Shown here in pieces: positions 1 to 64,000 of a stretch of 64,000 nt of DNA. The DNA is from Synechococcus sp. MW101C3 (GTDB lineage: Bacteria; Cyanobacteriota; Cyanobacteriia; PCC-6307; Cyanobiaceae), in the NCBI RefSeq assembly GCF_002252635.1, contig NZ_NQKX01000004.1, positions 1-64,000 on the forward strand, read 5' to 3'. Numbering within the stretch: the first letter of the stretch is position 1; every line of letters begins with the position of its first letter. Both the position numbers and the translations under genes were made by a program. A model generated the notes under the pieces. The model had not been told where the DNA came from and ran no database searches. It saw nothing but the letters and a program-made list of their open reading frames with translations.

Positions 1-192
1 CAGCTCCTGCACCTGGCGGCCCAGCGTGATCTCCTGCTCATGGCTCAGCAACGGCACGCGGCCGATGTCCCGCAGATACGAGCGCACCAGGTCGCCGTCC
101 ACGGGGGGCAGGGAACGGGGCAGAACCACGGGCCGGGGGTCGGCATCGGCCAGCGACTCGACGGGCCGGGACGGGGAGAGAGCGACAATCAC
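1..192 (-). CDS. Sigma-70 family RNA polymerase sigma factor, N-terminal fragment (cut by window edge)
   Basis: The minus strand reads 64 codons from a GTG at 192 to the window edge. After a variable 30-residue N-terminus comes DLVRSYLRDIGRVPLLSHEQ followed by EITLGRQVQEL. This is the region 1.2 signature of cyanobacterial group 1/2 sigma-70 factors, which direct core RNA polymerase to promoters. The rest of the protein lies outside the window, so the paralogue cannot be named. The start is the first plausible one; an in-frame CTG lies slightly upstream and no in-frame ATG was seen. The 279 bases between this start and the mgtE end contain no gene I can support. Confidence 0.8.
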   Translation of the reverse strand, partial: MIVALSPSRPVESLADADPRPVVLPRSLPPVDGDLVRSYLRDIGRVPLLSHEQEITLGRQVQEL

Positions 193-471
193 GGCGTGGT
201 GTTTTGACAGTGTGTAAAGCCTAACCTGAAGAAGTGTGAAGTCCCTCTCATCTCGGACTCTTCGGGGCGACATTCCCCTGAGCGCCAGCCAGAGCAGCCA
301 GGGTCTGAGCAGTGCCGGTCGCCAGCTTCTTCCTGCCCTGGCGCTCGCTGGCCAGAGCCGCTCATCCACCCACAACGCAGACCCTGCCTGGGGAGTAGGC
401 GCAGCCATCCAGCCAGCAGGCCCGCCAACCGGCCCCAACGCGCCGCCCTCCGGCAGGGGCCTTCCGCCCAG

Positions 472-1974
472 CTAGAGCGGCATCCCGAGTGAGTCGAGCA
501 GCCAGGTGGCGGTCCTGAGGTAGATGAACACCCCCGCCACGTCGGTGGCGGTGGCGATGAAGGGCGCCGACATCAGGGCTGGATCGAGCCCCAGCCGATC
601 GAACAGCAGCGGCAGCGCCGCGCCGGCCGTGGCCGCCAGGGTGGTGATGGCCACCAGGCTCAGGCCCGCCGCCACCGCCACCAGCCAGCTGCCTGACACA
701 TAGCGGGCCCAGGGCACCACCACCAGCACCATCAGCACCCCCAGCAAGGCGCCGGCCACGGCCTCGCGCCAGATCGCCGGCCAGGTACCGAGCGCCTGGA
801 TGCGCTGGGTGCTGAGGCCACGGATCACCACGGTGGAACTCTGCGAGCCCACGTTGCCGCCCGTGCCGATCAGCAGCGGGATGAAGGCCGTCAGCATCAC
901 CACCCGCTTCAGCACCGACTCCTGAGAGGCGATCACCGCCGCGGTGCCGGCATTGGCGATCAGCAGCACGAGCAACCACACCACCCGGCGGCGGGCCACG
1001 GTGAACAGGTTGCTGCGGAAGTAGTCGTCCTCATCGCCCGCCTGAACGGCGCCGGCCGCGTAGAGGTCACGGGTGGCCTCCTGCTGGATCACATCGATCA
1101 CGTCGTCGACGGTGACGATCCCCACCAGCCGCTCCTCGCGGTCCACCACCGGCACCGCCAGGAAGTCGTAGCGCTGGATCACGCGGGCCACCTCCTCCTG
1201 ATCCGTGGCGGTGGTGACGTTCACCACCTCCCGGGTCATCACATCGCCGATGCGGTCCTCCGGGTCGGCCATCACCAGATCCCGTAGCGAGAGGATGCCA
1301 GTGAGGTGACGCGAAGCGTCGGTCACGTAGAGGCTGTACACGGTTTCAGTGTCCCGGGCCCGCCGCCGCACGATGTCGAGCGCCTGAGCGGCGCTGTGGA
1401 ACTCCTTGAGGTCGATGAATTCGGTCGTCATCAACCGGCCGGCCGTTTCCGCCTCGTAGCCCAGCAGCTGGGCCGTGACTCGGCGCTCCGCCGGGCTCAG
1501 CTCCATCAGCAGGCGCCGCACCACCTTGGCGGGCAGTTCATCGAACAGCCGCACCCGGTCGTCCGGCGACATCTCCTCCACCAGCTCCAGCACCTCGCCG
1601 GAACGGAGCCGCTCCACCAGGCTCTGCTGCACATCGCCATCGAGGTATTCGTACACCTCAATCGCCTTGTCCTTGGGCAGCAGGCGGAAGGCCAGGGCCT
1701 GCAGCGTGCGCGGCAGGGTGCCGATCGCCTCGGCGCAATCCACCGGCTGAACCGGCTCCAGCAGCAGTTTCACGCCGCCGTAGTTGCTGGCCTTGAGCAG
1801 GGCTTCCAGCTGGCGGGACACCACCTCGGCCACCTGCAGGCCGCCGCCGAGCACGATCGTGGAGCCGCTGATGCTGCCCACCGCGCCACCGCCGTGCTCA
1901 GCGCCGCCGGACTGGCCTCGGCCGGCAGGATCCTGGCGGCCATGGCGGGCGCCGCCGCTGTCGAGCTCGCTCAT
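472..1974 (-). CDS. mgtE: MgtE-type magnesium transporter
   Basis: This 500-residue protein has the MgtE layout. A variable, glycine-rich N-terminus comes first, then a helical MgtE N domain (about residues 60-180). A CBS pair follows (about 180-310, with LTGILSLRDLV and LVGIVTVDDVIDVI), and then five membrane segments to the C-terminus. The pore-family signature LIGTGGNVGSQSSTVVIRGL and the acidic DPALMSAPFIATATDVAG segment are present. MgtE is an inner-membrane Mg2+ channel gated by Mg2+ binding to the N and CBS domains. It starts at an ATG and is transcribed away from the downstream gpx gene. Length and motif content are normal for the family. Confidence 0.95.
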   Translation of the reverse strand: MSELDSGGARHGRQDPAGRGQSGGAEHGGGAVGSISGSTIVLGGGLQVAEVVSRQLEALLKASNYGGVKLLLEPVQPVDCAEAIGTLPRTLQALAFRLLPKDKAIEVYEYLDGDVQQSLVERLRSGEVLELVEEMSPDDRVRLFDELPAKVVRRLLMELSPAERRVTAQLLGYEAETAGRLMTTEFIDLKEFHSAAQALDIVRRRARDTETVYSLYVTDASRHLTGILSLRDLVMADPEDRIGDVMTREVVNVTTATDQEEVARVIQRYDFLAVPVVDREERLVGIVTVDDVIDVIQQEATRDLYAAGAVQAGDEDDYFRSNLFTVARRRVVWLLVLLIANAGTAAVIASQESVLKRVVMLTAFIPLLIGTGGNVGSQSSTVVIRGLSTQRIQALGTWPAIWREAVAGALLGVLMVLVVVPWARYVSGSWLVAVAAGLSLVAITTLAATAGAALPLLFDRLGLDPALMSAPFIATATDVAGVFIYLRTATWLLDSLGMPL

Positions 1975-2080
1975 CGGCCCCGAAGTGGCGGCACATCGAG
2001 TGTATGGGGAGGGTTCCTGCCACGGCCTCCCCGCAGCGGCGCTCAGCTTCTAGGGTCAGCCGGCAGCGACAACAACAACC

Positions 2081-2560
2081 ATGAGCGTGAGCGTTTCCAA
2101 TGTGGTGGTGCGCAGCGCCACAGGCGCGGAGACACCGCTGGCCGGCTATGCCGGCTCGGTGCTGCTGATCGTGAACGTGGCCAGCCGCTGCGGCTTCACC
2201 CGCCAGTACGCCGGCCTGCAGACGCTGCAGGACACCTACGGCGCCCGCGGCTTCAAGGTGTTGGGCTTCCCCTGCAACGATTTCGGCGCCCAGGAACCGG
2301 GCACCCTGCCGGAGATCCAGCAGTTCTGCTCCACCACCTATGGCGCCAGCTTCGAGCTGTTCGACAAGGTGCAGGCCAAGGGCGTGAAGAGCGCTCCCTA
2401 TGACGTGCTCACCCAGGCCGAACCGGCCGGCGATGTGGAGTGGAACTTCGAGAAGTTCCTGGTGGGCAAGGACGGAACGGTGCTGGCGCGCTTCAAGAGC
2501 GCCGTGGATCCCACCGGCCCTGAGCTGACGGCAGCCATCGAGGCGGCCCTCGCCGCCTGA
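2081..2560 (+). CDS. gpx: Glutathione peroxidase family protein (Cys type)
   Basis: This 159-residue protein carries the three GPx motifs in order: VASRCGFTRQY with the peroxidatic cysteine in place of selenocysteine (about residue 37), FPCNDFGAQEPG (about 66-77), and WNFEKFLV (about 127-134). Proteins of this kind reduce hydroperoxides. The cysteine-type cyanobacterial members often use thioredoxin or NADPH-linked donors rather than glutathione, so the electron donor here is not settled by sequence. No signal peptide is seen, so it is probably cytosolic. It is transcribed divergently from mgtE with a gap of about 106 bases and convergently with the crcB pair. Confidence 0.93.
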   Translation: MSVSVSNVVVRSATGAETPLAGYAGSVLLIVNVASRCGFTRQYAGLQTLQDTYGARGFKVLGFPCNDFGAQEPGTLPEIQQFCSTTYGASFELFDKVQAKGVKSAPYDVLTQAEPAGDVEWNFEKFLVGKDGTVLARFKSAVDPTGPELTAAIEAALAA

Positions 2561-2593
2561 GCCGACCGCAGAGGCCGAGCGGCTCCATGCCGC

Positions 2594-3025
2594 TCACAGC
2601 CTGCGGCGACGCAGGGCGGCCATCAGCCGATGGCTGGCGGCGACCCCTGCGGCCGCTGCCAGCAGACCCAGCACCAGGCTGGCCAGTAGCAGCCAGAGTC
2701 CCTCGCCGGCGCGATCGAGCTCGGCCAGCCGCACCAGGTTCAGCATCCAGCTGCTGAAGGTGGTGAGGGCCCCGCAGAAGCCGATGCCGAGGCAGAGCAC
2801 CAGCGGCGTGCGCCAGGGGATCGGTCCCGCCAGCAGGCCGAGCACCAGGCAGCCGGTCAGGTTCACCAGCAGCTCCGCCCAGGGGGCACCGCCCAGCACA
2901 GGGCCGAGACGCGCTTCCGCCTGCCAGCGCAGCAGGGCGCCAGGCACCGCCCCCGCAGCCACCAGCAGCAGCTCCACGAGCTCGAAACGCAACCGCCGCG
3001 CCTGAAGGTCGCCCGGGTCAGGCAC
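2594..3025 (-). CDS. crcB: CrcB/FluC fluoride channel subunit (second of the pair)
   Basis: This small four-helix membrane protein has the Fluc signature GIGFCGALTTFSSW at its third helix and an N-terminal helix with VAAGAVPGALLRW. FluC proteins form dual-topology dimers that export fluoride and protect enolase and pyrophosphatase. The GTG at 3025 begins inside the last codons of the preceding crcB copy (8-base overlap), so the two are translationally coupled. A GTG at 2977 aligns better with the first residues of the partner and is an alternative start, giving about 127 residues. Paired, non-identical crcB genes normally make heterodimeric channels. Confidence 0.9.
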   Translation of the reverse strand: MPDPGDLQARRLRFELVELLLVAAGAVPGALLRWQAEARLGPVLGGAPWAELLVNLTGCLVLGLLAGPIPWRTPLVLCLGIGFCGALTTFSSWMLNLVRLAELDRAGEGLWLLLASLVLGLLAAAAGVAASHRLMAALRRRRL

Positions 3026-3383
3026 GGGCTACCGCCTGCCCCAGCAGCACGGCCAGCACGCCCAGCAGCACGGAGGCCGCCAGCAGCGCCAGTGTTTCGC
3101 GTCGCCTGCCGGCCTGCCAGGCCAGCAAGGCTTCCAGCATGAAGGTGGAGAACGTGCTGAAGCTGCCGAGAAAACCGGTGCCGATCAGCAGCAGCAGGGG
3201 GCTGCCAGTGCCGCTGGAGCGATCGAGCGCCACCACCAGCCCGAGCGCGAAGCTGGCGGACACGTTGACCGCGAGGGTGGCCCAGTGGCGATGAGGCAAC
3301 AGCGGCTCAAAGTGGTTGACCAGCCGCAGCCGCAGCCAACTGCCGGGTACCGCACCGACGGCCACCAGCAGGGCCTCATTCAC
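3018..3383 (-). CDS. crcB: CrcB/FluC fluoride channel subunit (first of the pair)
   Basis: This 121-residue four-helix protein has the Fluc motif GTGFLGSFSTFSTFM and an N-terminus NEALLVAVGAVPGSWLRL that matches its neighbour. I place the start at the GTG at 3383 because it overlaps the stop of the upstream SH3-like gene as GTGA. A longer reading to 3515 would add 44 Arg/Ala-rich residues that are only the shadow of that gene. It is the third gene of a tightly overlapping gyrB operon. The two copies differ throughout, so the channel is probably a heterodimer. The gene is not preceded by an obvious fluoride riboswitch. Confidence 0.88.
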   Translation of the reverse strand: MNEALLVAVGAVPGSWLRLRLVNHFEPLLPHRHWATLAVNVSASFALGLVVALDRSSGTGSPLLLLIGTGFLGSFSTFSTFMLEALLAWQAGRRRETLALLAASVLLGVLAVLLGQAVARA

Positions 3384-3690
3384 CCGACCAGCCAGCCGCG
3401 CCGGGCCGTTCCGGCGGCAGTCGCTGCCTCGACGTGCAACCAGCGTTCCCCCTCGGGCTCCTGCCACACGCGCAGCAGCCGCAGCGGCGCGCCCGCAGAC
3501 ACGGGCAGCAGGCAAGGCGCGCGGTGATGGGGAGAAGCGCGCAGCACGCCATCGCGCGAGCCCTCAGCAAGCAGCGGATCGCCGTTCTGGCGGCGGCGCA
3601 GCTCCGGGGTGCGCCAATCGGCGCCACCGGCGGGGAGGGAGGCCGGAGCGATCAGGGCGAAGCCCAGCACCCAGATCCAACGCCAGGCCA

Positions 3691-3691
<1 letters not shown>
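3380..3691 (-). CDS. Small exported SH3-like protein
   Basis: This 103-residue protein begins with a signal-peptide-like stretch, MAWRWIWVLGFALIAPASLP, with likely cleavage after the alanine/glycine patch near residue 23. The mature part ends with APLRLLRVWQEPEGERWLHV and a closing RRGWLVG, the spacing expected of a bacterial SH3b fold. SH3b domains usually bind peptidoglycan or peptide ligands outside the cytoplasm; no substrate can be inferred here. The ATG at 3691 overlaps the gyrB stop as TGATG, and its own stop overlaps the next crcB start as GTGA. Its place between gyrase and fluoride channels is odd and probably reflects co-transcription only. Confidence 0.65.
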
Positions 3692-5724
<2,033 letters not shown>

Positions 5725-5944
5725 TCAAAAGGCCAATCGAGGTGTCGATCTTACCACTGCTGCTTCAGAGGGGCGCCCAGGGGGCGCTCAGCGCCCGTTT
5801 GCGACAGGGATGCACCCCCCAGTCGCATCTCTGCTCCGTCCGTCCCGCGCCGGGACCGCCCGCAGGCCTCCGGCGCATCCCCTCGGGCCGTTCCTCAGCG
5901 AGGCTCAGGTCACCCCGAGCGCGCCCTGCGCAGACGCCCCCCGG

Positions 5945-6856
5945 ATGGCCGCTTCGCTTCCCCTCGTGCTCGTGCTGCTCGGGCCCACCGCCAGCGGTAA
6001 GTCGGCCCTGGCCCTGGAGCTGGCCGGCCACTTCGACCTCACGGTGCTCTCGGTGGATTCCCGACAGCTTTATGCGGGCATGGACATCGGCACCGCCAAA
6101 CCCACCGCCGCCGAACGGGCGCGCGTGCCCCACGGCCTGCTCGACCTGCGCCCGCCCGACCAGCCGCTGAACCTGCAGGAGTTCCGCCAGGCGGCCGAGG
6201 CCGCCATCGCCGCCGAACACCAGCGCCGCGGCGTGGCCTTTCTCGTGGGGGGCAGCGGGCTGTACCTGCAGGCCCTCACCCAGGGGCTGCAGCCACCGGC
6301 GGTTCCGCCACAGCCGGCCCTGCGCGCCCAACTGGCGGCGCTGGGGCCAGCCACCTGCCACCAGTTGCTGCGTCAGGCCGACCCGGAGGCGGCAGGGCGC
6401 ATCGACCATGCCGACACCGTGCGCACCCAGCGGGCCCTGGAGGTGCTGTACGCCACCGGGCGGCCCCTGTCCAGCCAGCAAAGCCAACGACCACCCGCCT
6501 GGCGGGTGCTTGAACTGGGCCTTGACCCCAGCGACCTCAGGCAGCGGATCGCCCGCCGTACCCGTTCGCTCTATGCCGATGGCCTGGTGGAGGAAACGCA
6601 GGAGCTGGCCCGGCGCTTCGGCCCCAACCTGCCGCTGCTGCAGACGATCGGCTACGGCGAAGTCCTGCAGCTGCTGGCGGGCGAGCTGAGCGAGGCGGAG
6701 GCGATCAGCCGAACCGACCAGCGCACGCGGCAGTATGCCAAGCGCCAGCGCACCTGGTTCCGGCGCCGGCATGACCCGCTGTGGCTGGATCCGGGCGCTG
6801 GCGCCACCGATCTGCTGAGGGCCGCCGTGGTGGCGGTCGAAGGGGTTCTAGGGTAA
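5945..6856 (+). CDS. miaA: tRNA dimethylallyltransferase
   Basis: This 303-residue protein has the P-loop GPTASGKS at residues 13-20, then the [16 protein letters not shown] motif, and a C-terminal [12 protein letters not shown] followed by [15 protein letters not shown]. All are diagnostic of MiaA. The enzyme transfers a dimethylallyl group to N6 of A37 in tRNAs reading UNN codons. The start is the ATG at 5945; an upstream reading to 5810 adds 45 low-quality residues. It lies divergent to gyrB with about 295 bases between, and 60 bases upstream of infC, so the two may be co-transcribed. Confidence 0.96.
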
Positions 6857-6916
6857 GTGTGAGTGCTCGACGGCTGTTCCCCGTGCCGGCCTCCGCTACG
6901 CCCCTCGCTTCTTTGA

Positions 6917-7576
6917 ATGCCTCCTCGTCCTCGGTTTGATCGTCGTGCTCCCGTGCGGGAGCTCCCCAACATCAACGAACGCATCAGTTACCCCCAGTTA
7001 CGGGTGGTCGATGCCGACGGCAGTCAGCTCGGCGTGATCACCAGGGAGGAAGCCCTCGAGGTCGCCAAGGACCGTGAGCTCGACCTTGTGCTGGTGAGCG
7101 AGAAGGCGGATCCGCCGGTGTGTCGGATCATGGACTATGGCAAGTTCAAGTTCGAGCAGGAAAAAAAGGCCAAGGAAGCCAAGAAGAAGTCGCATCAAAC
7201 CGAAGTCAAGGAGGTGAAGATGCGCTACAAGATCGATTCGCACGATTACCAGGTGCGCATCGGTCAGGCCATCCGCTTCCTCAAGGACGGCGACAAGGTG
7301 AAGTGCACGGTGATCTTCCGCGGCCGGGAGATTCAGCACACGGCGCTGGCTGAGCAGTTGCTGTATCGGATGGCCAAAGACCTCGAGGAAAGCGCCGAGA
7401 TCCAGCAGGACCCCAAGCGCGAGGGGCGCAACATGATCATGTTCCTCACGCCGCGCAAAACGCCGCTCACCAAGGAAAAAGATGCCGCCGCCCTGGCGGC
7501 CAAGGCGGTGCGCACCATTCCTTCACCGCAGCGCCAGACCAGCGCCGCCGCTGCAGGCGAGGCCGCCGAGGGCTGA
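6917..7576 (+). CDS. infC: Translation initiation factor IF-3
   Basis: This 219-residue protein has the IF-3 N domain ([18 protein letters not shown], then [18 protein letters not shown]), the lysine-rich linker, and the C domain ([28 protein letters not shown]). IF-3 binds the 30S subunit, prevents premature 50S joining and checks the start codon. An alanine/serine-rich tail of about 40 residues follows the C domain, which makes it longer than the E. coli protein (180). Such tails occur in cyanobacteria. The start is ATG; I did not examine it for the atypical AUU start used by enterobacteria because a normal ATG fits. Confidence 0.96.
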
Positions 7577-7625
7577 GCGCGCACGCAGGCGCAGAGCGTT
7601 GCTCGCTGCTGCGGCACGCCCATGC

Positions 7626-8429
7626 TCAGAGCGTGGTGGCGAACAGTTCGAGCATTCCCCGCCAGCCGGCGGCGGCAGCGACGGGGTCATGGTCGGGCCT
7701 GGCCTCGCACATGAATCCGTGGCCCGCCTCCAGTTCGATCAGCCGGTGGCGCCCGCCCGCCGGATCGGCCTGGCGTAACGCAGCCCCGATCGCCGCCAGC
7801 TCAGCGGCCGGCATCAGCGGATCGCGCCGCCCGCAGAAACACCAGACCCTGCCAGTGACCTCCGGTAACACCTCCAGGGTGGGGGGGCCGCCCCCCGGCC
7901 TGCCGCTGGCCACCCCTGCCCCGTAAAAGTCTGCGGTGGCAGCGATCTGGGGCAGGCTGGCCGCCAGCAGAGCGGCGTGGCCGCCAAAACAGAAGCCCAC
8001 GCAGCCCAGCAGGCCGGCCCCGGTGCGTTCCTGCAACCACTGGCAGGCCACGTCCAGATCAGCCAGCAGCTCGGCGCTGCTGGTGCGGTCCTTGTGGCTG
8101 CGTCCTTCGGCCAGATCATCGGCGCTGTAGCCCAGCTCCAGGGCCGGAGCGCTGCGGGCGAACAGGGGCACCGCCAGCGCCGCATACCCCTCCAGAGCCA
8201 GCCGGTCGGCGACCGAACGCACCCAGGCGTTGATGCCGAAAACCTCCGGCAGTACAAGGATGGCGCCTCGTGCGGGCTGGGCGGGAGCAGCCCACCAGCA
8301 ACGCAGCGGCACCGAAACCACACCGGTGCGCTGCGCCTGCTCGCCTGCCAGCGAACCTGCCGGCCTGTCAGCAGCCACCAGGCCAGGAGCAGCAGCGGGG
8401 GCTGCAGGAAGGGTGATCCACTCGGCCAC
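7626..8429 (-). CDS. Dienelactone hydrolase family protein
   Basis: This alpha/beta hydrolase has the dienelactone-hydrolase pattern: an acidic loop LPEVFGIN, nucleophile elbow GFCFGGHAAL with cysteine, an aspartate in RDPLMP, and a histidine in EAGHGFMCE. It would hydrolyse ester or lactone bonds in the cytosol; the physiological substrate is unknown. I place the start at the GTG at 8429 (VAEWITL); a GTG at 8465 would add 12 residues. The N-terminal 40 residues are alanine/proline-rich and poorly conserved in character. The gene is divergent from the GntR-type regulator and convergent with infC. Confidence 0.85.
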   Translation of the reverse strand: MAEWITLPAAPAAAPGLVAADRPAGSLAGEQAQRTGVVSVPLRCWWAAPAQPARGAILVLPEVFGINAWVRSVADRLALEGYAALAVPLFARSAPALELGYSADDLAEGRSHKDRTSSAELLADLDVACQWLQERTGAGLLGCVGFCFGGHAALLAASLPQIAATADFYGAGVASGRPGGGPPTLEVLPEVTGRVWCFCGRRDPLMPAAELAAIGAALRQADPAGGRHRLIELEAGHGFMCEARPDHDPVAAAAGWRGMLELFATTL

Positions 8430-8508
8430 GGATGCTGTCGCAGGGGTCGGCCCACACGATGCCACTGCGGCGGTTGGGCCAGTGGCGGAGCAACCGGCAC
8501 AGTCTCTT

Positions 8509-9609
8509 ATGACAAACAGGGAATTGTCACCGGGGCCGAAGCTCCGTAGGGTGTCCCCAGACGTTCAGGTCCGGGCCGGCGTGCGATTTCACATCCAGCA
8601 GGAAAGCGACATCCCGGCGTCGACACAGCTGTACAACCAGATCTGCTTCGCGATCGCGGCCCGTCATTACCCGCCGGGCCACCGCCTGCCGAGCACGCGG
8701 CAGCTGGCCATGCAGACCGGCCTGCACCGCAACACGATCAGCAAGGTCTACCGCCAGCTGGAAAACGACGGTGTCGTGGAGGCGATGGCGGGCTCCGGCA
8801 TCTATGTGCGCGATCAGCAGAAGCCGCGCGAGCTGAAGGCACCGCCGGGCCTGCGCAACCGCCTGCGGCCCGACATCGACCGCGAGGTGCGCCAGTGCGT
8901 CGACGGCCTGCTCAACGCCGGCTGCACGCTGCAGCAGGCAAGGGAGCTGCTCACCCGCGAAATCGACTGGCGGCTGCGCTGCGGCGCCCGCGTGCTGGTG
9001 AGCACACCGCGCGAGGACATCGGCGCCTCGCTGCTGATCGCCGAAGAACTGGTGCCGGTGCTGGAGGTGCCCGTCGAAGTGGTGCCGATGGAGGAGCTCG
9101 AGGCGGTGCTGGAGAGTTCGAGCAACGGCACGGTGGTCACCAGCCGCTACTTCCTCCAGCCCGTGGAGGAGTTGGCCCAGCGCTTCGGCGTGCGCGCCGT
9201 GGCGGTGGATCTCAACGACTTCCGCCACGAGCTCGATCTGCTCAAGGAGCTGCGGACGGGCAGTTGCGTGGGCCTGGTGAGCATCAGTCCCGGCATCCTG
9301 CGGGCCGCGGAGGTGATCCTGCACAGCATGCGCGGCAACGAGCTGCTGGTGATGACCGCCAACCCCGACGTGGGCAGCCGCCTGCTGGCCCTGCTGCGGG
9401 CCGCCAGCCACGTGCTCTGCGACCGGCCGAGCCTGCCGCTGGTGGAGCAGACCCTCCGCCAGAACCGCGCCCAGTTGATGCGGCTGCCCCAGGTGCACTG
9501 CGCCCAGAGCTACCTGGGGGCCTCCACCATCGATCTGCTGCGCAAGGAGATCGGCCTCACCGGCCAGCGCGATGGCTACGGCGATCCTGAAACCATGAAG
9601 GTGGGATGA
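8509..9609 (+). CDS. GntR-family transcriptional regulator
   Basis: This 366-residue protein has an N-terminal GntR winged helix (about residues 30-100: STQLYNQICFAIAARHYPPG, then RLPSTRQLAMQTGLHRNTIS and KVYRQLENDGVVEAMAGSG). A roughly 260-residue C-terminal domain follows that is not the aminotransferase domain of MocR proteins and that I cannot assign. The effector is unknown. The start is the ATG at 8509, 79 bases from the divergent hydrolase. Its stop overlaps the cysE start as ATGA, so the two are translationally coupled. That suggests, as inference only, a link to cysteine or sulfur metabolism. Confidence 0.85.
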   Translation: MTNRELSPGPKLRRVSPDVQVRAGVRFHIQQESDIPASTQLYNQICFAIAARHYPPGHRLPSTRQLAMQTGLHRNTISKVYRQLENDGVVEAMAGSGIYVRDQQKPRELKAPPGLRNRLRPDIDREVRQCVDGLLNAGCTLQQARELLTREIDWRLRCGARVLVSTPREDIGASLLIAEELVPVLEVPVEVVPMEELEAVLESSSNGTVVTSRYFLQPVEELAQRFGVRAVAVDLNDFRHELDLLKELRTGSCVGLVSISPGILRAAEVILHSMRGNELLVMTANPDVGSRLLALLRAASHVLCDRPSLPLVEQTLRQNRAQLMRLPQVHCAQSYLGASTIDLLRKEIGLTGQRDGYGDPETMKVG

Positions 9610-10436
9610 GCAGCGTGAAGCCATCTCCGCCCGGCTCGATCGGGCGGTTGCTGCGTGCGATCGGCGCCGACCTGCGCATGATCAAAGAGCGCGACCCTGC
9701 CGCGCGCGGCACGGTGGAGATCCTGCTCTGCTATCCGGGCTTCCATGCCCTGGTGCTGCACCGTTTCAGCCACCGCCTGTGGCGGCTGGGCCTGCCGCTG
9801 GTGCCGCGGGTGCTCTCGCAGGTGGGGCGCAGCCTCACCGGCGTGGAGATCCACCCGGGCGCGCAGATCGGCCATGGGGTCTTCATCGACCACGGCATGG
9901 GCGTGGTGATCGGAGAAACGGCCGTGATCGGCGATCGCTGCCTGCTGTTTCAGGGGGTCACCCTCGGCGGCACGGGCAAGGAACACGGCAAGCGCCATCC
10001 CACGCTCGGCGAGAACGTGGTGGTGGGGGCAGGAGCGCAGGTGCTCGGCGCGATCGCGGTGGGATCGAACACCCGCATCGGCGCCGGCTCGGTGGTGCTG
10101 CGGGATGTGGCGCCCGACAGCACGGTGGTGGGCGTTCCCGGCAGGGTGGTGCATCAATCGGGGGTGAGGATCGATCCTCTGGCGCACTCGCAGCTGCCGG
10201 ATGCGGAAGCCAGGGTGATTCGCAACCTGATGGAGCGCATCGACACGCTCGAAGGTGAGGTGGGTCGGCTGCAGAACTGCCTGCGGGAAGTGGCCGCCGG
10301 CCGCCCCCTGCAGGACATCTGCGGCGGCAAGGCCCAGAACCTGAGGGACCGCGAAATCCTTGAGTTCCTGGGCGATGGGCCCGGCGATGGGCCGGGTAGC
10401 GGGCTGCTGACGGCGCCGGCTGACGGCGCCGACTGA
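9606..10436 (+). CDS. cysE: Serine O-acetyltransferase
   Basis: This 276-residue protein has an N-terminal helical part and a left-handed beta-helix with the CysE signature. The order is IHPGAQIGHGVFIDHGMGVV, then IGETAVIGDRCLLFQGVTLG and GTGKEHGKRHPTLGENVVVG. CysE makes O-acetylserine from serine and acetyl-CoA, the committed step toward cysteine, and usually binds O-acetylserine sulfhydrylase through its C-terminal tail. Here the C-terminus is extended by about 50 residues and ends in repeated Gly-Asp-Gly-Pro, not the typical isoleucine tail. It is coupled to the GntR-type gene and converges on secA with 32 bases between. Confidence 0.95.
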   Translation: MSSVKPSPPGSIGRLLRAIGADLRMIKERDPAARGTVEILLCYPGFHALVLHRFSHRLWRLGLPLVPRVLSQVGRSLTGVEIHPGAQIGHGVFIDHGMGVVIGETAVIGDRCLLFQGVTLGGTGKEHGKRHPTLGENVVVGAGAQVLGAIAVGSNTRIGAGSVVLRDVAPDSTVVGVPGRVVHQSGVRIDPLAHSQLPDAEARVIRNLMERIDTLEGEVGRLQNCLREVAAGRPLQDICGGKAQNLRDREILEFLGDGPGDGPGSGLLTAPADGAD

Positions 10437-10468
10437 CGCATGAGCTGCTGCGGCGCAGGCTCTGAAGC

Positions 10469-13309
10469 TCAGCCGGTGACCACCGTTTCGGCGGTTTCCA
10501 TGCGGGGCTGAAACATGAACATGGAGTAGATCACGTTGCGGCGCATGGAGGTCATCATCTCCAGGAACATGTCGTAGCCCTCGTTCTTGTATTCGATCAA
10601 GGGATCCTTCTGCCCGTAGCCGCGCAGACCCACCGATTCACGCAGGGCATCCATGGCCTGCAGATGTTCGCGCCAGAGGGTGTCGATCTGCTGGAGGATG
10701 AAGAACCGCTCCGCCTCCCGCATCAGCCCAGGCCTCACCTGCTCGATCTGGCTCTCCTTGAGGTCGTAGGCGTTGCGCAGCTGCTCGCGCAGGAATGCCT
10801 TGAGCTCTTCGGTGGAAAGGCCCTGGAGCTGCTCGGGCGTGAGATCGGCCAGCAGGTACACGAACTCCTGAACCTTGGCCACCAACCGGCCCAGATCCCA
10901 TTCCTCGGGCGGCAGATCAGGGTTCACGTAGGCATCCACAATGTCAGACATGGTGCGTTCGCCGTAGCCGATCACCTGCAGCTTGAGCTCCCGGCCTTCG
11001 AGCACGCGGCGCCGCTCGGCATACACGGCTCGGCGCTGGTTGTTCATCACTTCGTCGTACTCGAACACCTGCTTGCGGATGTCGTAGTAGTAGGTTTCAA
11101 CCTTCTTCTGCGCCCCTTCCAGCGAGCGGGTGAGCATGCCCGATTCGATCGGCATGTCTTCTTCCACCCGGAAGGCATTCATCAAGCCGGCCACACGTTC
11201 ACCGCCGAAGATGCGCAGGAGATTGTCTTCCAGCGAAAGGAAGAAACGGGTGCTGCCGGGATCGCCCTGGCGTCCGGCCCGGCCGCGCAGCTGGTTATCG
11301 ACCCGGCGCGATTCGTGCCGCTCAGTGCCGATCACGTGGAGGCCACCGGCCTGCCGCACCCGCTCCTCCTCCTCCTTCACCACCACGTCGTACTCGGCGC
11401 GGACCCGGGCGATCAGGCTGCGCAGCGCCTGAATCTGGGGGTCGTCGGTGGGGGCCTTCTCCGCCGCCTGGGCGATCCGGTCTTCCAGCTGCAGCACGCT
11501 GAGGGCCCGGTCACCCCAGGCTTTCACCAGTTCACGGGCCAGCTCCACCAACGATTGCTCGGTGGCGGGGGTGAGGGCGCAGGGGAAAAGAGCGCCGATG
11601 GCACGGGCCTCGCTGGGCGCCGAGACCGGCAGGGGGGCACCGGGAGCAAAACCGGCACGGGAAGCCTCCCGGGGCAGGGGGATCGGCGGCCGATGGCCCT
11701 CCTCCGGCCGCACCAGCAGGGGCAGGAGCACTTCCCTGAGCTTCAGCCGTGCCATGTAATCGGTGTTGCCGCCAAGGATGATGTCGGTGCCGCGGCCCGC
11801 CATGTTGGTGGCGATCGTGACGGCTCCGGCCCGGCCGGCCTGGGCCACGATCTCCGCCTCACGCTCAACGTTTTCGGGCTTGGCGTTCAGCAGGTTGTGG
11901 GGAATGCCCTGCTCGGCCAGCAAAGAGGAAAGCAGCTCCGACTTCTCCACGCTGGTGGTGCCCACCAGGATGGGGCGCCCGTCGTGGTGAATGGTGGCGG
12001 TTTCCAGAGCCACCGCCCGCCATTTGGCCACTTCGTTCTTGTACACCTGATCCACCAGATCGGTGCGGGAGCGCTGCCGATTGGTGGGCACCACAGTCAC
12101 TTCGAGTTTGTAGGTTTTCTCGAATTCCACTTCTTCTGTCTTGGCGGTGCCGGTCATGCCGGCCAGGCGTGGATAGAGCAGGAAGAAGTTCTGGTAGGTG
12201 ATGCTGGCGAGTGTCTGAGTTTCCGGCTGGATCGGCAGATTCTCCTTGGCCTCGATCGCCTGATGCTGCCCATCGCTCCAGCGGCGACCGGGCATCACCC
12301 TGCCGGTGAACTCATCCACGATCACTGCGTCTTCGCCGCGCACGATGTAGTTGACATCTTTGATGAACAGCTCCTTGGCCTTGAGCGCATTGGTGATGTA
12401 GTGGGCCCAGGGATCGGCGGGGTCGAACAGGTCTTCCACTCCCAGCAACTGCTCAGCCTTGGCATACCCCTCATCGGTGAGGGTCACATTGCGCTGCTTC
12501 TCATCCACCTCGTAATCCCCTTCGGGATCCACACCATCTTTCGAGCTGCCTTCAGCACGGATGAGCTCATTGGCAATATCAGCAGCGCGGCGGTATTTCT
12601 CCTGGGGGCGCTCCACCTGCCCTGAGATGATCAGGGGCGTGCGCGCTTCATCCACCAGGATGGAATCAACCTCGTCAATCACGCAATAGTTGAATTCACG
12701 CTGCACCACTTCTTCGATATCATTTGCCATGTTGTCGCGAAGATAATCAAAGCCCAGCTCACTGTTGGTGGCATAGGTGATATCGCAGCCGTAGTTGCGA
12801 CGCCGCTCGCTGGGCGGCATGTCCTGCTGGATCAGCCCCACAGACAGCCCCAGGAAGCGGTGCACCTGCCCCATCCACTCGGCATCACGACGCGCCAGGT
12901 AGTCGTTCACCGTGACCACGTGCACACCCTTGCCGGTGAGCGCATTGAGATAGGAGGGCAAGGTGGCCACAAGGGTCTTGCCTTCACCCGTCTTCATCTC
13001 GGCGATCTGCCCCTCGTGCAGCACCATGCCGCCGATCAGCTGCACATCGAAGTGGCGCATCCCGAGCACCCGCTTGCCCGCTTCGCGCACCACGGCGAAG
13101 GCTTCAGGCAGGAGCTCATCGAGAAGCTGGCGCTGACGGGCCGGAGTTTCCGCCTTTGCCAGGCGCTCACGGAAGTCGACGGTCTTGCGCCGCAGGTCGT
13201 CATCGTCGAGAGGGGCCACCTCCTCTTCAAACAGATTGATGTCGGAAACGAGCGGTTGGTAGCGCTTCAGCTTCCGGGCATTGGGATCTCCCAGGAGGAG
13301 CTTGAGCAT
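10469..13309 (-). CDS. secA: Preprotein translocase ATPase SecA
   Basis: This 946-residue SecA starts at [10 protein letters not shown] (ATG at 13309). It has the Walker A motif [14 protein letters not shown] (about residue 107), the DEAD-like [15 protein letters not shown] (about 210), the second NBD with [10 protein letters not shown], and the [11 protein letters not shown] motif. A helical scaffold domain follows. An insertion of roughly 60 residues rich in Pro and Ala precedes the second NBD core; similar inserts are known in picocyanobacterial SecA. The C-terminal zinc-binding tail of E. coli SecA is absent. SecA drives Sec-dependent export across the plasma and thylakoid membranes. Confidence 0.97.
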
Positions 13310-13508
13310 GGAAACGGACCATTCGTATTGCGTCACCCTACCACCGCAAAATCATGGTCGGGAGCGGAGAAGCCAGCTGCTGCAAGGGTTTTCGGCACCC
13401 GCGCCAGCGGGAATCCACCCCTGCTGGTCGGGTTGACGAGGCACCCGCAAACTGTGCCAGTCCTAATGAGAGCTTCCCTACCGGCCAGATTTGACCAGGA
13501 GAAGCCCC

Positions 13509-13751
13509 ATGAAACGCACGCGCCACACCCCCAAGCAGATCATCCGCAAGCTGCGCACCGCTGAGCAGCTCCTCAACCAGGGCCAGACCGTCGCTGACGT
13601 CAACAGGACCCTGGAGGTGGCGGCTCCCACGTATCGCCGCTGGCAGGAGCTCCACGGCGGCATGAAAGCCACCGAGGCAAAGCACCTCAAGAAGCTGGAG
13701 CAGGAGAACACCCGGCTGAGACGCTTTGAGCTCGACAAGGCGATGCCCTAG
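13509..13751 (+). CDS. IS3-family OrfA (helix-turn-helix) remnant
   Basis: This 80-residue protein begins MKRTRHTPKQIIRKLRTAEQ and continues through a helix-turn-helix and a leucine-zipper-like stretch (KKLEQENTRLRR), the standard OrfA of IS3 elements. OrfA binds the ends of the element. It stops at ELDKAMP, a few residues earlier than usual, and the zipper is shortened just before that point. In active elements a programmed -1 shift near this site joins OrfA to OrfB. The downstream partner is broken, so this gene has no working transposase. Confidence 0.75.
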   Translation: MKRTRHTPKQIIRKLRTAEQLLNQGQTVADVNRTLEVAAPTYRRWQELHGGMKATEAKHLKKLEQENTRLRRFELDKAMP

Positions 13752-13796
13752 CAGAAGGCTTCTGCAAAGCATTAAGAGCTGGCCGAGGGAAGGTTC

Positions 13797-14631
13797 TGAG
13801 TCCGGAACGACGGCGCAGATGCGTCGTGGGTCTGCAGGATCGATTCCGGGTTTCTCAACGTCATGCCTGTGGGTTGGCATGCCAAAAAAGCAATACCCAG
13901 CGGCGCCCTGTCCCGCTGGCTGACGTCGAGGAGCAGAAGTTCAGGCAGCCGATCCGTGACTGTCCCGGCGCAATGTGCGTTGGGGCCGGCGGGTGCTCTA
14001 TAGGAGGCTGAGGCTTGATGGTTGGAGTGTCAACTACAAGCGGGTGCAACGGATCTGGCGGGAAGAGGGGCTGCAGCGGCCCCAATCGCGCCAGCGGAAG
14101 CGCTCACAGCCGGCGGACGGCTCGAGGGAGCTGCTGAGGGCCGAGTACGAGCACCACGTCTTGACGGTCGACTTCCAGTTCGACCAGACGATGGATGGCC
14201 GGTCGTTGAAATTCCTGAACGTGCTGGATGAAAACAGCCGCATCTGTCTGGCCATTCGTGGTGGCCGGCGCTGCAATTCTATTCACATGATCTACACGGT
14301 TTAGGAGCTGCACAAGCTGGATCCAGCACCGACCCACCTACGGATGAACAATGGGCCTGAGCTCATTGCCCATGCCTTGCAGGAGTGGTGCACAGGCCGC
14401 CGATCCAGGACGGCCTGTATCCCGCCGGGTTCCCCCTAGGAGAATCCATTCGTGGAGCCGTTCGACGGCCAATTCAAGGATGAGTTCTTGAACATCGACC
14501 TATTCACGACGGCGCAGAAAGCCAGGCTATTGGCAGAGCAGCACCGAATCGAGTACAACACCTTCAGACCGTATTCAGCGCTCCAGGGGCGTACGCCCTT
14601 GGAGGTCGTCAAGCAGTGGAGAGCGGCTTGA
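13797..14631 (+). pseudogene. IS3-family OrfB transposase pseudogene
   Basis: Segments match the OrfB integrase in order: LSPERRRR..., then WGRRVLYRRLRLDGWSVNYK with KRVQRIWREEGL, HVLTVDFQFDQTMDG with the first catalytic aspartate, MNNGPELIAH, ENPFVEPFDGQFKDEF and EYNTFRPYSALQGRTPLEV. A frameshift falls near 13960, and TAG stops lie at 14302 and 14437. The second catalytic aspartate of the usual DNGPE is asparagine here, and the tryptophan of the usual SPWEN is the second TAG. The gene is dead. Confidence 0.85.
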
Positions 14632-14665
14632 CTACCCACCAGCTCTCAGAGGAACTGGACCAGCA

Positions 14666-15014
14666 AAGGAGGTCACGTCATGATCGGCGCCGCACGTGTC
14701 ACTTCCTGGGCGGAACTGGACCCGCTTGGGGGGATGCTTATCGAGGAAGTCCCTTAACATCCGGCCGTTGAAGTGGCGGAACTCGGAGTCCAGGCGGTTG
14801 GATATCTGCTCCGCGACCCAGATCAGGTGCTCCAGGCGGCTGGCAAGGACAAGCGAGTGCCAGGTGTACGCGAAGGCGGAGGCAGGTGGCGACTTTTCAT
14901 CTCATCGAGTCGCAGGAACGGACTCGGAACGGTACAGGGGACACTCCTCGCGCGCAAACAACCCTAACTGCTCCGTGTATCCGAACTGCCTGGGGGTGAC
15001 GGCTATAATCTGCA
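14666..15014. other. Gene-poor 349-base stretch after the IS3 remnant
   Basis: No supported gene. The 11-mer GGAACTGGACC at the right end of the IS3 remnant (14651-14661) recurs at 14712-14722. Short open frames exist on both strands, but none resembles a protein I recognise and no start signal supports them. The last bases hold a TATAAT just before the next gene. Confidence 0.4.
15004..15009 (+). promoter_or_regulatory. Possible -10 element
   Basis: A perfect TATAAT lies 6 bases before the first ATG of the following membrane protein gene. No good -35 box sits 16-18 bases upstream. If used, transcription would start at about the ATG at 15015, which would favour the in-frame ATG at 15045 as the translation start. 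Confidence 0.3.
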
Positions 15015-16772
15015 ATGACAGCAACGTCATCCGGGACATACAACATGCCTATGTCAACCGCAATACCTAATGGGCGAAGAGAGGCTAAGGTCGAAAGGCG
15101 AATTACAGCAATATGCTTAATATTGCTTGTTCTTTTCTGGAGATGGTTATGGGGCGATTGCTGGAGCCCCATTAATCCCTCATGCGCTACCGCCCCACAA
15201 CATGCTGACAACGTTCAACACTATTACGCATGGGCAGCCTACTCAAGAGGCACTCTATCAACCTGGCTACCGCCTAGGTTCAGCAACTGGACATGGCCTC
15301 AGGAAGTCCCTCTGATATTTGGCGACACAATCCCAATCGCCTCGATTCTACTGGCTCCAATTGCAAGAGTTTCCGGGCACAGCACCCAATACTTCAGCTT
15401 TGTGAGCCTGGTTAACTTCGTATGTTCATATCTGTGCGGTGCATGGATTGGTCGTCATTTTAACTTGCGAGCTTATTCAGCTGCGTTTATCGGTATTGCA
15501 ATGGCACTTAGCCCAGTGGCAATTTATCGGGCATCAGGCCACGAAGCATTATCGCTACACGCAATAATCATATTTGCAATAGCACTGACAATTAAAAGGA
15601 TTCGATCACTGCCTGCATGGTCTGCTTTAATCTTCGTGGCATTGGGCACGCACGCATACTACTTTCCAATTGTCTTTTCACTGGGAGTCTTTTCGCAGCT
15701 TGCATGTGATGAGAGCGACATTCAATGCAGGCAAAGTGCAATGCATTCTGGGGTCAAAAGGCTGTCAATACTTGTCGCGATCACAATCCTAAGTCTCTTG
15801 GTGTATGGATATATTCCCAACTCAGCAGAGCTAGACCCTGGTGGCGGCACATGGAGCGCAAACATCTTTGCCCTTCTAGACTCCCAAAGTCACTCATTCA
15901 TAGCAAAGCCCTTGGACAGAATAGACCCCTATCAGTGGGAAGGCTTTAGCTATCTCGGATGGCTTGGCATCACTGCATTGATTCTTAGCGCAGGCGCCAT
16001 TATATGTTCCGTCAACAATGGTCACAATGATCATCAAGCCATTTTTCCAAGACCACGTTGCTACTGGACTTTGATTACATTGTTTGCGGTGTTCTCTCTC
16101 GGAAATACATGGTTCATCGGAAGTCATAAGGTTATAGAAGTCAGTGATGATCTGCCTCTGATCAATCATATGTTTTCCACATTTCGCGCCACAGGCAGAT
16201 TTATGTGGCCGATGTATTATAGCATCTTGCTTTGGGGGATGCTCTCTGCGATGAGATCAACAAGGGTCCCGAAATCATTGACGATTTTCTTTGCTTTGCT
16301 TTTGCTTGAGAGCCATGTCCCAATGGCTTTGTTTATAAGGCAGGATTTTGCGTCTCACTACCGTGAGGGCCAAGAGTGGCAGCAAAGACTAGATTCGAAT
16401 CAAGATCCCCTGATTAATACACTTAAGAATGCTCAGCTTTTTCTAAACCTAACTGGCGACCCTCGGTTTGAAACTGACTCCCTCCCATCCTTTATACCTC
16501 AAGCGATTAATCCTACGATTGCAACCAATTATAAGCCCTACCTTGCAAGAATGCCCCAGAACTTTAGTGACTTAAACTCAGGAAAGCCGTGCGAACTCGC
16601 CATGATGATGCTCAAACGCGCAGGCGGCTCATTTCAACAAGACAGGATTTATGGAATATTGCCAGAGAAAGAAGCGAATGAATGCAGGCATATCGTTGAC
16701 ATTAGCTCGAAGCAGTCGCTTATCGCAAAAGACCCAACAGCTGTCTATGCTATTCGACAACAGCCAGGTTGA
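15015..16772 (+). CDS. Multi-span membrane protein, DUF6311-like
   Basis: This 585-residue protein has about ten hydrophobic segments. An early exported-side stretch follows the first helix (HADNVQHYYAWAAYSRGTLS, then WTWPQEVPLIFGDTIPIASI). That layout resembles DUF6311 and other GT-C-like membrane glycosyltransferases that use lipid-linked sugars. The soluble C-terminus (about residues 455-585) has no recognised domain. The start may be ATG 15015 or 15045. The base composition is clearly more AT-rich than the flanking genes (frequent ATA, TTA, AAT codons), which suggests transfer. It stands alone between two dead insertion sequences. The role in glycan assembly is inference. Confidence 0.6.
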   Translation: MTATSSGTYNMPMSTAIPNGRREAKVERRITAICLILLVLFWRWLWGDCWSPINPSCATAPQHADNVQHYYAWAAYSRGTLSTWLPPRFSNWTWPQEVPLIFGDTIPIASILLAPIARVSGHSTQYFSFVSLVNFVCSYLCGAWIGRHFNLRAYSAAFIGIAMALSPVAIYRASGHEALSLHAIIIFAIALTIKRIRSLPAWSALIFVALGTHAYYFPIVFSLGVFSQLACDESDIQCRQSAMHSGVKRLSILVAITILSLLVYGYIPNSAELDPGGGTWSANIFALLDSQSHSFIAKPLDRIDPYQWEGFSYLGWLGITALILSAGAIICSVNNGHNDHQAIFPRPRCYWTLITLFAVFSLGNTWFIGSHKVIEVSDDLPLINHMFSTFRATGRFMWPMYYSILLWGMLSAMRSTRVPKSLTIFFALLLLESHVPMALFIRQDFASHYREGQEWQQRLDSNQDPLINTLKNAQLFLNLTGDPRFETDSLPSFIPQAINPTIATNYKPYLARMPQNFSDLNSGKPCELAMMMLKRAGGSFQQDRIYGILPEKEANECRHIVDISSKQSLIAKDPTAVYAIRQQPG

Positions 16773-16904
16773 GAGCATTGCATCTATAAAACGGTTGACG
16801 GCGTAAGCCGTTGCCACAGATGAACTGTTGCCATCGTGGCTCGTTCTGCATGGAGGACTGTCGAGAAGAGCAAAGGGATGGCGGGGACTTTCGGGAAACT
16901 TGTC

Positions 16905-17340
16905 ACTCCTAGGCGTGCATTCCCACGAGGTTGTTCATGCCTGCAGCTAAGCGAGCCGCTGTCGCGGGGTGAGGCTACCAAGGGCCATGCGGCACCTGTG
17001 GCCGCTATAGATCCGCAGATAGGCCGGCAGCAGCTCATTTCGACCCGATGAGTTGCTGCAGGGCATCACGTTGGTCCACTCCACCAGCAAGGTTTTGATG
17101 AACTGCTCGGCCTTGCCATTGGTCGTTGGGATGTAGGGCGCAGTCTTCTTGGCCCTCTTTCCCATCGCCTAGCAGCCTTTCGCTAGCCGTGCAATTTGTA
17201 GGCAGAACCGTTGTCGCTGACCACCCACCCGTAGGCACTTGATCCCTTGGCCGCTGTCCGACCACAATATGGTTGAGGTCGCCTACGTAGTTGACACCGG
17301 GCACCAGGCGGCTGGTTCGTATGGATTTTAGATCACTGCG
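16905..17340 (-). pseudogene. IS481-family transposase remnant
   Basis: On the minus strand VVSDNGSAYKLHG, a TAG stop, and RKAARRWER read from about 17222. A shift then leads to KRAKKTAPYIPTTNGKAEQF and IKTLLVEWTNVMP, then MALGSLTPRQRL. Near 16920 the tail NNLVGMHA is visible, a typical end for this family. These are the C-terminal half of the IS481 integrase domain, including the second catalytic aspartate (SDNGS). At least one stop and two frameshifts disable it. The N-terminal half is not recognisable. The exact ends are uncertain; the remnant abuts the 3' end of the methyltransferase gene. Confidence 0.75.
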
Positions 17341-17368
17341 GCAGGTGCGCAACAGGGTGGACCGTGGG

Positions 17369-18175
17369 TTATTCGCCCCTCTGCTCATGGCGTAACCGTT
17401 CAAGCTCTTCACGTGCTTGCTGCAGGGAATGCCAATGCTGCTCAGCTTGCAACCTGTAGGGCAGGTGGTTACGCTCACCCCACTGGCATTCAGGCCGCAG
17501 TTCAGCAATCTGGGCGAGAAGGCTGCCCTTGGCAGTGAGCAGCGGCAGGATCTCCCGAAGCGAATTCAGCCAAGCGGGCTCGCTCGTGCCAAAACTCAAT
17601 AGGCCCAGGCCATGGCCATGGAGAAGGCCTAAACCATGGGTATCGGAACGTTCCAGCAGCTCGTTCCATAGCCTCCAAACACCAAATCCACGCTCCCTCA
17701 CATTGATATCGTGAAACAGCACCACGGCTTCGGGCTTCAATAGCGGTCGCCAGGTTTCGAGATCGTGCTGGACGGCGTCATACGTGTGCAGACCATCGAC
17801 ATGCAGAAGATCAATGGCTCCGGATGGAAAGTGAGTAGCGGCTTCATCAAAGCTGGACCGAACCAGCCGCGAACGACAACGATGGTTGCGATCCTGCTCG
17901 CTCTGAACGCGTTGATAGACCTCCTCTCCATACCCGCCCGCATGCTCGTCTCCCTGCCAGGTGTCAACGGCGTAGACAAAGGTTTGGGGTGAAAACGCCT
18001 GTGCCGCCTCACAGAATGCGAAAAAAGAAACTCCAAAGTGCGTACCAAGCTCAACCACGGTCTGCGGTTGGAGGTGCTCCACAAGCCAATGGGCAAGGGG
18101 CACATGTTCCCACCACGCCGAGGGGGCCAGGTAGCGGGGCAAAAGGCCAAGATTTCGTTCCATCAGCAAGTTCAT
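17369..18175 (-). CDS. Class I SAM-dependent methyltransferase
   Basis: This 268-residue protein has the SAM-binding motif I VVELGTHFGVSFFAFCEA (about residues 40-57), an acidic motif YAVDTWQGDEHAGGYGEE, and the motif DLLHVDGLHTYDAVQHDLET. This is the Methyltransf_24 pattern found in many cell-surface glycan clusters. The C-terminal 40 residues form a charged helix. The ATG at 18175 overlaps the stop of the Wzt-like gene as ATGA, so it is the last gene of the polysaccharide-export operon. Terminal methylation that stops chain growth and is read by the Wzt C-terminal domain is known in O9-type systems. That role here is inference. Confidence 0.8.
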   Translation of the reverse strand: MNLLMERNLGLLPRYLAPSAWWEHVPLAHWLVEHLQPQTVVELGTHFGVSFFAFCEAAQAFSPQTFVYAVDTWQGDEHAGGYGEEVYQRVQSEQDRNHRCRSRLVRSSFDEAATHFPSGAIDLLHVDGLHTYDAVQHDLETWRPLLKPEAVVLFHDINVRERGFGVWRLWNELLERSDTHGLGLLHGHGLGLLSFGTSEPAWLNSLREILPLLTAKGSLLAQIAELRPECQWGERNHLPYRLQAEQHWHSLQQAREELERLRHEQRGE

Positions 18176-19596
18176 TGGCGGTGGCAGGCTCCCAGCTCCT
18201 TGCTGGATGGGCTGTCTTGGTGGGACAAACAGCCAAACTCGATCTCCTGCATCGGCAGACCTGCAATGCCGGCGTACATGGCACTCGATTCGCTGTGGAG
18301 GATCAAGGCATCATGCTGCCACTGCAGCTGACGATGGTCTTCCTGTGTTCCTGCCGCCAGGGAAACGGCAATGGCATAGTCACCAGGAGCCAGCACAGGC
18401 AGGGTAAATCGAAAGCGTGCAAAGTAGGTAGCTCCGGCCGGAACCGTGAAGGTCGGGTCTGGATGGGATAAACAGGTGTTGTCTCCGAGTACCGCCATCC
18501 CACGAGAATCTTTGAAGATGAATCCCACAATGGGCTGGCGGATCGCTGCGTGGGCACGGGCTGTGATCGAGAGATCGACAAGCTCTCCGCCCATGGCCGT
18601 GCGAAGCGGCAGGCCACTCGCCGCGTCAACCAGGTGCACGCTCTCCAGACTGGCCTCCGCGGTTCCAAACGAGCTTGAGAGCAACAGGGCCTGATCAAAA
18701 GGCGTGATCTCAATCAAATTCCCAAGCCCTGCATTGAGCCGTAGCTCCTGTCGGTAGTCGCGCCAACGGGTGTAGTACTCCTCCGCAGGCTCGACAGGTG
18801 GCTTGGTGGTCTTGTCTGGAGCCGTAACTGAACGGCCAGTCGATGCGTCCTGGGCGATGTAAAGGTCCTCAAGGTAGAAGTCGCTGACTGTGGACGCTTC
18901 TCCGGCGAACTTGATGCGACCCGCCTCAAGAAGAATGGCTCGATTGCAGAGGCTACGCAAAGCCTGTGTGTCGTGGCTCACGAAGAGCAGACACTTCTCC
19001 TCTCGCTGGCGATTCAGAAAGCGAAAACACTTCTGATTGAAGAAGGCATCTCCCACGCTGAGAGCTTCATCCACCACAAGGATGTCGGCATCCACATGAG
19101 CAACGACGGCGAACGCCAGCCGCACAGACATGCCACTGGAATAGGTTTTAACCGGCTGATGAACGAAGTTGCCAATGTCAGCGAAAGCGAGTATGTCGTC
19201 GAGCTTCTCTGCGGTTTCTTCTCGACTAAGCCCGAATAGGGAAGCATTGAGATAGATGTTTTCTATTCCTGTGAACTCAGGATTGAAGCCACTACCAAGC
19301 TCCAGCAAGGCAGCAACCCTACCCCGCGTCTGCACCTGCCCTTCGCTCGGCGTAAGGGTGCCACAAAGAATTTGCAACAAGGTGCTCTTGCCACTGCCGT
19401 TGCGGCCGATCACACCAAGTGTTTCGCCGCGGCGCACCTCAAAGCTGACATTCCGCAAGGCCCAGAACTCGCGAAAGTATTGGCGACGGCCACGCCAAAG
19501 GGCCTGCTTCAAACGTTGGGTGGGATCGTCGTAAATGTGGAAGCACTTTCCCAAGTCTTCCACGTGGATCATCAGATCATCCGACTCAATAGTCAC
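18172..19596 (-). CDS. wzt: ABC polysaccharide exporter ATPase with C-terminal Wzt-like domain
   Basis: This 474-residue protein has an N-terminal nucleotide-binding domain with Walker A GVIGRNGSGKST (about residue 60), signature TYSSGMSVRLAFAV, and Walker B ILVVDEALSVGD. It ends with a beta-rich domain (about residues 290-450, GFIFKDSRGMAVLGDN) of the Wzt carbohydrate-binding type. In Wzm/Wzt systems this extra domain recognises the modified end of the finished glycan. It follows the permease gene by 57 bases and is coupled to a methyltransferase. The start is GTG 19596; an ATG at 19572 (MIHVEDLGK) is equally possible. Confidence 0.92.
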   Translation of the reverse strand: MTIESDDLMIHVEDLGKCFHIYDDPTQRLKQALWRGRRQYFREFWALRNVSFEVRRGETLGVIGRNGSGKSTLLQILCGTLTPSEGQVQTRGRVAALLELGSGFNPEFTGIENIYLNASLFGLSREETAEKLDDILAFADIGNFVHQPVKTYSSGMSVRLAFAVVAHVDADILVVDEALSVGDAFFNQKCFRFLNRQREEKCLLFVSHDTQALRSLCNRAILLEAGRIKFAGEASTVSDFYLEDLYIAQDASTGRSVTAPDKTTKPPVEPAEEYYTRWRDYRQELRLNAGLGNLIEITPFDQALLLSSSFGTAEASLESVHLVDAASGLPLRTAMGGELVDLSITARAHAAIRQPIVGFIFKDSRGMAVLGDNTCLSHPDPTFTVPAGATYFARFRFTLPVLAPGDYAIAVSLAAGTQEDHRQLQWQHDALILHSESSAMYAGIAGLPMQEIEFGCLSHQDSPSSKELGACHRQ

Positions 19597-19653
19597 GTTG
19601 GAAGAGGTAGCAGGGACGCCGGAGAAAGATTATAGTTCATGGGGTGGTGCTTC

Positions 19654-20523
19654 TTACATCACATCAGCGAAGGCCCCTTGAGCCTTTTGAAACAAACGTA
19701 GCCCCAGCTCAGCGATCACAACCCCAAGCAGAAGGCCAACAACGACATAGCCAAGCTCAGGAGCCTCCCCCTGAATCGCCACGCGACGGGTCTGCTCAAT
19801 GACTTGTGCCAGGGGGTTGAGCTGCAACAGAGGCTGCCAACGTGGTGGCATCGCGGACATCGGGAAGAAGACCGGGCTCAGAAACATCAGCATGCTGACC
19901 ACCACTTGCACAACTTGGCCGATATCCCGCAAAAAGACCCCCAGAGAAGACAGCAGCCAGGTGATCCCAAGGCAGCCAAGGAGGAGGGGAATCCAAATCA
20001 CCGGCAGCCAAAGGATGGAAGCTGGAATGGCCTGAAACGCAACCAGTTCGAAAACAAGGAGAATGATGAGGCTTGCGAGTGCATGGAAGGCGGCACTGCC
20101 AAGAGCAACAGAGGCCAGGATCTCCAACGGAAACACAACCTTTTTCACATAGTTTGGATGCGACAAGACCAGGCCGGGCGCCCGATTCGCACATTCAGCA
20201 AAGAGGTTGAATACAATCAGACCAGCGAATAGATTGACAGCAAAAGCAAGAGACCCCTGATTTTGCAAAGTGCCCCAACGGGACTGGAACACTTGCGAAA
20301 AAACAAACGTATAAACGACCAACATCAACAGGGGCTGAAGAAAGCTCCAAGTCCAACCCAGGTGCGAACCCCGGTAGCGCCCCAACACCTCCCGCTCTGT
20401 CAGCCGCCACCAGAGCTCACGATTCTTGAGAAGCACGACGGGAAACTGCAACCTCCACCTACGTGATGGGCTGAGCGGATGGCGGCCTGGGCTATGGCCA
20501 AGTGCACGGCGAGTTACAATCAT
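19654..20523 (-). CDS. wzm: ABC polysaccharide exporter permease
   Basis: This 289-residue ABC-2 permease has six membrane segments. Its cytoplasmic N-terminus, LLKNRELWWRLTEREVLGRY followed by RGSHLGWTWSFLQPLLMLVV, is the classic Wzm/KpsM/TagG start, and the sixth helix is preceded by NPLAQVIEQTRR. It would pair with the Wzt-like ATPase next to it to move an undecaprenyl-linked polysaccharide across the plasma membrane. The start is the ATG at 20523; a GTG at 20583 would add 20 residues. The permease belongs to a five-gene minus-strand cluster from 23699 to 17369. Confidence 0.92.
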   Translation of the reverse strand: MIVTRRALGHSPGRHPLSPSRRWRLQFPVVLLKNRELWWRLTEREVLGRYRGSHLGWTWSFLQPLLMLVVYTFVFSQVFQSRWGTLQNQGSLAFAVNLFAGLIVFNLFAECANRAPGLVLSHPNYVKKVVFPLEILASVALGSAAFHALASLIILLVFELVAFQAIPASILWLPVIWIPLLLGCLGITWLLSSLGVFLRDIGQVVQVVVSMLMFLSPVFFPMSAMPPRWQPLLQLNPLAQVIEQTRRVAIQGEAPELGYVVVGLLLGVVIAELGLRLFQKAQGAFADVM

Positions 20524-20735
20524 TGCGTGCTGATGGGGCAGAGAAATCAGGATGGCCGGCAGTCCATTGTAGAGGCTTGTCACTCCTCAAGGAGCAACGA
20601 TCAATCTGTGGCCTCTGAGCATCCGGAACAACCGAGAGAGGCTATGAAATGGCTGGTGAGGTCATAGAAAGACCCTCAATGAAGAAATGCCTTCGAATGG
20701 ATGCTCAAAGCGCTTGAATGAATCAACGAGTGCAC

Positions 20736-21938
20736 CTAGAATTCGCAATCCTGGAACGCCACCAATGTGGAGATCTTCGCTCCAGTGAGATAAGAAAACA
20801 GAGCCACGGAAAGGGATACCGAGGTCAGGAAAGCCAACTGACTGATGGCATGCTCAGAGAGCGAGGCGTTTTGGTAGGCATGCAACAAAATCATCATGAG
20901 CGCCGTACCGAGAGCCAGCATGGCCACCGAGGACTTCATGAGGCGATCGATTCCGGATCGACCATGAAGCAAGCGATCAATCAACCGGCCGCCACGCCCG
21001 ATGTGGTTGCCGTAGCGTTGCGCGAAGAAGAAGCGGGTAACCACATAATCAGAAATCAGCGCACAAGCAGAATAGAATAGGAAACCAGCAACCAGGAGCG
21101 AGGTTGTGCCGGTGAAGATTGAAAGCTGAGTTGCATAGGAAGAGTACAACAGCAGCGAGGCCACCAGACACACAGATCCAAATCCCAAGAAGGCATAGCG
21201 CGGACTGAAAGAAAGCATGAACTTGAGATGTCTCCACCCATCTCGCCACGTACGCAGATGGGGACGACGACCCGGTGGATTGGGGCGAAGGTCCGTAGGG
21301 ATTTCAACCAGGTGCAGGTCACGAAGGCTGGCCTTGATGACCATCTCAGAGGCATATTCCATGCCAGTGTTGCAAAGGGAAAGGGCCAGGATCGAGCTTC
21401 TGCGGAAAGCCCGCAATCCACAGTGAAAGTCACCGACGTCAATGCCAAACAACATCCTTCCCAACAGGCTGAGCACAGGATTGCCCAGATAGCGATGCAA
21501 GAACGGCATCGCCCCTGGCGAAATCGTGCCGCTGAAGCGATTGCCCATCACCAGATCAGCCCCGGCTTGCAGCGGTGCCAGGAAGAGCGGCGCCTGATCG
21601 AAGCGATAGGTGGAATCTGCATCCCCCATCAACACAAAGCAGCCCCGTGCCGCCTTAATACCAGCAGAGAGAGCCGCGCCGTAGCCACGAATGGGAACGG
21701 GCACCACGCGTGCACCCTCCTGCTGAGCGATCTGCACAGAGCCATCTGAGCTGCCATTGTCAGCCACCACGATCTCAAAGTTGAGGCCCGTTGCTTCCCC
21801 TCCACGATGGCAATCACGAATCGTGGCGGCCAGAGTAGGCGCCTCATTCAGGCAGGGAATCACAAAACTAAGCTGAGGATCGGCATCAACTTGCAAATCC
21901 AATGCACCACTTCTGAATTCCCATCCTATTGGGCTCAT
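20736..21938 (-). CDS. Family 2 glycosyltransferase with C-terminal membrane segments
   Basis: This 400-residue protein has a GT2 domain of the dolichol-phosphate-mannose synthase type. It begins LSFVIPCLNEAPTLAATIRD and carries VADNGSSDGS. Next come the catalytic DADSTYRFD (about residue 105) and MGNRFSG, then GDFHCGLRAFRR. Four membrane helices follow from about residue 230. Such enzymes load a sugar from a nucleotide donor onto a polyprenyl phosphate for use by GT-C transferases on the outer face. The next gene upstream is a GT-C-like membrane protein only 33 bases away, so the pair may act in sequence. The donor sugar cannot be inferred. Confidence 0.88.
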   Translation of the reverse strand: MSPIGWEFRSGALDLQVDADPQLSFVIPCLNEAPTLAATIRDCHRGGEATGLNFEIVVADNGSSDGSVQIAQQEGARVVPVPIRGYGAALSAGIKAARGCFVLMGDADSTYRFDQAPLFLAPLQAGADLVMGNRFSGTISPGAMPFLHRYLGNPVLSLLGRMLFGIDVGDFHCGLRAFRRSSILALSLCNTGMEYASEMVIKASLRDLHLVEIPTDLRPNPPGRRPHLRTWRDGWRHLKFMLSFSPRYAFLGFGSVCLVASLLLYSSYATQLSIFTGTTSLLVAGFLFYSACALISDYVVTRFFFAQRYGNHIGRGGRLIDRLLHGRSGIDRLMKSSVAMLALGTALMMILLHAYQNASLSEHAISQLAFLTSVSLSVALFSYLTGAKISTLVAFQDCEF

Positions 21939-21971
21939 CCGCCCGGCGGCGTTCGGCTGAAGTGAAGAAAC

Positions 21972-23699
21972 TCAACGCAATGAAACGGAACAGAGGCTGA
22001 GATCCTCCACTCCTTTGCTCGTTTGATAGAACGAGCAGGTTCCCGCCTGGAAACCAGCAGCAGTGATCTCAGGGGCTTCCGCCAAGAACGCACGAAGCCG
22101 CTCCTCTGGCCGATCAGCACCACCTTGAAACATCAAGACCAGAAACGAGTCGAAACCGCTCTCCAGCAGCTGCCGCTGAATCCGCTGGTGAACCATGGGC
22201 AGCTTCGAGTGAGCCGCTGAGGCCGGGGCGATCCCCGGGTTCCAGTGCAACAGTGGATTGTTGCTGGCAAGGGTGTGCGACTTGATCCAACCGATGGGTC
22301 GATCGAGCAGGACAACGGGGACACCAGCAGGGAACTGAAGCCGACCATCACGCAGGGGCACCAGCGCCGATGGGGAGGCTGAGCGAATCAGAGTCCAGTG
22401 CTGCTGGAACCCTGAGCGCCCCCAGCTTGGCGTGATCTGGCTAGCCAGGCTGAGCGCCAGCAAGGCAGCGAGAAGGAGCGAGGGGTTCAGGAGCCGTGGC
22501 GGCATGGGCAGGGGGGCAAGCAGTTGCCGGCAGGCCATGGCGATCACCAAGCCCATCAGCAGTTGCAACGGGATGGCATAGCGCCCGATGCCGCTGAGAA
22601 AGAGCCAGAACACATAGGAGGCCGCAAGACCCAGCACCATGGCCCGTGGCCTCCGGCCCAATCGTTGCCGCAGGGCAGGGAGAACGAGCAGAGCCAGGCT
22701 GCTCAGAGCCCAGAGCAAGGTGCGCAGATCCCTGATGCCGACCTCGGAACGACGCGTCTGCAGGTTCTTCTCAGGATTGAACGGCGGAAAGAAGCTGTCG
22801 GTGAAATCAAACAGGGGAGCGAGCAGAAAGGCGGCTGGTGAATCAGGCTGAAAACGACGTTCGTGGGGGTGGACGTCTTCGTGAAGCGGCGAGCGGAAAA
22901 GATGATTGAACAGCGGGAAGAAGGGGCTCCCCGTATTGCGGCTGGAATGAAACAGCTGCGGAGAGGCGAACAGCATGAAGCTGATCAGAAATGGCATCAG
23001 CCAGGTCACCAAGGCCAACCGCAACCGGGAGAGCAGCGCCGGCCATCCCTGCGAGGCGGGCGGGCCCAGTGCCAGCACAGACACCAACAGCGGCAAGGTG
23101 ATCAGAAAGGTGAGCTTCATCCCTACGGCCGCGCCTGCCATGCCAGCGGAGAAGGCCACCAGCACACGCTTCCGCCCTGGTGCAACAGATCCCCTCACCG
23201 CCAGCAAGGCCAGCGCAAGGCTGCTGACGCTGAGCAGCGACAGGGTAAGGTCAGCCATCGTGTTGCCCGCCTCGGACAACACCATCGGGGCACTTCCCCC
23301 CAGCAATGCCGCCAGAAATGACAGGAGGCGATCGTGGGCGAACACCATCAACCCGATCGCATAGATCACCAGCAGAGCAACGCCCTGGACCAATGAGAAC
23401 AGCAGCGTCGGCAAGAGCGGCTCGACCACATGGCTACCTGCCAACATCCATGCCGCTGGCAGGCTGGCCAGGGGGTTCAGGAAGGTCTGAGTGCCACCGG
23501 GAAGAAGATCGGCTCCGTAATCACCGGCGAGAAAAGCCAGTGCAGCGTAGAGGTGATAGTTGCGAGCGTCGTAATTGATATCCTGGCCATGCATCCAGCT
23601 GTAGACAGGAAACACTGCCATCAGCAAGGTGGCCAGAAGCCAATCCAAACGAGTCAACTTCGAAAGAAGCACCAAAAGCCTGAGTTGGTTCGCAAACAC
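21972..23699 (-). CDS. Multi-span membrane protein, possible GT-C glycosyltransferase
   Basis: This 575-residue protein has about eleven hydrophobic segments. The first extracytoplasmic loop holds HGQDINYDARNYHLYAALAF with paired acidic residues, a pattern seen in GT-C enzymes that use polyprenyl-phosphate sugars. The C-terminal 130 residues are soluble. The family is not recognised with certainty. It starts at a GTG (23699) and is probably the first gene of the cluster that continues with the DPM1-like GT2, Wzm, Wzt and methyltransferase. Only 26 bases separate it from the divergent GNAT start, so promoters must overlap coding ends. Confidence 0.6.
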   Translation of the reverse strand: MFANQLRLLVLLSKLTRLDWLLATLLMAVFPVYSWMHGQDINYDARNYHLYAALAFLAGDYGADLLPGGTQTFLNPLASLPAAWMLAGSHVVEPLLPTLLFSLVQGVALLVIYAIGLMVFAHDRLLSFLAALLGGSAPMVLSEAGNTMADLTLSLLSVSSLALALLAVRGSVAPGRKRVLVAFSAGMAGAAVGMKLTFLITLPLLVSVLALGPPASQGWPALLSRLRLALVTWLMPFLISFMLFASPQLFHSSRNTGSPFFPLFNHLFRSPLHEDVHPHERRFQPDSPAAFLLAPLFDFTDSFFPPFNPEKNLQTRRSEVGIRDLRTLLWALSSLALLVLPALRQRLGRRPRAMVLGLAASYVFWLFLSGIGRYAIPLQLLMGLVIAMACRQLLAPLPMPPRLLNPSLLLAALLALSLASQITPSWGRSGFQQHWTLIRSASPSALVPLRDGRLQFPAGVPVVLLDRPIGWIKSHTLASNNPLLHWNPGIAPASAAHSKLPMVHQRIQRQLLESGFDSFLVLMFQGGADRPEERLRAFLAEAPEITAAGFQAGTCSFYQTSKGVEDLSLCSVSLR

Positions 23700-23725
23700 T
23701 ATCAGGAAAGATCCCAGCCCACTGG

Positions 23726-24238
23726 ATGGCGGTGGAGGCGAAGATGGAACACTGTCGTCAGTTCCACCAGGAGCCAGGCCTGTTGATCACCGTGATTCGC
23801 CACCGTGCAGGCGCTCCCAGCCTGCGTCTGGGACTTGGACCAGGGCTGAGGCCGGTGGATGCAATTGGCCAGCTGCAGAAGCTGCTAAATTGCAACAGTT
23901 TTTGGGCCACGGCACGAAGCCGGGTTCAGCTGCGAACGATGCTCAAAGGTAGCTCCGTTGTGGTGAGTGCCTGGAGCGGACAGCAGCTTGTGGGGTTTGG
24001 CCGGGCCAACAGTGATGGCGTGTTTCGTGCCGTGCTTTGGGATGTCGTTGTGGCTGAGCAAAGCCAGGGGCATGGGTTGGGGCGCCAACTGGTGGAAGCG
24101 TTGCTGGCTGCACCAGCCTTGGCACAAGTGGAGCGCACCTATCTGATGACGACGAACTGCGAAGGTTTCTACCGGAAGCTGGGATTCAACGCCGTTCAGC
24201 ACCAACGGCTGATGAGGCGTGAGGGCAGCGGGGAATGA
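23726..24238 (+). CDS. GNAT-family N-acetyltransferase
   Basis: This 170-residue protein has the GNAT acetyl-CoA loop in VVVAEQSQGHGLGRQLVEALL (about residues 108-127) preceded by beta-strands VGFGRANSDG and AVLWDV. It ends with FYRKLGFNAV, the usual last motif. The substrate is unknown. The first 40 residues are less typical and the start could be ATG 23726, ATG 23744 or a later GTG. Its stop overlaps the next start as ATGA, so it is coupled to the putative glycosyltransferase, and it might acetylate an amino sugar. That last point is inference. Confidence 0.75.
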   Translation: MAVEAKMEHCRQFHQEPGLLITVIRHRAGAPSLRLGLGPGLRPVDAIGQLQKLLNCNSFWATARSRVQLRTMLKGSSVVVSAWSGQQLVGFGRANSDGVFRAVLWDVVVAEQSQGHGLGRQLVEALLAAPALAQVERTYLMTTNCEGFYRKLGFNAVQHQRLMRREGSGE

Positions 24239-25134
24239 GCAACTCCTCCCTGCGGGTGCGGGTGGCCATCCCCCACTACTTCCGTGAGTGCAGCGGCGGC
24301 ACAGGCTATGGATCAGGAAAGCCAGGGGCCCGCTTTGAACGCTGCCTGGCGCTGGGCCGATGCCTGGCCGCCCTGCTGGCACTGGAGCGGAGCACGGAGG
24401 ATCTGGTGCTCAACATCGGCCAACGTGTGCTGGAGGGCGCGGGGCCCCTGCAATTCGGCGACAAGCACCGGCTGGCCTCGATCAGCCTTGACTTGCATCT
24501 GTTCACCAGTGAGGGCCATCAACTGGAGGAAGCGATTCGGCCCTACGCCGATCGGCTGACCCTCCACACCTTGTCACTGGAGGATCCGCGCCAACTGCCC
24601 CTGGCCGCCCGCGACTTCCTGATCCAGGCTGACCCCGTACTGGATCTGGCCCTATACCTGGAAGACGATCTGGTGATCGGTGATCCCCTCTTCTTCGACA
24701 AGCAGGCCTGGTTCCTTGCCGGCTGTGAACACAAGGCGGTGCTGATGCCGCACCGCTACGAACGGGTTCCAGGCCAGGCGGGCCAAAGGTTGCTGGTGGA
24801 TGGCCCCTTACGCAGCGATTTCATCGGCCGGTTCACCACGCCCCAGGCCGCCGTTGGCCGCGGGCGGTTCTGGGATGGGCAGGAGATCGTGTTTGATCGA
24901 ACGGCCAATCCACATTCTGGCCTCTTCTGCCTGAGCAACAGCCAAGTGATGCAGCTGCGGGGTCAATCCTTGCCCAAGCAGGGGTTCGTCGGTCCGCTGG
25001 AAACCGCCGCCACGCTCACCGCCCTGCGTTTTTTCGCCGTGCTGAAGCCAGCGCTGGCGCACAGGCAGTTCCATTGGGTGGAGCATGGCCACCCCTCGTT
25101 TCAGCCGTACGCCAAGCAGTGGCCGCGCGCCTGA
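24235..25134 (+). CDS. Uncharacterised protein, glycosyltransferase-like
   Basis: This 299-residue soluble protein is not assigned to a family. It contains LDLALYLEDDLVIGDPLFF (about residues 138-156), an acidic DxD-like motif after a hydrophobic strand as in GT-A nucleotide-sugar transferases. The N-terminal RVAIPHYFRECSGGTGYGSG and a late SGLFCLSNSQVMQLRG also fit that fold. It is coupled to the GNAT gene by ATGA and followed 59 bases later by a DUF6447-like gene, both in a glycan cluster. I infer a sugar-transfer role but do not claim a reaction. Confidence 0.5.
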   Translation: MSNSSLRVRVAIPHYFRECSGGTGYGSGKPGARFERCLALGRCLAALLALERSTEDLVLNIGQRVLEGAGPLQFGDKHRLASISLDLHLFTSEGHQLEEAIRPYADRLTLHTLSLEDPRQLPLAARDFLIQADPVLDLALYLEDDLVIGDPLFFDKQAWFLAGCEHKAVLMPHRYERVPGQAGQRLLVDGPLRSDFIGRFTTPQAAVGRGRFWDGQEIVFDRTANPHSGLFCLSNSQVMQLRGQSLPKQGFVGPLETAATLTALRFFAVLKPALAHRQFHWVEHGHPSFQPYAKQWPRA

Positions 25135-25193
25135 GCACCAAGCCAAGGCCTGGAAGCACGGTGATAAGGTGACATTGCATTTTGGATTCAGCC

Positions 25194-25412
25194 ATGCCGG
25201 TTCGAAATATTATCTTCAAAGGGCGCCAATTCGTGATCGAAGATCTTCCCGAAGAAGCCAGGCAGGTGTTCGGCCTGCTCCAAGCTGCAGGGGAGCAGAT
25301 CACCCGCGGCCAGGCAAGTGTGGCTGTGGCGGAAACAGCCCGGCAGGTATTAACAGCAAAGCTGGATCAGTTGCTTCATGATGTGCCTTCCAGCGAAGTC
25401 ACTCAGCCATAG
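25194..25412 (+). CDS. Small DUF6447-like protein
   Basis: This 72-residue protein reads MPVRNIIFKGRQFVIEDLPE, then EARQVFGLLQAAGEQITRGQ, then a helix with regularly spaced Ala and Thr (VAVAETARQVLTAKLDQLL). A short N-terminal beta-hairpin, a LP/LS-EEA turn and two amphipathic helices are typical of DUF6447, which I recall as small proteins of cyanobacteria and proteobacteria of unknown function. The start is the ATG at 25194; a TTG at 25182 is possible. The function is unknown. It lies between a putative glycosyltransferase and the RTX protein region. Confidence 0.6.
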   Translation: MPVRNIIFKGRQFVIEDLPEEARQVFGLLQAAGEQITRGQASVAVAETARQVLTAKLDQLLHDVPSSEVTQP

Positions 25413-25421
25413 CGGTGGAGA

Positions 25422-25454
25422 TGTGCAGGCTCTCTGAGAGGAGAAGCCTGCACA
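25422..25454 (+). terminator. Hairpin between convergent genes
   Basis: TGTGCAGGCT (25422-25431) and AGCCTGCACA (25445-25454) form a perfect 10-bp stem with a 13-base loop, ten bases after the DUF6447-like stop. No U-tract follows on either strand, so it may be a factor-assisted terminator or a 3' stabilising hairpin. It lies between the plus-strand gene and the convergent GT4 gene. The remaining bases to 25643 show nothing else. Confidence 0.4.
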
Positions 25455-25643
25455 ACCATAGACATTCAGCCTCTCCGATCCGTCGCGAGACTACCTGCCG
25501 CCTTGGTACTGTCTGCGACCCTGGTTGTGCACCCGAAGGAATGGGGCTGTGGCCATGAACATGCCGCAGCCCGCACCCGATCGCCTGTGACTCAACAGCT
25601 CTGAACGCCCCACCACCGGCAAGACCTGGTGGCAGGTGGCACT

Positions 25644-26864
25644 TCAGATATGCCCATGAAACGCATCTTGAATGAGAGCGTGGTGACGGACCAAACAATC
25701 AGCGCGATCGTAGTGGCTGATCACCGTTCGGCGTGCCGCAAGCCGCAATGAGGCATAGGCCCCTGGGTCACTCAAAACAGCATGCATCTGATTGGCAAGA
25801 GCATCGGGGTTGAAATAATCCACAAGCAGGCCATTCTCACCGTGGCGGATCACCTCCCGCACCGGTGCGGTATCTGAGCCCACCACCACACAACCGGCCG
25901 CCATGCTCTCAAGCAACGACCAGGAGAGCACAAACGGGATCGTGAAATACACGTGGCAACTAGAGATTGCCAACAGCCGCAGAAAGTCTGCATAGGCCAG
26001 GCGGCCAGGGAAATAGATGCGATCCAGATTGATCTGTCCTTCAAGTTCAGCCAGCAGCTGCTCTTTGTGGGGAACATCAGGACGGGCACCGTATCCGCCT
26101 TCGGATGTGCCCACGATGATGATGTGAGCCTGCGGGCACAACTCCTGAAACCTGGGTAGAGCGCGCATGAAACGGTGAAAGCCGCGGGCAGGCTCAAGCG
26201 ATCGGCTCACGAAGGTGACAACGGGATCAGCCGCACTGAGCCTGCGGCCGCGCACCTCTAGATAGAGATCTTTCTGTGGCTTGGCATGGCGGGTATCGAT
26301 GCCATCGTGAATGATGCGAATTCGTGAGCGAAGCTCCTGCGGATAGGTGCTGCGTTGAAAACGGGTGGGGCTGACACCTGCGGTGACCTGCTGCAGCGAC
26401 AGCAGGATGCTGGCATTCTTGCCTCGCAGCTTTTGCAGAATCAGAGAATCGCTGGAGCAATACTCTGGATCAAAGCCGAGATCAAAGCCATCAGCGTTGT
26501 AGTAATACTCACAGTAACCAATCAACTTCGCAGTGGGCCATACATCCAGCAGGAAGAGATCCTCACCCCAGCCTGTATGCGTGCAGATCACATCCGGGAT
26601 GAATCCTTCATCACGTAGCGTTTGTGCGGCTGCAGCACAGCTGCGCGCGCGAATCATCTTGCTTTCAAAGTCCACCGCCAGGGGATCAGTATCACGGCCG
26701 CTGGAGCGATCAAAGCCGTAGTGGCGATAGGGATAGGTCTTCGGAAAGGCGGAAAGGGGCCGAACATTGCCAAGCGCCAGAACCGTGTGGCCTTTCGCCT
26801 GGCAATAGGGCAGCAGATGCTTGTACTGGCCAGGAAAATTCTGATGAACGAACAGGATGTTCAT
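25644..26864 (-). CDS. Family 4 glycosyltransferase
   Basis: This 406-residue protein opens with MNILFVHQNFPGQYKHLLPY. Its N-terminal domain has YCEYYYNADGFDLGFDPEY, and its C-terminal Rossmann domain has VTFVSRSLEPARGFHRFMRA. The donor-binding end motif is SWSLLESMAAGCVVVGSDTA followed by PVREVI (conserved glutamate near residue 333). GT-B retaining enzymes of this kind extend surface glycans or glycosylate proteins. It lies 85 bases downstream of the RTX gene, with the RTX terminator between, so it is probably expressed mainly from read-through or its own promoter. Acting on the RTX protein is a guess from position. Confidence 0.88.
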   Translation of the reverse strand: MNILFVHQNFPGQYKHLLPYCQAKGHTVLALGNVRPLSAFPKTYPYRHYGFDRSSGRDTDPLAVDFESKMIRARSCAAAAQTLRDEGFIPDVICTHTGWGEDLFLLDVWPTAKLIGYCEYYYNADGFDLGFDPEYCSSDSLILQKLRGKNASILLSLQQVTAGVSPTRFQRSTYPQELRSRIRIIHDGIDTRHAKPQKDLYLEVRGRRLSAADPVVTFVSRSLEPARGFHRFMRALPRFQELCPQAHIIIVGTSEGGYGARPDVPHKEQLLAELEGQINLDRIYFPGRLAYADFLRLLAISSCHVYFTIPFVLSWSLLESMAAGCVVVGSDTAPVREVIRHGENGLLVDYFNPDALANQMHAVLSDPGAYASLRLAARRTVISHYDRADCLVRHHALIQDAFHGHI

Positions 26865-26896
26865 GCAGGTGGAACTCAGGCGTCAACGGATCGAAC

Positions 26897-26925
26897 AGAA
26901 AAAAAGCGGGGCCGAAGCCCCGCTT
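26897..26925 (-). terminator. Rho-independent terminator of the RTX gene
   Basis: On the minus strand AAGCGGGGC-TTCG-GCCCCGCTT forms a perfect 9-bp stem capped by a stable UUCG tetraloop and followed by a T-run (TTTTTTT). It begins 24 bases after the RTX stop and precedes the GT4 gene. It is the clearest intrinsic terminator in the window and suggests a highly transcribed gene. Confidence 0.92.
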
Positions 26926-26948
26926 GAATGAGAAGGAGAAGACCAGAC

Positions 26949-29900
26949 TCAGACCAGTTCAGTGCCGGTGAACAGGCTGTTGTCGAACACACCCAGCTGG
27001 CGGAGTTCGCTCGCTTCCACAGTGTAAGCCTGGGGATTGGCGAAGTCGAAGGACGACTCGGTGTACAGATACAGAGCCGTATCCGTTTGACCCTGCTGGA
27101 CGATCAGGGCTTGGTTGGTGACAGCATCCACAAAGGTGAGGATGCCGACGAGATCACCAAGAGCAAGACCGTTGCCGATCACACCCACGCCGTTGATGTT
27201 TCCAGCAACAGCGTTGGCATCGAACAACTGGGCATCGGTAAGGCTGCGGGCCGGACCGGTGAGGTTGAGGACGTTGCGACCGGAGAGGTTGTTGCCTGCA
27301 TTACCCGTGGAGCTCAGGCCACCCAGGACGAGCTGGGCATTGGTCGCCGGTGCGGTGGAGAGCAGCCCGCCGATGTCGGTGAGCAAGCCACCGGTGATAT
27401 CGATGGAGTCAGCAAGGGAATAGCCGGTGATGAAGTCACCGCCAGTGCCTGTTCCACCAGTGCCACCATCATTGCCCGTGTTGTAGCGGACAACTTCAAC
27501 TGCGCCGGAGAGAGCGATGGTGTCAGCACCGCCATTACCGGCCACTGTCACGTTTTGACTGGGGTCACCAGAGAAGTTGGTGAAGGTGTCATTGCCGGCA
27601 CCCAGGTTGTAGGTGGAACCAGCAGCAGCATTGTCGAATCCGGTGGTGAAGACATCGACAGCCTGGCCCTGAACAAAGCTGGTGGCATTGAGGGTGAAGT
27701 TGTCACCATCAGAGTTGATGTCACCATCGAGATTGACCGCCAAACGACCACCGGTGGGCAGAGGCAGCAGAGTGGTGTCGAGAACCAAGGTTTGGTTGAA
27801 AGCACCGGGGGAAACGTTCAGAATTTCAATGTTCTGAACTTGCGTGCCGGTGACGGTGGTGGTGGAACCAATAACGGCATCGAGGGCGAACACGAGAGTG
27901 TCGACATCGGCACCACCATTGATGCGATCGCCGGGGGTGAAACCACCAAGGTCATCGGTGTGAACGATGCCTTCTGACAGGGCAAATGTAGAGCCAAGGA
28001 CAATGAGATCATTGCCGGCGCCAGCAGTCACCGAATCATCGCCCAGACCCACCCGAACGGTGTCTGCGCCGGCACCAGAGGAAACCGTGTCGTCCTCGTC
28101 TTCAATGCCATCGGCAGTGCTGATGGAGTCAGCACCAGTGCCGGTCACGACCGAATCAGCACCGAGTCCAGCCAACACGGTGTTGGTGCCATCTCCGGCG
28201 TTGATGGTGTCGCTACCCGTACCACCAACGATGGAGTCGTTGCCGACGCCCGTGATCACCGAGTCTTCACCAGTTCCAGCGTTGATGGTGTTGTTACCAG
28301 TGCCGCCATCGATGATGTCATTGCCACCGTCACCCAGTACGGAGTCGTTGCCTTCGCCGACGCTGATGGAGTCAGCACCACCCTGGGCATCGACGGTGTC
28401 ATTGCCACCGCCAGTAACGATGGAATCGTTGCCACCGCTGCCGAGAACACTGTCGGTGCCACCAGCGGTGACAACCGTGCCAGCTGCATCGAGGTCGACG
28501 GTGTTGTTACCGCTACCTGCATCGATGAACAGCGAACGCTCGATGTTGAGGAGGAAGTCGTCACCACCGGCGGTGAAGATCGACTGAAGCCCAGGAGCAA
28601 AGAACAGACCGATTCCACTGAAGCGAACCGGTTGGTTAACAGCCGCAGGGTTGAAATCAAAGATTTCGATGCTGCTGATGTTGGTGAGGCTCAGCTGCAG
28701 AGCCAGTGAGGCGAGCGGGTTGCTGACAGCAAACTCAAGCTCAAGGGTGTCCACACCGCCGAGGCCGTTGGCGAAATCGCCGACTTGCACGTCCGAGAGC
28801 TGGAAGGCCGTGAACGTGTCGCTGAACGCGGTGCCGACAAGATTGTCGGCATTGGGGGTGTAGAAGAGTGCCGTGTTGATAACGACGAAACCAGGCGGCA
28901 CACCCACAACGGAAACGTTGAGATCGGCGCTTTGCTCAACAATGATGCGCCCGGCCAGCAGCGGATCAGCACCGGTGAGGTCGATGTTGAGGCTGGAAAC
29001 CGAACCCGCCAGCAGAGGAGTGGCGCGGATGATCAGCACATCATTGCCATCACCAACAAGGCTGTTGAACTGGTCGACGCTGAGGTCGCGCAGATCAAAC
29101 GTGAAGGTCTGAGGACCATTCACCGAGGAGCCAAGCTCAATAACCTCAAGACCCGTCACGTTGACGAGGTCGACGGCGGTGACATCTGCCGAATCAAGAA
29201 TCAGCAGTGTGTCAGCGAAGGTTTCATCCTGATCGAGCGGTGCTTCACCGAAGGCAAGCACAGATTCGGGGCTGATCAGCTCATCGCGGATGATGATGGT
29301 TTCGCTGTCGGTGTCATCCTGACCGGAGTAGCGGATCGAGATGAGATTGCCAACGAGATCCACTGGGCTGAGGAAGCTCAGATCCAGGGTCACGTTGCCG
29401 GCGTCATCACCAGAAGTGAACACCGAGAAGATGCGTGAGCCGATGTCATCGGACGTGCGGACCAGCTCGTCGCTGAGGGTGATCGAGTAATCAGCGTTGC
29501 CAATCAGATCAAGGGCTTCGATCCGGCTCACCCGCAGGGTTTCCGAACGGAGCAGGGTTCCGCCATTGGCGAGGCTAATGGTGTCGATCCCAGCGCCACC
29601 GTTGATCGAATCGGCAAAGGTCAGGGAATCGGTGTCGATCACCAACTCATCGTTACCCAAGCCAAGCAGAACAGTGTTGGCGAAGGTGTCGTCTTGGATC
29701 ACATCATTGACAACCTCACCAACAACGACGAGGTCATCATCATCGCCAGCATCAACGAGGTTGGCACCGCTGCCAGTGAACACAACGTCAGAGCCAGCGC
29801 CGGAGCTGATGGTGTCGTCGCCTGAACCAATCACATCGCCAGCGATGATCACATCACCAACGATGAAGTCTTGGCCGCTGCCGGTGGTGATGGAGTCGTC

Positions 29901-31958
29901 GCCGAAACCACCCGTCACTGCGTTGTCGCCGTCACCAGCGTTCACAACGTCGTCGTCGTCGCCAGCGTCGATCGAGTCGTCGCCAGAACCAGAGGTGATG
30001 GTGTCGTTGCCCGCGTTGGTGTCGACACTGTTGTCGCCATCGCCAGCGTCGACAAGATCGATTCCATCACCGGTCGTGATGGTGTCGTCGCCAACGCCAG
30101 CGGACACTGAGTTGCGACCATCGCCGGCATCCACCAGGTTGTCACCTTCGCCAACGAAGAGTTCGTCATCACCGCCTACGGTGAAGACGGTGTCGTCTCC
30201 GTCTTGGGTGACGACAAAGAAATCGGTGGGGAAGGTTGGCGACTGGGTTCCAAGCTCGAGGAAGTTATCCCCGATCGCCCCAAACACGCTCACATCCGGG
30301 AGGAAGTTGTTGATGACATCGCCCAGGATCGAGGTGTAGCGCAGGCTCAGATCACCATCGAGAGCAAATGCATTGATGGTGCTGATGCGGCGGTTGTCAT
30401 TGATGGGAAGGCCGAGATCCGTGGTGATGTCGAGGGAAGCATCACCGTCGATCACCAAGGTGGTCAGCGCGTCACCAACGCTGAGCAGATCGACCACATT
30501 GGTGATCGAGCCAAGCGAGGTGAGCGCAAGGGTTTCGATGCTGGCGTTAGCGCTGAGAGGACCCTGGGTGAAATCAAGGCCGAGGGCTTCACCGAAGGTA
30601 GAGTCAACCGGTGTTTCTTCGATGACGACATTAACCAGATTGTTAGAGCTGGCTAGTGCGTTGACGTCGAAGTTGTATTCGATCGTGCTGAAGCTGTCCT
30701 TGATTTTAGTGGTGAAACCAACAGCTGATTGGATGTCCTCAAGGAAGAGGAACCCAAGCTTTGACTGATTGATGTTGATCTTGGTGAGCCCATCGGCTGC
30801 GCCGCTCGCGCCATTGAGGCCGAAGGCACGGCTGAGATCAACGGAGCCAACATCCCAGAGATCTTCGCCAGAAGGATTCAGCTCCAGGGTCTGAATGCCA
30901 AAGCTGGTGAAGTTGCCGATGGTGAAGCCACCATTGGTACCGATCTGCAGGGTGGACTCGGTGCCGGCGCGACCAGTCAGCTGATCGTTCTGACCGAGGG
31001 TCTGATCAGTGCCGATGAATTTGAACTCGGCCACAGCTGTGGCCGTCACCACATCGGTTGCTGTGGTGAGGACCGTTTCGGTGGGGAGGACAACCGGAGG
31101 AGTGGTGTCAATGATCACCACGGAGTCGCTACCAGGCGGCTTGGAGAAGACGATCTGGTTGGGGAAAGTGATCTCAAGGGTTTCCGTCTCGCCAACAATC
31201 GCGTCTTGCGCGATGGTGACCTGGAGGACGCCCACGCCGGTGGCACTGATCTCAACAGTGCCCGCCAGCTTTCCACCGACCACGTCAGCGGCCTGAACAC
31301 CGCTGAGCTCGTAGGAAATGGATTGACCGGCCAGATCTGGGATCGTCTGAATCAGGAAGATGACCGTGCCACCTTCAGTGACGCTGCTGGCATTCGAGCT
31401 CAGCAGCGCAACTGTGCCGACGGGGGGCAGGCCATTGATGGAGGCTTGGGTGGCTGCCGACGAAGGAATGGTGGCCGTGGTAGTGACGGGCACCAGGAAG
31501 TCGACGCCGAAGGTAGTCGCGAGCGGACCGGCGTATTCAAGAGTTGCCGTGACATCCGCTGCCACAAGGCCGGTCCAGGTTTGGGAGGCCGCCTGCTTCG
31601 ATTCCAAAGCCACGCGGTCTGGCGAACCAGCAGGCTGCGCCAGAGCGCCTAGGGCAACGAACAGGCCCACGTCCTGGATCGAAATCTCACCGTTGTTGAC
31701 CTTGGCCGTCCAGAACTGAAGGCCGGCTGCATCGGCCTGACGCCCAAAGGCATTGACGTAGAACGAATTGATGATTTGTTCTGTTGTCTTGCCGACGGTC
31801 GTCTGGGCAAACTCAACGCTTGCAGCAAAGAAATCCGCGACTTGATCGAGGGGCAGGGCAGCCTGAGGGCCCGTGGTCCAGTAGGTGAGACCGGCCGGAT
31901 CCGCTGGCCTGCCGAAATAAGTGATGTAAAGAAGTTGAGTTTCGAGGGCAGTTGCCAT
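26949..31958 (-). CDS. Large RTX protein with DUF4214-like N-terminus (surface or S-layer-like)
   Basis: This 1669-residue protein has no signal peptide. Residues 1-130 hold two DUF4214-like repeats (YITYFGRPADPAGLTYW and YVNAFGRQADAAGLQFW). Residues about 210-280 look like a Calx-beta domain. Two blocks of Ca2+-binding nonapeptides follow (about 578-746 and 1144-1323; for example DSIDAGDDDDVVNAGDGDN), separated by about 400 residues of beta-rich, leucine-punctuated sequence. I see no cysteine. This is the style of cyanobacterial S-layer and RTX surface proteins secreted by type I exporters through an uncleaved C-terminal signal. Upstream are a plausible promoter and a GGAG ribosome site; downstream is a strong terminator. 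An ABC/HlyD exporter pair lies 6 kb away. The exact role is unknown. Confidence 0.9.
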   Translation of the reverse strand: MATALETQLLYITYFGRPADPAGLTYWTTGPQAALPLDQVADFFAASVEFAQTTVGKTTEQIINSFYVNAFGRQADAAGLQFWTAKVNNGEISIQDVGLFVALGALAQPAGSPDRVALESKQAASQTWTGLVAADVTATLEYAGPLATTFGVDFLVPVTTTATIPSSAATQASINGLPPVGTVALLSSNASSVTEGGTVIFLIQTIPDLAGQSISYELSGVQAADVVGGKLAGTVEISATGVGVLQVTIAQDAIVGETETLEITFPNQIVFSKPPGSDSVVIIDTTPPVVLPTETVLTTATDVVTATAVAEFKFIGTDQTLGQNDQLTGRAGTESTLQIGTNGGFTIGNFTSFGIQTLELNPSGEDLWDVGSVDLSRAFGLNGASGAADGLTKININQSKLGFLFLEDIQSAVGFTTKIKDSFSTIEYNFDVNALASSNNLVNVVIEETPVDSTFGEALGLDFTQGPLSANASIETLALTSLGSITNVVDLLSVGDALTTLVIDGDASLDITTDLGLPINDNRRISTINAFALDGDLSLRYTSILGDVINNFLPDVSVFGAIGDNFLELGTQSPTFPTDFFVVTQDGDDTVFTVGGDDELFVGEGDNLVDAGDGRNSVSAGVGDDTITTGDGIDLVDAGDGDNSVDTNAGNDTITSGSGDDSIDAGDDDDVVNAGDGDNAVTGGFGDDSITTGSGQDFIVGDVIIAGDVIGSGDDTISSGAGSDVVFTGSGANLVDAGDDDDLVVVGEVVNDVIQDDTFANTVLLGLGNDELVIDTDSLTFADSINGGAGIDTISLANGGTLLRSETLRVSRIEALDLIGNADYSITLSDELVRTSDDIGSRIFSVFTSGDDAGNVTLDLSFLSPVDLVGNLISIRYSGQDDTDSETIIIRDELISPESVLAFGEAPLDQDETFADTLLILDSADVTAVDLVNVTGLEVIELGSSVNGPQTFTFDLRDLSVDQFNSLVGDGNDVLIIRATPLLAGSVSSLNIDLTGADPLLAGRIIVEQSADLNVSVVGVPPGFVVINTALFYTPNADNLVGTAFSDTFTAFQLSDVQVGDFANGLGGVDTLELEFAVSNPLASLALQLSLTNISSIEIFDFNPAAVNQPVRFSGIGLFFAPGLQSIFTAGGDDFLLNIERSLFIDAGSGNNTVDLDAAGTVVTAGGTDSVLGSGGNDSIVTGGGNDTVDAQGGADSISVGEGNDSVLGDGGNDIIDGGTGNNTINAGTGEDSVITGVGNDSIVGGTGSDTINAGDGTNTVLAGLGADSVVTGTGADSISTADGIEDEDDTVSSGAGADTVRVGLGDDSVTAGAGNDLIVLGSTFALSEGIVHTDDLGGFTPGDRINGGADVDTLVFALDAVIGSTTTVTGTQVQNIEILNVSPGAFNQTLVLDTTLLPLPTGGRLAVNLDGDINSDGDNFTLNATSFVQGQAVDVFTTGFDNAAAGSTYNLGAGNDTFTNFSGDPSQNVTVAGNGGADTIALSGAVEVVRYNTGNDGGTGGTGTGGDFITGYSLADSIDITGGLLTDIGGLLSTAPATNAQLVLGGLSSTGNAGNNLSGRNVLNLTGPARSLTDAQLFDANAVAGNINGVGVIGNGLALGDLVGILTFVDAVTNQALIVQQGQTDTALYLYTESSFDFANPQAYTVEASELRQLGVFDNSLFTGTELV

Positions 31959-32030
31959 TCGTGGAGTTCTCCAGGCTTGGGGAAGAGGGGACGGTCTCCG
32001 CAGCTGGGCTGCGGCTGCGGCTGCCGAGAA

Positions 32031-32058
32031 ACCTTAAGGGTCTTGGCAGTTCTGTCAA
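32031..32058 (-). promoter_or_regulatory. Putative sigma-70 promoter of the RTX gene
   Basis: On the minus strand a perfect TTGACA (32053-32058) is followed after 16 bases by TAAGGT (32031-32036). Together they would give a leader of roughly 65 bases before the RTX ATG at 31958. The -35 match is exact and the -10 match is 3 of 6. Confidence 0.45.
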
Positions 32059-32323
32059 GGCTGTTGCCGCAGTGGCAGACCCAGCAGATCCGCCCAATCA
32101 TACCCGAGCATTACGAGTTGAAACCAGCTTTTGCCGGTGTGATATGCCGCTTCGCTGACAGATCTTGGACTGGACGTACAAAGCTAGCAAACGTCGACTG
32201 GCTTCGGAATACTGCACTACCCCATCCGGCCGGCGCGAAGCCCACAACCCACCAGTTCCTGCTATCTGCTAAAGAGCCGCTTGGATCGCCTCTGCGGAGC
32301 ACGGCTGTTGAGACAGGTCGTGA

Positions 32324-32352
32324 CTCGTGAGCCGTTGCGGCTCGTGAGCCGT
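32324..32352 (+). repeat. Two 12-base direct repeats with 17-base period
   Basis: CTCGTGAGCCGT occurs at 32324-32335 and again at 32341-32352, ending 52 bases before the GT2 start. The phase is not a whole number of helical turns. They could be a protein-binding site or leftover slippage. Confidence 0.5.
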
Positions 32353-32404
32353 GTGGGTAAGCAGTTGAATGACGGCGTGAACCCAGAGGCGCACAAGTCA
32401 ATTG

Positions 32405-33607
32405 ATGGCCCCTATTGACAGCTCCCCATTCACGCCGACGGTTTCCTGCCTGGTGGTGTCCCGCAACGCCTCACTGCTGAACCGGCTGGTTCGCAGCCTT
32501 GGCGAAGCACGCCGCTTCTGGAACGACACCGATGAAATTCTCTGTTCGTGGAACGGACATCCGGAGGATGAAGCTCTGCTTCAGGCTGAAGCCCACCCAC
32601 CATTGAGAATCGCAGCCCGCTCACCCTATCATTTCGCCACCAATGTGAATGCCCTGGCCGATCAAGCCCGCGGTGACCTGTTGGTAGTGCTGAACGACGA
32701 CGTCATTCTCGATCGTGGCAGCCTGGATCGGGCCATTCAGATCCTGCAAAGCCGGCCCGAGGTTGGTGTGGTGGGGGGGCGCTTGCGCACCAGCGCTGGT
32801 CGCCTGGGTCATGCCGGCATCCTCTTTGCGAACCCAGGTGTGCCGTACAACCGCTTCCGTCCTGATCGCCTCGGCTCCCTGATCAACCCCGATGCGCTGG
32901 CCGTGCGGGAGTCGGGGCCCATGCCTGCCGTCACAGGTGCACTGATGGTACTGCGTCGCGAAGATTTCCAGGCCATCCGGCTGCGCGAGAGCTTCAGCGT
33001 GTGCGGGGAGGATGTGGCTCTTTGCCTTGATCTTTACGACAATCTTGGTAAATGGGCTTATTACGCTAGCGATGTAACGGCAATCCATGACGAGAAAAGC
33101 ACCCGCGGGGAGACCCTTGATCACTACGACCTGCATCAAGTGGCGGAGCTGGTGAGGGAAAGGCTCCGCAAGAACCCCGCTCTACGTGCACAACAGGCCT
33201 ATTGGGCAGTCCAGGAAGCCGATGAACTCGAGGGGATTGTGCATCGGCTCCGCGAAGACAACCGGCAAAGGGAAGAGCAATGGAGCGAGAAGTGGAGCGA
33301 AAAAGAGAAGGAGTCGGCGATGATGGCGGAGGCCAGCGAGAGGAAGATCGTGGAACTGGCCGAAAAGGAGAAGAACTGCTTGGCCGTTCTGGAAGCCACC
33401 CGGGAAAACGTACGCGAACTTGAAATCGCACAACAGAACGCTGCTGATCAAAAACTAAGTGACAATCGAAAGCTGGGAGAGATGCAGGGAAAACTCAATC
33501 GTGCCCTGCTTGATCAAGAAAGTCTCAAGCACAGCCGTTCCTGGCGGCTCACCGCTCCCTATCGTCGACTTGGACGCCTCCTTCAGCGTTGGCGTCGCAG
33601 CTCCTGA
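32405..33607 (+). CDS. Family 2 glycosyltransferase with C-terminal coiled coil
   Basis: This 400-residue protein has a GT2 domain (about residues 12-240). It begins SCLVVSRNASLLNRLVRSLG and has the metal-binding LLVVLNDDVILDRGSL (about 96-111), then VGVVGGRLRTSAGRLGHAGI and acceptor-site VCGEDVALCLDLYD. Residues about 280-375 are a charged coiled coil rich in Glu/Lys, and the tail SRSWRLTAPYRRLGR is a motif common at the C-end of surface glycosyltransferases. The start is the ATG at 32405. The last 25 bases overlap the convergent 1055-residue glycosyltransferase gene. The acceptor may be a glycan or protein; not determined. Confidence 0.87.
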   Translation: MAPIDSSPFTPTVSCLVVSRNASLLNRLVRSLGEARRFWNDTDEILCSWNGHPEDEALLQAEAHPPLRIAARSPYHFATNVNALADQARGDLLVVLNDDVILDRGSLDRAIQILQSRPEVGVVGGRLRTSAGRLGHAGILFANPGVPYNRFRPDRLGSLINPDALAVRESGPMPAVTGALMVLRREDFQAIRLRESFSVCGEDVALCLDLYDNLGKWAYYASDVTAIHDEKSTRGETLDHYDLHQVAELVRERLRKNPALRAQQAYWAVQEADELEGIVHRLREDNRQREEQWSEKWSEKEKESAMMAEASERKIVELAEKEKNCLAVLEATRENVRELEIAQQNAADQKLSDNRKLGEMQGKLNRALLDQESLKHSRSWRLTAPYRRLGRLLQRWRRSS

Positions 33608-36600
33608 AGCCAGGCCTCAGCCCCCGGCAGGAGACACTCAGGCGAGCTTTCCGTACCAACCGGCTCCGAGAACGGGGTGGGGTGATGGGCGGGGCGCAGC
33701 AGCCGCTTGATCCGCTCCTTCACCGTGCTGAGTCGCCGGCGCCAGCGTTGCCGCCGGCGGGGTCTTGGCGCAGGAGGCTCAGGATTCATCGTTGCATCGG
33801 GGCCTGCCAACGAGGGCGCGCCCACGAATGGCGCTGGATCAGCTCCCGGCTGCAGACCAATCGCCTCAACGAGCTGATCGGCACTCTGGCTCCAGGACTG
33901 GGGGGTGAACGGCGCGGGTCGGTGGCCGGGTGCTGCTGCCGCGTTGCCAGAGATGTCCTCCAGAAAACGAGCGATGGACTCGCTGAGGGCTTGCCGGCTG
34001 GCCTTGCTGGGGAAAAAGCTGGCATGGCCGCCGGTGACCTCGTGGAACACCGGCAGATCCCGCAACAACAGGGGCAAGCCAAACGAGGCGGCTTCAATCA
34101 GCGGAATACCGAAGCCCTCCCCAAAGGAAGCCCCAATCAAGCCTGAGGAACGCTCATACAGGCACTGCAACAGGGAATCTGACGCCGCATCAAACCAAAA
34201 CAGCTGGTGGTGAAGCAGGGGATGCCGCCGGATCGCCGCCACCGTGGCCGGCAGGGTTCTGCGGTCTGGATCCGGTAGGTCGGTCCAACCTTCACGGCCC
34301 ACGATCACCAAGTTGAAGGTTGCCCCGTTCTGCCAGAGCGCCGTGGCCGCTTCCAACACCTCGAGGTACGCCTTGCGTGGTTCGACCGTCCCCACCATCA
34401 GCAGGGTGGGCCAGGGGCCCAGGGCTTCCACGGCTGTGATCTCCTCCTGGCTAGGCACGGTGGCGGTGCCACGTTGAAAATCAGCTCCGTGGTGAAACCA
34501 GCCGAGCCGGAATGGACTCTCCTGCGCCGCCGCCTGCCGCTCCATCCGCCAACCCTTGAGCTCCTCCATCACGCTCCTGGAGACACACACGGCCCCGTCT
34601 GCCTGCAGAACCACATCGAGCCAGGCGCGATGCCGTTCAGACGCACCCGGCGGGAAGCATTCCGGCAGAAAACAAGGCAAGAGGTCATGCACCACAAAGT
34701 GCACCTCCACACCTTGTGCACGCAAGAAGGCGTAGTAAGCCCGTTGGCTCAGTACCACGTGATGGCTGAGGTCGATGCCAAGAAACACATCACCGGGGTA
34801 CCAGGCAACAGGCCCATCCTCCAATTGATCGACCGCCGCTTGCAGCAGATTGGTGGTGAAGTGGCGCGCGTAGCGATAACCCAGGCCGTCCGAACAAGCC
34901 ACAACAGGTTCGACCCGGAAACCAACCGGTGGACGCGCCAACAACTGCTGACAGATCGAACGCACCACACGCTGCACGCCGCTGCCCAGATCCTGCTCTG
35001 CCAAGGCCGAGACATCCAGGAGCAACTGGCGTTGCCGCGGCTCGGGAGGAAACAGCAAGCCGAGCGTATTGGCAGCCTTGACGATCTGCTGAGGATCTTC
35101 AGGCAGCTGCTGGCGAAATGGGGTGAGCAGCTGCTGGCGGCGCTGAGCTTGCTCGCCAGCGTGATGCAGGGCCTCCGCATAGCGAGCGGCGCAGTGGTCG
35201 GGGCGATGGCGCTCGGCGATTTCGCGGCGGCCACATTCCACGAGCCGCCGCCGCCGTTCTGGATCGCGCGCCAGCGACTCCAGGGCACGTGCCAACTCTG
35301 CGGTGTCGCAAGCCTCCGAAAGGCGGAGCGCACAGCCTTCGGGGATCTCCCGAAGGCTGCCATGTTCGTTGACGATCAGGGGGACCCCGCCAGAGAGGCA
35401 ATCAAGAACCGTCCCGGAAGTCTCGCCCCGCGAAGAGCTGCGCAGCTGAACGGCAAGGTCGGCGGCCGCCAGGTAGCCGAGGTAGTCGGCTGTATCAATC
35501 CAGCCGGTGATCCGGACCTCCGCCAGGAGGGCGCCCTTCCCCCGTGCCCGCCGAATGGCCCGGCGCATGCGGTTCAGCAGCCGTTGATCACTCCCAGCCG
35601 AGCCAGCGAACACAAGGGCACAACGGGGGTCGCTCGCCAGGGACGACGCCAGGAACGCCTCCAGCAAGAGCAGGCTGCGCTTGGCCACCCCAAGGAATCC
35701 AAAGGTGCAGATGACGAGGCTGTCCTCGGCGAAATCGAGGCGAGCACGCTGATCAGAGCGATCGGTGGGCTCAGGGAGAACCTCCTGCTTGAGATGGGGA
35801 ATCAGGGTCCAGATCTCAGCGGCGGTGGGGCCGTAGAAGGATTCCGCCAATCGCAGTGCCTCGCGGCTGTGAACGATCACGCCGTCGGCCTGCTGAAGCA
35901 GCGGCAGGTTGCAGGGGTAGGCCCAGATGACGTGATCATCGCCGCCTCGCTGCGACGCTTCGTAGGCGAGGCAGGCCTGATAGCCGTGGGAGGCGTAGAG
36001 CCTCTGCAGGCAACTTCCTCCGAGCCATTCATCTGACTCTGGGCTGCACACCACATGGCCAAGAAAGAAGTCGTGCAGGACAACCACACCAGGGAAGGCC
36101 CCCAGCAACCGCATGATCTCCAGGTGAGCCGACGAATTCCCTAAGTGATACAGAACATGGTCGTAGTGATGGGCGCGACTGGCGAACTGCAAAGGCGTGA
36201 GCACAGACAGCACCCCTTCTGGAGGTGGTCCATCCCACGGCAACTCGGTGACAACATCAATCGAGAAGTGCCTGGCCAGGTGGGGCAGCAGAGCGAGGCT
36301 GTAGGTGCTGATTCCGCTCCTTTGGGGGGGCATCGGGCTGATGTAGGCCAGCCGTGTGCCCGGGGAGCGTGGAGGCAGAGAGGGGGTGCCAGCCGGTGCA
36401 CAGACGCGCGTTCGAGGCCACGCGGGTGGATGGAGTGAGGGGACACACACCTCGTCGAAGCCATACAAGGCCTGAAGCGCCTCCAGGCAGGTCTGGCCAA
36501 GCTCGGGAACGAGGCAGAAATGGCGCGGGCGCTGACCAAGCCAGGCCAGCAACACCCCGGCAGCGGGGGACTCCCCCCATTGCCGATCCCCGCAGATCAG

Positions 36601-36750
36601 GACCGGACGCTCTGCAGCGACAAGGCCAGGAGGCGCACTGGAAAGGCAGCGGCGCAGCAAGGCAGGATCTGCAGCGGCACTCTGACGCTGTAACTGACGC
36701 AGATCAATCAGCAGGGCAGGAAGGCGGCCTAGGGCTACCCATCCTCCCAC
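33583..36750 (-). CDS. Large double-domain family 4 glycosyltransferase
   Basis: This 1055-residue protein contains two GT-B modules. The first (about residues 130-540) begins TRLAYISPMPPQRSGISTYS and has LAVQLRSSSRGETSGTVLDC with GGVPLIVNE. The second (about 600-970) has LDVSALAEQDLGSGVQRVVR, TLLMVGTVEPRKAYLEVLEA, and SFGEGFGIPLIEAASFGLPL. The N-terminal 120 residues are beta/alpha without a known domain, and the last 60 are basic. Double GT4 enzymes such as WbdA polymerise mannose in O-antigens, so a polymerase role is plausible. The GTG start is at 36750. Its 3' end overlaps the convergent GT2 gene by 25 bases. Confidence 0.85.
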   Translation of the reverse strand: MGGWVALGRLPALLIDLRQLQRQSAAADPALLRRCLSSAPPGLVAAERPVLICGDRQWGESPAAGVLLAWLGQRPRHFCLVPELGQTCLEALQALYGFDEVCVPSLHPPAWPRTRVCAPAGTPSLPPRSPGTRLAYISPMPPQRSGISTYSLALLPHLARHFSIDVVTELPWDGPPPEGVLSVLTPLQFASRAHHYDHVLYHLGNSSAHLEIMRLLGAFPGVVVLHDFFLGHVVCSPESDEWLGGSCLQRLYASHGYQACLAYEASQRGGDDHVIWAYPCNLPLLQQADGVIVHSREALRLAESFYGPTAAEIWTLIPHLKQEVLPEPTDRSDQRARLDFAEDSLVICTFGFLGVAKRSLLLLEAFLASSLASDPRCALVFAGSAGSDQRLLNRMRRAIRRARGKGALLAEVRITGWIDTADYLGYLAAADLAVQLRSSSRGETSGTVLDCLSGGVPLIVNEHGSLREIPEGCALRLSEACDTAELARALESLARDPERRRRLVECGRREIAERHRPDHCAARYAEALHHAGEQAQRRQQLLTPFRQQLPEDPQQIVKAANTLGLLFPPEPRQRQLLLDVSALAEQDLGSGVQRVVRSICQQLLARPPVGFRVEPVVACSDGLGYRYARHFTTNLLQAAVDQLEDGPVAWYPGDVFLGIDLSHHVVLSQRAYYAFLRAQGVEVHFVVHDLLPCFLPECFPPGASERHRAWLDVVLQADGAVCVSRSVMEELKGWRMERQAAAQESPFRLGWFHHGADFQRGTATVPSQEEITAVEALGPWPTLLMVGTVEPRKAYLEVLEAATALWQNGATFNLVIVGREGWTDLPDPDRRTLPATVAAIRRHPLLHHQLFWFDAASDSLLQCLYERSSGLIGASFGEGFGIPLIEAASFGLPLLLRDLPVFHEVTGGHASFFPSKASRQALSESIARFLEDISGNAAAAPGHRPAPFTPQSWSQSADQLVEAIGLQPGADPAPFVGAPSLAGPDATMNPEPPAPRPRRRQRWRRRLSTVKERIKRLLRPAHHPTPFSEPVGTESSPECLLPGAEAWLQELRRQR

Positions 36751-36850
36751 AGCGGGGCCTGGCCCATGCCGGCAGACACCCGTGGGAAGATAGCGTCACG
36801 TCTACCCTGCGGACCCTTTGTCCCTGTCCACGGTCTTTCCCCATGACCCC

Positions 36851-37650
36851 ATGAGCGCCGTTTCACAGTCCGAGCACGCTCAAGCTGCCGAGGAAGTGCC
36901 GGCAGGGATCCCAGGCGTGCCTGCACCAACACTGCGCTCCCTGGCCCACTGCAACCTGCTGCGCCCCTTCGTTTACCACATGGTTCTTGAAGAAACGCTG
37001 GACAAGCGTGCACTGGAGCAGGAGTTGAGCAAAACCCTGCTTTCGAACTTTCGCAAAGCCAATGGCCTGCAAGATCAAGCCAGCGAAGCCCAGTTCCTGA
37101 GCAAAATGGGATGGACGCAACAGGATTACCTGTGGCAAGTTCAATTGCCACACCGCATTGCCGTCCATTGCGGCCAACACTTTATCGCCAAAGCCGAAGC
37201 ACGATTCCTGGACAAAAAGAACCAACTTGACCAAGTCATCTATAGCCTGATCAGAGTGAAGGATGGCTCTCTTGCCCGCGAGCTTTACCTCAGAATTGAA
37301 GAGGGAGAAGCCACGTTTGCAGAGCTGGCTGAGATCTACAGCGAGGGGCCTGAAAAGACATCGCGCGGACTGGTTGGCCCCCTGCCTCTCAATCAGGCCC
37401 ATCCCCAACTCGCGCAACGCTTGAGAAGCGCCACGGTCGGCTGAGAAGCGCCACGGTCGGCGAACTGATCGCTCCGTTCTCAGTCGAGCAGCTCTGGTTG
37501 TTGGTACGGCTCGAAAGGCATCAACCCGCTAGCCTTGATGAGGCGATGCGGCAGCGGATGGCCCAGGAGCTGTTCGATGAATGGATGCAGGAGGAGGTCA
37601 CCCTTAGGATCAAGCAAATGTGCCCAGCCCCGCTGAACCCTCTCGTATGA
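36851..37650 (+). pseudogene. Cytosolic parvulin-type peptidylprolyl isomerase, frameshifted by tandem duplication
   Basis: The gene starts at ATG 36851 (MSAVSQSEHAQ) without a signal peptide. It has a SurA-like helical N-domain and a PpiC rotamase domain (about residues 125-200: IYSLIRVKDGSLARELYLRI, then YSEGPEKTSRGLVGPLPL). At 37422-37461 a 20-base unit occurs twice in tandem, creating a TGA at 37442 after SATVG. With one copy removed the frame runs on as ELIAPFSVEQLWLLVRLE and stops at 37650, giving 259 residues and an ATGA overlap with the ABC exporter. The reading proves an intact ancestral frame. It may be a mutation, a phase switch or an assembly error. The position suggests a foldase for type I cargo. 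Confidence 0.85.
37422..37461 (+). repeat. Perfect 20-base tandem duplication
   Basis: The 20-mer TGAGAAGCGCCACGGTCGGC occurs at 37422-37441 and 37442-37461 without mismatch. As 20 is not a multiple of 3 it shifts the PPIase frame by two bases and places a stop directly at the repeat junction. Confidence 0.97.
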
Positions 37651-40610
37651 CCACCACCACCTACCAAAAGCTTTGGGAGCTTGAGGTGTTCAGTTCCCTT
37701 GGAGCTGAGGGGAAACAACTGGTGGAGGATACGTCCCGCCTGTTGCAGTACCGCGTCGGGCAGTCGATGGCGGTCGCCAACACCATTCCCAGTGAAGTTC
37801 TGATCATCCTTGAGGGAAGCGCCCGTCTCACTGCCCATCAAGGCACAGGCTGGCGAACTGTCGAGCGATTGGAACCCGGTGAGGTTGTAGGGCTCGCTTC
37901 ACTGCTGAGCGCCGCCCCCTGTGAGGAGGTTCATGCCTCCAGCGAGGTGATGGCCCTGGCCATCCCCGACAATACAATTCTGAAGTTGCACTCCAGAGAC
38001 AAGATCTTTAAGGATTGGTGCTCGACGCACCTCTGGACTGCAGAGCTTGTACGCCTCGTTCAACTCCTTCAAAGCCAATCCGCAGCTTCTCCTCTCAGCA
38101 TCCGTGAGAGCGTGGCGCTGCTGCGATCCGAGGCCACAGTCCGCACTGTTCCGCTCACGACGCCACAGGTCGACGCTGACCATGTGTGGTATGTGGCAAG
38201 CGCAAACCTGCCTGGCTTGGAGATCGGGGCCGTTGTCGCCTCTGGCGCGAGCCTGCCAGCCCCCGTTGGCCCGTTGGCGGCAAGGTTGATTGGATGGCCA
38301 GTCGGGATCATCGAACGTCTTGGCAGAAGCCCGGCCGCTCCAGCTGCCAGCGGCAAAGAGAACGGGAGCCTCATCACCGCAGTGGATGGTGCCGGTCCCA
38401 CAGTCCTGGCTGCACCTGAATCGCCTTTACCCACGGCAGAGAATCTGGGAAGGAGTGATGAACGGCAACCCTTCAAAGTCATCAGGGGGGAGGGCCCCAT
38501 TGATGAAACCCTGGCTTGCTTTCAGATGCTGAGCAGGCAGATGACCCTGCCCTTTCGAAAGGATGCCATCGAGAAGGTTTTACGGCAGCAGCTGCAACGC
38601 GGTCAGGCGCCGAACATGCAATTGGTCGGAAGCCTCGCTTCAATGATGGGCATGCATGTGGTGGGGGCAAAAGTCAGCAGTAGCGCCTGTACCCGCCTGC
38701 AGACTCCCTCCCTGGTCGAATGGGACGGCACCTTTGCTCTCCTGCAAGCCAGTAACGCCCGCGGAATCGTGCTGGCCTCTCCGCGTAAGGGCTTGATCCG
38801 GCTTAGCCCTCAGGAAGTGGATGAAGCCTTCCCAGATGGAATCAACCTTCTTCTTGTCGATCGCACCAGCGTCACACCAGAGCAGAAGTTCGGGGTGTCG
38901 TGGTTCCTGCCGGCGCTGAGGCGTCACCGGGGTGTGCTCACTCAGGTGCTCGTCTCCTCCTTCGTGGTGCAGCTGTTCACGTTGGCCAATCCCCTGATCA
39001 TTCAGGTGATCATTGACAAGGTGATCAGCCAGCGCAGCCTCGACACACTGCAGGTTCTCGGCATTGCATTGGTTGTTGTCACCTTGTTGGAAGGGGTGCT
39101 GGAGAGTCTTCGCACCTTTATTTTCACTGAAACAACCAATCGCATCGATACGCGGCTGGGCGCAGAGGTCATAGATCACCTACTGCGCCTTCCTCTTGGC
39201 TATTTCGATAAGCGCCCGGTCGGAGAGCTGGGCAGTCGGATTGCGGAGCTGGAGAAGATCCGCATGTTCCTGACAGGACAGGCTCTCACCACGATTCTAG
39301 ATGCCGCCTTTTCGGTGATCTACATCATCGTGATGTCGATCTATTCATGGGTGCTGACCCTGATCGCTCTGGCGGTGGTGCCGATTCAAGTGGCTCTGAC
39401 CGTGCTGGGAGCTCCGCTGTTTCGGCGTCAGTACCGTGATGCCGCCGAAGAAAACGCAAAAACACAATCCCACTTGGTGGAGGTCCTTACCGGAATTCAA
39501 ACCGTCAAAGCCCAGAATGTGGAGATGGTCAGCCGGTGGAAGTGGCAAGACCTGTACTCAGGCTACATCAGTAAGTCCTTCGAAAAGACAATTACAGGGA
39601 CGGCACTAAGCCAGACAAGCCAAGTCCTTCAGAAGCTTTCTCAGCTGATGGTGCTATGGGTTGGCGCTACTATGGTGCTGAAGGGCGAACTAACCTTGGG
39701 CCAGCTGATTGCCTTTCGCATCCTCAGTGGATACGTCACACAGCCCTTGTTGCGTTTGGGCTCAATTTGGCAGAACATACAGGAATTGAGAGTTTCCTTT
39801 GAGCGTCTAGCCGATGTTGTTGACACTCCGGAAGAATCCAATGAAGCAGATAAGCAGAAGATCCCGCTACCTGCCATCAATGGCAGCGTTCGCTTTGAAG
39901 ATGTAACCTTCCGCTTCAACTTGTCATTGCCGCCAGTTCTCCACAACGTCAACCTGACGATTCCATCAGGAACGTTTGTTGGAGTTGTCGGCCAAAGCGG
40001 AAGTGGCAAGAGCACATTGATGAAGCTGCTGGCAAGGCTGTATAGCCCTGAATCAGGTCGCATCCTGATTGATGACTACGATATCGACAAAGTTGAACTC
40101 TATTCTCTGCGTCGTCAGATTGGCATCGTACCTCAGGAGCCACTCTTATTCAGCGGTACGATCAACGAAAACATTGCACTTGGCAATCCCAATGCCACGA
40201 GTGACGACATCGTCGCAGCAGCAAAGATAGCCTGCGCTCATGACTTCATCATGAGCCTTTCAGCAGGCTACAGCACAAACATCGGCGAGAGAGGCGCTGG
40301 CTTATCAGGCGGGCAGAAACAGCGCATTGCCATTGCCCGAACTCTTATCACCAACCCCAAGTTGCTTGTGATGGATGAGGCAACCAGTGCACTTGACTAC
40401 GATACGGAACGTCGCCTTTGCGACAACTTGGTTGAAAGCATTCAAGGAAGCACGGTGTTCTTCATTACACACCGTCTAAGCACGATCCGCCGTGCCAAGC
40501 TCATCGTAATGATGGACCAAGGAAACGTTGTCGAACAGGGCACCCATGAAGAACTTGTTCAACTGAAAGGTCGCTACTACGCTCTCTACCGCCAACAAGA
40601 AGGCAGCTGA
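37647..40610 (+). CDS. Type I secretion ABC exporter with CAP-like N-terminal domain
   Basis: This 987-residue exporter has four parts. Residues about 10-115 form a cyclic-nucleotide-binding (CAP_ED) fold, but the phosphate-binding arginine is not evident (LLSAAPCEEVHAS). Residues about 285-400 resemble a C39 peptidase domain without the catalytic cysteine (DETLACFQML, where active enzymes have ECGxACL), as in HlyB. A six-helix ABC membrane domain follows (about 415-690), then an NBD with Walker A VGQSGSGKST, signature LSGGQKQRIAIAR, and Walker B LLVMDEATSALD. The ATG at 37647 overlaps the ancestral PPIase stop. Similar CAP-domain exporters occur in HetC-like and NHLM-type systems. It would export RTX-type cargo together with the HlyD protein. 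Confidence 0.93.
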   Translation: MTTTTYQKLWELEVFSSLGAEGKQLVEDTSRLLQYRVGQSMAVANTIPSEVLIILEGSARLTAHQGTGWRTVERLEPGEVVGLASLLSAAPCEEVHASSEVMALAIPDNTILKLHSRDKIFKDWCSTHLWTAELVRLVQLLQSQSAASPLSIRESVALLRSEATVRTVPLTTPQVDADHVWYVASANLPGLEIGAVVASGASLPAPVGPLAARLIGWPVGIIERLGRSPAAPAASGKENGSLITAVDGAGPTVLAAPESPLPTAENLGRSDERQPFKVIRGEGPIDETLACFQMLSRQMTLPFRKDAIEKVLRQQLQRGQAPNMQLVGSLASMMGMHVVGAKVSSSACTRLQTPSLVEWDGTFALLQASNARGIVLASPRKGLIRLSPQEVDEAFPDGINLLLVDRTSVTPEQKFGVSWFLPALRRHRGVLTQVLVSSFVVQLFTLANPLIIQVIIDKVISQRSLDTLQVLGIALVVVTLLEGVLESLRTFIFTETTNRIDTRLGAEVIDHLLRLPLGYFDKRPVGELGSRIAELEKIRMFLTGQALTTILDAAFSVIYIIVMSIYSWVLTLIALAVVPIQVALTVLGAPLFRRQYRDAAEENAKTQSHLVEVLTGIQTVKAQNVEMVSRWKWQDLYSGYISKSFEKTITGTALSQTSQVLQKLSQLMVLWVGATMVLKGELTLGQLIAFRILSGYVTQPLLRLGSIWQNIQELRVSFERLADVVDTPEESNEADKQKIPLPAINGSVRFEDVTFRFNLSLPPVLHNVNLTIPSGTFVGVVGQSGSGKSTLMKLLARLYSPESGRILIDDYDIDKVELYSLRRQIGIVPQEPLLFSGTINENIALGNPNATSDDIVAAAKIACAHDFIMSLSAGYSTNIGERGAGLSGGQKQRIAIARTLITNPKLLVMDEATSALDYDTERRLCDNLVESIQGSTVFFITHRLSTIRRAKLIVMMDQGNVVEQGTHEELVQLKGRYYALYRQQEGS

Positions 40611-40652
40611 TCCTAGCTCAAAACGAACGATGTTCTCTTCTTCGCAACTTCA

Positions 40653-41807
40653 GTGAAACTGACCAATCCCCTCCGCAAGCTCCAAAACAACATCGAGCAA
40701 AGCATTCACACAGAATCAGAAAATGCTTCTGTGCTGGAGCAGTCACCATTTTGGGCGACGGCAACAACCTGGGGACTGATTGGCACTGCTGCCTTCGGTG
40801 TGGGTTGGATAGCCTTGGCGCAAACGGAAGAGATTGTGGTAGCCCCGGGAAAGCTAGAACCAATCGGTGTCGTTCAGGACATCCGTCTTCCGGTGGGCGG
40901 CGTCGTTGCGAAAGTTCTGGTTAAGGATGGCCAGAAAGTCAACGCTGGTGAGACTCTGCTTCAATTAGACAGCGAAGCAACAGAGGATCGCCGCCGGAGC
41001 CTCATGCGGGGCATCCTGTTGAAAAAGGAACAGCTGGAGCTCAAAGAAAAGGAGCTTGCAAAATATCTGGACCTAAACTCAACTGAACAGCAATCACTGC
41101 AGCGGAACCTTGAGCTAGAAACAGAGGTGCTCAAGCGCCTGGAAACCCTGACCAAAGAGGGCGGCATTGGCGAGCTACAATATCTCAATCAGCGCAATAA
41201 GGTTGCAGAGATTGACGGAAACTTGAATCAAACGCGTGTTGACAGAATGCGCCAAAAAGCAATCCTAGACCAGAGCATTCAGCAGTTGAGAGGAGAGGTA
41301 AACGAGCTTAACTCCAGCCTTTCCGACGTAAGGATTAACATTCGATATCAGAATGTCAAGTCACCAGTCAACGGTATTATCTTCGGGCTCAAACCAACTG
41401 GACCTGGCTTTGCCGCCCAAACAAGCGAGCCAGTGATGCAGATTGTTCCCTTCGATAAACTTGAAGCCAGTGTAGAAGTTGCCAGTCAAGACATCGGCTT
41501 CGTCAGCGTTGACAAGCCAGTGGATATCAGCATTGATTCCTTTCCAGCCACTGATTTCGGCGTGATCAGCGGTGTCGTAAGACAGATTGGCTCCGATGCG
41601 ATCCCCCCCGATCAGCTGAAACCAAACTATCGGTTCCCCGTAAAGATCAAGTTGAATACCCAACAACTGAAGATTGAATCTGGCCAGGCACTGCCTTTGC
41701 AGGTTGGTATGTCCTTGCAGGCAAACATCAAACTCCGCAAAGTCAGCTATCTGCAGCTCCTCCTGAATACATTCAGAGACAAAGCCGACTCACTTCGTCA
41801 GATTTAG
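40653..41807 (+). CDS. HlyD-family membrane fusion protein
   Basis: This 384-residue protein has one N-terminal membrane helix (about residues 35-58), a biotinyl-lipoyl-like half-domain (VAPGKLEPIGVVQDIRLPVG, GGVVAKVLVKDGQKVNAGET), a coiled coil (about 110-215), the second lipoyl half (VKSPVNGIIFGLKPTGPGF), and a beta-barrel region. HlyD proteins bridge the inner-membrane ABC exporter to an outer-membrane TolC channel; no TolC gene is in this window. The GTG start lies 42 bases after the exporter stop. The canonical C-terminal tail of HlyD is shortened. A strong hairpin ends the operon. Confidence 0.92.
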   Translation: MKLTNPLRKLQNNIEQSIHTESENASVLEQSPFWATATTWGLIGTAAFGVGWIALAQTEEIVVAPGKLEPIGVVQDIRLPVGGVVAKVLVKDGQKVNAGETLLQLDSEATEDRRRSLMRGILLKKEQLELKEKELAKYLDLNSTEQQSLQRNLELETEVLKRLETLTKEGGIGELQYLNQRNKVAEIDGNLNQTRVDRMRQKAILDQSIQQLRGEVNELNSSLSDVRINIRYQNVKSPVNGIIFGLKPTGPGFAAQTSEPVMQIVPFDKLEASVEVASQDIGFVSVDKPVDISIDSFPATDFGVISGVVRQIGSDAIPPDQLKPNYRFPVKIKLNTQQLKIESGQALPLQVGMSLQANIKLRKVSYLQLLLNTFRDKADSLRQI

Positions 41808-41905
41808 CTTCCAGTACCCCTTAGGGTTCATCAACAATCGTGGCACTCAAGACTGTTGTGCTCCGTACGCGTAAACTGAGGGAAGCGAACCAACCAACTA
41901 AACGT

Positions 41906-41943
41906 AAACCCCCTGAATCTTGCTTGCAAGATTCAGGGGGTTT
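41906..41943. terminator. Bidirectional hairpin terminator between HlyD and tRNA-Gly
   Basis: A perfect 17-bp stem (AAACCCCCTGAATCTTG paired with its complement) with a CTTG loop lies 98 bases after the HlyD stop and 9 bases beyond the tRNA 3' end. T-rich sequence follows on the minus strand (TTTACGTTTAGTTGG), less on the plus strand. It probably ends both the tRNA and the exporter transcript. Confidence 0.85.
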
Positions 41944-41952
41944 ACCGTATGA

Positions 41953-42024
41953 AGCGGGTGACGCGATTCGAACGCGCGACATTCACCTTGGCAAGGTGAC
42001 GCTCTACCACTGAGCTACACCCGC
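41953..42024 (-). tRNA. tRNA-Gly (anticodon GCC)
   Basis: The minus strand folds as a cloverleaf of 72 bases. The acceptor stem is GCGGGTG with CACCCGC, the D arm has AGCTCAGTGGTAGAGC, the anticodon arm is CACCTTGCCAAGGTG with GCC at 41990-41992, and the T arm is CGCGCGTTCGAATCGCG. The discriminator is T and CCA is not encoded. It reads GGC and GGU glycine codons. Confidence 0.97.
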
Positions 42025-42231
42025 AGCCATTTGACTGGCACTCATTCATTATGCACCACGGGCTGCCCGCCAGTCAACGCTGCTGGAGCAGTGGCGAGAG
42101 TCTATGGTGCAATGGCTCTTGGGCCACTGCTGGCAAGGGCTGGAGTGGGTAAGCGAGACCGAGCAGAGTAAAGCGCCCGCCAACAAGAGGCGAAGACCAA
42201 ACTCAACAGTCCGTAACCGAAGAGGCAGGCG

Positions 42232-43512
42232 ATGGGAGACCATCCGGCAAGCTTGAATCTCATCTTTGACACCTTGATCTTTGGCCAGGCGGCCCGCTCA
42301 CCTCTGGCACGGGGTGGCATCTATCGTTATGCCAGCCAGTTGCTGCGGGCACTCCACGATCAAGCCAACATCACACTGAGAACCTATTGCCCAGAGCCAC
42401 TTCTTGCCTCTCTCGCTGAAGTCGAACTGAAGCGACTTGATCTCGGTGCCAATCCATTGGCCCTAGCCCTGACGACGTCGATGTTGACGAGGAGCCTCCC
42501 GCCCCTGCTGATCCGACTGGCAAAGCCATTCCGTCGCAGCTTCGCACGCCTTCCAGGAGCACGCGCCGCTAGCCAAAAGAGGTTCGACACTCTGCTGAAG
42601 AGCTGTGACAAAGAGCTCACCCTGTTCCACACGCCTTTTCAAGCCGTACCTTCTGCCATCCGCCGTCATGATGCGCTGCCAGTGGTCGTGACGGTCCACG
42701 ACATGATTCCAATGATCATGCCAGAGTTATTCACGAGGGAAACCGTCCGCCATTTTCACGGGCTTGTCGATGGATTATGCAGGAGCGATCAGGTGATTTG
42801 CGTATCAGAATCCACGAAGCGGGACTTTCTGCACTTCACCCGCACCGTGCCCGCGGAGCATGTTCATGTCACTCCACTGGCCGCCTCCCCAGAGCTGCAA
42901 CCGGTAACGGATCCTCATCTCCTGAGCTGTGCCCGTGAGCGTTTTGGACTGAAGCCCCAAGACCGCGTCATTCTTAGCTTATGTACACTTGAACCTCGAA
43001 AGAACCTCGCGACACTACTGACTGCATTCGAGGCGTTACAGCGGCACAGCTCGCTGGACTCCATCAAGCTACTGCTGGCAGGATCAGTCGGATGGAAGTC
43101 GGCACCCCTGTTGGACAGACTTAGGGAGAGCTCCGCCAGTTCGAACATTCATCTGCTTGGACATGTCACTGAAGAGGAGCTGCCGGTGCTGTATTCGCTT
43201 GCTGAGGTGTTTGTCTACCCATCGCTATACGAAGGGTTTGGATTGCCGCCCTTGGAAGCGATGAGCTGCGGAACACCGGTGATCGTCGGAAACACGTCAT
43301 CGATCCCGGAGGTGACGGGCGAGGCCGGCTTGACCATTGATCCACAAAGTCCGGCAGAACTGACTACTGCCCTTGAGCGCTTGCTGGCATCAGAAAGCCT
43401 GCGGCGCCAATTGGCTCAGCAGTGCGAGGTCCAAGCCAAGCAGTTCAGCTGGGCTCGTACCGCTCACCTGACCCGTGGGGTGTACGACATCGCCCTTGCG
43501 AGCAGAAGATGA
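42232..43512 (+). CDS. Family 4 glycosyltransferase
   Basis: This 426-residue GT-B enzyme has an N-terminal acceptor domain ([20 protein letters not shown]), a conserved [20 protein letters not shown] (about residues 148-167), [10 protein letters not shown], and a C-terminal donor domain with [40 protein letters not shown], and [16 protein letters not shown]. It resembles mannosyl- or rhamnosyltransferases of the WbaZ/MtfB type. The ATG at 42232 begins a three-gene glycosyltransferase run; its stop overlaps the next start as ATGA. The donor and acceptor are unknown. Confidence 0.93.
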
Positions 43513-44516
43513 TCGCCTTCGCCTACAGGCCGATGGGATTCCGCGAGATCGGCGGCATTCATGTGGTGGCCACCGAAGTGGCTCGGCGTCTGCGAGACTC
43601 CCAGTTCGCCTCTACCGGATTGTGGACCCTACGCAGGACGTTGAAGTCCTTGCCCCATGAAGAGAAGTGTGGCGTCTTGCCTGGTACTCAGCCTACCGAG
43701 AGGGTCAGGCCTGGAGAACGCTTGCTCCTGTTTGGCTGCGACAGCGCCTGGGCCTATCTGCTTGCCATCCATACCCGCTGCTTCAATCCATCCGTTCGTA
43801 TCGCCTGGCTCCCAAGCTTTCATGACCCTGACTTTGTCAAGCACCGCTGGCGGGCGCGCCTGGCCCAGGTAGTGCTGAAAATGATGCAGAGGATCGGAAT
43901 CAACGTGTATGTGCAGACGATCCATGAGCAGAAACTGCTTCAGGCAGGACGCTGTCTGCTTTCAAGTCATGCTCTGCCCCTTGCGGTGCTGCAGCGGCTG
44001 AAGGTTGAACAGGCGCACTCGTGCCCGGACGCCAGGCAGAGGCCCTTTGACTTGCTCTTTCTCGGACGCCCCACCGAACAGAAAGGTTGGTCGAGATTCC
44101 TTGCTGTGGTGCATGAAACAGGGCTTCGAAGTGCGGCCATCGTTCCAACCCCCCCACCCAGCAGTGACATCTCACGCTCACCCACGTTGACTGTGGTTGT
44201 TTCACCAACGACGAACAAAATTCCTTCCCTGTTGCGCCAAGCCAAACTGGTGTTGATCCCTTCCGATTATGAATCGCTTGGCCTTGCGCAGATAGAGGCT
44301 GTGGCCAGCGGCTGCGTGGTACCAATCCTGGGGCGATGGCCACTGTGGGATCAGTTTTCACTGCTGCACTGGGACACCTGCAACCGCGACGAACTGGTGA
44401 CCTCCTGTCTTCGCCTCAGCCGACAACCCTCCTTGCGGAGTCGTCTATCACGAATGCAGCGAAGCTACCTGCTTCAACATCCGATGATGGACACCCCCTT
44501 CTTACCTGAATTTTAA
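43509..44516 (+). CDS. Family 4-like glycosyltransferase
   Basis: This 335-residue protein is probably a GT-B glycosyltransferase. It begins [20 protein letters not shown], has a donor-domain strand DLLFLGRPTEQKGWSRFLAV, and the end motif LVLIPSDYESLGLAQIEAVA with SGCVVPILG. The short N-terminal domain is weakly like known families. Its ATG overlaps the previous stop as ATGA, and the next gene begins 4 bases after its stop, so all three are translated together. The end motif and the operon support the call; the sugar is unknown. Confidence 0.8.
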   Translation: MIAFAYRPMGFREIGGIHVVATEVARRLRDSQFASTGLWTLRRTLKSLPHEEKCGVLPGTQPTERVRPGERLLLFGCDSAWAYLLAIHTRCFNPSVRIAWLPSFHDPDFVKHRWRARLAQVVLKMMQRIGINVYVQTIHEQKLLQAGRCLLSSHALPLAVLQRLKVEQAHSCPDARQRPFDLLFLGRPTEQKGWSRFLAVVHETGLRSAAIVPTPPPSSDISRSPTLTVVVSPTTNKIPSLLRQAKLVLIPSDYESLGLAQIEAVASGCVVPILGRWPLWDQFSLLHWDTCNRDELVTSCLRLSRQPSLRSRLSRMQRSYLLQHPMMDTPFLPEF

Positions 44517-44520
44517 CGCT

Positions 44521-45387
44521 GTGTCGCCACGGGTCTCCATTGTGCTGCCCTTCCGGAACCAGGGGGCGCTCCTATCCCAGGCCTGCAAGTCTCTGCAGGC
44601 TCAAACGGTCGACGCATGGGAGTGTATTCTCGTCAACGATGGGTCAGATAGCGAAGCACAAGAAATTGCTGAGGCTGTTGCCACACGGGATGGACGCTTC
44701 AAACTCATTAGTCTTCCACGCAACAACCATTTTCCCGGACCCTGGCTCGCGCGCAATGTCGGCTTGGCCAGTGCAACAAGCGAACTGATTGCGTTTCTCG
44801 ATGCCGATGATCTCTGGCATCCACGCAAACTTGAACGCCAGCTTGTCCTTCACTCCGTTCACGGAATCGAATTGTCTGTCACCGGGTATCACCGCTTTGA
44901 GGCAAGCAGCATGAAGTTAGTCGAAACGCGCAGGCCTCCGCTTACCCTCGATCTCAAAGCACTGCTACGGGGCAATCTTGTGCCGTTCTCGTCCGTGATC
45001 ATCCAGCGTGATTGTCTCACGCAACCGTTCCATCCTGAACGCCACGAGGATTACGGCCTATGGCTCCGGCTGTTCGCCAACGACCCGCCACCGCGTTATG
45101 GATGCCTCATGGAGCCGTTGATGGCCTACCGGTTGCATAGCTCATCCCTATCATCCCAACGTGGACGCAGCATCTTCGCTGTGGAGAAACTATTCAGGCA
45201 CACATTCAGTGCTCCCAGCCGAAGACTCATGGCCCTAACAGCCTGGGCGCTTGAGCGTGCGTGGAGACAAACGGTGGCTGGAGCACACCGGATCCTGTGG
45301 CAGGGTGCCAAGCTGCCATCGCCCTTCATCGACTATCTGGCGAGCGGGAGTCAGCTGTACATCGACGAACATCGTAGCCCCTCATAG
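44521..45387 (+). CDS. Family 2 glycosyltransferase
   Basis: This 288-residue protein has a GT-A fold: VSIVLPFRNQGALLSQACKS, CILVNDGSDSEAQEIAEA, and the metal-binding ELIAFLDADDLWHPRKLERQ (about residues 90-109). The acceptor region has HPERHEDYGLWLRLFANDPP. This is the common layout of capsule and O-antigen GT2 enzymes. It starts with GTG at 44521 and ends the three-gene run. A helical C-terminus of about 60 residues has a hydrophobic patch but no clear membrane helix. Confidence 0.9.
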   Translation: MSPRVSIVLPFRNQGALLSQACKSLQAQTVDAWECILVNDGSDSEAQEIAEAVATRDGRFKLISLPRNNHFPGPWLARNVGLASATSELIAFLDADDLWHPRKLERQLVLHSVHGIELSVTGYHRFEASSMKLVETRRPPLTLDLKALLRGNLVPFSSVIIQRDCLTQPFHPERHEDYGLWLRLFANDPPPRYGCLMEPLMAYRLHSSSLSSQRGRSIFAVEKLFRHTFSAPSRRLMALTAWALERAWRQTVAGAHRILWQGAKLPSPFIDYLASGSQLYIDEHRSPS

Positions 45388-45706
45388 CTATCGAAAAGCA
45401 ACACCAATTGCTGTGCCTGCTGAAGCAAGGATTAGGCACCCTAGAGCGCTGGCAAGGCCTGGACATTCACAGAGGCAGCCAATCCATTGGCACCCAGGAT
45501 GCTCACCAGAGATCATCCATCTTCTCTCGTTCAACCCACCTTCGGCTGAGCAGCGAAAGCTCACTGTAGCGATCAGCCTCTCGCGCATGAAGGGAACCGT
45601 GATGTTCATCACAGGCACGAACCGCGAGCACCACGAGTGAATAACAGGATCGATCCTCTCGCAATCTGCGAACTGGCCTGATTAAAGCGAATTGGCCGTA
45701 TCTCCC
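45388..45706. other. Convergent intergenic stretch
   Basis: The 319 bases between the GT2 gene and the convergent beta-helix protein hold no supported gene, and I see no strong terminator hairpin. Confidence 0.4.
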
Positions 45707-48367
45707 TCAAGCCACTTGATAATACACAAGTGAATTGGACCCATCTGCTGACTCCACCTGCTGAAAGACCGGCAATGTATCTTGTGCATAGGCTGGAGTT
45801 TCCACTCGGCGATTACCGGGATCCGCAACAACATCCTGGGTAAGGACAGCAACCAAGGCCCAGCTATCTCCACCGTTCGTGCTCTCGCTGACCGCAACAA
45901 CCCCTTCTCCATCGATATTGATATCATAGGCGATCTTGATCGTGCCATCATCCATCAAGCTGATCTGCATGTAGTTGCCGCTGGGCGGATCCGTGATCAC
46001 AACAGGCTCATCCCATGAGTCCGTATCATTATTGTATCGCAAGTAAACAACTCTGCCCTCACCGTTATTCGTGGCAACATGGATGTTGCCGTCCTCATCG
46101 GTCAACGAGCTGAAATGGGTGGCATTGGGATCATTCTGACTATCTCCCTTGATCAAGATTGTCTCACTGACGCCAAGGCTGCCACCAGAGGACGCGCTTT
46201 CCGCAAACTCAGTCCAATTGAGGGTGTCTCCATTGGTATAAAGGACCCCAAAGCCGTCATCCAATGCAATGATGTCACCCGACATCCTGCCGTCATTCGT
46301 TGTATTAGGAATTCCTTGATTGAGGACAGTCCATGTTGCTCCTTGATCATTGCTCTGAGCGACCCTTAGGCTGGCCTGTCCTGTTGACCTGTCGGTTGCC
46401 GTAAACGCTACTACGATCGTGCCATCCTCCGTGACTGCGATGGACGGCCGCTCAATCCTAAGGGACGCAGGACTGGGTGGGATTACCGTCGATTCAATTG
46501 TCCAAGATACACTCTGCTCCGAATAACTCAGGATGGCAAGAGCGATCCTGCCGCCTTCAATTGTATAGACCGAATACAGCTTGCCATCCACGATTACGCC
46601 ATCTGCACGGGAAGAACCAGTGGAGTTCTCCAGCGTGACAGCTGCCATCCATGTTGAGCCATTGTCTATGCTGGAATAAAGTGAAAGCCGGCCATTTGTG
46701 TTGGCCATCACATGAACAGCGCCATCTTCAGTGACCCATGAATGATCCTGAAAGCGCGAGGAGATCATGCCCTCATTCCCGTTCGTGATCGTAGTGGGAA
46801 TACCGGTGATGACATCCGGGGCACTAGGGGCACTTGGGACAAACAGGATGGTGCCATTCACAGAGAAAGCGGCAGGATCGGCCGGCGAGTTGTTCGCGAT
46901 GATCTCATCCAAGTCTTCGCCAACTAGTGTGATTGTCCCTGCATTGCCAGGGTTGGTGAAGCTATACGCTGTGGCGAAGATCTGGCCAGAGGAATTAGCA
47001 TTAACAACATTATTGCCCTGCAGATCGGCGAAGATTGAGCCACCGGTTGTCTCCCTTCCATTCACAACTGCTCGAGCCCTCAAAAGAATGCCATCGCCCT
47101 CAGACTGGAGGATCGTGTTCGCATAAAGTGCGATGTTAATGCTCGAGTTTTCATAAGACAAGATCTTGATTCCTTCAGCAGACTGACTGCTCTGAATGGG
47201 ATTACTCGCAAGTGTTGAGATTGTGTTATTCGACACCATGGCTTCGCCAACTTCTCCATTGACTCCGGCAATCAAGTAGATTCCGTCGGCGTCATTGCCA
47301 AGCGTGGTGACTTCATTGTCTTCAATGTTTACACTCTGGATAACACTATTCCTGAGCACGTTAACATAAATCGCGTCAGACTCTAGGTTGAATTGATTAT
47401 TCGAGCCGCTGCCAACGTCTCCCGTTGTCAGAATCGTGTTGCTATTCACGGTTGCCTGCCTGATCGTTGCCCCATCCAAGCTGCTCAGGTAAACACCTTC
47501 GGAGAGAGGGCCCGACGTTGAAATGTCATTCTGGTTCACTTGCACAGTTCCAATCGAGCCAGATCCAGAGGCCAGCACACGAATACCATGGGACAAGAAG
47601 GCTCCATTCGTGCTGATCGTGTTCCCAATGAGGTCTAGGCGATCAAGGTAACCATTGGAAACGACCACTTCAATGCCAGCTGTTTGTGCACCACTGGCTG
47701 TGATTGCATTATCGAGAATTTGGAGATCGTTGGTCGGGGACGTAGTGGCACGGCTTTCCGTCACAAGGATGCCACGATTCCCATCGCCAATCGCGGAGAT
47801 CTTGTTCCCAGAGATGGTATGGGTATTGGCACCTTGAACCAAGATACCCGAACCACCATTGCCACTGATTTTGTTAGAGAAAGTGTTGTCAACCATTTGC
47901 CCTGTGAGGGGATCCATCAGAGCACCAATCGTGTTGTGACTTGAATTGGCTGTGATTCGGATCCCATTCCCCGAGTTGCCCTGGCCAGTGACACCATCGA
48001 GCATCAAGCCAAAGAAGTTATTCTGAACAGTGATCCCATTCGCATCAAGCCTGAGGCCATCACCACCGGCATCATTTAGTGACAACCCTCGAAGGCTTGA
48101 TTCCGCGGCTCGGCTGCCGCGGAAGACTAATCCTGCTCGACCATTGAAATCAATGGCGATGCCGGGCGCGCTCATGTCATTAAACAATCCACTGATCGCC
48201 ACCCGGTCAGTTACTACGGGCAAACTACTAAACAGGCTGATTGTTCCTCCAGCAAGAGAGGGATCAAAGCCAATCGAATCGAACCCGATAGAACTATTGG
48301 CACTGGTGATTGCCCACCTCAGGGTCCCAATCCCTTGATTGGCCAGGCTAGTTACAAGAAAGTCCAT
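45707..48367 (-). CDS. Parallel beta-helix and Asp-box repeat protein, probably secreted
   Basis: This 886-residue protein has two halves. Residues about 1-500 carry right-handed parallel beta-helix repeats, with many N-x-I-S/T turns such as NKISGNGGSGILVQGANTHT and SNTILTTGDVGSGSNNQ. Residues about 540-880 form a sialidase-like propeller with Asp-boxes SSIDNGSTW, QSNDQGATW, and ESTNGGDSW. I see no cysteine and no signal peptide; the protein begins MDFLVTSLANQGIGTLRWAI, a start shared by leaderless cyanobacterial surface proteins. The propeller lacks the arginine triad I would expect of an active sialidase, so glycan binding is more likely than cleavage. Type I export is inference from the nearby exporter. 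Confidence 0.8.
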   Translation of the reverse strand: MDFLVTSLANQGIGTLRWAITSANSSIGFDSIGFDPSLAGGTISLFSSLPVVTDRVAISGLFNDMSAPGIAIDFNGRAGLVFRGSRAAESSLRGLSLNDAGGDGLRLDANGITVQNNFFGLMLDGVTGQGNSGNGIRITANSSHNTIGALMDPLTGQMVDNTFSNKISGNGGSGILVQGANTHTISGNKISAIGDGNRGILVTESRATTSPTNDLQILDNAITASGAQTAGIEVVVSNGYLDRLDLIGNTISTNGAFLSHGIRVLASGSGSIGTVQVNQNDISTSGPLSEGVYLSSLDGATIRQATVNSNTILTTGDVGSGSNNQFNLESDAIYVNVLRNSVIQSVNIEDNEVTTLGNDADGIYLIAGVNGEVGEAMVSNNTISTLASNPIQSSQSAEGIKILSYENSSINIALYANTILQSEGDGILLRARAVVNGRETTGGSIFADLQGNNVVNANSSGQIFATAYSFTNPGNAGTITLVGEDLDEIIANNSPADPAAFSVNGTILFVPSAPSAPDVITGIPTTITNGNEGMISSRFQDHSWVTEDGAVHVMANTNGRLSLYSSIDNGSTWMAAVTLENSTGSSRADGVIVDGKLYSVYTIEGGRIALAILSYSEQSVSWTIESTVIPPSPASLRIERPSIAVTEDGTIVVAFTATDRSTGQASLRVAQSNDQGATWTVLNQGIPNTTNDGRMSGDIIALDDGFGVLYTNGDTLNWTEFAESASSGGSLGVSETILIKGDSQNDPNATHFSSLTDEDGNIHVATNNGEGRVVYLRYNNDTDSWDEPVVITDPPSGNYMQISLMDDGTIKIAYDINIDGEGVVAVSESTNGGDSWALVAVLTQDVVADPGNRRVETPAYAQDTLPVFQQVESADGSNSLVYYQVA

Positions 48368-48993
48368 TCAGCCCACAACATATACGATATATCTTGATGC
48401 TATTGATAAAAATCTTGTCCTTCTGCAGCCTGGGCGGTGATCTTTATAGTTTTTAACAGTTAGCCGGGCTGGATGCCTCCAGAACCGAAGCAAAGTGGCT
48501 GACAGGTTCTTTTTGCCTGAGCTGCGAGGATTGGCTCGCTCAGTGGAGTTCCCTCACACCAGAATCCATGCCAACGTCTACCGAAGTTGATCAGTTTCTG
48601 ATCAACTCATCAGGAAGATCCCTAATCCCCGCATAGGCGACGGTAGCTACCAGGAAGGATGGCGCTGATCCATGCTCTTGCCCAGGCTCAAGGTCACTGG
48701 AAGCCCGGCTCCGGTTGAGCCAATCCAGCAATAGCCGGCTGCTGATCATCGATGAACAGCCACACACTGACGATCAACGGCAACAGCCTGCCCTGTGTCA
48801 ATCAGGTTGACCGGTAGGAACAGGTGTTCTGAGGCCTGAGAACGCTGTTAGGTTCGGGAGTGCGGCCAGGCTGTAGCGGTGCCTTTCAGCAAAGGTGTCA
48901 CTTTAGGGCTGATCTCAAGCGGCCTCAGCCAAAGGTAGCGCCAGAGTCAACACTGGATCTTCTGGAGGCTTGTTGATCCACACCTGTCCCGTG
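48368..48993. other. Gene-free stretch upstream of the beta-helix gene
   Basis: The first bases are AT-rich with the palindrome-like ATATACGATATAT near 48379 and probably hold the promoter of the minus-strand beta-helix gene. The remainder has no supported gene. A near-identical 23-mer ending GTGTCAATCAGGTTG occurs at 48787-48809 and 48983-49005. Confidence 0.4.
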
Positions 48994-49099
48994 TCAATCA
49001 GGTTGGCGCCAGCAGCGGCTGGGTCGGCTCCATCGCAACGGCTTCGCTGTAACGACGCATGGATCTGCTCCATCAAGCCCCGGGTGTGAAAATGAGAGG

Positions 49100-49332
49100 G
49101 CTGACATCATTCCTGAACCCGGGGGCGTCGGCACCTCGATCAGCGCATCCACCATGGCTGGATTGCTGAGGTCATACCGCTGCTGCATCAGATGGACATG
49201 GAGCATTGTCCTTAGCAGATAGGCAGAGAAACCGCCATTGGAGCCGGCTTTGGGGTAGCGAGCCTCGATCACATGGATCAGTGCCACCCAGGGCACTAGC
49301 TTCTCCATCTCAATCAACAACTTCTCTTGCAT
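49100..49332 (-). pseudogene. IS5-family transposase, N-terminal remnant
   Basis: The minus strand reads MQEKLLIEMEKLVPWVALIH, IEARYPKAGSNGG, and TMLHVHLMQQRYDLSNPAMV followed by DALIEVPT. This is the conserved N-terminal domain of IS5 transposases. After about residue 70 the sequence no longer matches, and the catalytic DDE region is missing. The open frame continues to 48994 with unrelated residues. It marks an old insertion next to the methyltransferase gene. Confidence 0.8.
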
Positions 49333-49467
49333 GGTGCGCTTCTTGGCTGTGGTCTACCCGTAATCGACAAACCCAAGCTGCTTGCAATCTATGGACCCAG
49401 TCCGTACCGACGATCACAGAGCCATTGTCCCGTGAATGGGATGACTTTGCCAGAGTCTCCCCAGTCC

Positions 49468-50097
49468 CTAATGCCTACGAAATGCATAGAGCTGCAGAGA
49501 GAGCGCTGGTATAACTTGCAACCTTCGATGGAAGGTATTGACAAAACTGTCAATGGCGGGCTTAGGCATAGTGAAATGATCCTTTTCTACTGCGCTTTCA
49601 GCATGCCAAAGATAATCGTCAAAAATCAGCAGTCCATCATTTTTAGTGAGGTGGAAGCTCATTACCGCATCACTAAGCACATCGGCTGCTTGGTGGGACC
49701 CATCAATATAAACAAGATCAAAGCTATTCTCATGGCCTTTTGCCAGAAGCCTTGCTAGTGCTCGATGCGAAAAGTCCTTGTGGATTGAGAGCGTAACTGG
49801 ATGCGCTGCTCTATCTCTTGAGATAGAGATATTCTGGCGAAACCTTTCCTCTACGAAACTCATATTCGTGAAATACTTGCCTTCCTCTTGTTGGTGCTCA
49901 ATTCCACCTGCCCATGTATCAACGCAATGAAGATATAGTGGGCGTTCGTTCGCACAATTATCTATCAGCCAGCAGGCTGACTGACCTTCATACGAACCGA
50001 TTTCAAGGATCTTTCGAGGCTTTAGCTCGGAGATCAAACGCTTCCAAATGGGGACATGAGTTTGAAACCAGCGATTTGAAAAAGTCAACTCTGCCAT
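49468..50097 (-). CDS. Class I SAM-dependent methyltransferase
   Basis: This 209-residue protein has the SAM motif ILEIGSYEGQSACWLIDNC (about residues 30-48), HCVDTWAGGIEHQQEEGKYF, and the post-motif FDLVYIDGSHQAADVLSDAV with LLIFDDYLW. It is of the same Methyltransf_24 type as the protein at 17369-18175, but the two differ widely. The composition is more AT-rich than the flanks. It stands alone between an IS5 scar and a 497-base gap, so its partner is unknown. Glycan methylation is inferred from the island context only. Confidence 0.8.
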   Translation of the reverse strand: MAELTFSNRWFQTHVPIWKRLISELKPRKILEIGSYEGQSACWLIDNCANERPLYLHCVDTWAGGIEHQQEEGKYFTNMSFVEERFRQNISISRDRAAHPVTLSIHKDFSHRALARLLAKGHENSFDLVYIDGSHQAADVLSDAVMSFHLTKNDGLLIFDDYLWHAESAVEKDHFTMPKPAIDSFVNTFHRRLQVIPALSLQLYAFRRH

Positions 50098-50594
50098 TCA
50101 GGCCAATGAACTTTGTTGGATAGGTTCATCCTATACGAAAGCCGATCTCTGGCACCGCTGATGATCAAGTGTTACGTTACCTGAATCCCTCATCAGGCCA
50201 AGACTGTACATGGCTCGCACCAACAGCAAAACGCTGAAGCTTCGATCCATTTGCATCAGATGGGGCATGCGCGAAAGGAGATTAGCAACTTGGACAGGAA
50301 AGACAGAGAAGCGGTAGATATGGTTGCGTTTGGTGCTCTCGGCTGGATCCTCTGCCTCTTGAAAAGTGGCCAGATTGGTTAGGCATCACCTTTCCTGCAA
50401 GAGGGGGAAGGAGCATGATAGCAATCCTGAAAGCGGGGGCTTCGGAAGGGCGATCCACAGAGGTAATCGAGGCAGAGGCCTACAAATCAGCTGGACTCAT
50501 CTAGTTGTATCTTCCCATCCCAGGCGCCATGGTTCGGAAGAACAATGAGCGGCATCGCACAACCACACTGCAGCCTTGAAAAGTGCTTCTAATG
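50098..50594. other. Gene-free 497-base stretch
   Basis: No supported gene on either strand. Short open frames (for example 50366-50548) have no recognisable protein features. The sequence may be decayed coding DNA between two AT-richer genes. Confidence 0.35.
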
Positions 50595-52772
50595 TCATAC
50601 GTAGATGCTGGGCTTGCCAAAGAGGACGCTATTGATCAACTGGTCGAAGCCAGGCCTGGCAGAGTATCTCGCATGATATTGGTGAACATAGGATGGGCCA
50701 TTTGGGCCGAGAAGCCGAAGCTTGCTGAGATCATTTTCAATCATCTCCTTAACTTTTAAATGATCTGTTCCGTCGTAGCATGAAGGATAAAGCATGCCAA
50801 ACTCTCCATTCGCAATCGGCTCCCTAAAGCCAACAATATCGGGAGCAATGATGGGGACCGACAGAGACGCACATTCCAAAGCCACCAAGGGCATGCCCTC
50901 ATACTCCGAAAAGAAAACAACGACATCACAAAGGGACAAGAAGCCGCCAGCGTCTTTAACATTCCCTACATAACTGAGGTTGCCATACTGTGAAGCGGCT
51001 TTGTCAACGGTGCTGCGCAATTCACCATCTCCTCCTAGGAGATAGGAGACGCCGCTGTTAGCTTGAGTGGATTCGACAAGCCTCAGAAACTCATCGGGCC
51101 GCTTCTGTCTGTCTAAACGGCCGAGAAAACCAACAATCACATTGGTATCTGGGATTCCTAGCGCCTTGCGGCTATAGCGAGCAGAAGCCTGTTGCGATTG
51201 CAGACGCATAGACTTTACCTGGTTGTGCACGACAAGGACTTTGCTTTGATCCACGCCATAGCGGCCGCAAATAAAGTCTTTATATGTCTCACTGATGACG
51301 ATTCGAGTGTCAATGAAATCTTTGTAATAGTTGCTGAGGTCGAACCAGCTCAGGGTGCCAGTGGCTCCGATGCAATGGAGCAAGTCGACAACACGGGTTG
51401 AGGGGAAGTACTTTTTGATCAGCGGCGTAAGGCAATAAAGATGCGGATTGCTCATAATCATTATTGCCGCAGGCTTGTGAATGCAAATCAATGCCCAGAG
51501 TGCCTTGATTCTGCCGATTGGCGATGTGCTCAGTTCTTCCAGGATGCCAGCACACAGTGCCACAGAAGAAAACTGCTCTCTGAAGTAGCTATTCTCACCA
51601 TGTCCACGAACGACAATATTCAATAACTCTCGACCTTGAATCTCCTTCAGATATTCACAAAGATCCAACAAGACCTGCTCTGCCCCGCCAGCACGCCACC
51701 AATAATGGCCAACCAGAACGCTACTGGAAGCAGGGCTGAGCGCAGAGAGCTTAGAATAGATGTCATCAAAGCTACTGCTAGCATAATTGACGCTCTCTGA
51801 TAATCCGCAATACTGCTCACATGGATTGGGGAGGAACCTTAGAGAGACTAGTTCAGAGATCAACTTCTTAGGCCGAGCAATCGCATAGAACAGATAGCGC
51901 GTTTTAACCCTTGCCACGGGTGTATCAATTTTCAAGGCTTGCCTCAGCAGCATCGCTAGCGCTTGCCTTGAGTAATACCTAGGATCAAGTGGAGACGTCG
52001 TAGTCTCTGATCCAGATCGCGCTTTCATATAATTCAGCTTGGCCCCTGCCATGAACGGCAGACGACAAACAAACGTACGCCAATGAACATAACGGCTAGC
52101 GAGTGCGAGCTCAGGAGACCTCGTCATCATACTTTTGACGTTCTTACGGTAGTAAAAGACGATGGATCTATTGGGCTCTCCATACCAGCCTTTTACAAGT
52201 AGGCTCATATACGTGGCCCAGTCTTCATACCACTTAATGCCACCGGCAACTGTCTTATCTCTTTGGCCCTTGATTGACTCCCATGCTCTCTTTCTAAACA
52301 TGGAGGCTGTTGCACAATAATTATAGACGAATAGCCTTCTTATGCCAAAGTCTTCAGCAGGCGAGAAGTTTTGCTCAAATCCGAATCCCACTACGTTTGG
52401 ATATGTCCAACCAATCTTCTCGCTTGACATCATTGTTGCCAAGCCTTTGAGAAGATAGTCGGAAGAGACAAGATCGTCGGAGTCAAGAAACACCAGAAAG
52501 TCACCCTTGGCGATCTTTGCGCCGAAGTTGCGAACCTGAACCAATCCAGTATTAACGGCAAGGCGCTTAACCGTCACATGATTGGCACAACCAGAGGCTT
52601 GGCCCTCAATCACATCAAGCAAGTGCCGGGTATCCTGGCTAGTGGAATGGTCATCGATAATGATAATTTCATAGCTACTGGGGTCAAGAGTTTGCTTGCA
52701 TGCGCTCAGAAATGCCGCCTCAAGCTGATCTGGCTTGGTATTGTATACAGGTATCACTACAGATGCAAGCAT
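50595..52772 (-). CDS. Fused family 2 and family 4 glycosyltransferase
   Basis: This 725-residue protein joins a GT2 domain (about residues 1-240: ASVVIPVYNTKPDQLEAAFL, EIIIIDDHSTSQDTRHLLDV, KGDFLVFLDSDDLVSSDYLL) to a GT4 domain (about 350-720: VLVGHYWWRAGGAEQVLLDL, VGFLGRLDRQKRPDEFLRLV, and FFSEYEGMPLVALECASLSV). The linker of about 100 residues is basic and helical. Such fusions carry out two successive sugar transfers. The DNA is markedly more AT-rich than the housekeeping flanks (ATA, TTA, AGA codons), suggesting horizontal gain. The start is the ATG at 52772; the gene is separated from the Wzm permease by 207 bases. Confidence 0.88.
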   Translation of the reverse strand: MLASVVIPVYNTKPDQLEAAFLSACKQTLDPSSYEIIIIDDHSTSQDTRHLLDVIEGQASGCANHVTVKRLAVNTGLVQVRNFGAKIAKGDFLVFLDSDDLVSSDYLLKGLATMMSSEKIGWTYPNVVGFGFEQNFSPAEDFGIRRLFVYNYCATASMFRKRAWESIKGQRDKTVAGGIKWYEDWATYMSLLVKGWYGEPNRSIVFYYRKNVKSMMTRSPELALASRYVHWRTFVCRLPFMAGAKLNYMKARSGSETTTSPLDPRYYSRQALAMLLRQALKIDTPVARVKTRYLFYAIARPKKLISELVSLRFLPNPCEQYCGLSESVNYASSSFDDIYSKLSALSPASSSVLVGHYWWRAGGAEQVLLDLCEYLKEIQGRELLNIVVRGHGENSYFREQFSSVALCAGILEELSTSPIGRIKALWALICIHKPAAIMIMSNPHLYCLTPLIKKYFPSTRVVDLLHCIGATGTLSWFDLSNYYKDFIDTRIVISETYKDFICGRYGVDQSKVLVVHNQVKSMRLQSQQASARYSRKALGIPDTNVIVGFLGRLDRQKRPDEFLRLVESTQANSGVSYLLGGDGELRSTVDKAASQYGNLSYVGNVKDAGGFLSLCDVVVFFSEYEGMPLVALECASLSVPIIAPDIVGFREPIANGEFGMLYPSCYDGTDHLKVKEMIENDLSKLRLLGPNGPSYVHQYHARYSARPGFDQLINSVLFGKPSIYV

Positions 52773-52979
52773 AAATAAATGATCGCCGATGTCTAATATA
52801 GTAGCACGCTAAGCACTTTCCCGCCAAGACTTTCACCTACAGATTCTGGAAGCTATGGCGATTCATAGGGAATTGAGGCCAGCTAACACAGCTGGCATTC
52901 ACTCATTGGTGACAAGAAGCCCTGCACTCGTTGGTTACATGTAGAAGAGAGCCCCTCAAAGGAGCCATGCGCTGCAGCC

Positions 52980-53807
52980 TCAGACCCATAGAGGAAGGCG
53001 ATACCGAACCCACTTCAAGGCTCCCACTGCGATCAAGACCCCAATGGTGTTAATGGCAAGGGAGAGTAACTCATCTCCAAGCTGGATCTGACCATCAATC
53101 AAGCTGTCCCTCACCGGTGCAAGCGCTTGGTAGAAGGGATTGAAGTCAGCGAGAACGCTGAGCTCGCCAAGGCCTTCCCGCTTGTAGAGGATTGGAGAAA
53201 CAAGAAAAAGCAGCTGGAGAAGAATCGGCATCAACTGAGCAAAATCCTTGAAGCGGGCTCCCAACACGGCCATCAAAACGATGATCCAAAATGTGAATAG
53301 GAATAGATTGAGCAATGGTAGCCAGATGTAGTGAACAGCATTCAGGAGAAGGCCTGGATCAATCAATGCGAAGGCGAGGAGAACAACCACAAAGGCCTGG
53401 GCGAACGTCTGGAGCTGGAAAGCCCATTCCTCCAGGCAATAGAAGATGCTCGGCATCGCATTGTTCACGAGTTGGTCACGGCGCAGCAGGAATAGAGTGC
53501 TGCCTGCAAGCGACGCCATGCTGACGAGCCCCCAGATAGTGACACCAAATCCGAGATAGATAATGTAACGGAGAGGGTCGGCAACCTTCAGAACAGTGCC
53601 GTACACAACTCCTAAAACACCAACACTTAATAGATTGCTCAGGCCCATCCAAAAGCTACCCAGCGTGGTGCGGCTGAACCGAGCCAAGGTGCGCAACCAA
53701 GCGCTGTACCACCATGCACGCGCCGTGCGGCACGCATAACCCAGTCCATGGCCCATGGCAGGCTTTGCATCTCGCAGACTCATATCCCTCGATGAAAGCT
53801 CCTGCAT
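52980..53807 (-). CDS. wzm: ABC polysaccharide exporter permease (second system)
   Basis: This 275-residue ABC-2 permease has six hydrophobic segments. Its N-terminus WWYSAWLRTLARFSRTTLGS followed by FWMGLSNLLSVGVLGVVYGT matches the Wzm/KpsM family, and the last segments are preceded by NPFYQALAPVRDSLI. It lies 3 bases downstream of its ATPase gene and is its likely partner. It is only distantly similar to the permease at 19654, so the two exporters probably carry different glycans. Confidence 0.88.
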   Translation of the reverse strand: MQELSSRDMSLRDAKPAMGHGLGYACRTARAWWYSAWLRTLARFSRTTLGSFWMGLSNLLSVGVLGVVYGTVLKVADPLRYIIYLGFGVTIWGLVSMASLAGSTLFLLRRDQLVNNAMPSIFYCLEEWAFQLQTFAQAFVVVLLAFALIDPGLLLNAVHYIWLPLLNLFLFTFWIIVLMAVLGARFKDFAQLMPILLQLLFLVSPILYKREGLGELSVLADFNPFYQALAPVRDSLIDGQIQLGDELLSLAINTIGVLIAVGALKWVRYRLPLWV

Positions 53808-53810
53808 CGC

Positions 53811-54605
53811 TCAGCCCACCCCCTTGGTGTAGGCCTCGATCGCATCCTCTAGGGAGCCATCAAACTCAAGGTGCCCGTGCATGAGAACCACCCCCCTGGT
53901 GCAGAATTGAGCGAGCAGGTCATTGGAGTGGGAGGCCAGAATCAGTGTTCCCGCTTCCCCTAAGAAGCGTGTGAGCTGGTGCCGGGCTCGGGAGAGGAAC
54001 CACTGATCACCAGCCCCTAGCCCCTCGTCTAGCGCCAAGGCTTCATGCCTGAAGGCGGTAAGGAGCCCGAACTGCAGCCGGGTGCGCATGCCTTCGCTAT
54101 AGGTGCGAATCGGTAGATGGATGAAATCAGCCAATTCTGTAAAGGCTGTGAGTTCCTCCAGAAAAGCGTCAAATCCCTTGATTGTGTTGCAATTGAAGAG
54201 ATAGTGGGCGCGTGCAGCGTGCCTGCCGGTGAGATCGGTGTCCACCCAAAAGTTCTTATTGATCAGTGGAACCACCCGACCATAACGGCGGATACTGCCA
54301 CTGCTTGGCTTGTAGATGTCACAGAGCAACCGCAAAAGGGTGGATTTACCGGCACCGTTATGGCCCAGCAATGCGACTCGCTCTCCTTTATTGACTGTGA
54401 AGCTGAGGTTATTGAGAGCGCGCACCGAGACCCCTCCTCGTTTGCCGCGGTTCAGCAGGCCGCCAGTGAGCCCACCGACGAGCGCTGCTTTGAGCGAACG
54501 ACCGCCAACGCCCTCCACCGGAATGTCGAGGCAAACCCTGTCAAGCTCCACCAGCGGCTGATCACCAGGACTGGAGGCCAAGCCTCTCCTTGAAGAGAGC
54601 GTCAC
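53811..54605 (-). CDS. wzt: ABC polysaccharide exporter ATPase (second system)
   Basis: This 264-residue protein is a single NBD with Walker A ALLGHNGAGKST (about residue 70), the signature TYSEGMRTRLQFGL, and Walker B HEALALDEGLGAGD. It lacks the C-terminal carbohydrate-binding domain of the other Wzt, so export would not need a terminal modification (KpsT/TagH-like). I place the start at the GTG at 54605, 8 bases after the ribH stop. The longer frame to 54938 is only antiparallel shadow of ribH, and a TTG at 54617 would overlap ribH. It is apparently co-transcribed with psbZ and ribH. Confidence 0.88.
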   Translation of the reverse strand: MTLSSRRGLASSPGDQPLVELDRVCLDIPVEGVGGRSLKAALVGGLTGGLLNRGKRGGVSVRALNNLSFTVNKGERVALLGHNGAGKSTLLRLLCDIYKPSSGSIRRYGRVVPLINKNFWVDTDLTGRHAARAHYLFNCNTIKGFDAFLEELTAFTELADFIHLPIRTYSEGMRTRLQFGLLTAFRHEALALDEGLGAGDQWFLSRARHQLTRFLGEAGTLILASHSNDLLAQFCTRGVVLMHGHLEFDGSLEDAIEAYTKGVG

Positions 54606-54613
54606 GCTATCGG

Positions 54614-55105
54614 TCAACGTACAATTGTGCCAGGTAGCACTTGCATCAGGCTGCCCATTTCCAGGGCCTGCAACGCATAGCTCCAGCCCAGGTTGCTCTT
54701 GATGCCGGCCCGCTCCAGCGCCTGCTGGAGGGTGTCGGTGGTGAGCACGCCGAAGATCACCGGCACGCCCGTATCGCGGGCCACGGCCGCCACGCCCTTG
54801 CTCACTTCGGAGCAGACGTAATCGAAGTGGGGCGTGTCGCCGCGGATCACGGCCCCGAGTGTGATCACCACCTGATAGCGGCCCGAGGCCGCCAGACGCT
54901 GCGCCACGAGGGGAATCTCGAAGCTGCCGGGCACCCACGCCACATCCAGCTGCTCGCTGCTGGGGGTGACGTCGATGCCGTGGCGAGACAGCGCATCCAG
55001 GCAGGCGCTGAGCAGCTTGCCCGTGACCAGGTCATTGAACCGGCCCACAACAATGCCGATATGGAGGCCGCTGACCTCGGTGAACCGTCCTTCGAAAACC
55101 GCCAA
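54614..55105 (-). CDS. ribH: 6,7-dimethyl-8-ribityllumazine synthase
   Basis: This 163-residue protein has the lumazine synthase motifs [60 protein letters not shown] (with the catalytic histidine), and [19 protein letters not shown]. It condenses ArPD with dihydroxybutanone phosphate in riboflavin synthesis and assembles as a 60-mer or pentamer. The start is TTG at 55105 (MAVFEGRF), 5 bases after the psbZ stop. The short spacing to psbZ and to the ATPase gene suggests one transcript. Confidence 0.95.
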
Positions 55106-55110
55106 GGGCC

Positions 55111-55299
55111 TCAGACCACGAAGTAACTGATTCCCCAGTTGAGCAGAACGAGGGCCACCCAGGCGGCCCCACCCAGCAGGATCAGGCGGTTGGAGCGGCC
55201 GCTGTCTTCGGTGCTCGCGTAGAGCACTGGCACCGCCACGATCAGGGCGAACGACATCACCACCAGGGCCAGAACGGTGAGGGTGTTGAGGAGCTGCAT
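55111..55299 (-). CDS. psbZ: Photosystem II protein PsbZ
   Basis: This 62-residue protein reads [20 protein letters not shown], then [20 protein letters not shown], then [22 protein letters not shown]. Two membrane helices separated by a polar loop are diagnostic of PsbZ (Ycf9), which stabilises the PSII-light-harvesting contact. Its frame is open far upstream, but that is antisense to mutS; the ATG at 55299 gives the normal length. It is the surest sign that the organism is photosynthetic. It heads a run with ribH and the second ABC exporter. Confidence 0.96.
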
Positions 55300-55443
55300 G
55301 GGACCTGCGGGGCCTGGGGAGGGCAGTGCGACGATCTTCCCACGTGGGATTTCCCTCACCTGCGGGCGGCCGCGGGATCCTTCACATCTTGTGGGGAGCA
55401 GCTGGCCCGGGGCCCCTACCATCGCTGCAGCCAGGAGCCGCCC

Positions 55444-58233
55444 GTGGGCGCCGACGCCGATCGCCAGCTCTCGTTGGTGCCTGAGGAGGCGCTGCAGGGC
55501 AGTCTGTTCGGCGCCGCCGAGCCCGCAACCGCACAGGGCGAAGGAGGCAGCAGCAGCCCGGGCGATCTCGACCTGGAAGATGGCGCCCTCGCCGCCGCCG
55601 CTGCCGCCCGGCCCCGGGCCCACTCGCGCCGCAGCCTCTCCACCGATCCCGACACCGACGAAGCCCCTGCCAGCGCCGCCGGCGAAGCCAGCCCGCAGGA
55701 CGTGTTGGCGGAGGACCAGCCACGCTGGCATCACCACAGCCTGGTGGCGGCGGAAGCCCTGCCGCCGATGCTGCGGCACTACGCCGAGCTCAAGCGCGCC
55801 CACCCCGAGCGGGTGCTGCTCTACCGCCTCGGCGACTTCTTCGAGTGCTTCTTCGAGGACGCGATTCAGCTGTCCCGCCTGCTGGAGCTCACGCTCACGG
55901 GCAAGGACGCCGGCAAGGCGATCGGCCGGGTGCCGATGGCCGGCATCCCCCACCACGCCGCCGAGCGCTACTGCAGTGAGCTGGTGCGCCGCGGTCTGAG
56001 CGTCGCTCTCTGCGACCAGCTGGAGACCACTGCCGCCAAGGGGGCGCTGCTGAAGCGCGACATCACCCGCGTGCTGACCCCCGGCACCGTGCTGGAGGAG
56101 GGGATGCTGGCCGCCCGGCGTAACAACTGGCTCGCGGCGGTGGTGCTGGAGCAGGGCGACTGGGGGCTGGCGGTGGCCGATGTGAGCACCGGCGAGTTCC
56201 GCCTCAGCCAACGGCAGGGGAGCGATGCCCTGCACCAGGAACTGCTGCAACTGGAGGCGGCCGAGCTGATCTGGCCCGATCCCGACGCCGCGGCGTACCC
56301 GGACGGCACCGCCGCCAAGCCGGCCTGGTGCCCACCGGCCCTGCACCTCACCCGGCTGGCGCGCACGCCGTTCAGCCTGCCGGAGGCGCGGCGCACACTG
56401 CTGCAGCGCTTTCGGCTTGCCACCACCGACGGTCTCGGGCTGGCGGAGGCGCCCCTGGCCCTGCGGGCGGCGGGCGGGTTGCTGCGCTACCTCGACGACA
56501 ACCAGGCCGGCGCCCAGAGCACCGCCGCCGGCGTGGTGCCCCTCGATCCACCCAGCCTCCGCTTCGCCGGCGATCAGCTGGTGCTCGATGCCCAGACGCG
56601 GCGCAACCTGGAGATCACCCGCACCCAGCGCGACGGCCAGTTCCACGGCTCGCTGCTGTGGGCCCTCGATCGGACCATGACCGCCATGGGCGGCCGGGCC
56701 CTGCGTCGCTGGCTGGAGGCGCCGCTGATGGACCGCGCCGCCATCCACGCCCGTCAGGAGGGCGTGAGTGAGCTGGTGGAGCAGCGCGGGCTGCGGCTGG
56801 CCCTGCGCCGTCTGCTGCGGCCGATGGGCGATCTGGAGCGGCTGGCGGGGCGGGCCGGTGCGGGCACTGCCTCGGCCCGGGATCTGGTGGCCCTCGCCGA
56901 TGGCCTCGAGCGGCTGCCGCGGCTGGCGGCGTTGCTGGCGGCGGCGCGCAGCGAGCCCCTGGCGGCCCTGCGCGAACCGCCGCCCGAACTGGCGGTGCTG
57001 GTGGAGCAGCTGCGTCACACCCTGCAGGACACCCCGCCACTGAGCCTCACGGAAGGGGGGCTGATCCACGACGGCGTCGACGCGCGACTCGATGGGCTGC
57101 GCAACCGGCTCGACGACCAGCAGGCCTGGCTGGTGGAGCAGGAGAAAGCGGAGCGGCAACGCAGCGGCATCCCCTCGCTGCGGGTGCAGTTTCACCGCAC
57201 CTTCGGCTATTTCCTCTCGGTGAGCCGGGCCCGGGCCACACGGGTGCCCGAGCACTGGATCCGGCGCCAGACCCTCGCCAACGAGGAGCGCTTCGTGACG
57301 CCCGAACTCAAGGCGCGCGAGGGCCGCATCCTGCAGCTCCAGGCTCGCGCCGCCCAGCGGGAGTACGAACTGTTCAGCGAGCTGCGCGCCGCCGTCGGCG
57401 CCCTGGCCGCGCCGATCCGCAGCGCCGCCCGGCGCGTGGCCCGCCTCGATGCGATCGCCTCGCTGGCTGAGGTGGCCGCCACCTGCGGCTACTGCCGCCC
57501 CGAGCTCACCGGCGACCGCAGCCTCTGGATCGAGGCCGGCCGCCATCCCGTGGTGGAACAGCTGCTGGTGGAGGAGCCCTTCACCGCCAATGGCATCCAC
57601 CTGGGCGAGGCGGACCAGCCCGATCTGGTGGTGCTCACCGGGCCGAACGCCAGTGGCAAGAGCTGCTATCTGCGCCAGACGGGCTTGCTGCAGCTGATGG
57701 CCCAGATCGGCAGCTGGATTCCCGCCAGCCGCGCCCGTCTCGGCCTCTGCGACCGCATCTTCACCCGGGTCGGCGCCGTGGATGACCTCGCCACCGGCCA
57801 GTCCACCTTCATGGTGGAGATGGCCGAAACGGCCAACATCCTGCACCACGCCACCGATCGCTCTCTGGTGCTGCTCGATGAGATCGGGCGCGGCACTGCC
57901 ACCTTCGACGGCCTCTCGATCGCCTGGGCGGTGGCGGAGCACCTGGCCGACGGCCTGCGGGCGCGGGCGGTGTTCGCCACCCACTACCACGAGCTCAACG
58001 AGCTGGCCGAGCTGCTCCCGAACGTGGCGAACTTCCAGGTGCTGGTGGAGGAAACCGGCGATCAGCTGGTGTTCCTGCATCAGGTGCGTCCCGGCGGCGC
58101 CAGCCGCAGTTACGGCATCGAGGCGGCCCGCCTGGCCGGGGTGCCCCAGCAGGTGGTGCGCCGCGCCCGCCAGGTGCTCGGACGGATCGAGGCCAACAGC
58201 CACGTGGTGGTGGGGCTGCAGGTGGCGGCCTAG
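55444..58233 (+). CDS. mutS: DNA mismatch repair protein MutS
   Basis: This 929-residue MutS has the mismatch-binding Phe-x-Glu in [13 protein letters not shown] (about residue 130), the connector and core domains (with [20 protein letters not shown]), and a C-terminal ABC ATPase with Walker [16 protein letters not shown] (about residue 735), [30 protein letters not shown], and TEHY-like FATHYHEL. It recognises mismatches and recruits MutL. About 95 poorly conserved, Ala/Asp-rich residues precede the mismatch domain. It starts with a GTG at 55444. No mutL is in the window. Confidence 0.97.
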
Positions 58234-58241
58234 GGAAGGCC

Positions 58242-58865
58242 TCAGGCGCGGTCCAGCCAGGCGCGCCGCAGCAGGGCGTTCACCGCCGCCGCCGCCAGAC
58301 CCGCCCCCCCCTTGCTGCCCTCCAGCCGGATCTGGGGCAGGCCGCTGGCGGCCAGGTGGCGCTTGCTCTCGGCCACCCCCACAAAGCCCACCGGCATGCC
58401 GATCACCAGCGCCGGCGGCACCACGCCCGCGACCGGCTCGGGGGCGGCCACCAGCTCCAGCAACCGTTCGAGCGCGGTGGGGGCACTGCCGATCAGCACC
58501 ACCGCCCCCGGCAGGGCCGCCAGGGCCGGGGCCATCCCCGCAGCGGTGCGGGTGCTGCCTTCAGGGGCCAGCGCCGGCGCCCAGGCCAGCACGCTGTGCA
58601 CCGGGTTGCCGAAGCTGCGGCGGGCCATCGGGGTCACCGCCGCCGCCGCCATCGCGGTATCGGTGAGGATCGGCGCCCCGGCCGCCAGGGCCGCCAGGCC
58701 GGCGACGCAGGCGCCCGGGCTGAAGCGCAGCTCCGGCGCAATGGCCAGATCGCCACTGCTGTGCACCAGGCGCTCGAGCACCTCCTGTTGCACGGGGTCA
58801 AGACCGGTGGGCCCCAGCCAGCCCCGGATCCGCCGCACGCTTTCGGTGAAGATCGGATGGTCCAC
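58242..58865 (-). CDS. cobH: Precorrin-8X methylmutase
   Basis: This 207-residue protein has the CobH/CbiC motifs. They are [20 protein letters not shown] with the proton-shuttling histidine, [35 protein letters not shown], and [20 protein letters not shown]. The enzyme moves the C-11 methyl group to C-12 to make hydrogenobyrinic acid or its cobalt form during cobalamin synthesis. It starts with a GTG at 58865, only 11 bases from the divergent holA start, and converges on mutS. Confidence 0.93.
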
Positions 58866-58876
58866 GGCCTGCCCCG

Positions 58877-59845
58877 ATGCCGATCCATCTCTACTGGGGC
58901 GACGACGAGGCCAGCCGTCAGCGGGCGGTGGAGGAGCTGATCACCGCGTCAGTGGATCCGGTCTGGCAGAGCATCAACCTCAGCCGGCTTGATGGCAACG
59001 ACACGGCCCAGGCCGGCCAGGCCCTGATCGAGGCGCGCACCGGCCCGTTCGGCGGCGGTGACCGGGTGGTGGTGCTGCAGCGCAGCCCCTTCTGCCACAC
59101 CTGTCCGGCGGAGCTGGCCACGCAGCTGGAGGCCAGCCTGGAGCTGATCCCCGCCACCAGCCACCTGGTGCTGGTAAGCGAAGGCAAACCGGACGCACGC
59201 CTGCGCACCACCAAAGCCCTCAAGGCGATCGCCAAGGAACGCAGCTTCATGCTGCCGGCGGTGTGGGATGGAGAGGGCCAGCTGGAACTGGTGCGCAGCA
59301 CTGCCCGCTCCCTGGGCCTGACGGCCACGCCGGTGGCGATCGAAGCGCTGGCGGGTGCGATCGGCAGCGACAGCGCCCGCCTGGCCAGCGAGCTGGAGAA
59401 GCTCGCCGTGTTCTGCGGTGAGCGCCCGATCGACGGCGCGGCGGTGGCGGCGCTGGTGGCGGGCCACAGCACCAGCAGCCTGGCGGTGGGGGAAGCGCTG
59501 CTGCGCGGGGACGCCGGCGAGGCCATCGCCCTGGTGGACGAGCTGGTGCGGGCGGGCGAACCGGCGCTGCGGATCGTGGCCACGCTGGCCGGCCAGCTGC
59601 GGGGCTGGGTGTGGGTGAGCCTGCTGGACGCCCAGGGCGAACAGGACGTGGCCGTGATCGCCAAGGCGGCCGGCATCGGCAACCCCAGGCGCATCTACGT
59701 GCTGCGCAAGCAGTTGCGCGGACGGTCGGCGGAGCGGCTGCTGCGGTTGCTGGGGCAGTTGCTGGAGGTGGAGGCGGCGCTCAAACGGGGCACCGAAGCC
59801 GGCGACGCCTTCCGCGATGGGTTCCTGTCAGCCCCCCTCCGATAA
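58877..59845 (+). CDS. holA: DNA polymerase III delta subunit
   Basis: This 322-residue protein has the HolA layout: an N-terminal AAA-like domain beginning PIHLYWGDDEASRQRAVEEL, a strand GPFGGGDRVVVLQRSPF, LVLVSEGKPDARLRTTKALK, and a C-terminal collar domain with GEPALRIVATLAGQLRGWVW. Delta opens the beta sliding clamp in the clamp-loader complex. The ATG at 58877 is 11 bases from the divergent cobH start. It lies 34 bases before lysC and is probably co-transcribed with it. Confidence 0.92.
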   Translation: MPIHLYWGDDEASRQRAVEELITASVDPVWQSINLSRLDGNDTAQAGQALIEARTGPFGGGDRVVVLQRSPFCHTCPAELATQLEASLELIPATSHLVLVSEGKPDARLRTTKALKAIAKERSFMLPAVWDGEGQLELVRSTARSLGLTATPVAIEALAGAIGSDSARLASELEKLAVFCGERPIDGAAVAALVAGHSTSSLAVGEALLRGDAGEAIALVDELVRAGEPALRIVATLAGQLRGWVWVSLLDAQGEQDVAVIAKAAGIGNPRRIYVLRKQLRGRSAERLLRLLGQLLEVEAALKRGTEAGDAFRDGFLSAPLR

Positions 59846-59879
59846 TCAGGACCGATCCACCGTTCGCGCGCGCACCGGG

Positions 59880-61724
59880 ATGGCCCTGCTGGTTCAGAAG
59901 TTCGGGGGCACCTCCGTCGGCAGCGTGGAACGCCTGCAGGCCGTGGCGCGTCGCATCGCCGCCAGCCGCGAGGAGGGCCACGATCTGGTGATCGTGGTGT
60001 CGGCCATGGGCCACACCACCGACGAACTCACCGGCCTGGCCCGGGCGATCACCACCACCCCTCCCCAGCGGGAGATGGACATGCTGCTGGCCACCGGTGA
60101 GCAGGTGTCGATCGCCCTGCTGGCGATGGCGCTGCAGGCGATCGGCGTGCCGGCCGTGTCGATGACCGGCGCCCAGGTGGGGATCGTCACTGAATCGTCC
60201 TACGGGCGCGCGCGGATCCTGGAGGTGCGCACCGACCGGATCGAGCGGTTGCTGGAGGAGGGCCAGGTGGTGGTGGTGGCAGGCTTCCAGGGCACCAGCA
60301 GCGGCAGCGCCGGTACGCCGGAGATCACCACCCTGGGCCGCGGCGGCTCCGACACCTCGGCCGTGGCGCTGGCGGCGGCGCTGGCGGCCTCGGTGTGCGA
60401 GATCTACACCGATGTGCCGGGCGTGCTCACCACCGACCCCCGCAAGGTGGCGGATGCCCAGCTGATGGAGCAGGTGAGCTGCGACGAGATGCTGGAGCTG
60501 GCCAGCCTCGGCGCCTCGGTGTTGCACCCACGGGCGGTGGAGATCGCCCGCAACTACGGCGTGCCGCTGGTGGTGCGCTCCAGTTGGAGCGAGGCCCCCG
60601 GCACCCGGCTCACCAGTGGCCCGCCGCGCCCGATCGGCAGCGGTGGGCTGGAACTGGGCCGTCCCGTCGATGGCGCCGATCTCGAGGAGCACCAGGCGGT
60701 GCTGGCCCTCACCCGCGTGCCCGACCGACCCGGTGTGGCCGCCCTGCTGTTCGAGGCCCTCTCGGCCGCCGGCCTGAACGTGGATCTGATCGTGCAATCG
60801 ACCCATGACGGCACTACCAACGACATCGCCTTCACCGTGGCGGAGGATCAGCTGGAGGCCTCACTCACGGTGTGCCGCGCTCTGCTCGGCGATCTCCAGG
60901 CCGACGACACGGCCCTGAGCAGCGAGGCGGGCCTGGCCAAGCTGAGCATCTCCGGAGCCGGGATCATGGGGCGGCCGGGCATTGCCGCGCGCCTGTTCGA
61001 CACCCTGGCGCGCTACGGGATCAACCTGCGCATGATCGCCACCAGCGAGGTGAAGGTGAGTTGCCTGGTGGACGGCAGCCAGGGCCACAGGGCCCTGCGG
61101 GCCGCCGCCGAAGTGTTCGAGCTGCAGGAGCACCAGCTGCGCCAGAACCCGCTGCCCTGCAGGGTCAACGATCCCGCTGTGCGCGGCGTGGCCCTCGACC
61201 GGGATCAGGCCCAGGTGGCCGTGCGGCAGGTGCCCGATCGGCCCGGCACCGCCGCCGCCGTCTGCCGCAGCCTGGCGGATGCGGGCATCAGCCTCGACAC
61301 GATCGTGCAGTCGGAGCGCACCCGCGGGGAAGGGCCCACCCGCAGCCGCGACATGAGCTTCACGCTGCGACGGGAGGATCTGGCGCGGGCCCGCCAGGCA
61401 CTGCAACCGCTGCTGCTGCAGTGGCCGGAAGCGAGCTTCGAGCAGGGCAGCGCCATCGCCCGGGTCAGCGCTGTGGGCGCCGGCATGCCCTGCACACCCG
61501 GCACGGCGGGCCGCATGTTCCGGGCCCTGGCGGCAGCGGGCATCAACATCGAGATGATCGCCACCAGCGAGATCCGCACCAGCTGTGTGGTGGCCGAAGA
61601 CGACGGGGTGAAGGCCCTGCAGGCCGTGCACGCCTGCTTCGCGCTGGGCGGCGAGTCCAGCCATCAGGCGCAAGGCAGCGAGGCTCCCGCCAGCCACGAC
61701 GCCGCCCTCCCCGCAGACGCCTAG
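59880..61724 (+). CDS. lysC: Aspartate kinase
   Basis: This 614-residue protein starts at MALLVQKFGGTSVGSVERL. The catalytic domain (about 1-260) includes VVVVAGFQGTSSGSAGTPEI, TTLGRGGSDTSAVALAAAL, and YTDVPGVLTTDPRKV. It is followed by four ACT domains (about 280-600), with VRQVPDRPGTAAAVCRSL and VSAVGAGMPCTPGTAGRMF. This double pair is typical of cyanobacterial aspartate kinase and binds lysine and threonine for feedback control. It phosphorylates aspartate to start Lys/Thr/Met synthesis. The downstream sugar-transferase gene begins directly after its stop. Confidence 0.97.
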   Translation: MALLVQKFGGTSVGSVERLQAVARRIAASREEGHDLVIVVSAMGHTTDELTGLARAITTTPPQREMDMLLATGEQVSIALLAMALQAIGVPAVSMTGAQVGIVTESSYGRARILEVRTDRIERLLEEGQVVVVAGFQGTSSGSAGTPEITTLGRGGSDTSAVALAAALAASVCEIYTDVPGVLTTDPRKVADAQLMEQVSCDEMLELASLGASVLHPRAVEIARNYGVPLVVRSSWSEAPGTRLTSGPPRPIGSGGLELGRPVDGADLEEHQAVLALTRVPDRPGVAALLFEALSAAGLNVDLIVQSTHDGTTNDIAFTVAEDQLEASLTVCRALLGDLQADDTALSSEAGLAKLSISGAGIMGRPGIAARLFDTLARYGINLRMIATSEVKVSCLVDGSQGHRALRAAAEVFELQEHQLRQNPLPCRVNDPAVRGVALDRDQAQVAVRQVPDRPGTAAAVCRSLADAGISLDTIVQSERTRGEGPTRSRDMSFTLRREDLARARQALQPLLLQWPEASFEQGSAIARVSAVGAGMPCTPGTAGRMFRALAAAGINIEMIATSEIRTSCVVAEDDGVKALQAVHACFALGGESSHQAQGSEAPASHDAALPADA

Positions 61725-63071
61725 GTGCACTGGCTCTCCACCCGTCGATGGCTGGCCCTGGCGGCGGGGCTGGATGCCGCCGGCCTCATCGTGCTGGCGT
61801 TGCTGATCGGCCGGGCGCGCCAGGCGCCGAGCGATCCGAGCGCCGGCCTGCTGCTGATCCTGGTCTTGCTCTACTGGACCTTCGGCTGGCTGTTCGGTTC
61901 GTACACCGTGCTGCGCCGCGCCGACATGCGCCGCATGCGCCTGGCCCTGCGGCTCGGGGTCACGAGCGCGGTGTCGCTCAGTGCCGCCGCCCTGCTGGGC
62001 TGGTTGGTGCGGGCAGGCCCGGCTGTGGCCGTGCTGCACCGCGGCAGCCTCATCCCGCTGTTCGTGTTGCTGGCCCTGTGGAGCGCCTTGGTGCGGCTGG
62101 CGATCCGGCAGGTCTCCAGCCACCCCGGCAACGACCACTGGCGGGTGCTGGCGCTGCCGGAGGAAATCGCGGCGATCGAGCGGGAGTGGGGGCACCAGGC
62201 GGGGAGACCGGCACTGGCCATCCAGGATGCGCGCGCCCAGGCGTCGCCGGTGGACGGCCATCCCATGGACCGTGAAAAGCTGCCGGGCGGGCTGGATGGC
62301 ATCGCCCTCAGCCCGGGTGTGCAGGCCGACCCCGCCCTGATGCGGCAGGCGGAGCAGCTGGCCTGGCTGGGCGGGCCACTCACCACCCTGGCCGAGATGG
62401 CCGAGCAGGAGCTGCAACGCATCCCGCCGCAGTGGGTGGGCCACCAATGGCTGCTGTTCTCCGGGCGGATCGAAGGGCGTCAGCCCACGGTGGAGAGGCA
62501 GCTCAAGCGCTTCGCCGATGTGGCCATCAGCCTGCTGCTGCTGCTGCTGGCTGCGCCGCTGCTGCTGCCGGCTGCAGCCCTGATCCACCTGGGCGATGGC
62601 GGACCTGTGTTCTACCGCCAGCGTCGCTCTGGCCTGATGGGCAAAGCCATTGAGGTGATCAAGCTGCGCTCGATGGTGCGACAGGCGGAACTGGGCGGGG
62701 CCAGGTGGTCGGAGCCCAATGATCAACGCATCACCCCGGTGGGTGTGTGGCTGCGGCGCACCCGCCTCGATGAACTGCCCCAGCTGCTGAACGTGCTGCG
62801 CGGCGAGATGAGCCTGATCGGCCCACGGCCGGAGCGGCCGGAGCTGGAAGGGGAGCTGGAGCAGCGCATCCCCCACTACCGGCTGCGGCACTGGATCCGC
62901 CCGGGCCTGAGCGGCTGGGCCCAGGTGAACATGCCCTACAGCTCCAGCGTGGAAGATGCGCAGCTGAAGCTCAGCTACGACCTCTACTACCTGCGCAACG
63001 GCAGCATCTGGCTGGATCTGCTGATCCTCGCCAAAACGATCAAAACCGTGCTGAAGGCCTCCGGGCGTTGA
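61725..63071 (+). CDS. Polyprenyl-phosphate sugar-1-phosphate transferase
   Basis: This 448-residue protein has four N-terminal membrane helices, a cytoplasmic Rossmann-like part, and a C-terminal bacterial sugar-transferase domain (about 255-448). The domain begins KRFADVAISLLLLLLAAPLL and has VFYRQRRSGLMGKAIEVIKL, RLDELPQLLNVLRGEMSLIG, and IRPGLSGWAQVNMPY. Such enzymes transfer a sugar-1-phosphate to undecaprenyl phosphate as the first step of exopolysaccharide or O-antigen synthesis. The GTG at 61725 follows the lysC stop with no spacer. Its location outside the island, next to housekeeping genes, suggests it may serve a constitutive glycan. Confidence 0.92.
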   Translation: MHWLSTRRWLALAAGLDAAGLIVLALLIGRARQAPSDPSAGLLLILVLLYWTFGWLFGSYTVLRRADMRRMRLALRLGVTSAVSLSAAALLGWLVRAGPAVAVLHRGSLIPLFVLLALWSALVRLAIRQVSSHPGNDHWRVLALPEEIAAIEREWGHQAGRPALAIQDARAQASPVDGHPMDREKLPGGLDGIALSPGVQADPALMRQAEQLAWLGGPLTTLAEMAEQELQRIPPQWVGHQWLLFSGRIEGRQPTVERQLKRFADVAISLLLLLLAAPLLLPAAALIHLGDGGPVFYRQRRSGLMGKAIEVIKLRSMVRQAELGGARWSEPNDQRITPVGVWLRRTRLDELPQLLNVLRGEMSLIGPRPERPELEGELEQRIPHYRLRHWIRPGLSGWAQVNMPYSSSVEDAQLKLSYDLYYLRNGSIWLDLLILAKTIKTVLKASGR

Positions 63072-63091
63072 CCAGCTGATCGCAGCAGGGC

Positions 63092-64000
63092 TCAGTGATG
63101 ACCCACCAGTTTCTGACGCAACTGCTTGATGCGATCGCGCAGGTTGGCCGCTTCTTCGAAGTCGAGGTTCTTGGCGGCCGTTTTCATCTTTTCCTCCAGC
63201 TGGGTGATCAGCTCCGGAAGCGCTTCGAGCGGGGCTTCGTTGTGAACAGCCAGCTCCACAGCCTGCTCCAGCTGATCGTCGTTGAGGCGGCGGGACACCT
63301 CCAGGTAGGCCAGGATCGAGTTGCCGGCCCGCTTGCCGGCGGGGGTGGGGGTGATGCCGTGCTCTTCGTTGTAGGCATGCTGGATGGCACGCCGTCGCTC
63401 GGTTTCGGAAATAGCCTTCGCCATCGAATCCGTGAGGTTGTCGCCATAGAGCAACGCCACCCCACTCACATGGCGGGCGGCGCGGCCGATCGTCTGGATC
63501 AAGGAGCGTTCTGCCCGCAGGAAGCCTTCCTTATCGGCATCGAGAATCGCCACCAGCGACACTTCCGGAAGATCGAGCCCTTCGCGCAGCAGATTCACAC
63601 CCACCAGAGCATCGAACGCGCCATTGCGGAGATCCTGGATGATCTCGATGCGCTCGATCGAGTGGATCTCGGAGTGGAGATAGCGCACCCGCACCCCATT
63701 TTCGGCCAGGTAATCGGTGAGATCCTCCGCCATGCGCTTGGTGAGCGTGGTGATCAGGCTGCGCTCCGAGCGCTCCGCCCGCACCCGGATTTCAGCCAGC
63801 AGATCATCCACCTGCCCCTCGGTGGGGCGCACCTCCACGATCGGATCCAGCACGCCGGTGGGGCGAATCACCTGCTGGGCGATGTGGCCCTCGCTCTGCT
63901 GCATCTCCCATTGCCCCGGAGTGGCGGACACGAAGATGGTCTGGCGGGCCTTTTCCCAGAACTCCTCCGCCTTGAGCGGGCGGTTGTCAGCGGCGCTGGG
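63092..64000 (-). CDS. uvrB: UvrABC system protein B, C-terminal part (cut by window edge)
   Basis: The minus strand reads 302 codons from the window edge to the stop. It begins [20 protein letters not shown], then [13 protein letters not shown]. Next come [60 protein letters not shown], and [12 protein letters not shown], which are helicase motifs IV-VI of UvrB. The UvrC-interacting UVR motif ([20 protein letters not shown] followed by RDRI) lies near the C-terminus. UvrB verifies damage in nucleotide excision repair. The N-terminal half, including Walker A, is outside the window. Confidence 0.97.

Follow-up and report, generated by a model that had tools for sequence, protein, structure and literature searches.

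A beta-helix joined to an Asp-box propeller in a cyanobacterium: a predicted central pocket and a possible extracellular role on glycans

What does a protein do in which a parallel beta-helix is followed by a sialidase-like propeller, and by which route might it leave the cell? This question is raised by an open reading frame (P0001) in a stretch of 64,000 nucleotides from Synechococcus sp. MW101C3, hereafter called the window. Photosystem II genes were found in this genome and, among 14 control genomes, in that of Synechococcus elongatus alone, which marks the host as a cyanobacterium. The gene is a single open frame of 886 codons whose ATG start lies right behind an in-frame stop. Its GC content is 51%, and it is situated in the low-GC part of the window (56% for positions 14001-54000, 68% for 1-12000 and 71% for 55001-64000). 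The same part holds glycosyltransferase genes, Wzm/Wzt-like and other ABC-2 exporter genes, a tRNA-Gly gene, an HlyB-like ABC exporter with HlyD, and the gene of a 1669-aa RTX protein. A preliminary description had assigned the protein to a glycan and type I secretion island and had noted that it lacks both cysteine and a signal peptide. Profile matches of the neighbouring genes bear the island out, the cysteine count is zero, and no signal peptide was seen by eye; alignments with helix proteins encoded in other genomes begin at residue 1 or 2. Scans for a promoter and a terminator of this gene stayed near chance level.

The reading that we favour, with a probability of about 0.4, is that of a secreted, glycan-active protein with one central pocket. 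P0001 would be an extracellular protein of two parts, the N-terminal beta-helix serving as a stiff spacer or attachment stalk, and the propeller acting on an extracellular polysaccharide through a pocket of R538, Q540, H542, D589, H751, Q801 and E856. The polysaccharide would most likely be cleaved, and at least bound. Export would need no Sec signal, a type I exporter being the most plausible route. The features on which the analysis draws are collected in Table 1.

Table 1. Coordinates of the features in the window and, in the last row, in the genome G140
Feature	Position	Strand	Evidence
Whole open reading frame, helix-propeller protein, 886 aa	45707..48367	minus	ORF reading, Pfam
N-terminal parallel beta-helix half, residues 1-445	47033..48367	minus	Pfam, AlphaFold, relatives
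Tail or linker, residues 452-512	46832..47014	minus	genome search
C-terminal Asp-box propeller, strands read as seven blades, residues 519-886	45710..46813	minus	AlphaFold, Foldseek, VIA-align
Asp-box 1, SIDNGSTW (566-573), blade 1 hairpin	46649..46672	minus	motif, AlphaFold
Asp-box 2, SNDQGATW (672-679), blade 3 hairpin	46331..46354	minus	motif, AlphaFold
Asp-box 3, STNGGDSW (829-836), blade 6 hairpin	45860..45883	minus	motif, AlphaFold
R538-x-Q540-x-H542, inner-strand start of blade 1, 12/12	46742..46756	minus	12-sequence alignment
H751-F752, inner-strand start of blade 5, 12/12	46112..46117	minus	12-sequence alignment
R854-x-E856-x-P858, start of last blade; E and P 12/12, R 8/12 by column	45794..45808	minus	alignment
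IS5-family remnants, directly 5' of the gene	48370..49470	minus	sequence similarity
ABC exporter, HlyB-like (722.9 bits, just under the cut-off of 725.55), with cNMP-binding and C39-like domains	37620..40610	plus	profiles
HlyD-family adaptor, HlyD_3 69.6 bits (over cut-off), TIGR01843 134.8 (under 208.65)	40653..41807	plus	profiles
1669-aa RTX protein with DUF4214	26949..31958	minus	Pfam
Transposase copies in G140	L033 6641-7951, 11345-12286, 12475-13785; L009 7617-8927

Architecture and predicted fold

The two halves proposed in the preliminary description, a beta-helix and a propeller with at least three Asp-boxes, were both recovered. In the C-terminal half, the Pfam profile BNR_2 (PF13088) matches residues 616-844 at 42 bits, over its cut-off of 31.4, and 11 of 12 propeller sequences match it at E <= 0.01. 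Three strict Asp-boxes are present, a number never reached in 2000 shuffles of residues 514-886 (mean 0.0055), and in the AlphaFold model each sits in the hairpin that leads from strand three to strand four of its blade (blades 1, 3 and 6). In the N-terminal half, Beta_helix (PF13229) gives 24.2 bits over residues 111-307, just under the cut-off of 25.9; despite this score, AlphaFold stacks helix coils at about residues 170-430. The full-length model (7 sequences, pTM 0.48) is good in these coils and in the propeller (533-886), mostly poor in residues 1-130, and poor in the linker (430-532). Fold prediction, which had been suggested as a check, returned a propeller also when this part was modelled alone (pLDDT 79.9, pTM 0.84). 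By our reading of the model its strands group as seven blades, in a ring that might be closed by strand 519-528 of the full-length model.

Comparison of the propeller-only model by VIA-align gave Z scores of 24.5-29.5 over 305-355 residues to CylK (29.5), the PL42 enzyme FoRham1 (27.9), PHL/PLL lectins (25.7-27.8), GH145 (24.5-26.7) and PL25 (26.0), with unrelated propellers in that list from 24.5 down (22-24.5). Foldseek with the propeller alone placed Photorhabdus lectins at the top; GH145 BT3686, Neu2 and other sialidases came after them, in a list that also included PL25 and PL42. The full model retrieved LGI1-ADAM22 as its first match (TM 0.27), ahead of lectins and GH145; LGI1-ADAM22 was given no weight because of this TM value and an rmsd of 16.7. 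A single-sequence search of the PDB with the whole protein gave no meaningful match, and a profile search matched sialidases (best E 4.5e-6). A propeller fold in common does not by itself show function.

Endosialidase tailspikes of phages follow a plan of helix plus sialidase-like propeller. A tailspike would agree with the viral matches of Foldseek, tail spike K1E and phage G proteins being among them, and with a match to a PHROG 1801 tail fibre at E 0.0086. However, no relative was found in three short-pattern scans of viral contigs or by tblastn of 50,697 phage records, and Pfam scans of 21 other window proteins gave no match to a phage family. We put the viral Foldseek matches down to the common fold and set a phage origin aside as highly improbable.

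Relatives of the two halves and their fusion

The propeller is rare. It was found in two of 400 family genomes, in its own genome only among 386 genomes of the phylum (the two samples overlap), and in scattered proteobacteria; an initial scan of genome contigs, with two cyanobacterial rows, gave no match. Its own genome codes for a paralog (P0002) of 461 aa, 49% identical over the propeller. The divergent neighbour of this paralog (L004 11530-13257) codes for a 575-aa repeat protein, rich in glycine and aspartate, with no Pfam or NCBIfam match. The proteobacterial relatives are found on a plasmid of Acuticoccus sp. (two tandem genes) and in Ideonella dechloratans, Roseivivax, Bosea, Acuticoccus yangtzensis (three copies) and Ideonella azotifigens (three copies, one of them read). 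Among the literature matches listed there was no account of this propeller family.

The helix half occurs in 12 of the 400 family genomes, its own included. Matches in 10 of the 11 others cover about the first 150-280 residues; the open frames that contain them measure either 340-662 or 1270-1279 aa. In the proteins of the larger size class (L022, L023, L024) several hundred extra residues are inserted within the helix behind residue ~150. No signal peptide was seen by eye at nine of these 11 loci (L017 and L021 left out). The linker was found in two family genomes of the 400, its own and the one labelled G140, where a 522-aa protein covers residues 1-514 of P0001 at 67% identity and a separate 452-aa open frame, 864 kb away, holds the propeller. 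Since helix and propeller are two genes in G140, either P0001 joins them or G140 has split them.

The fusion itself was seen in one genome only among those searched, and this, together with the separate halves in G140, the IS5-family remnants directly 5' of the gene and the copies of one transposase beside both G140 halves, might point to an accident, in which an IS-driven rearrangement joined two genes into a fusion without function or left a decaying gene. Yet all 886 codons are open, all invariant residues are kept, and the propeller remains 71% identical to that of G140. We consider an accidental origin of this kind improbable.

The insertion elements themselves may be described briefly. 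The IS5-family stretch in the window is similar to transposase DNA in two plasmids (18% covered, 67% identity) and to ten other places within its own genome. The G140 transposase appears IS256-like by eye, its copies having the same first 50 residues and one being shortened. About 345 bp separate the inverted repeat of the G140 element from the start of the match to P0001, and no clear target duplication was seen around the element by eye. In G140 a decayed inverse-autotransporter-like barrel (L009 6654-7420; IAT_beta 14.6 bits, under the cut-off of 22.3) lies 1.9 kb upstream of the propeller match, and behind the barrel comes a second copy of the tail of the helix. The decayed tail runs into a stop codon before it reaches the IS256-like element. 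In view of this stop, the 345-bp gap and the lack of a clear duplication, we do not claim that the element split a fusion in G140.

Conserved residues and a candidate central pocket

In an alignment of 12 propeller sequences, whose members are 25-71% identical to the propeller of P0001, eight charged or amide residues are invariant (R538, Q540, H542, N556, D589, H751, E856 and Q870), and H552 and Q801 are kept in 11. Seven of these ten lie within -5 to +2 of the seven inner-strand starts (hypergeometric P 0.0003, for an interval picked after seeing the data and strand starts taken from the model). The seven residues named above for the putative pocket occupy the inner-strand starts of blades 1, 2, 5, 6 and 7. 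Propeller enzymes carry their central site at such starts. Because seven conserved residues are placed at the inner-strand starts of five blades, strand positions rather than coordinates suggest that they form one central pocket.

A search for the catalytic Arg triad of sialidases had also been recommended, and a full sialidase site was not found in these 12 sequences, where one Arg is invariant and one further column has Arg in eight. A true exo-sialidase or pseudaminidase of the GH33 type would account for the Asp-boxes, the BNR_2 match, the sialidase profiles matched in the PDB, and Neu2 and the other sialidases retrieved by Foldseek. The sialidase motif is FRIP. P0001 has SRFQ at that place, however, and the four PDB alignments shown are short and centred on Asp-box hairpins. 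Sialidase activity was set aside on the Arg columns, and its probability appears close to negligible; at the sequence level the propeller does not look like a sialidase. As its conserved residues are unlike a sialidase site, P0001 may represent a little-known branch and be secreted to act on sugars.

A helix stalk with a binding head is a common adhesin plan, and the preliminary description had suggested a glycan-binding adhesin. In its strict form, a non-catalytic surface adhesin, the propeller would be a PLL/PHL-like lectin with several shallow sites between its blades and the helix its stalk. These lectins head the Foldseek list for the propeller alone and are within 2 Z of the best VIA-align match. 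The clustering of conserved charged and amide residues at the inner-strand starts argues against such a lectin, which we hold to be possible, though doubtful. What stands of the earlier proposal is that glycan binding fits the fold; an enzyme would explain the conserved centre no less well than a lectin would. From the conserved residues, catalysis would rate somewhat above pure binding.

A bolder proposal, unlikely as it stands, is that the propeller founds a new family of carbohydrate-active enzymes, seven-bladed with Asp-boxes and a central site of R-x-Q-x-H, HF, Q and E, exported by type I or Sec systems, encoded beside exopolysaccharide genes in several hosts, and fused here to a beta-helix for surface display or to form the site as in CylK.

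Genomic context, export and comparison with known systems

When 17 window proteins were queried against the neighbourhoods of the paralog, of the G140 genes and of six more helix loci, none but P0001 itself gave a match, so that the glycan and secretion context is not common to the cyanobacterial relatives. No exporter homolog was found near the paralog, near the G140 propeller or in the 20-kb neighbourhoods of seven of the 11 helix loci in other genomes (L032-L038), and a conserved linkage of helix genes to an exporter is ruled out for these seven. Among the proteobacteria, Acuticoccus sp. has rfbACD and GH8 genes annotated nearby, and in A. yangtzensis we read nearby genes, from their sequences, as coding for UDP-glucose dehydrogenase and for a glycosyltransferase. 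Both in Roseivivax (L028 8869-10008) and in Bosea (L030 6860-7918) an esterase-like gene stands next to the propeller gene, and the two esterase-like proteins share 36% identity over 165 aa. Near the Roseivivax gene there is also a 991-aa protein (L028 10048-13023) with a match to RND_mfp adaptors in its C-terminal part (107.1 bits, cut-off 94.9).

At its N-terminus the type I exporter of the window has a domain for cyclic-nucleotide binding (PF00027, 29.8 bits, cut-off 27.5), and its more obvious cargo is the 1669-aa RTX protein. P0001 has no GG.G.D nonapeptide, and an RTX cargo was set aside for this absence; in the AlphaFold model its last strand ends at residue 885, so that there is no free C-terminal tail. 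Acidic-then-hydrophobic C-terminal ends mark the cargos of PrtD-type type I systems. By eye, all seven alphaproteobacterial relatives read lack a signal peptide and have a C-terminal end in which mostly hydrophobic residues come after an acidic one. In Bosea, genes for PrtD (640 bits, cut-off 510.15) and HlyD (358.6, cut-off 208.65), the esterase-like gene and then the propeller gene follow one another on one strand. PrtD was over its cut-off in the three alphaproteobacterial genomes tested (0/14 controls), lying in Roseivivax and A. yangtzensis on contigs other than those of the propeller genes. In the fourth genome tested, Ideonella azotifigens, PrtD did not pass, and the propeller protein has by eye a Sec-like signal.

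The suggestion that P0001 is a second cargo of the exporter thus has indirect support: the Bosea relative, one gene behind PrtD/HlyD, favours it, whereas P0001 has neither RTX repeat nor tail, the exporter genes lie 3.9 kb off on the opposite strand, and no exporter homolog was found near the paralog, the G140 propeller or the seven helix loci named above. Type I export of P0001 is plausible, and the adhesin and second-cargo reading is possible. Set beside PrtD-type cargos, the alphaproteobacterial relatives (7/7) share the tail type, whereas the cyanobacterial members (3/3) end at the propeller. Given its gene order, Bosea is where a type I cargo with this fold could be tested directly.

Among the structural neighbours, CylK of Cylindospermum is cyanobacterial and, in the excerpt of PMC8916777 available, is described as an N-terminal solenoid followed by a C-terminal seven-bladed propeller. 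With this domain order, and as the best VIA-align match of both models (Z 29.5 and 29.9 over 331 and 330 residues), it raises the alternative that P0001 is a CylK/BrtB-like cytosolic biosynthetic enzyme, a solenoid-propeller fusion with its active site between the two domains. Against this, identity is 13-14% and Z just 1.3-1.6 above PL42. The CylK solenoid, according to that excerpt, is a calcium-binding RTX-type roll, whereas P0001 has a beta-helix and its sequence lacks the G..G.D calcium motif, though CylK itself has one consensus copy only. Membership of the CylK/BrtB group would also call for equivalents of Arg105 and Tyr473. Furthermore, the window neighbours are glycan and secretion genes, and the non-cyanobacterial relatives read are propellers alone, two of them with Sec-like signals. 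This alternative has little chance of being correct.

PL42 FoRham1, GH145 and PL24/PL25 are glycan-active seven-bladed propellers, and in PL24/PL42 the base-acid His and a neighbouring His are 20-21 residues apart (PMC8377490, in the portion available); an Arg neutraliser completes the site expected of PL42, PL24 and GH145. FoRham1, an L-rhamnose-alpha-1,4-D-glucuronate lyase, is a seven-bladed propeller, as the model of P0001 is read to be, and was aligned over 353 residues. Identity to the PL42, GH145, PL24 and PL25 proteins is nevertheless 10-13%, and the conserved His pair of the P0001 family, H542/H552, is 10 residues apart, not the 20-21 given in that portion. The Photorhabdus PLL/PHL lectins have propellers like that of P0001 and the best Foldseek E-values for the propeller alone; they differ in that identity is 10-15% and that the conserved residues of the P0001 family gather at the inner-strand starts of five blades. 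GH33 sialidases share the Asp-box hairpins and the BNR_2 profile, but have six blades, in the part of PMC2716378 at hand, where the model of P0001 is read as seven, and the P0001 family has no conserved Arg triad. Together, these comparisons describe a branch of Asp-box propellers that is small and scattered, that differs from sialidases in its conserved centre and that has exopolysaccharide or secretion genes near it in some hosts; one expressed protein could tell a new polysaccharide-cleaving enzyme from a lectin.
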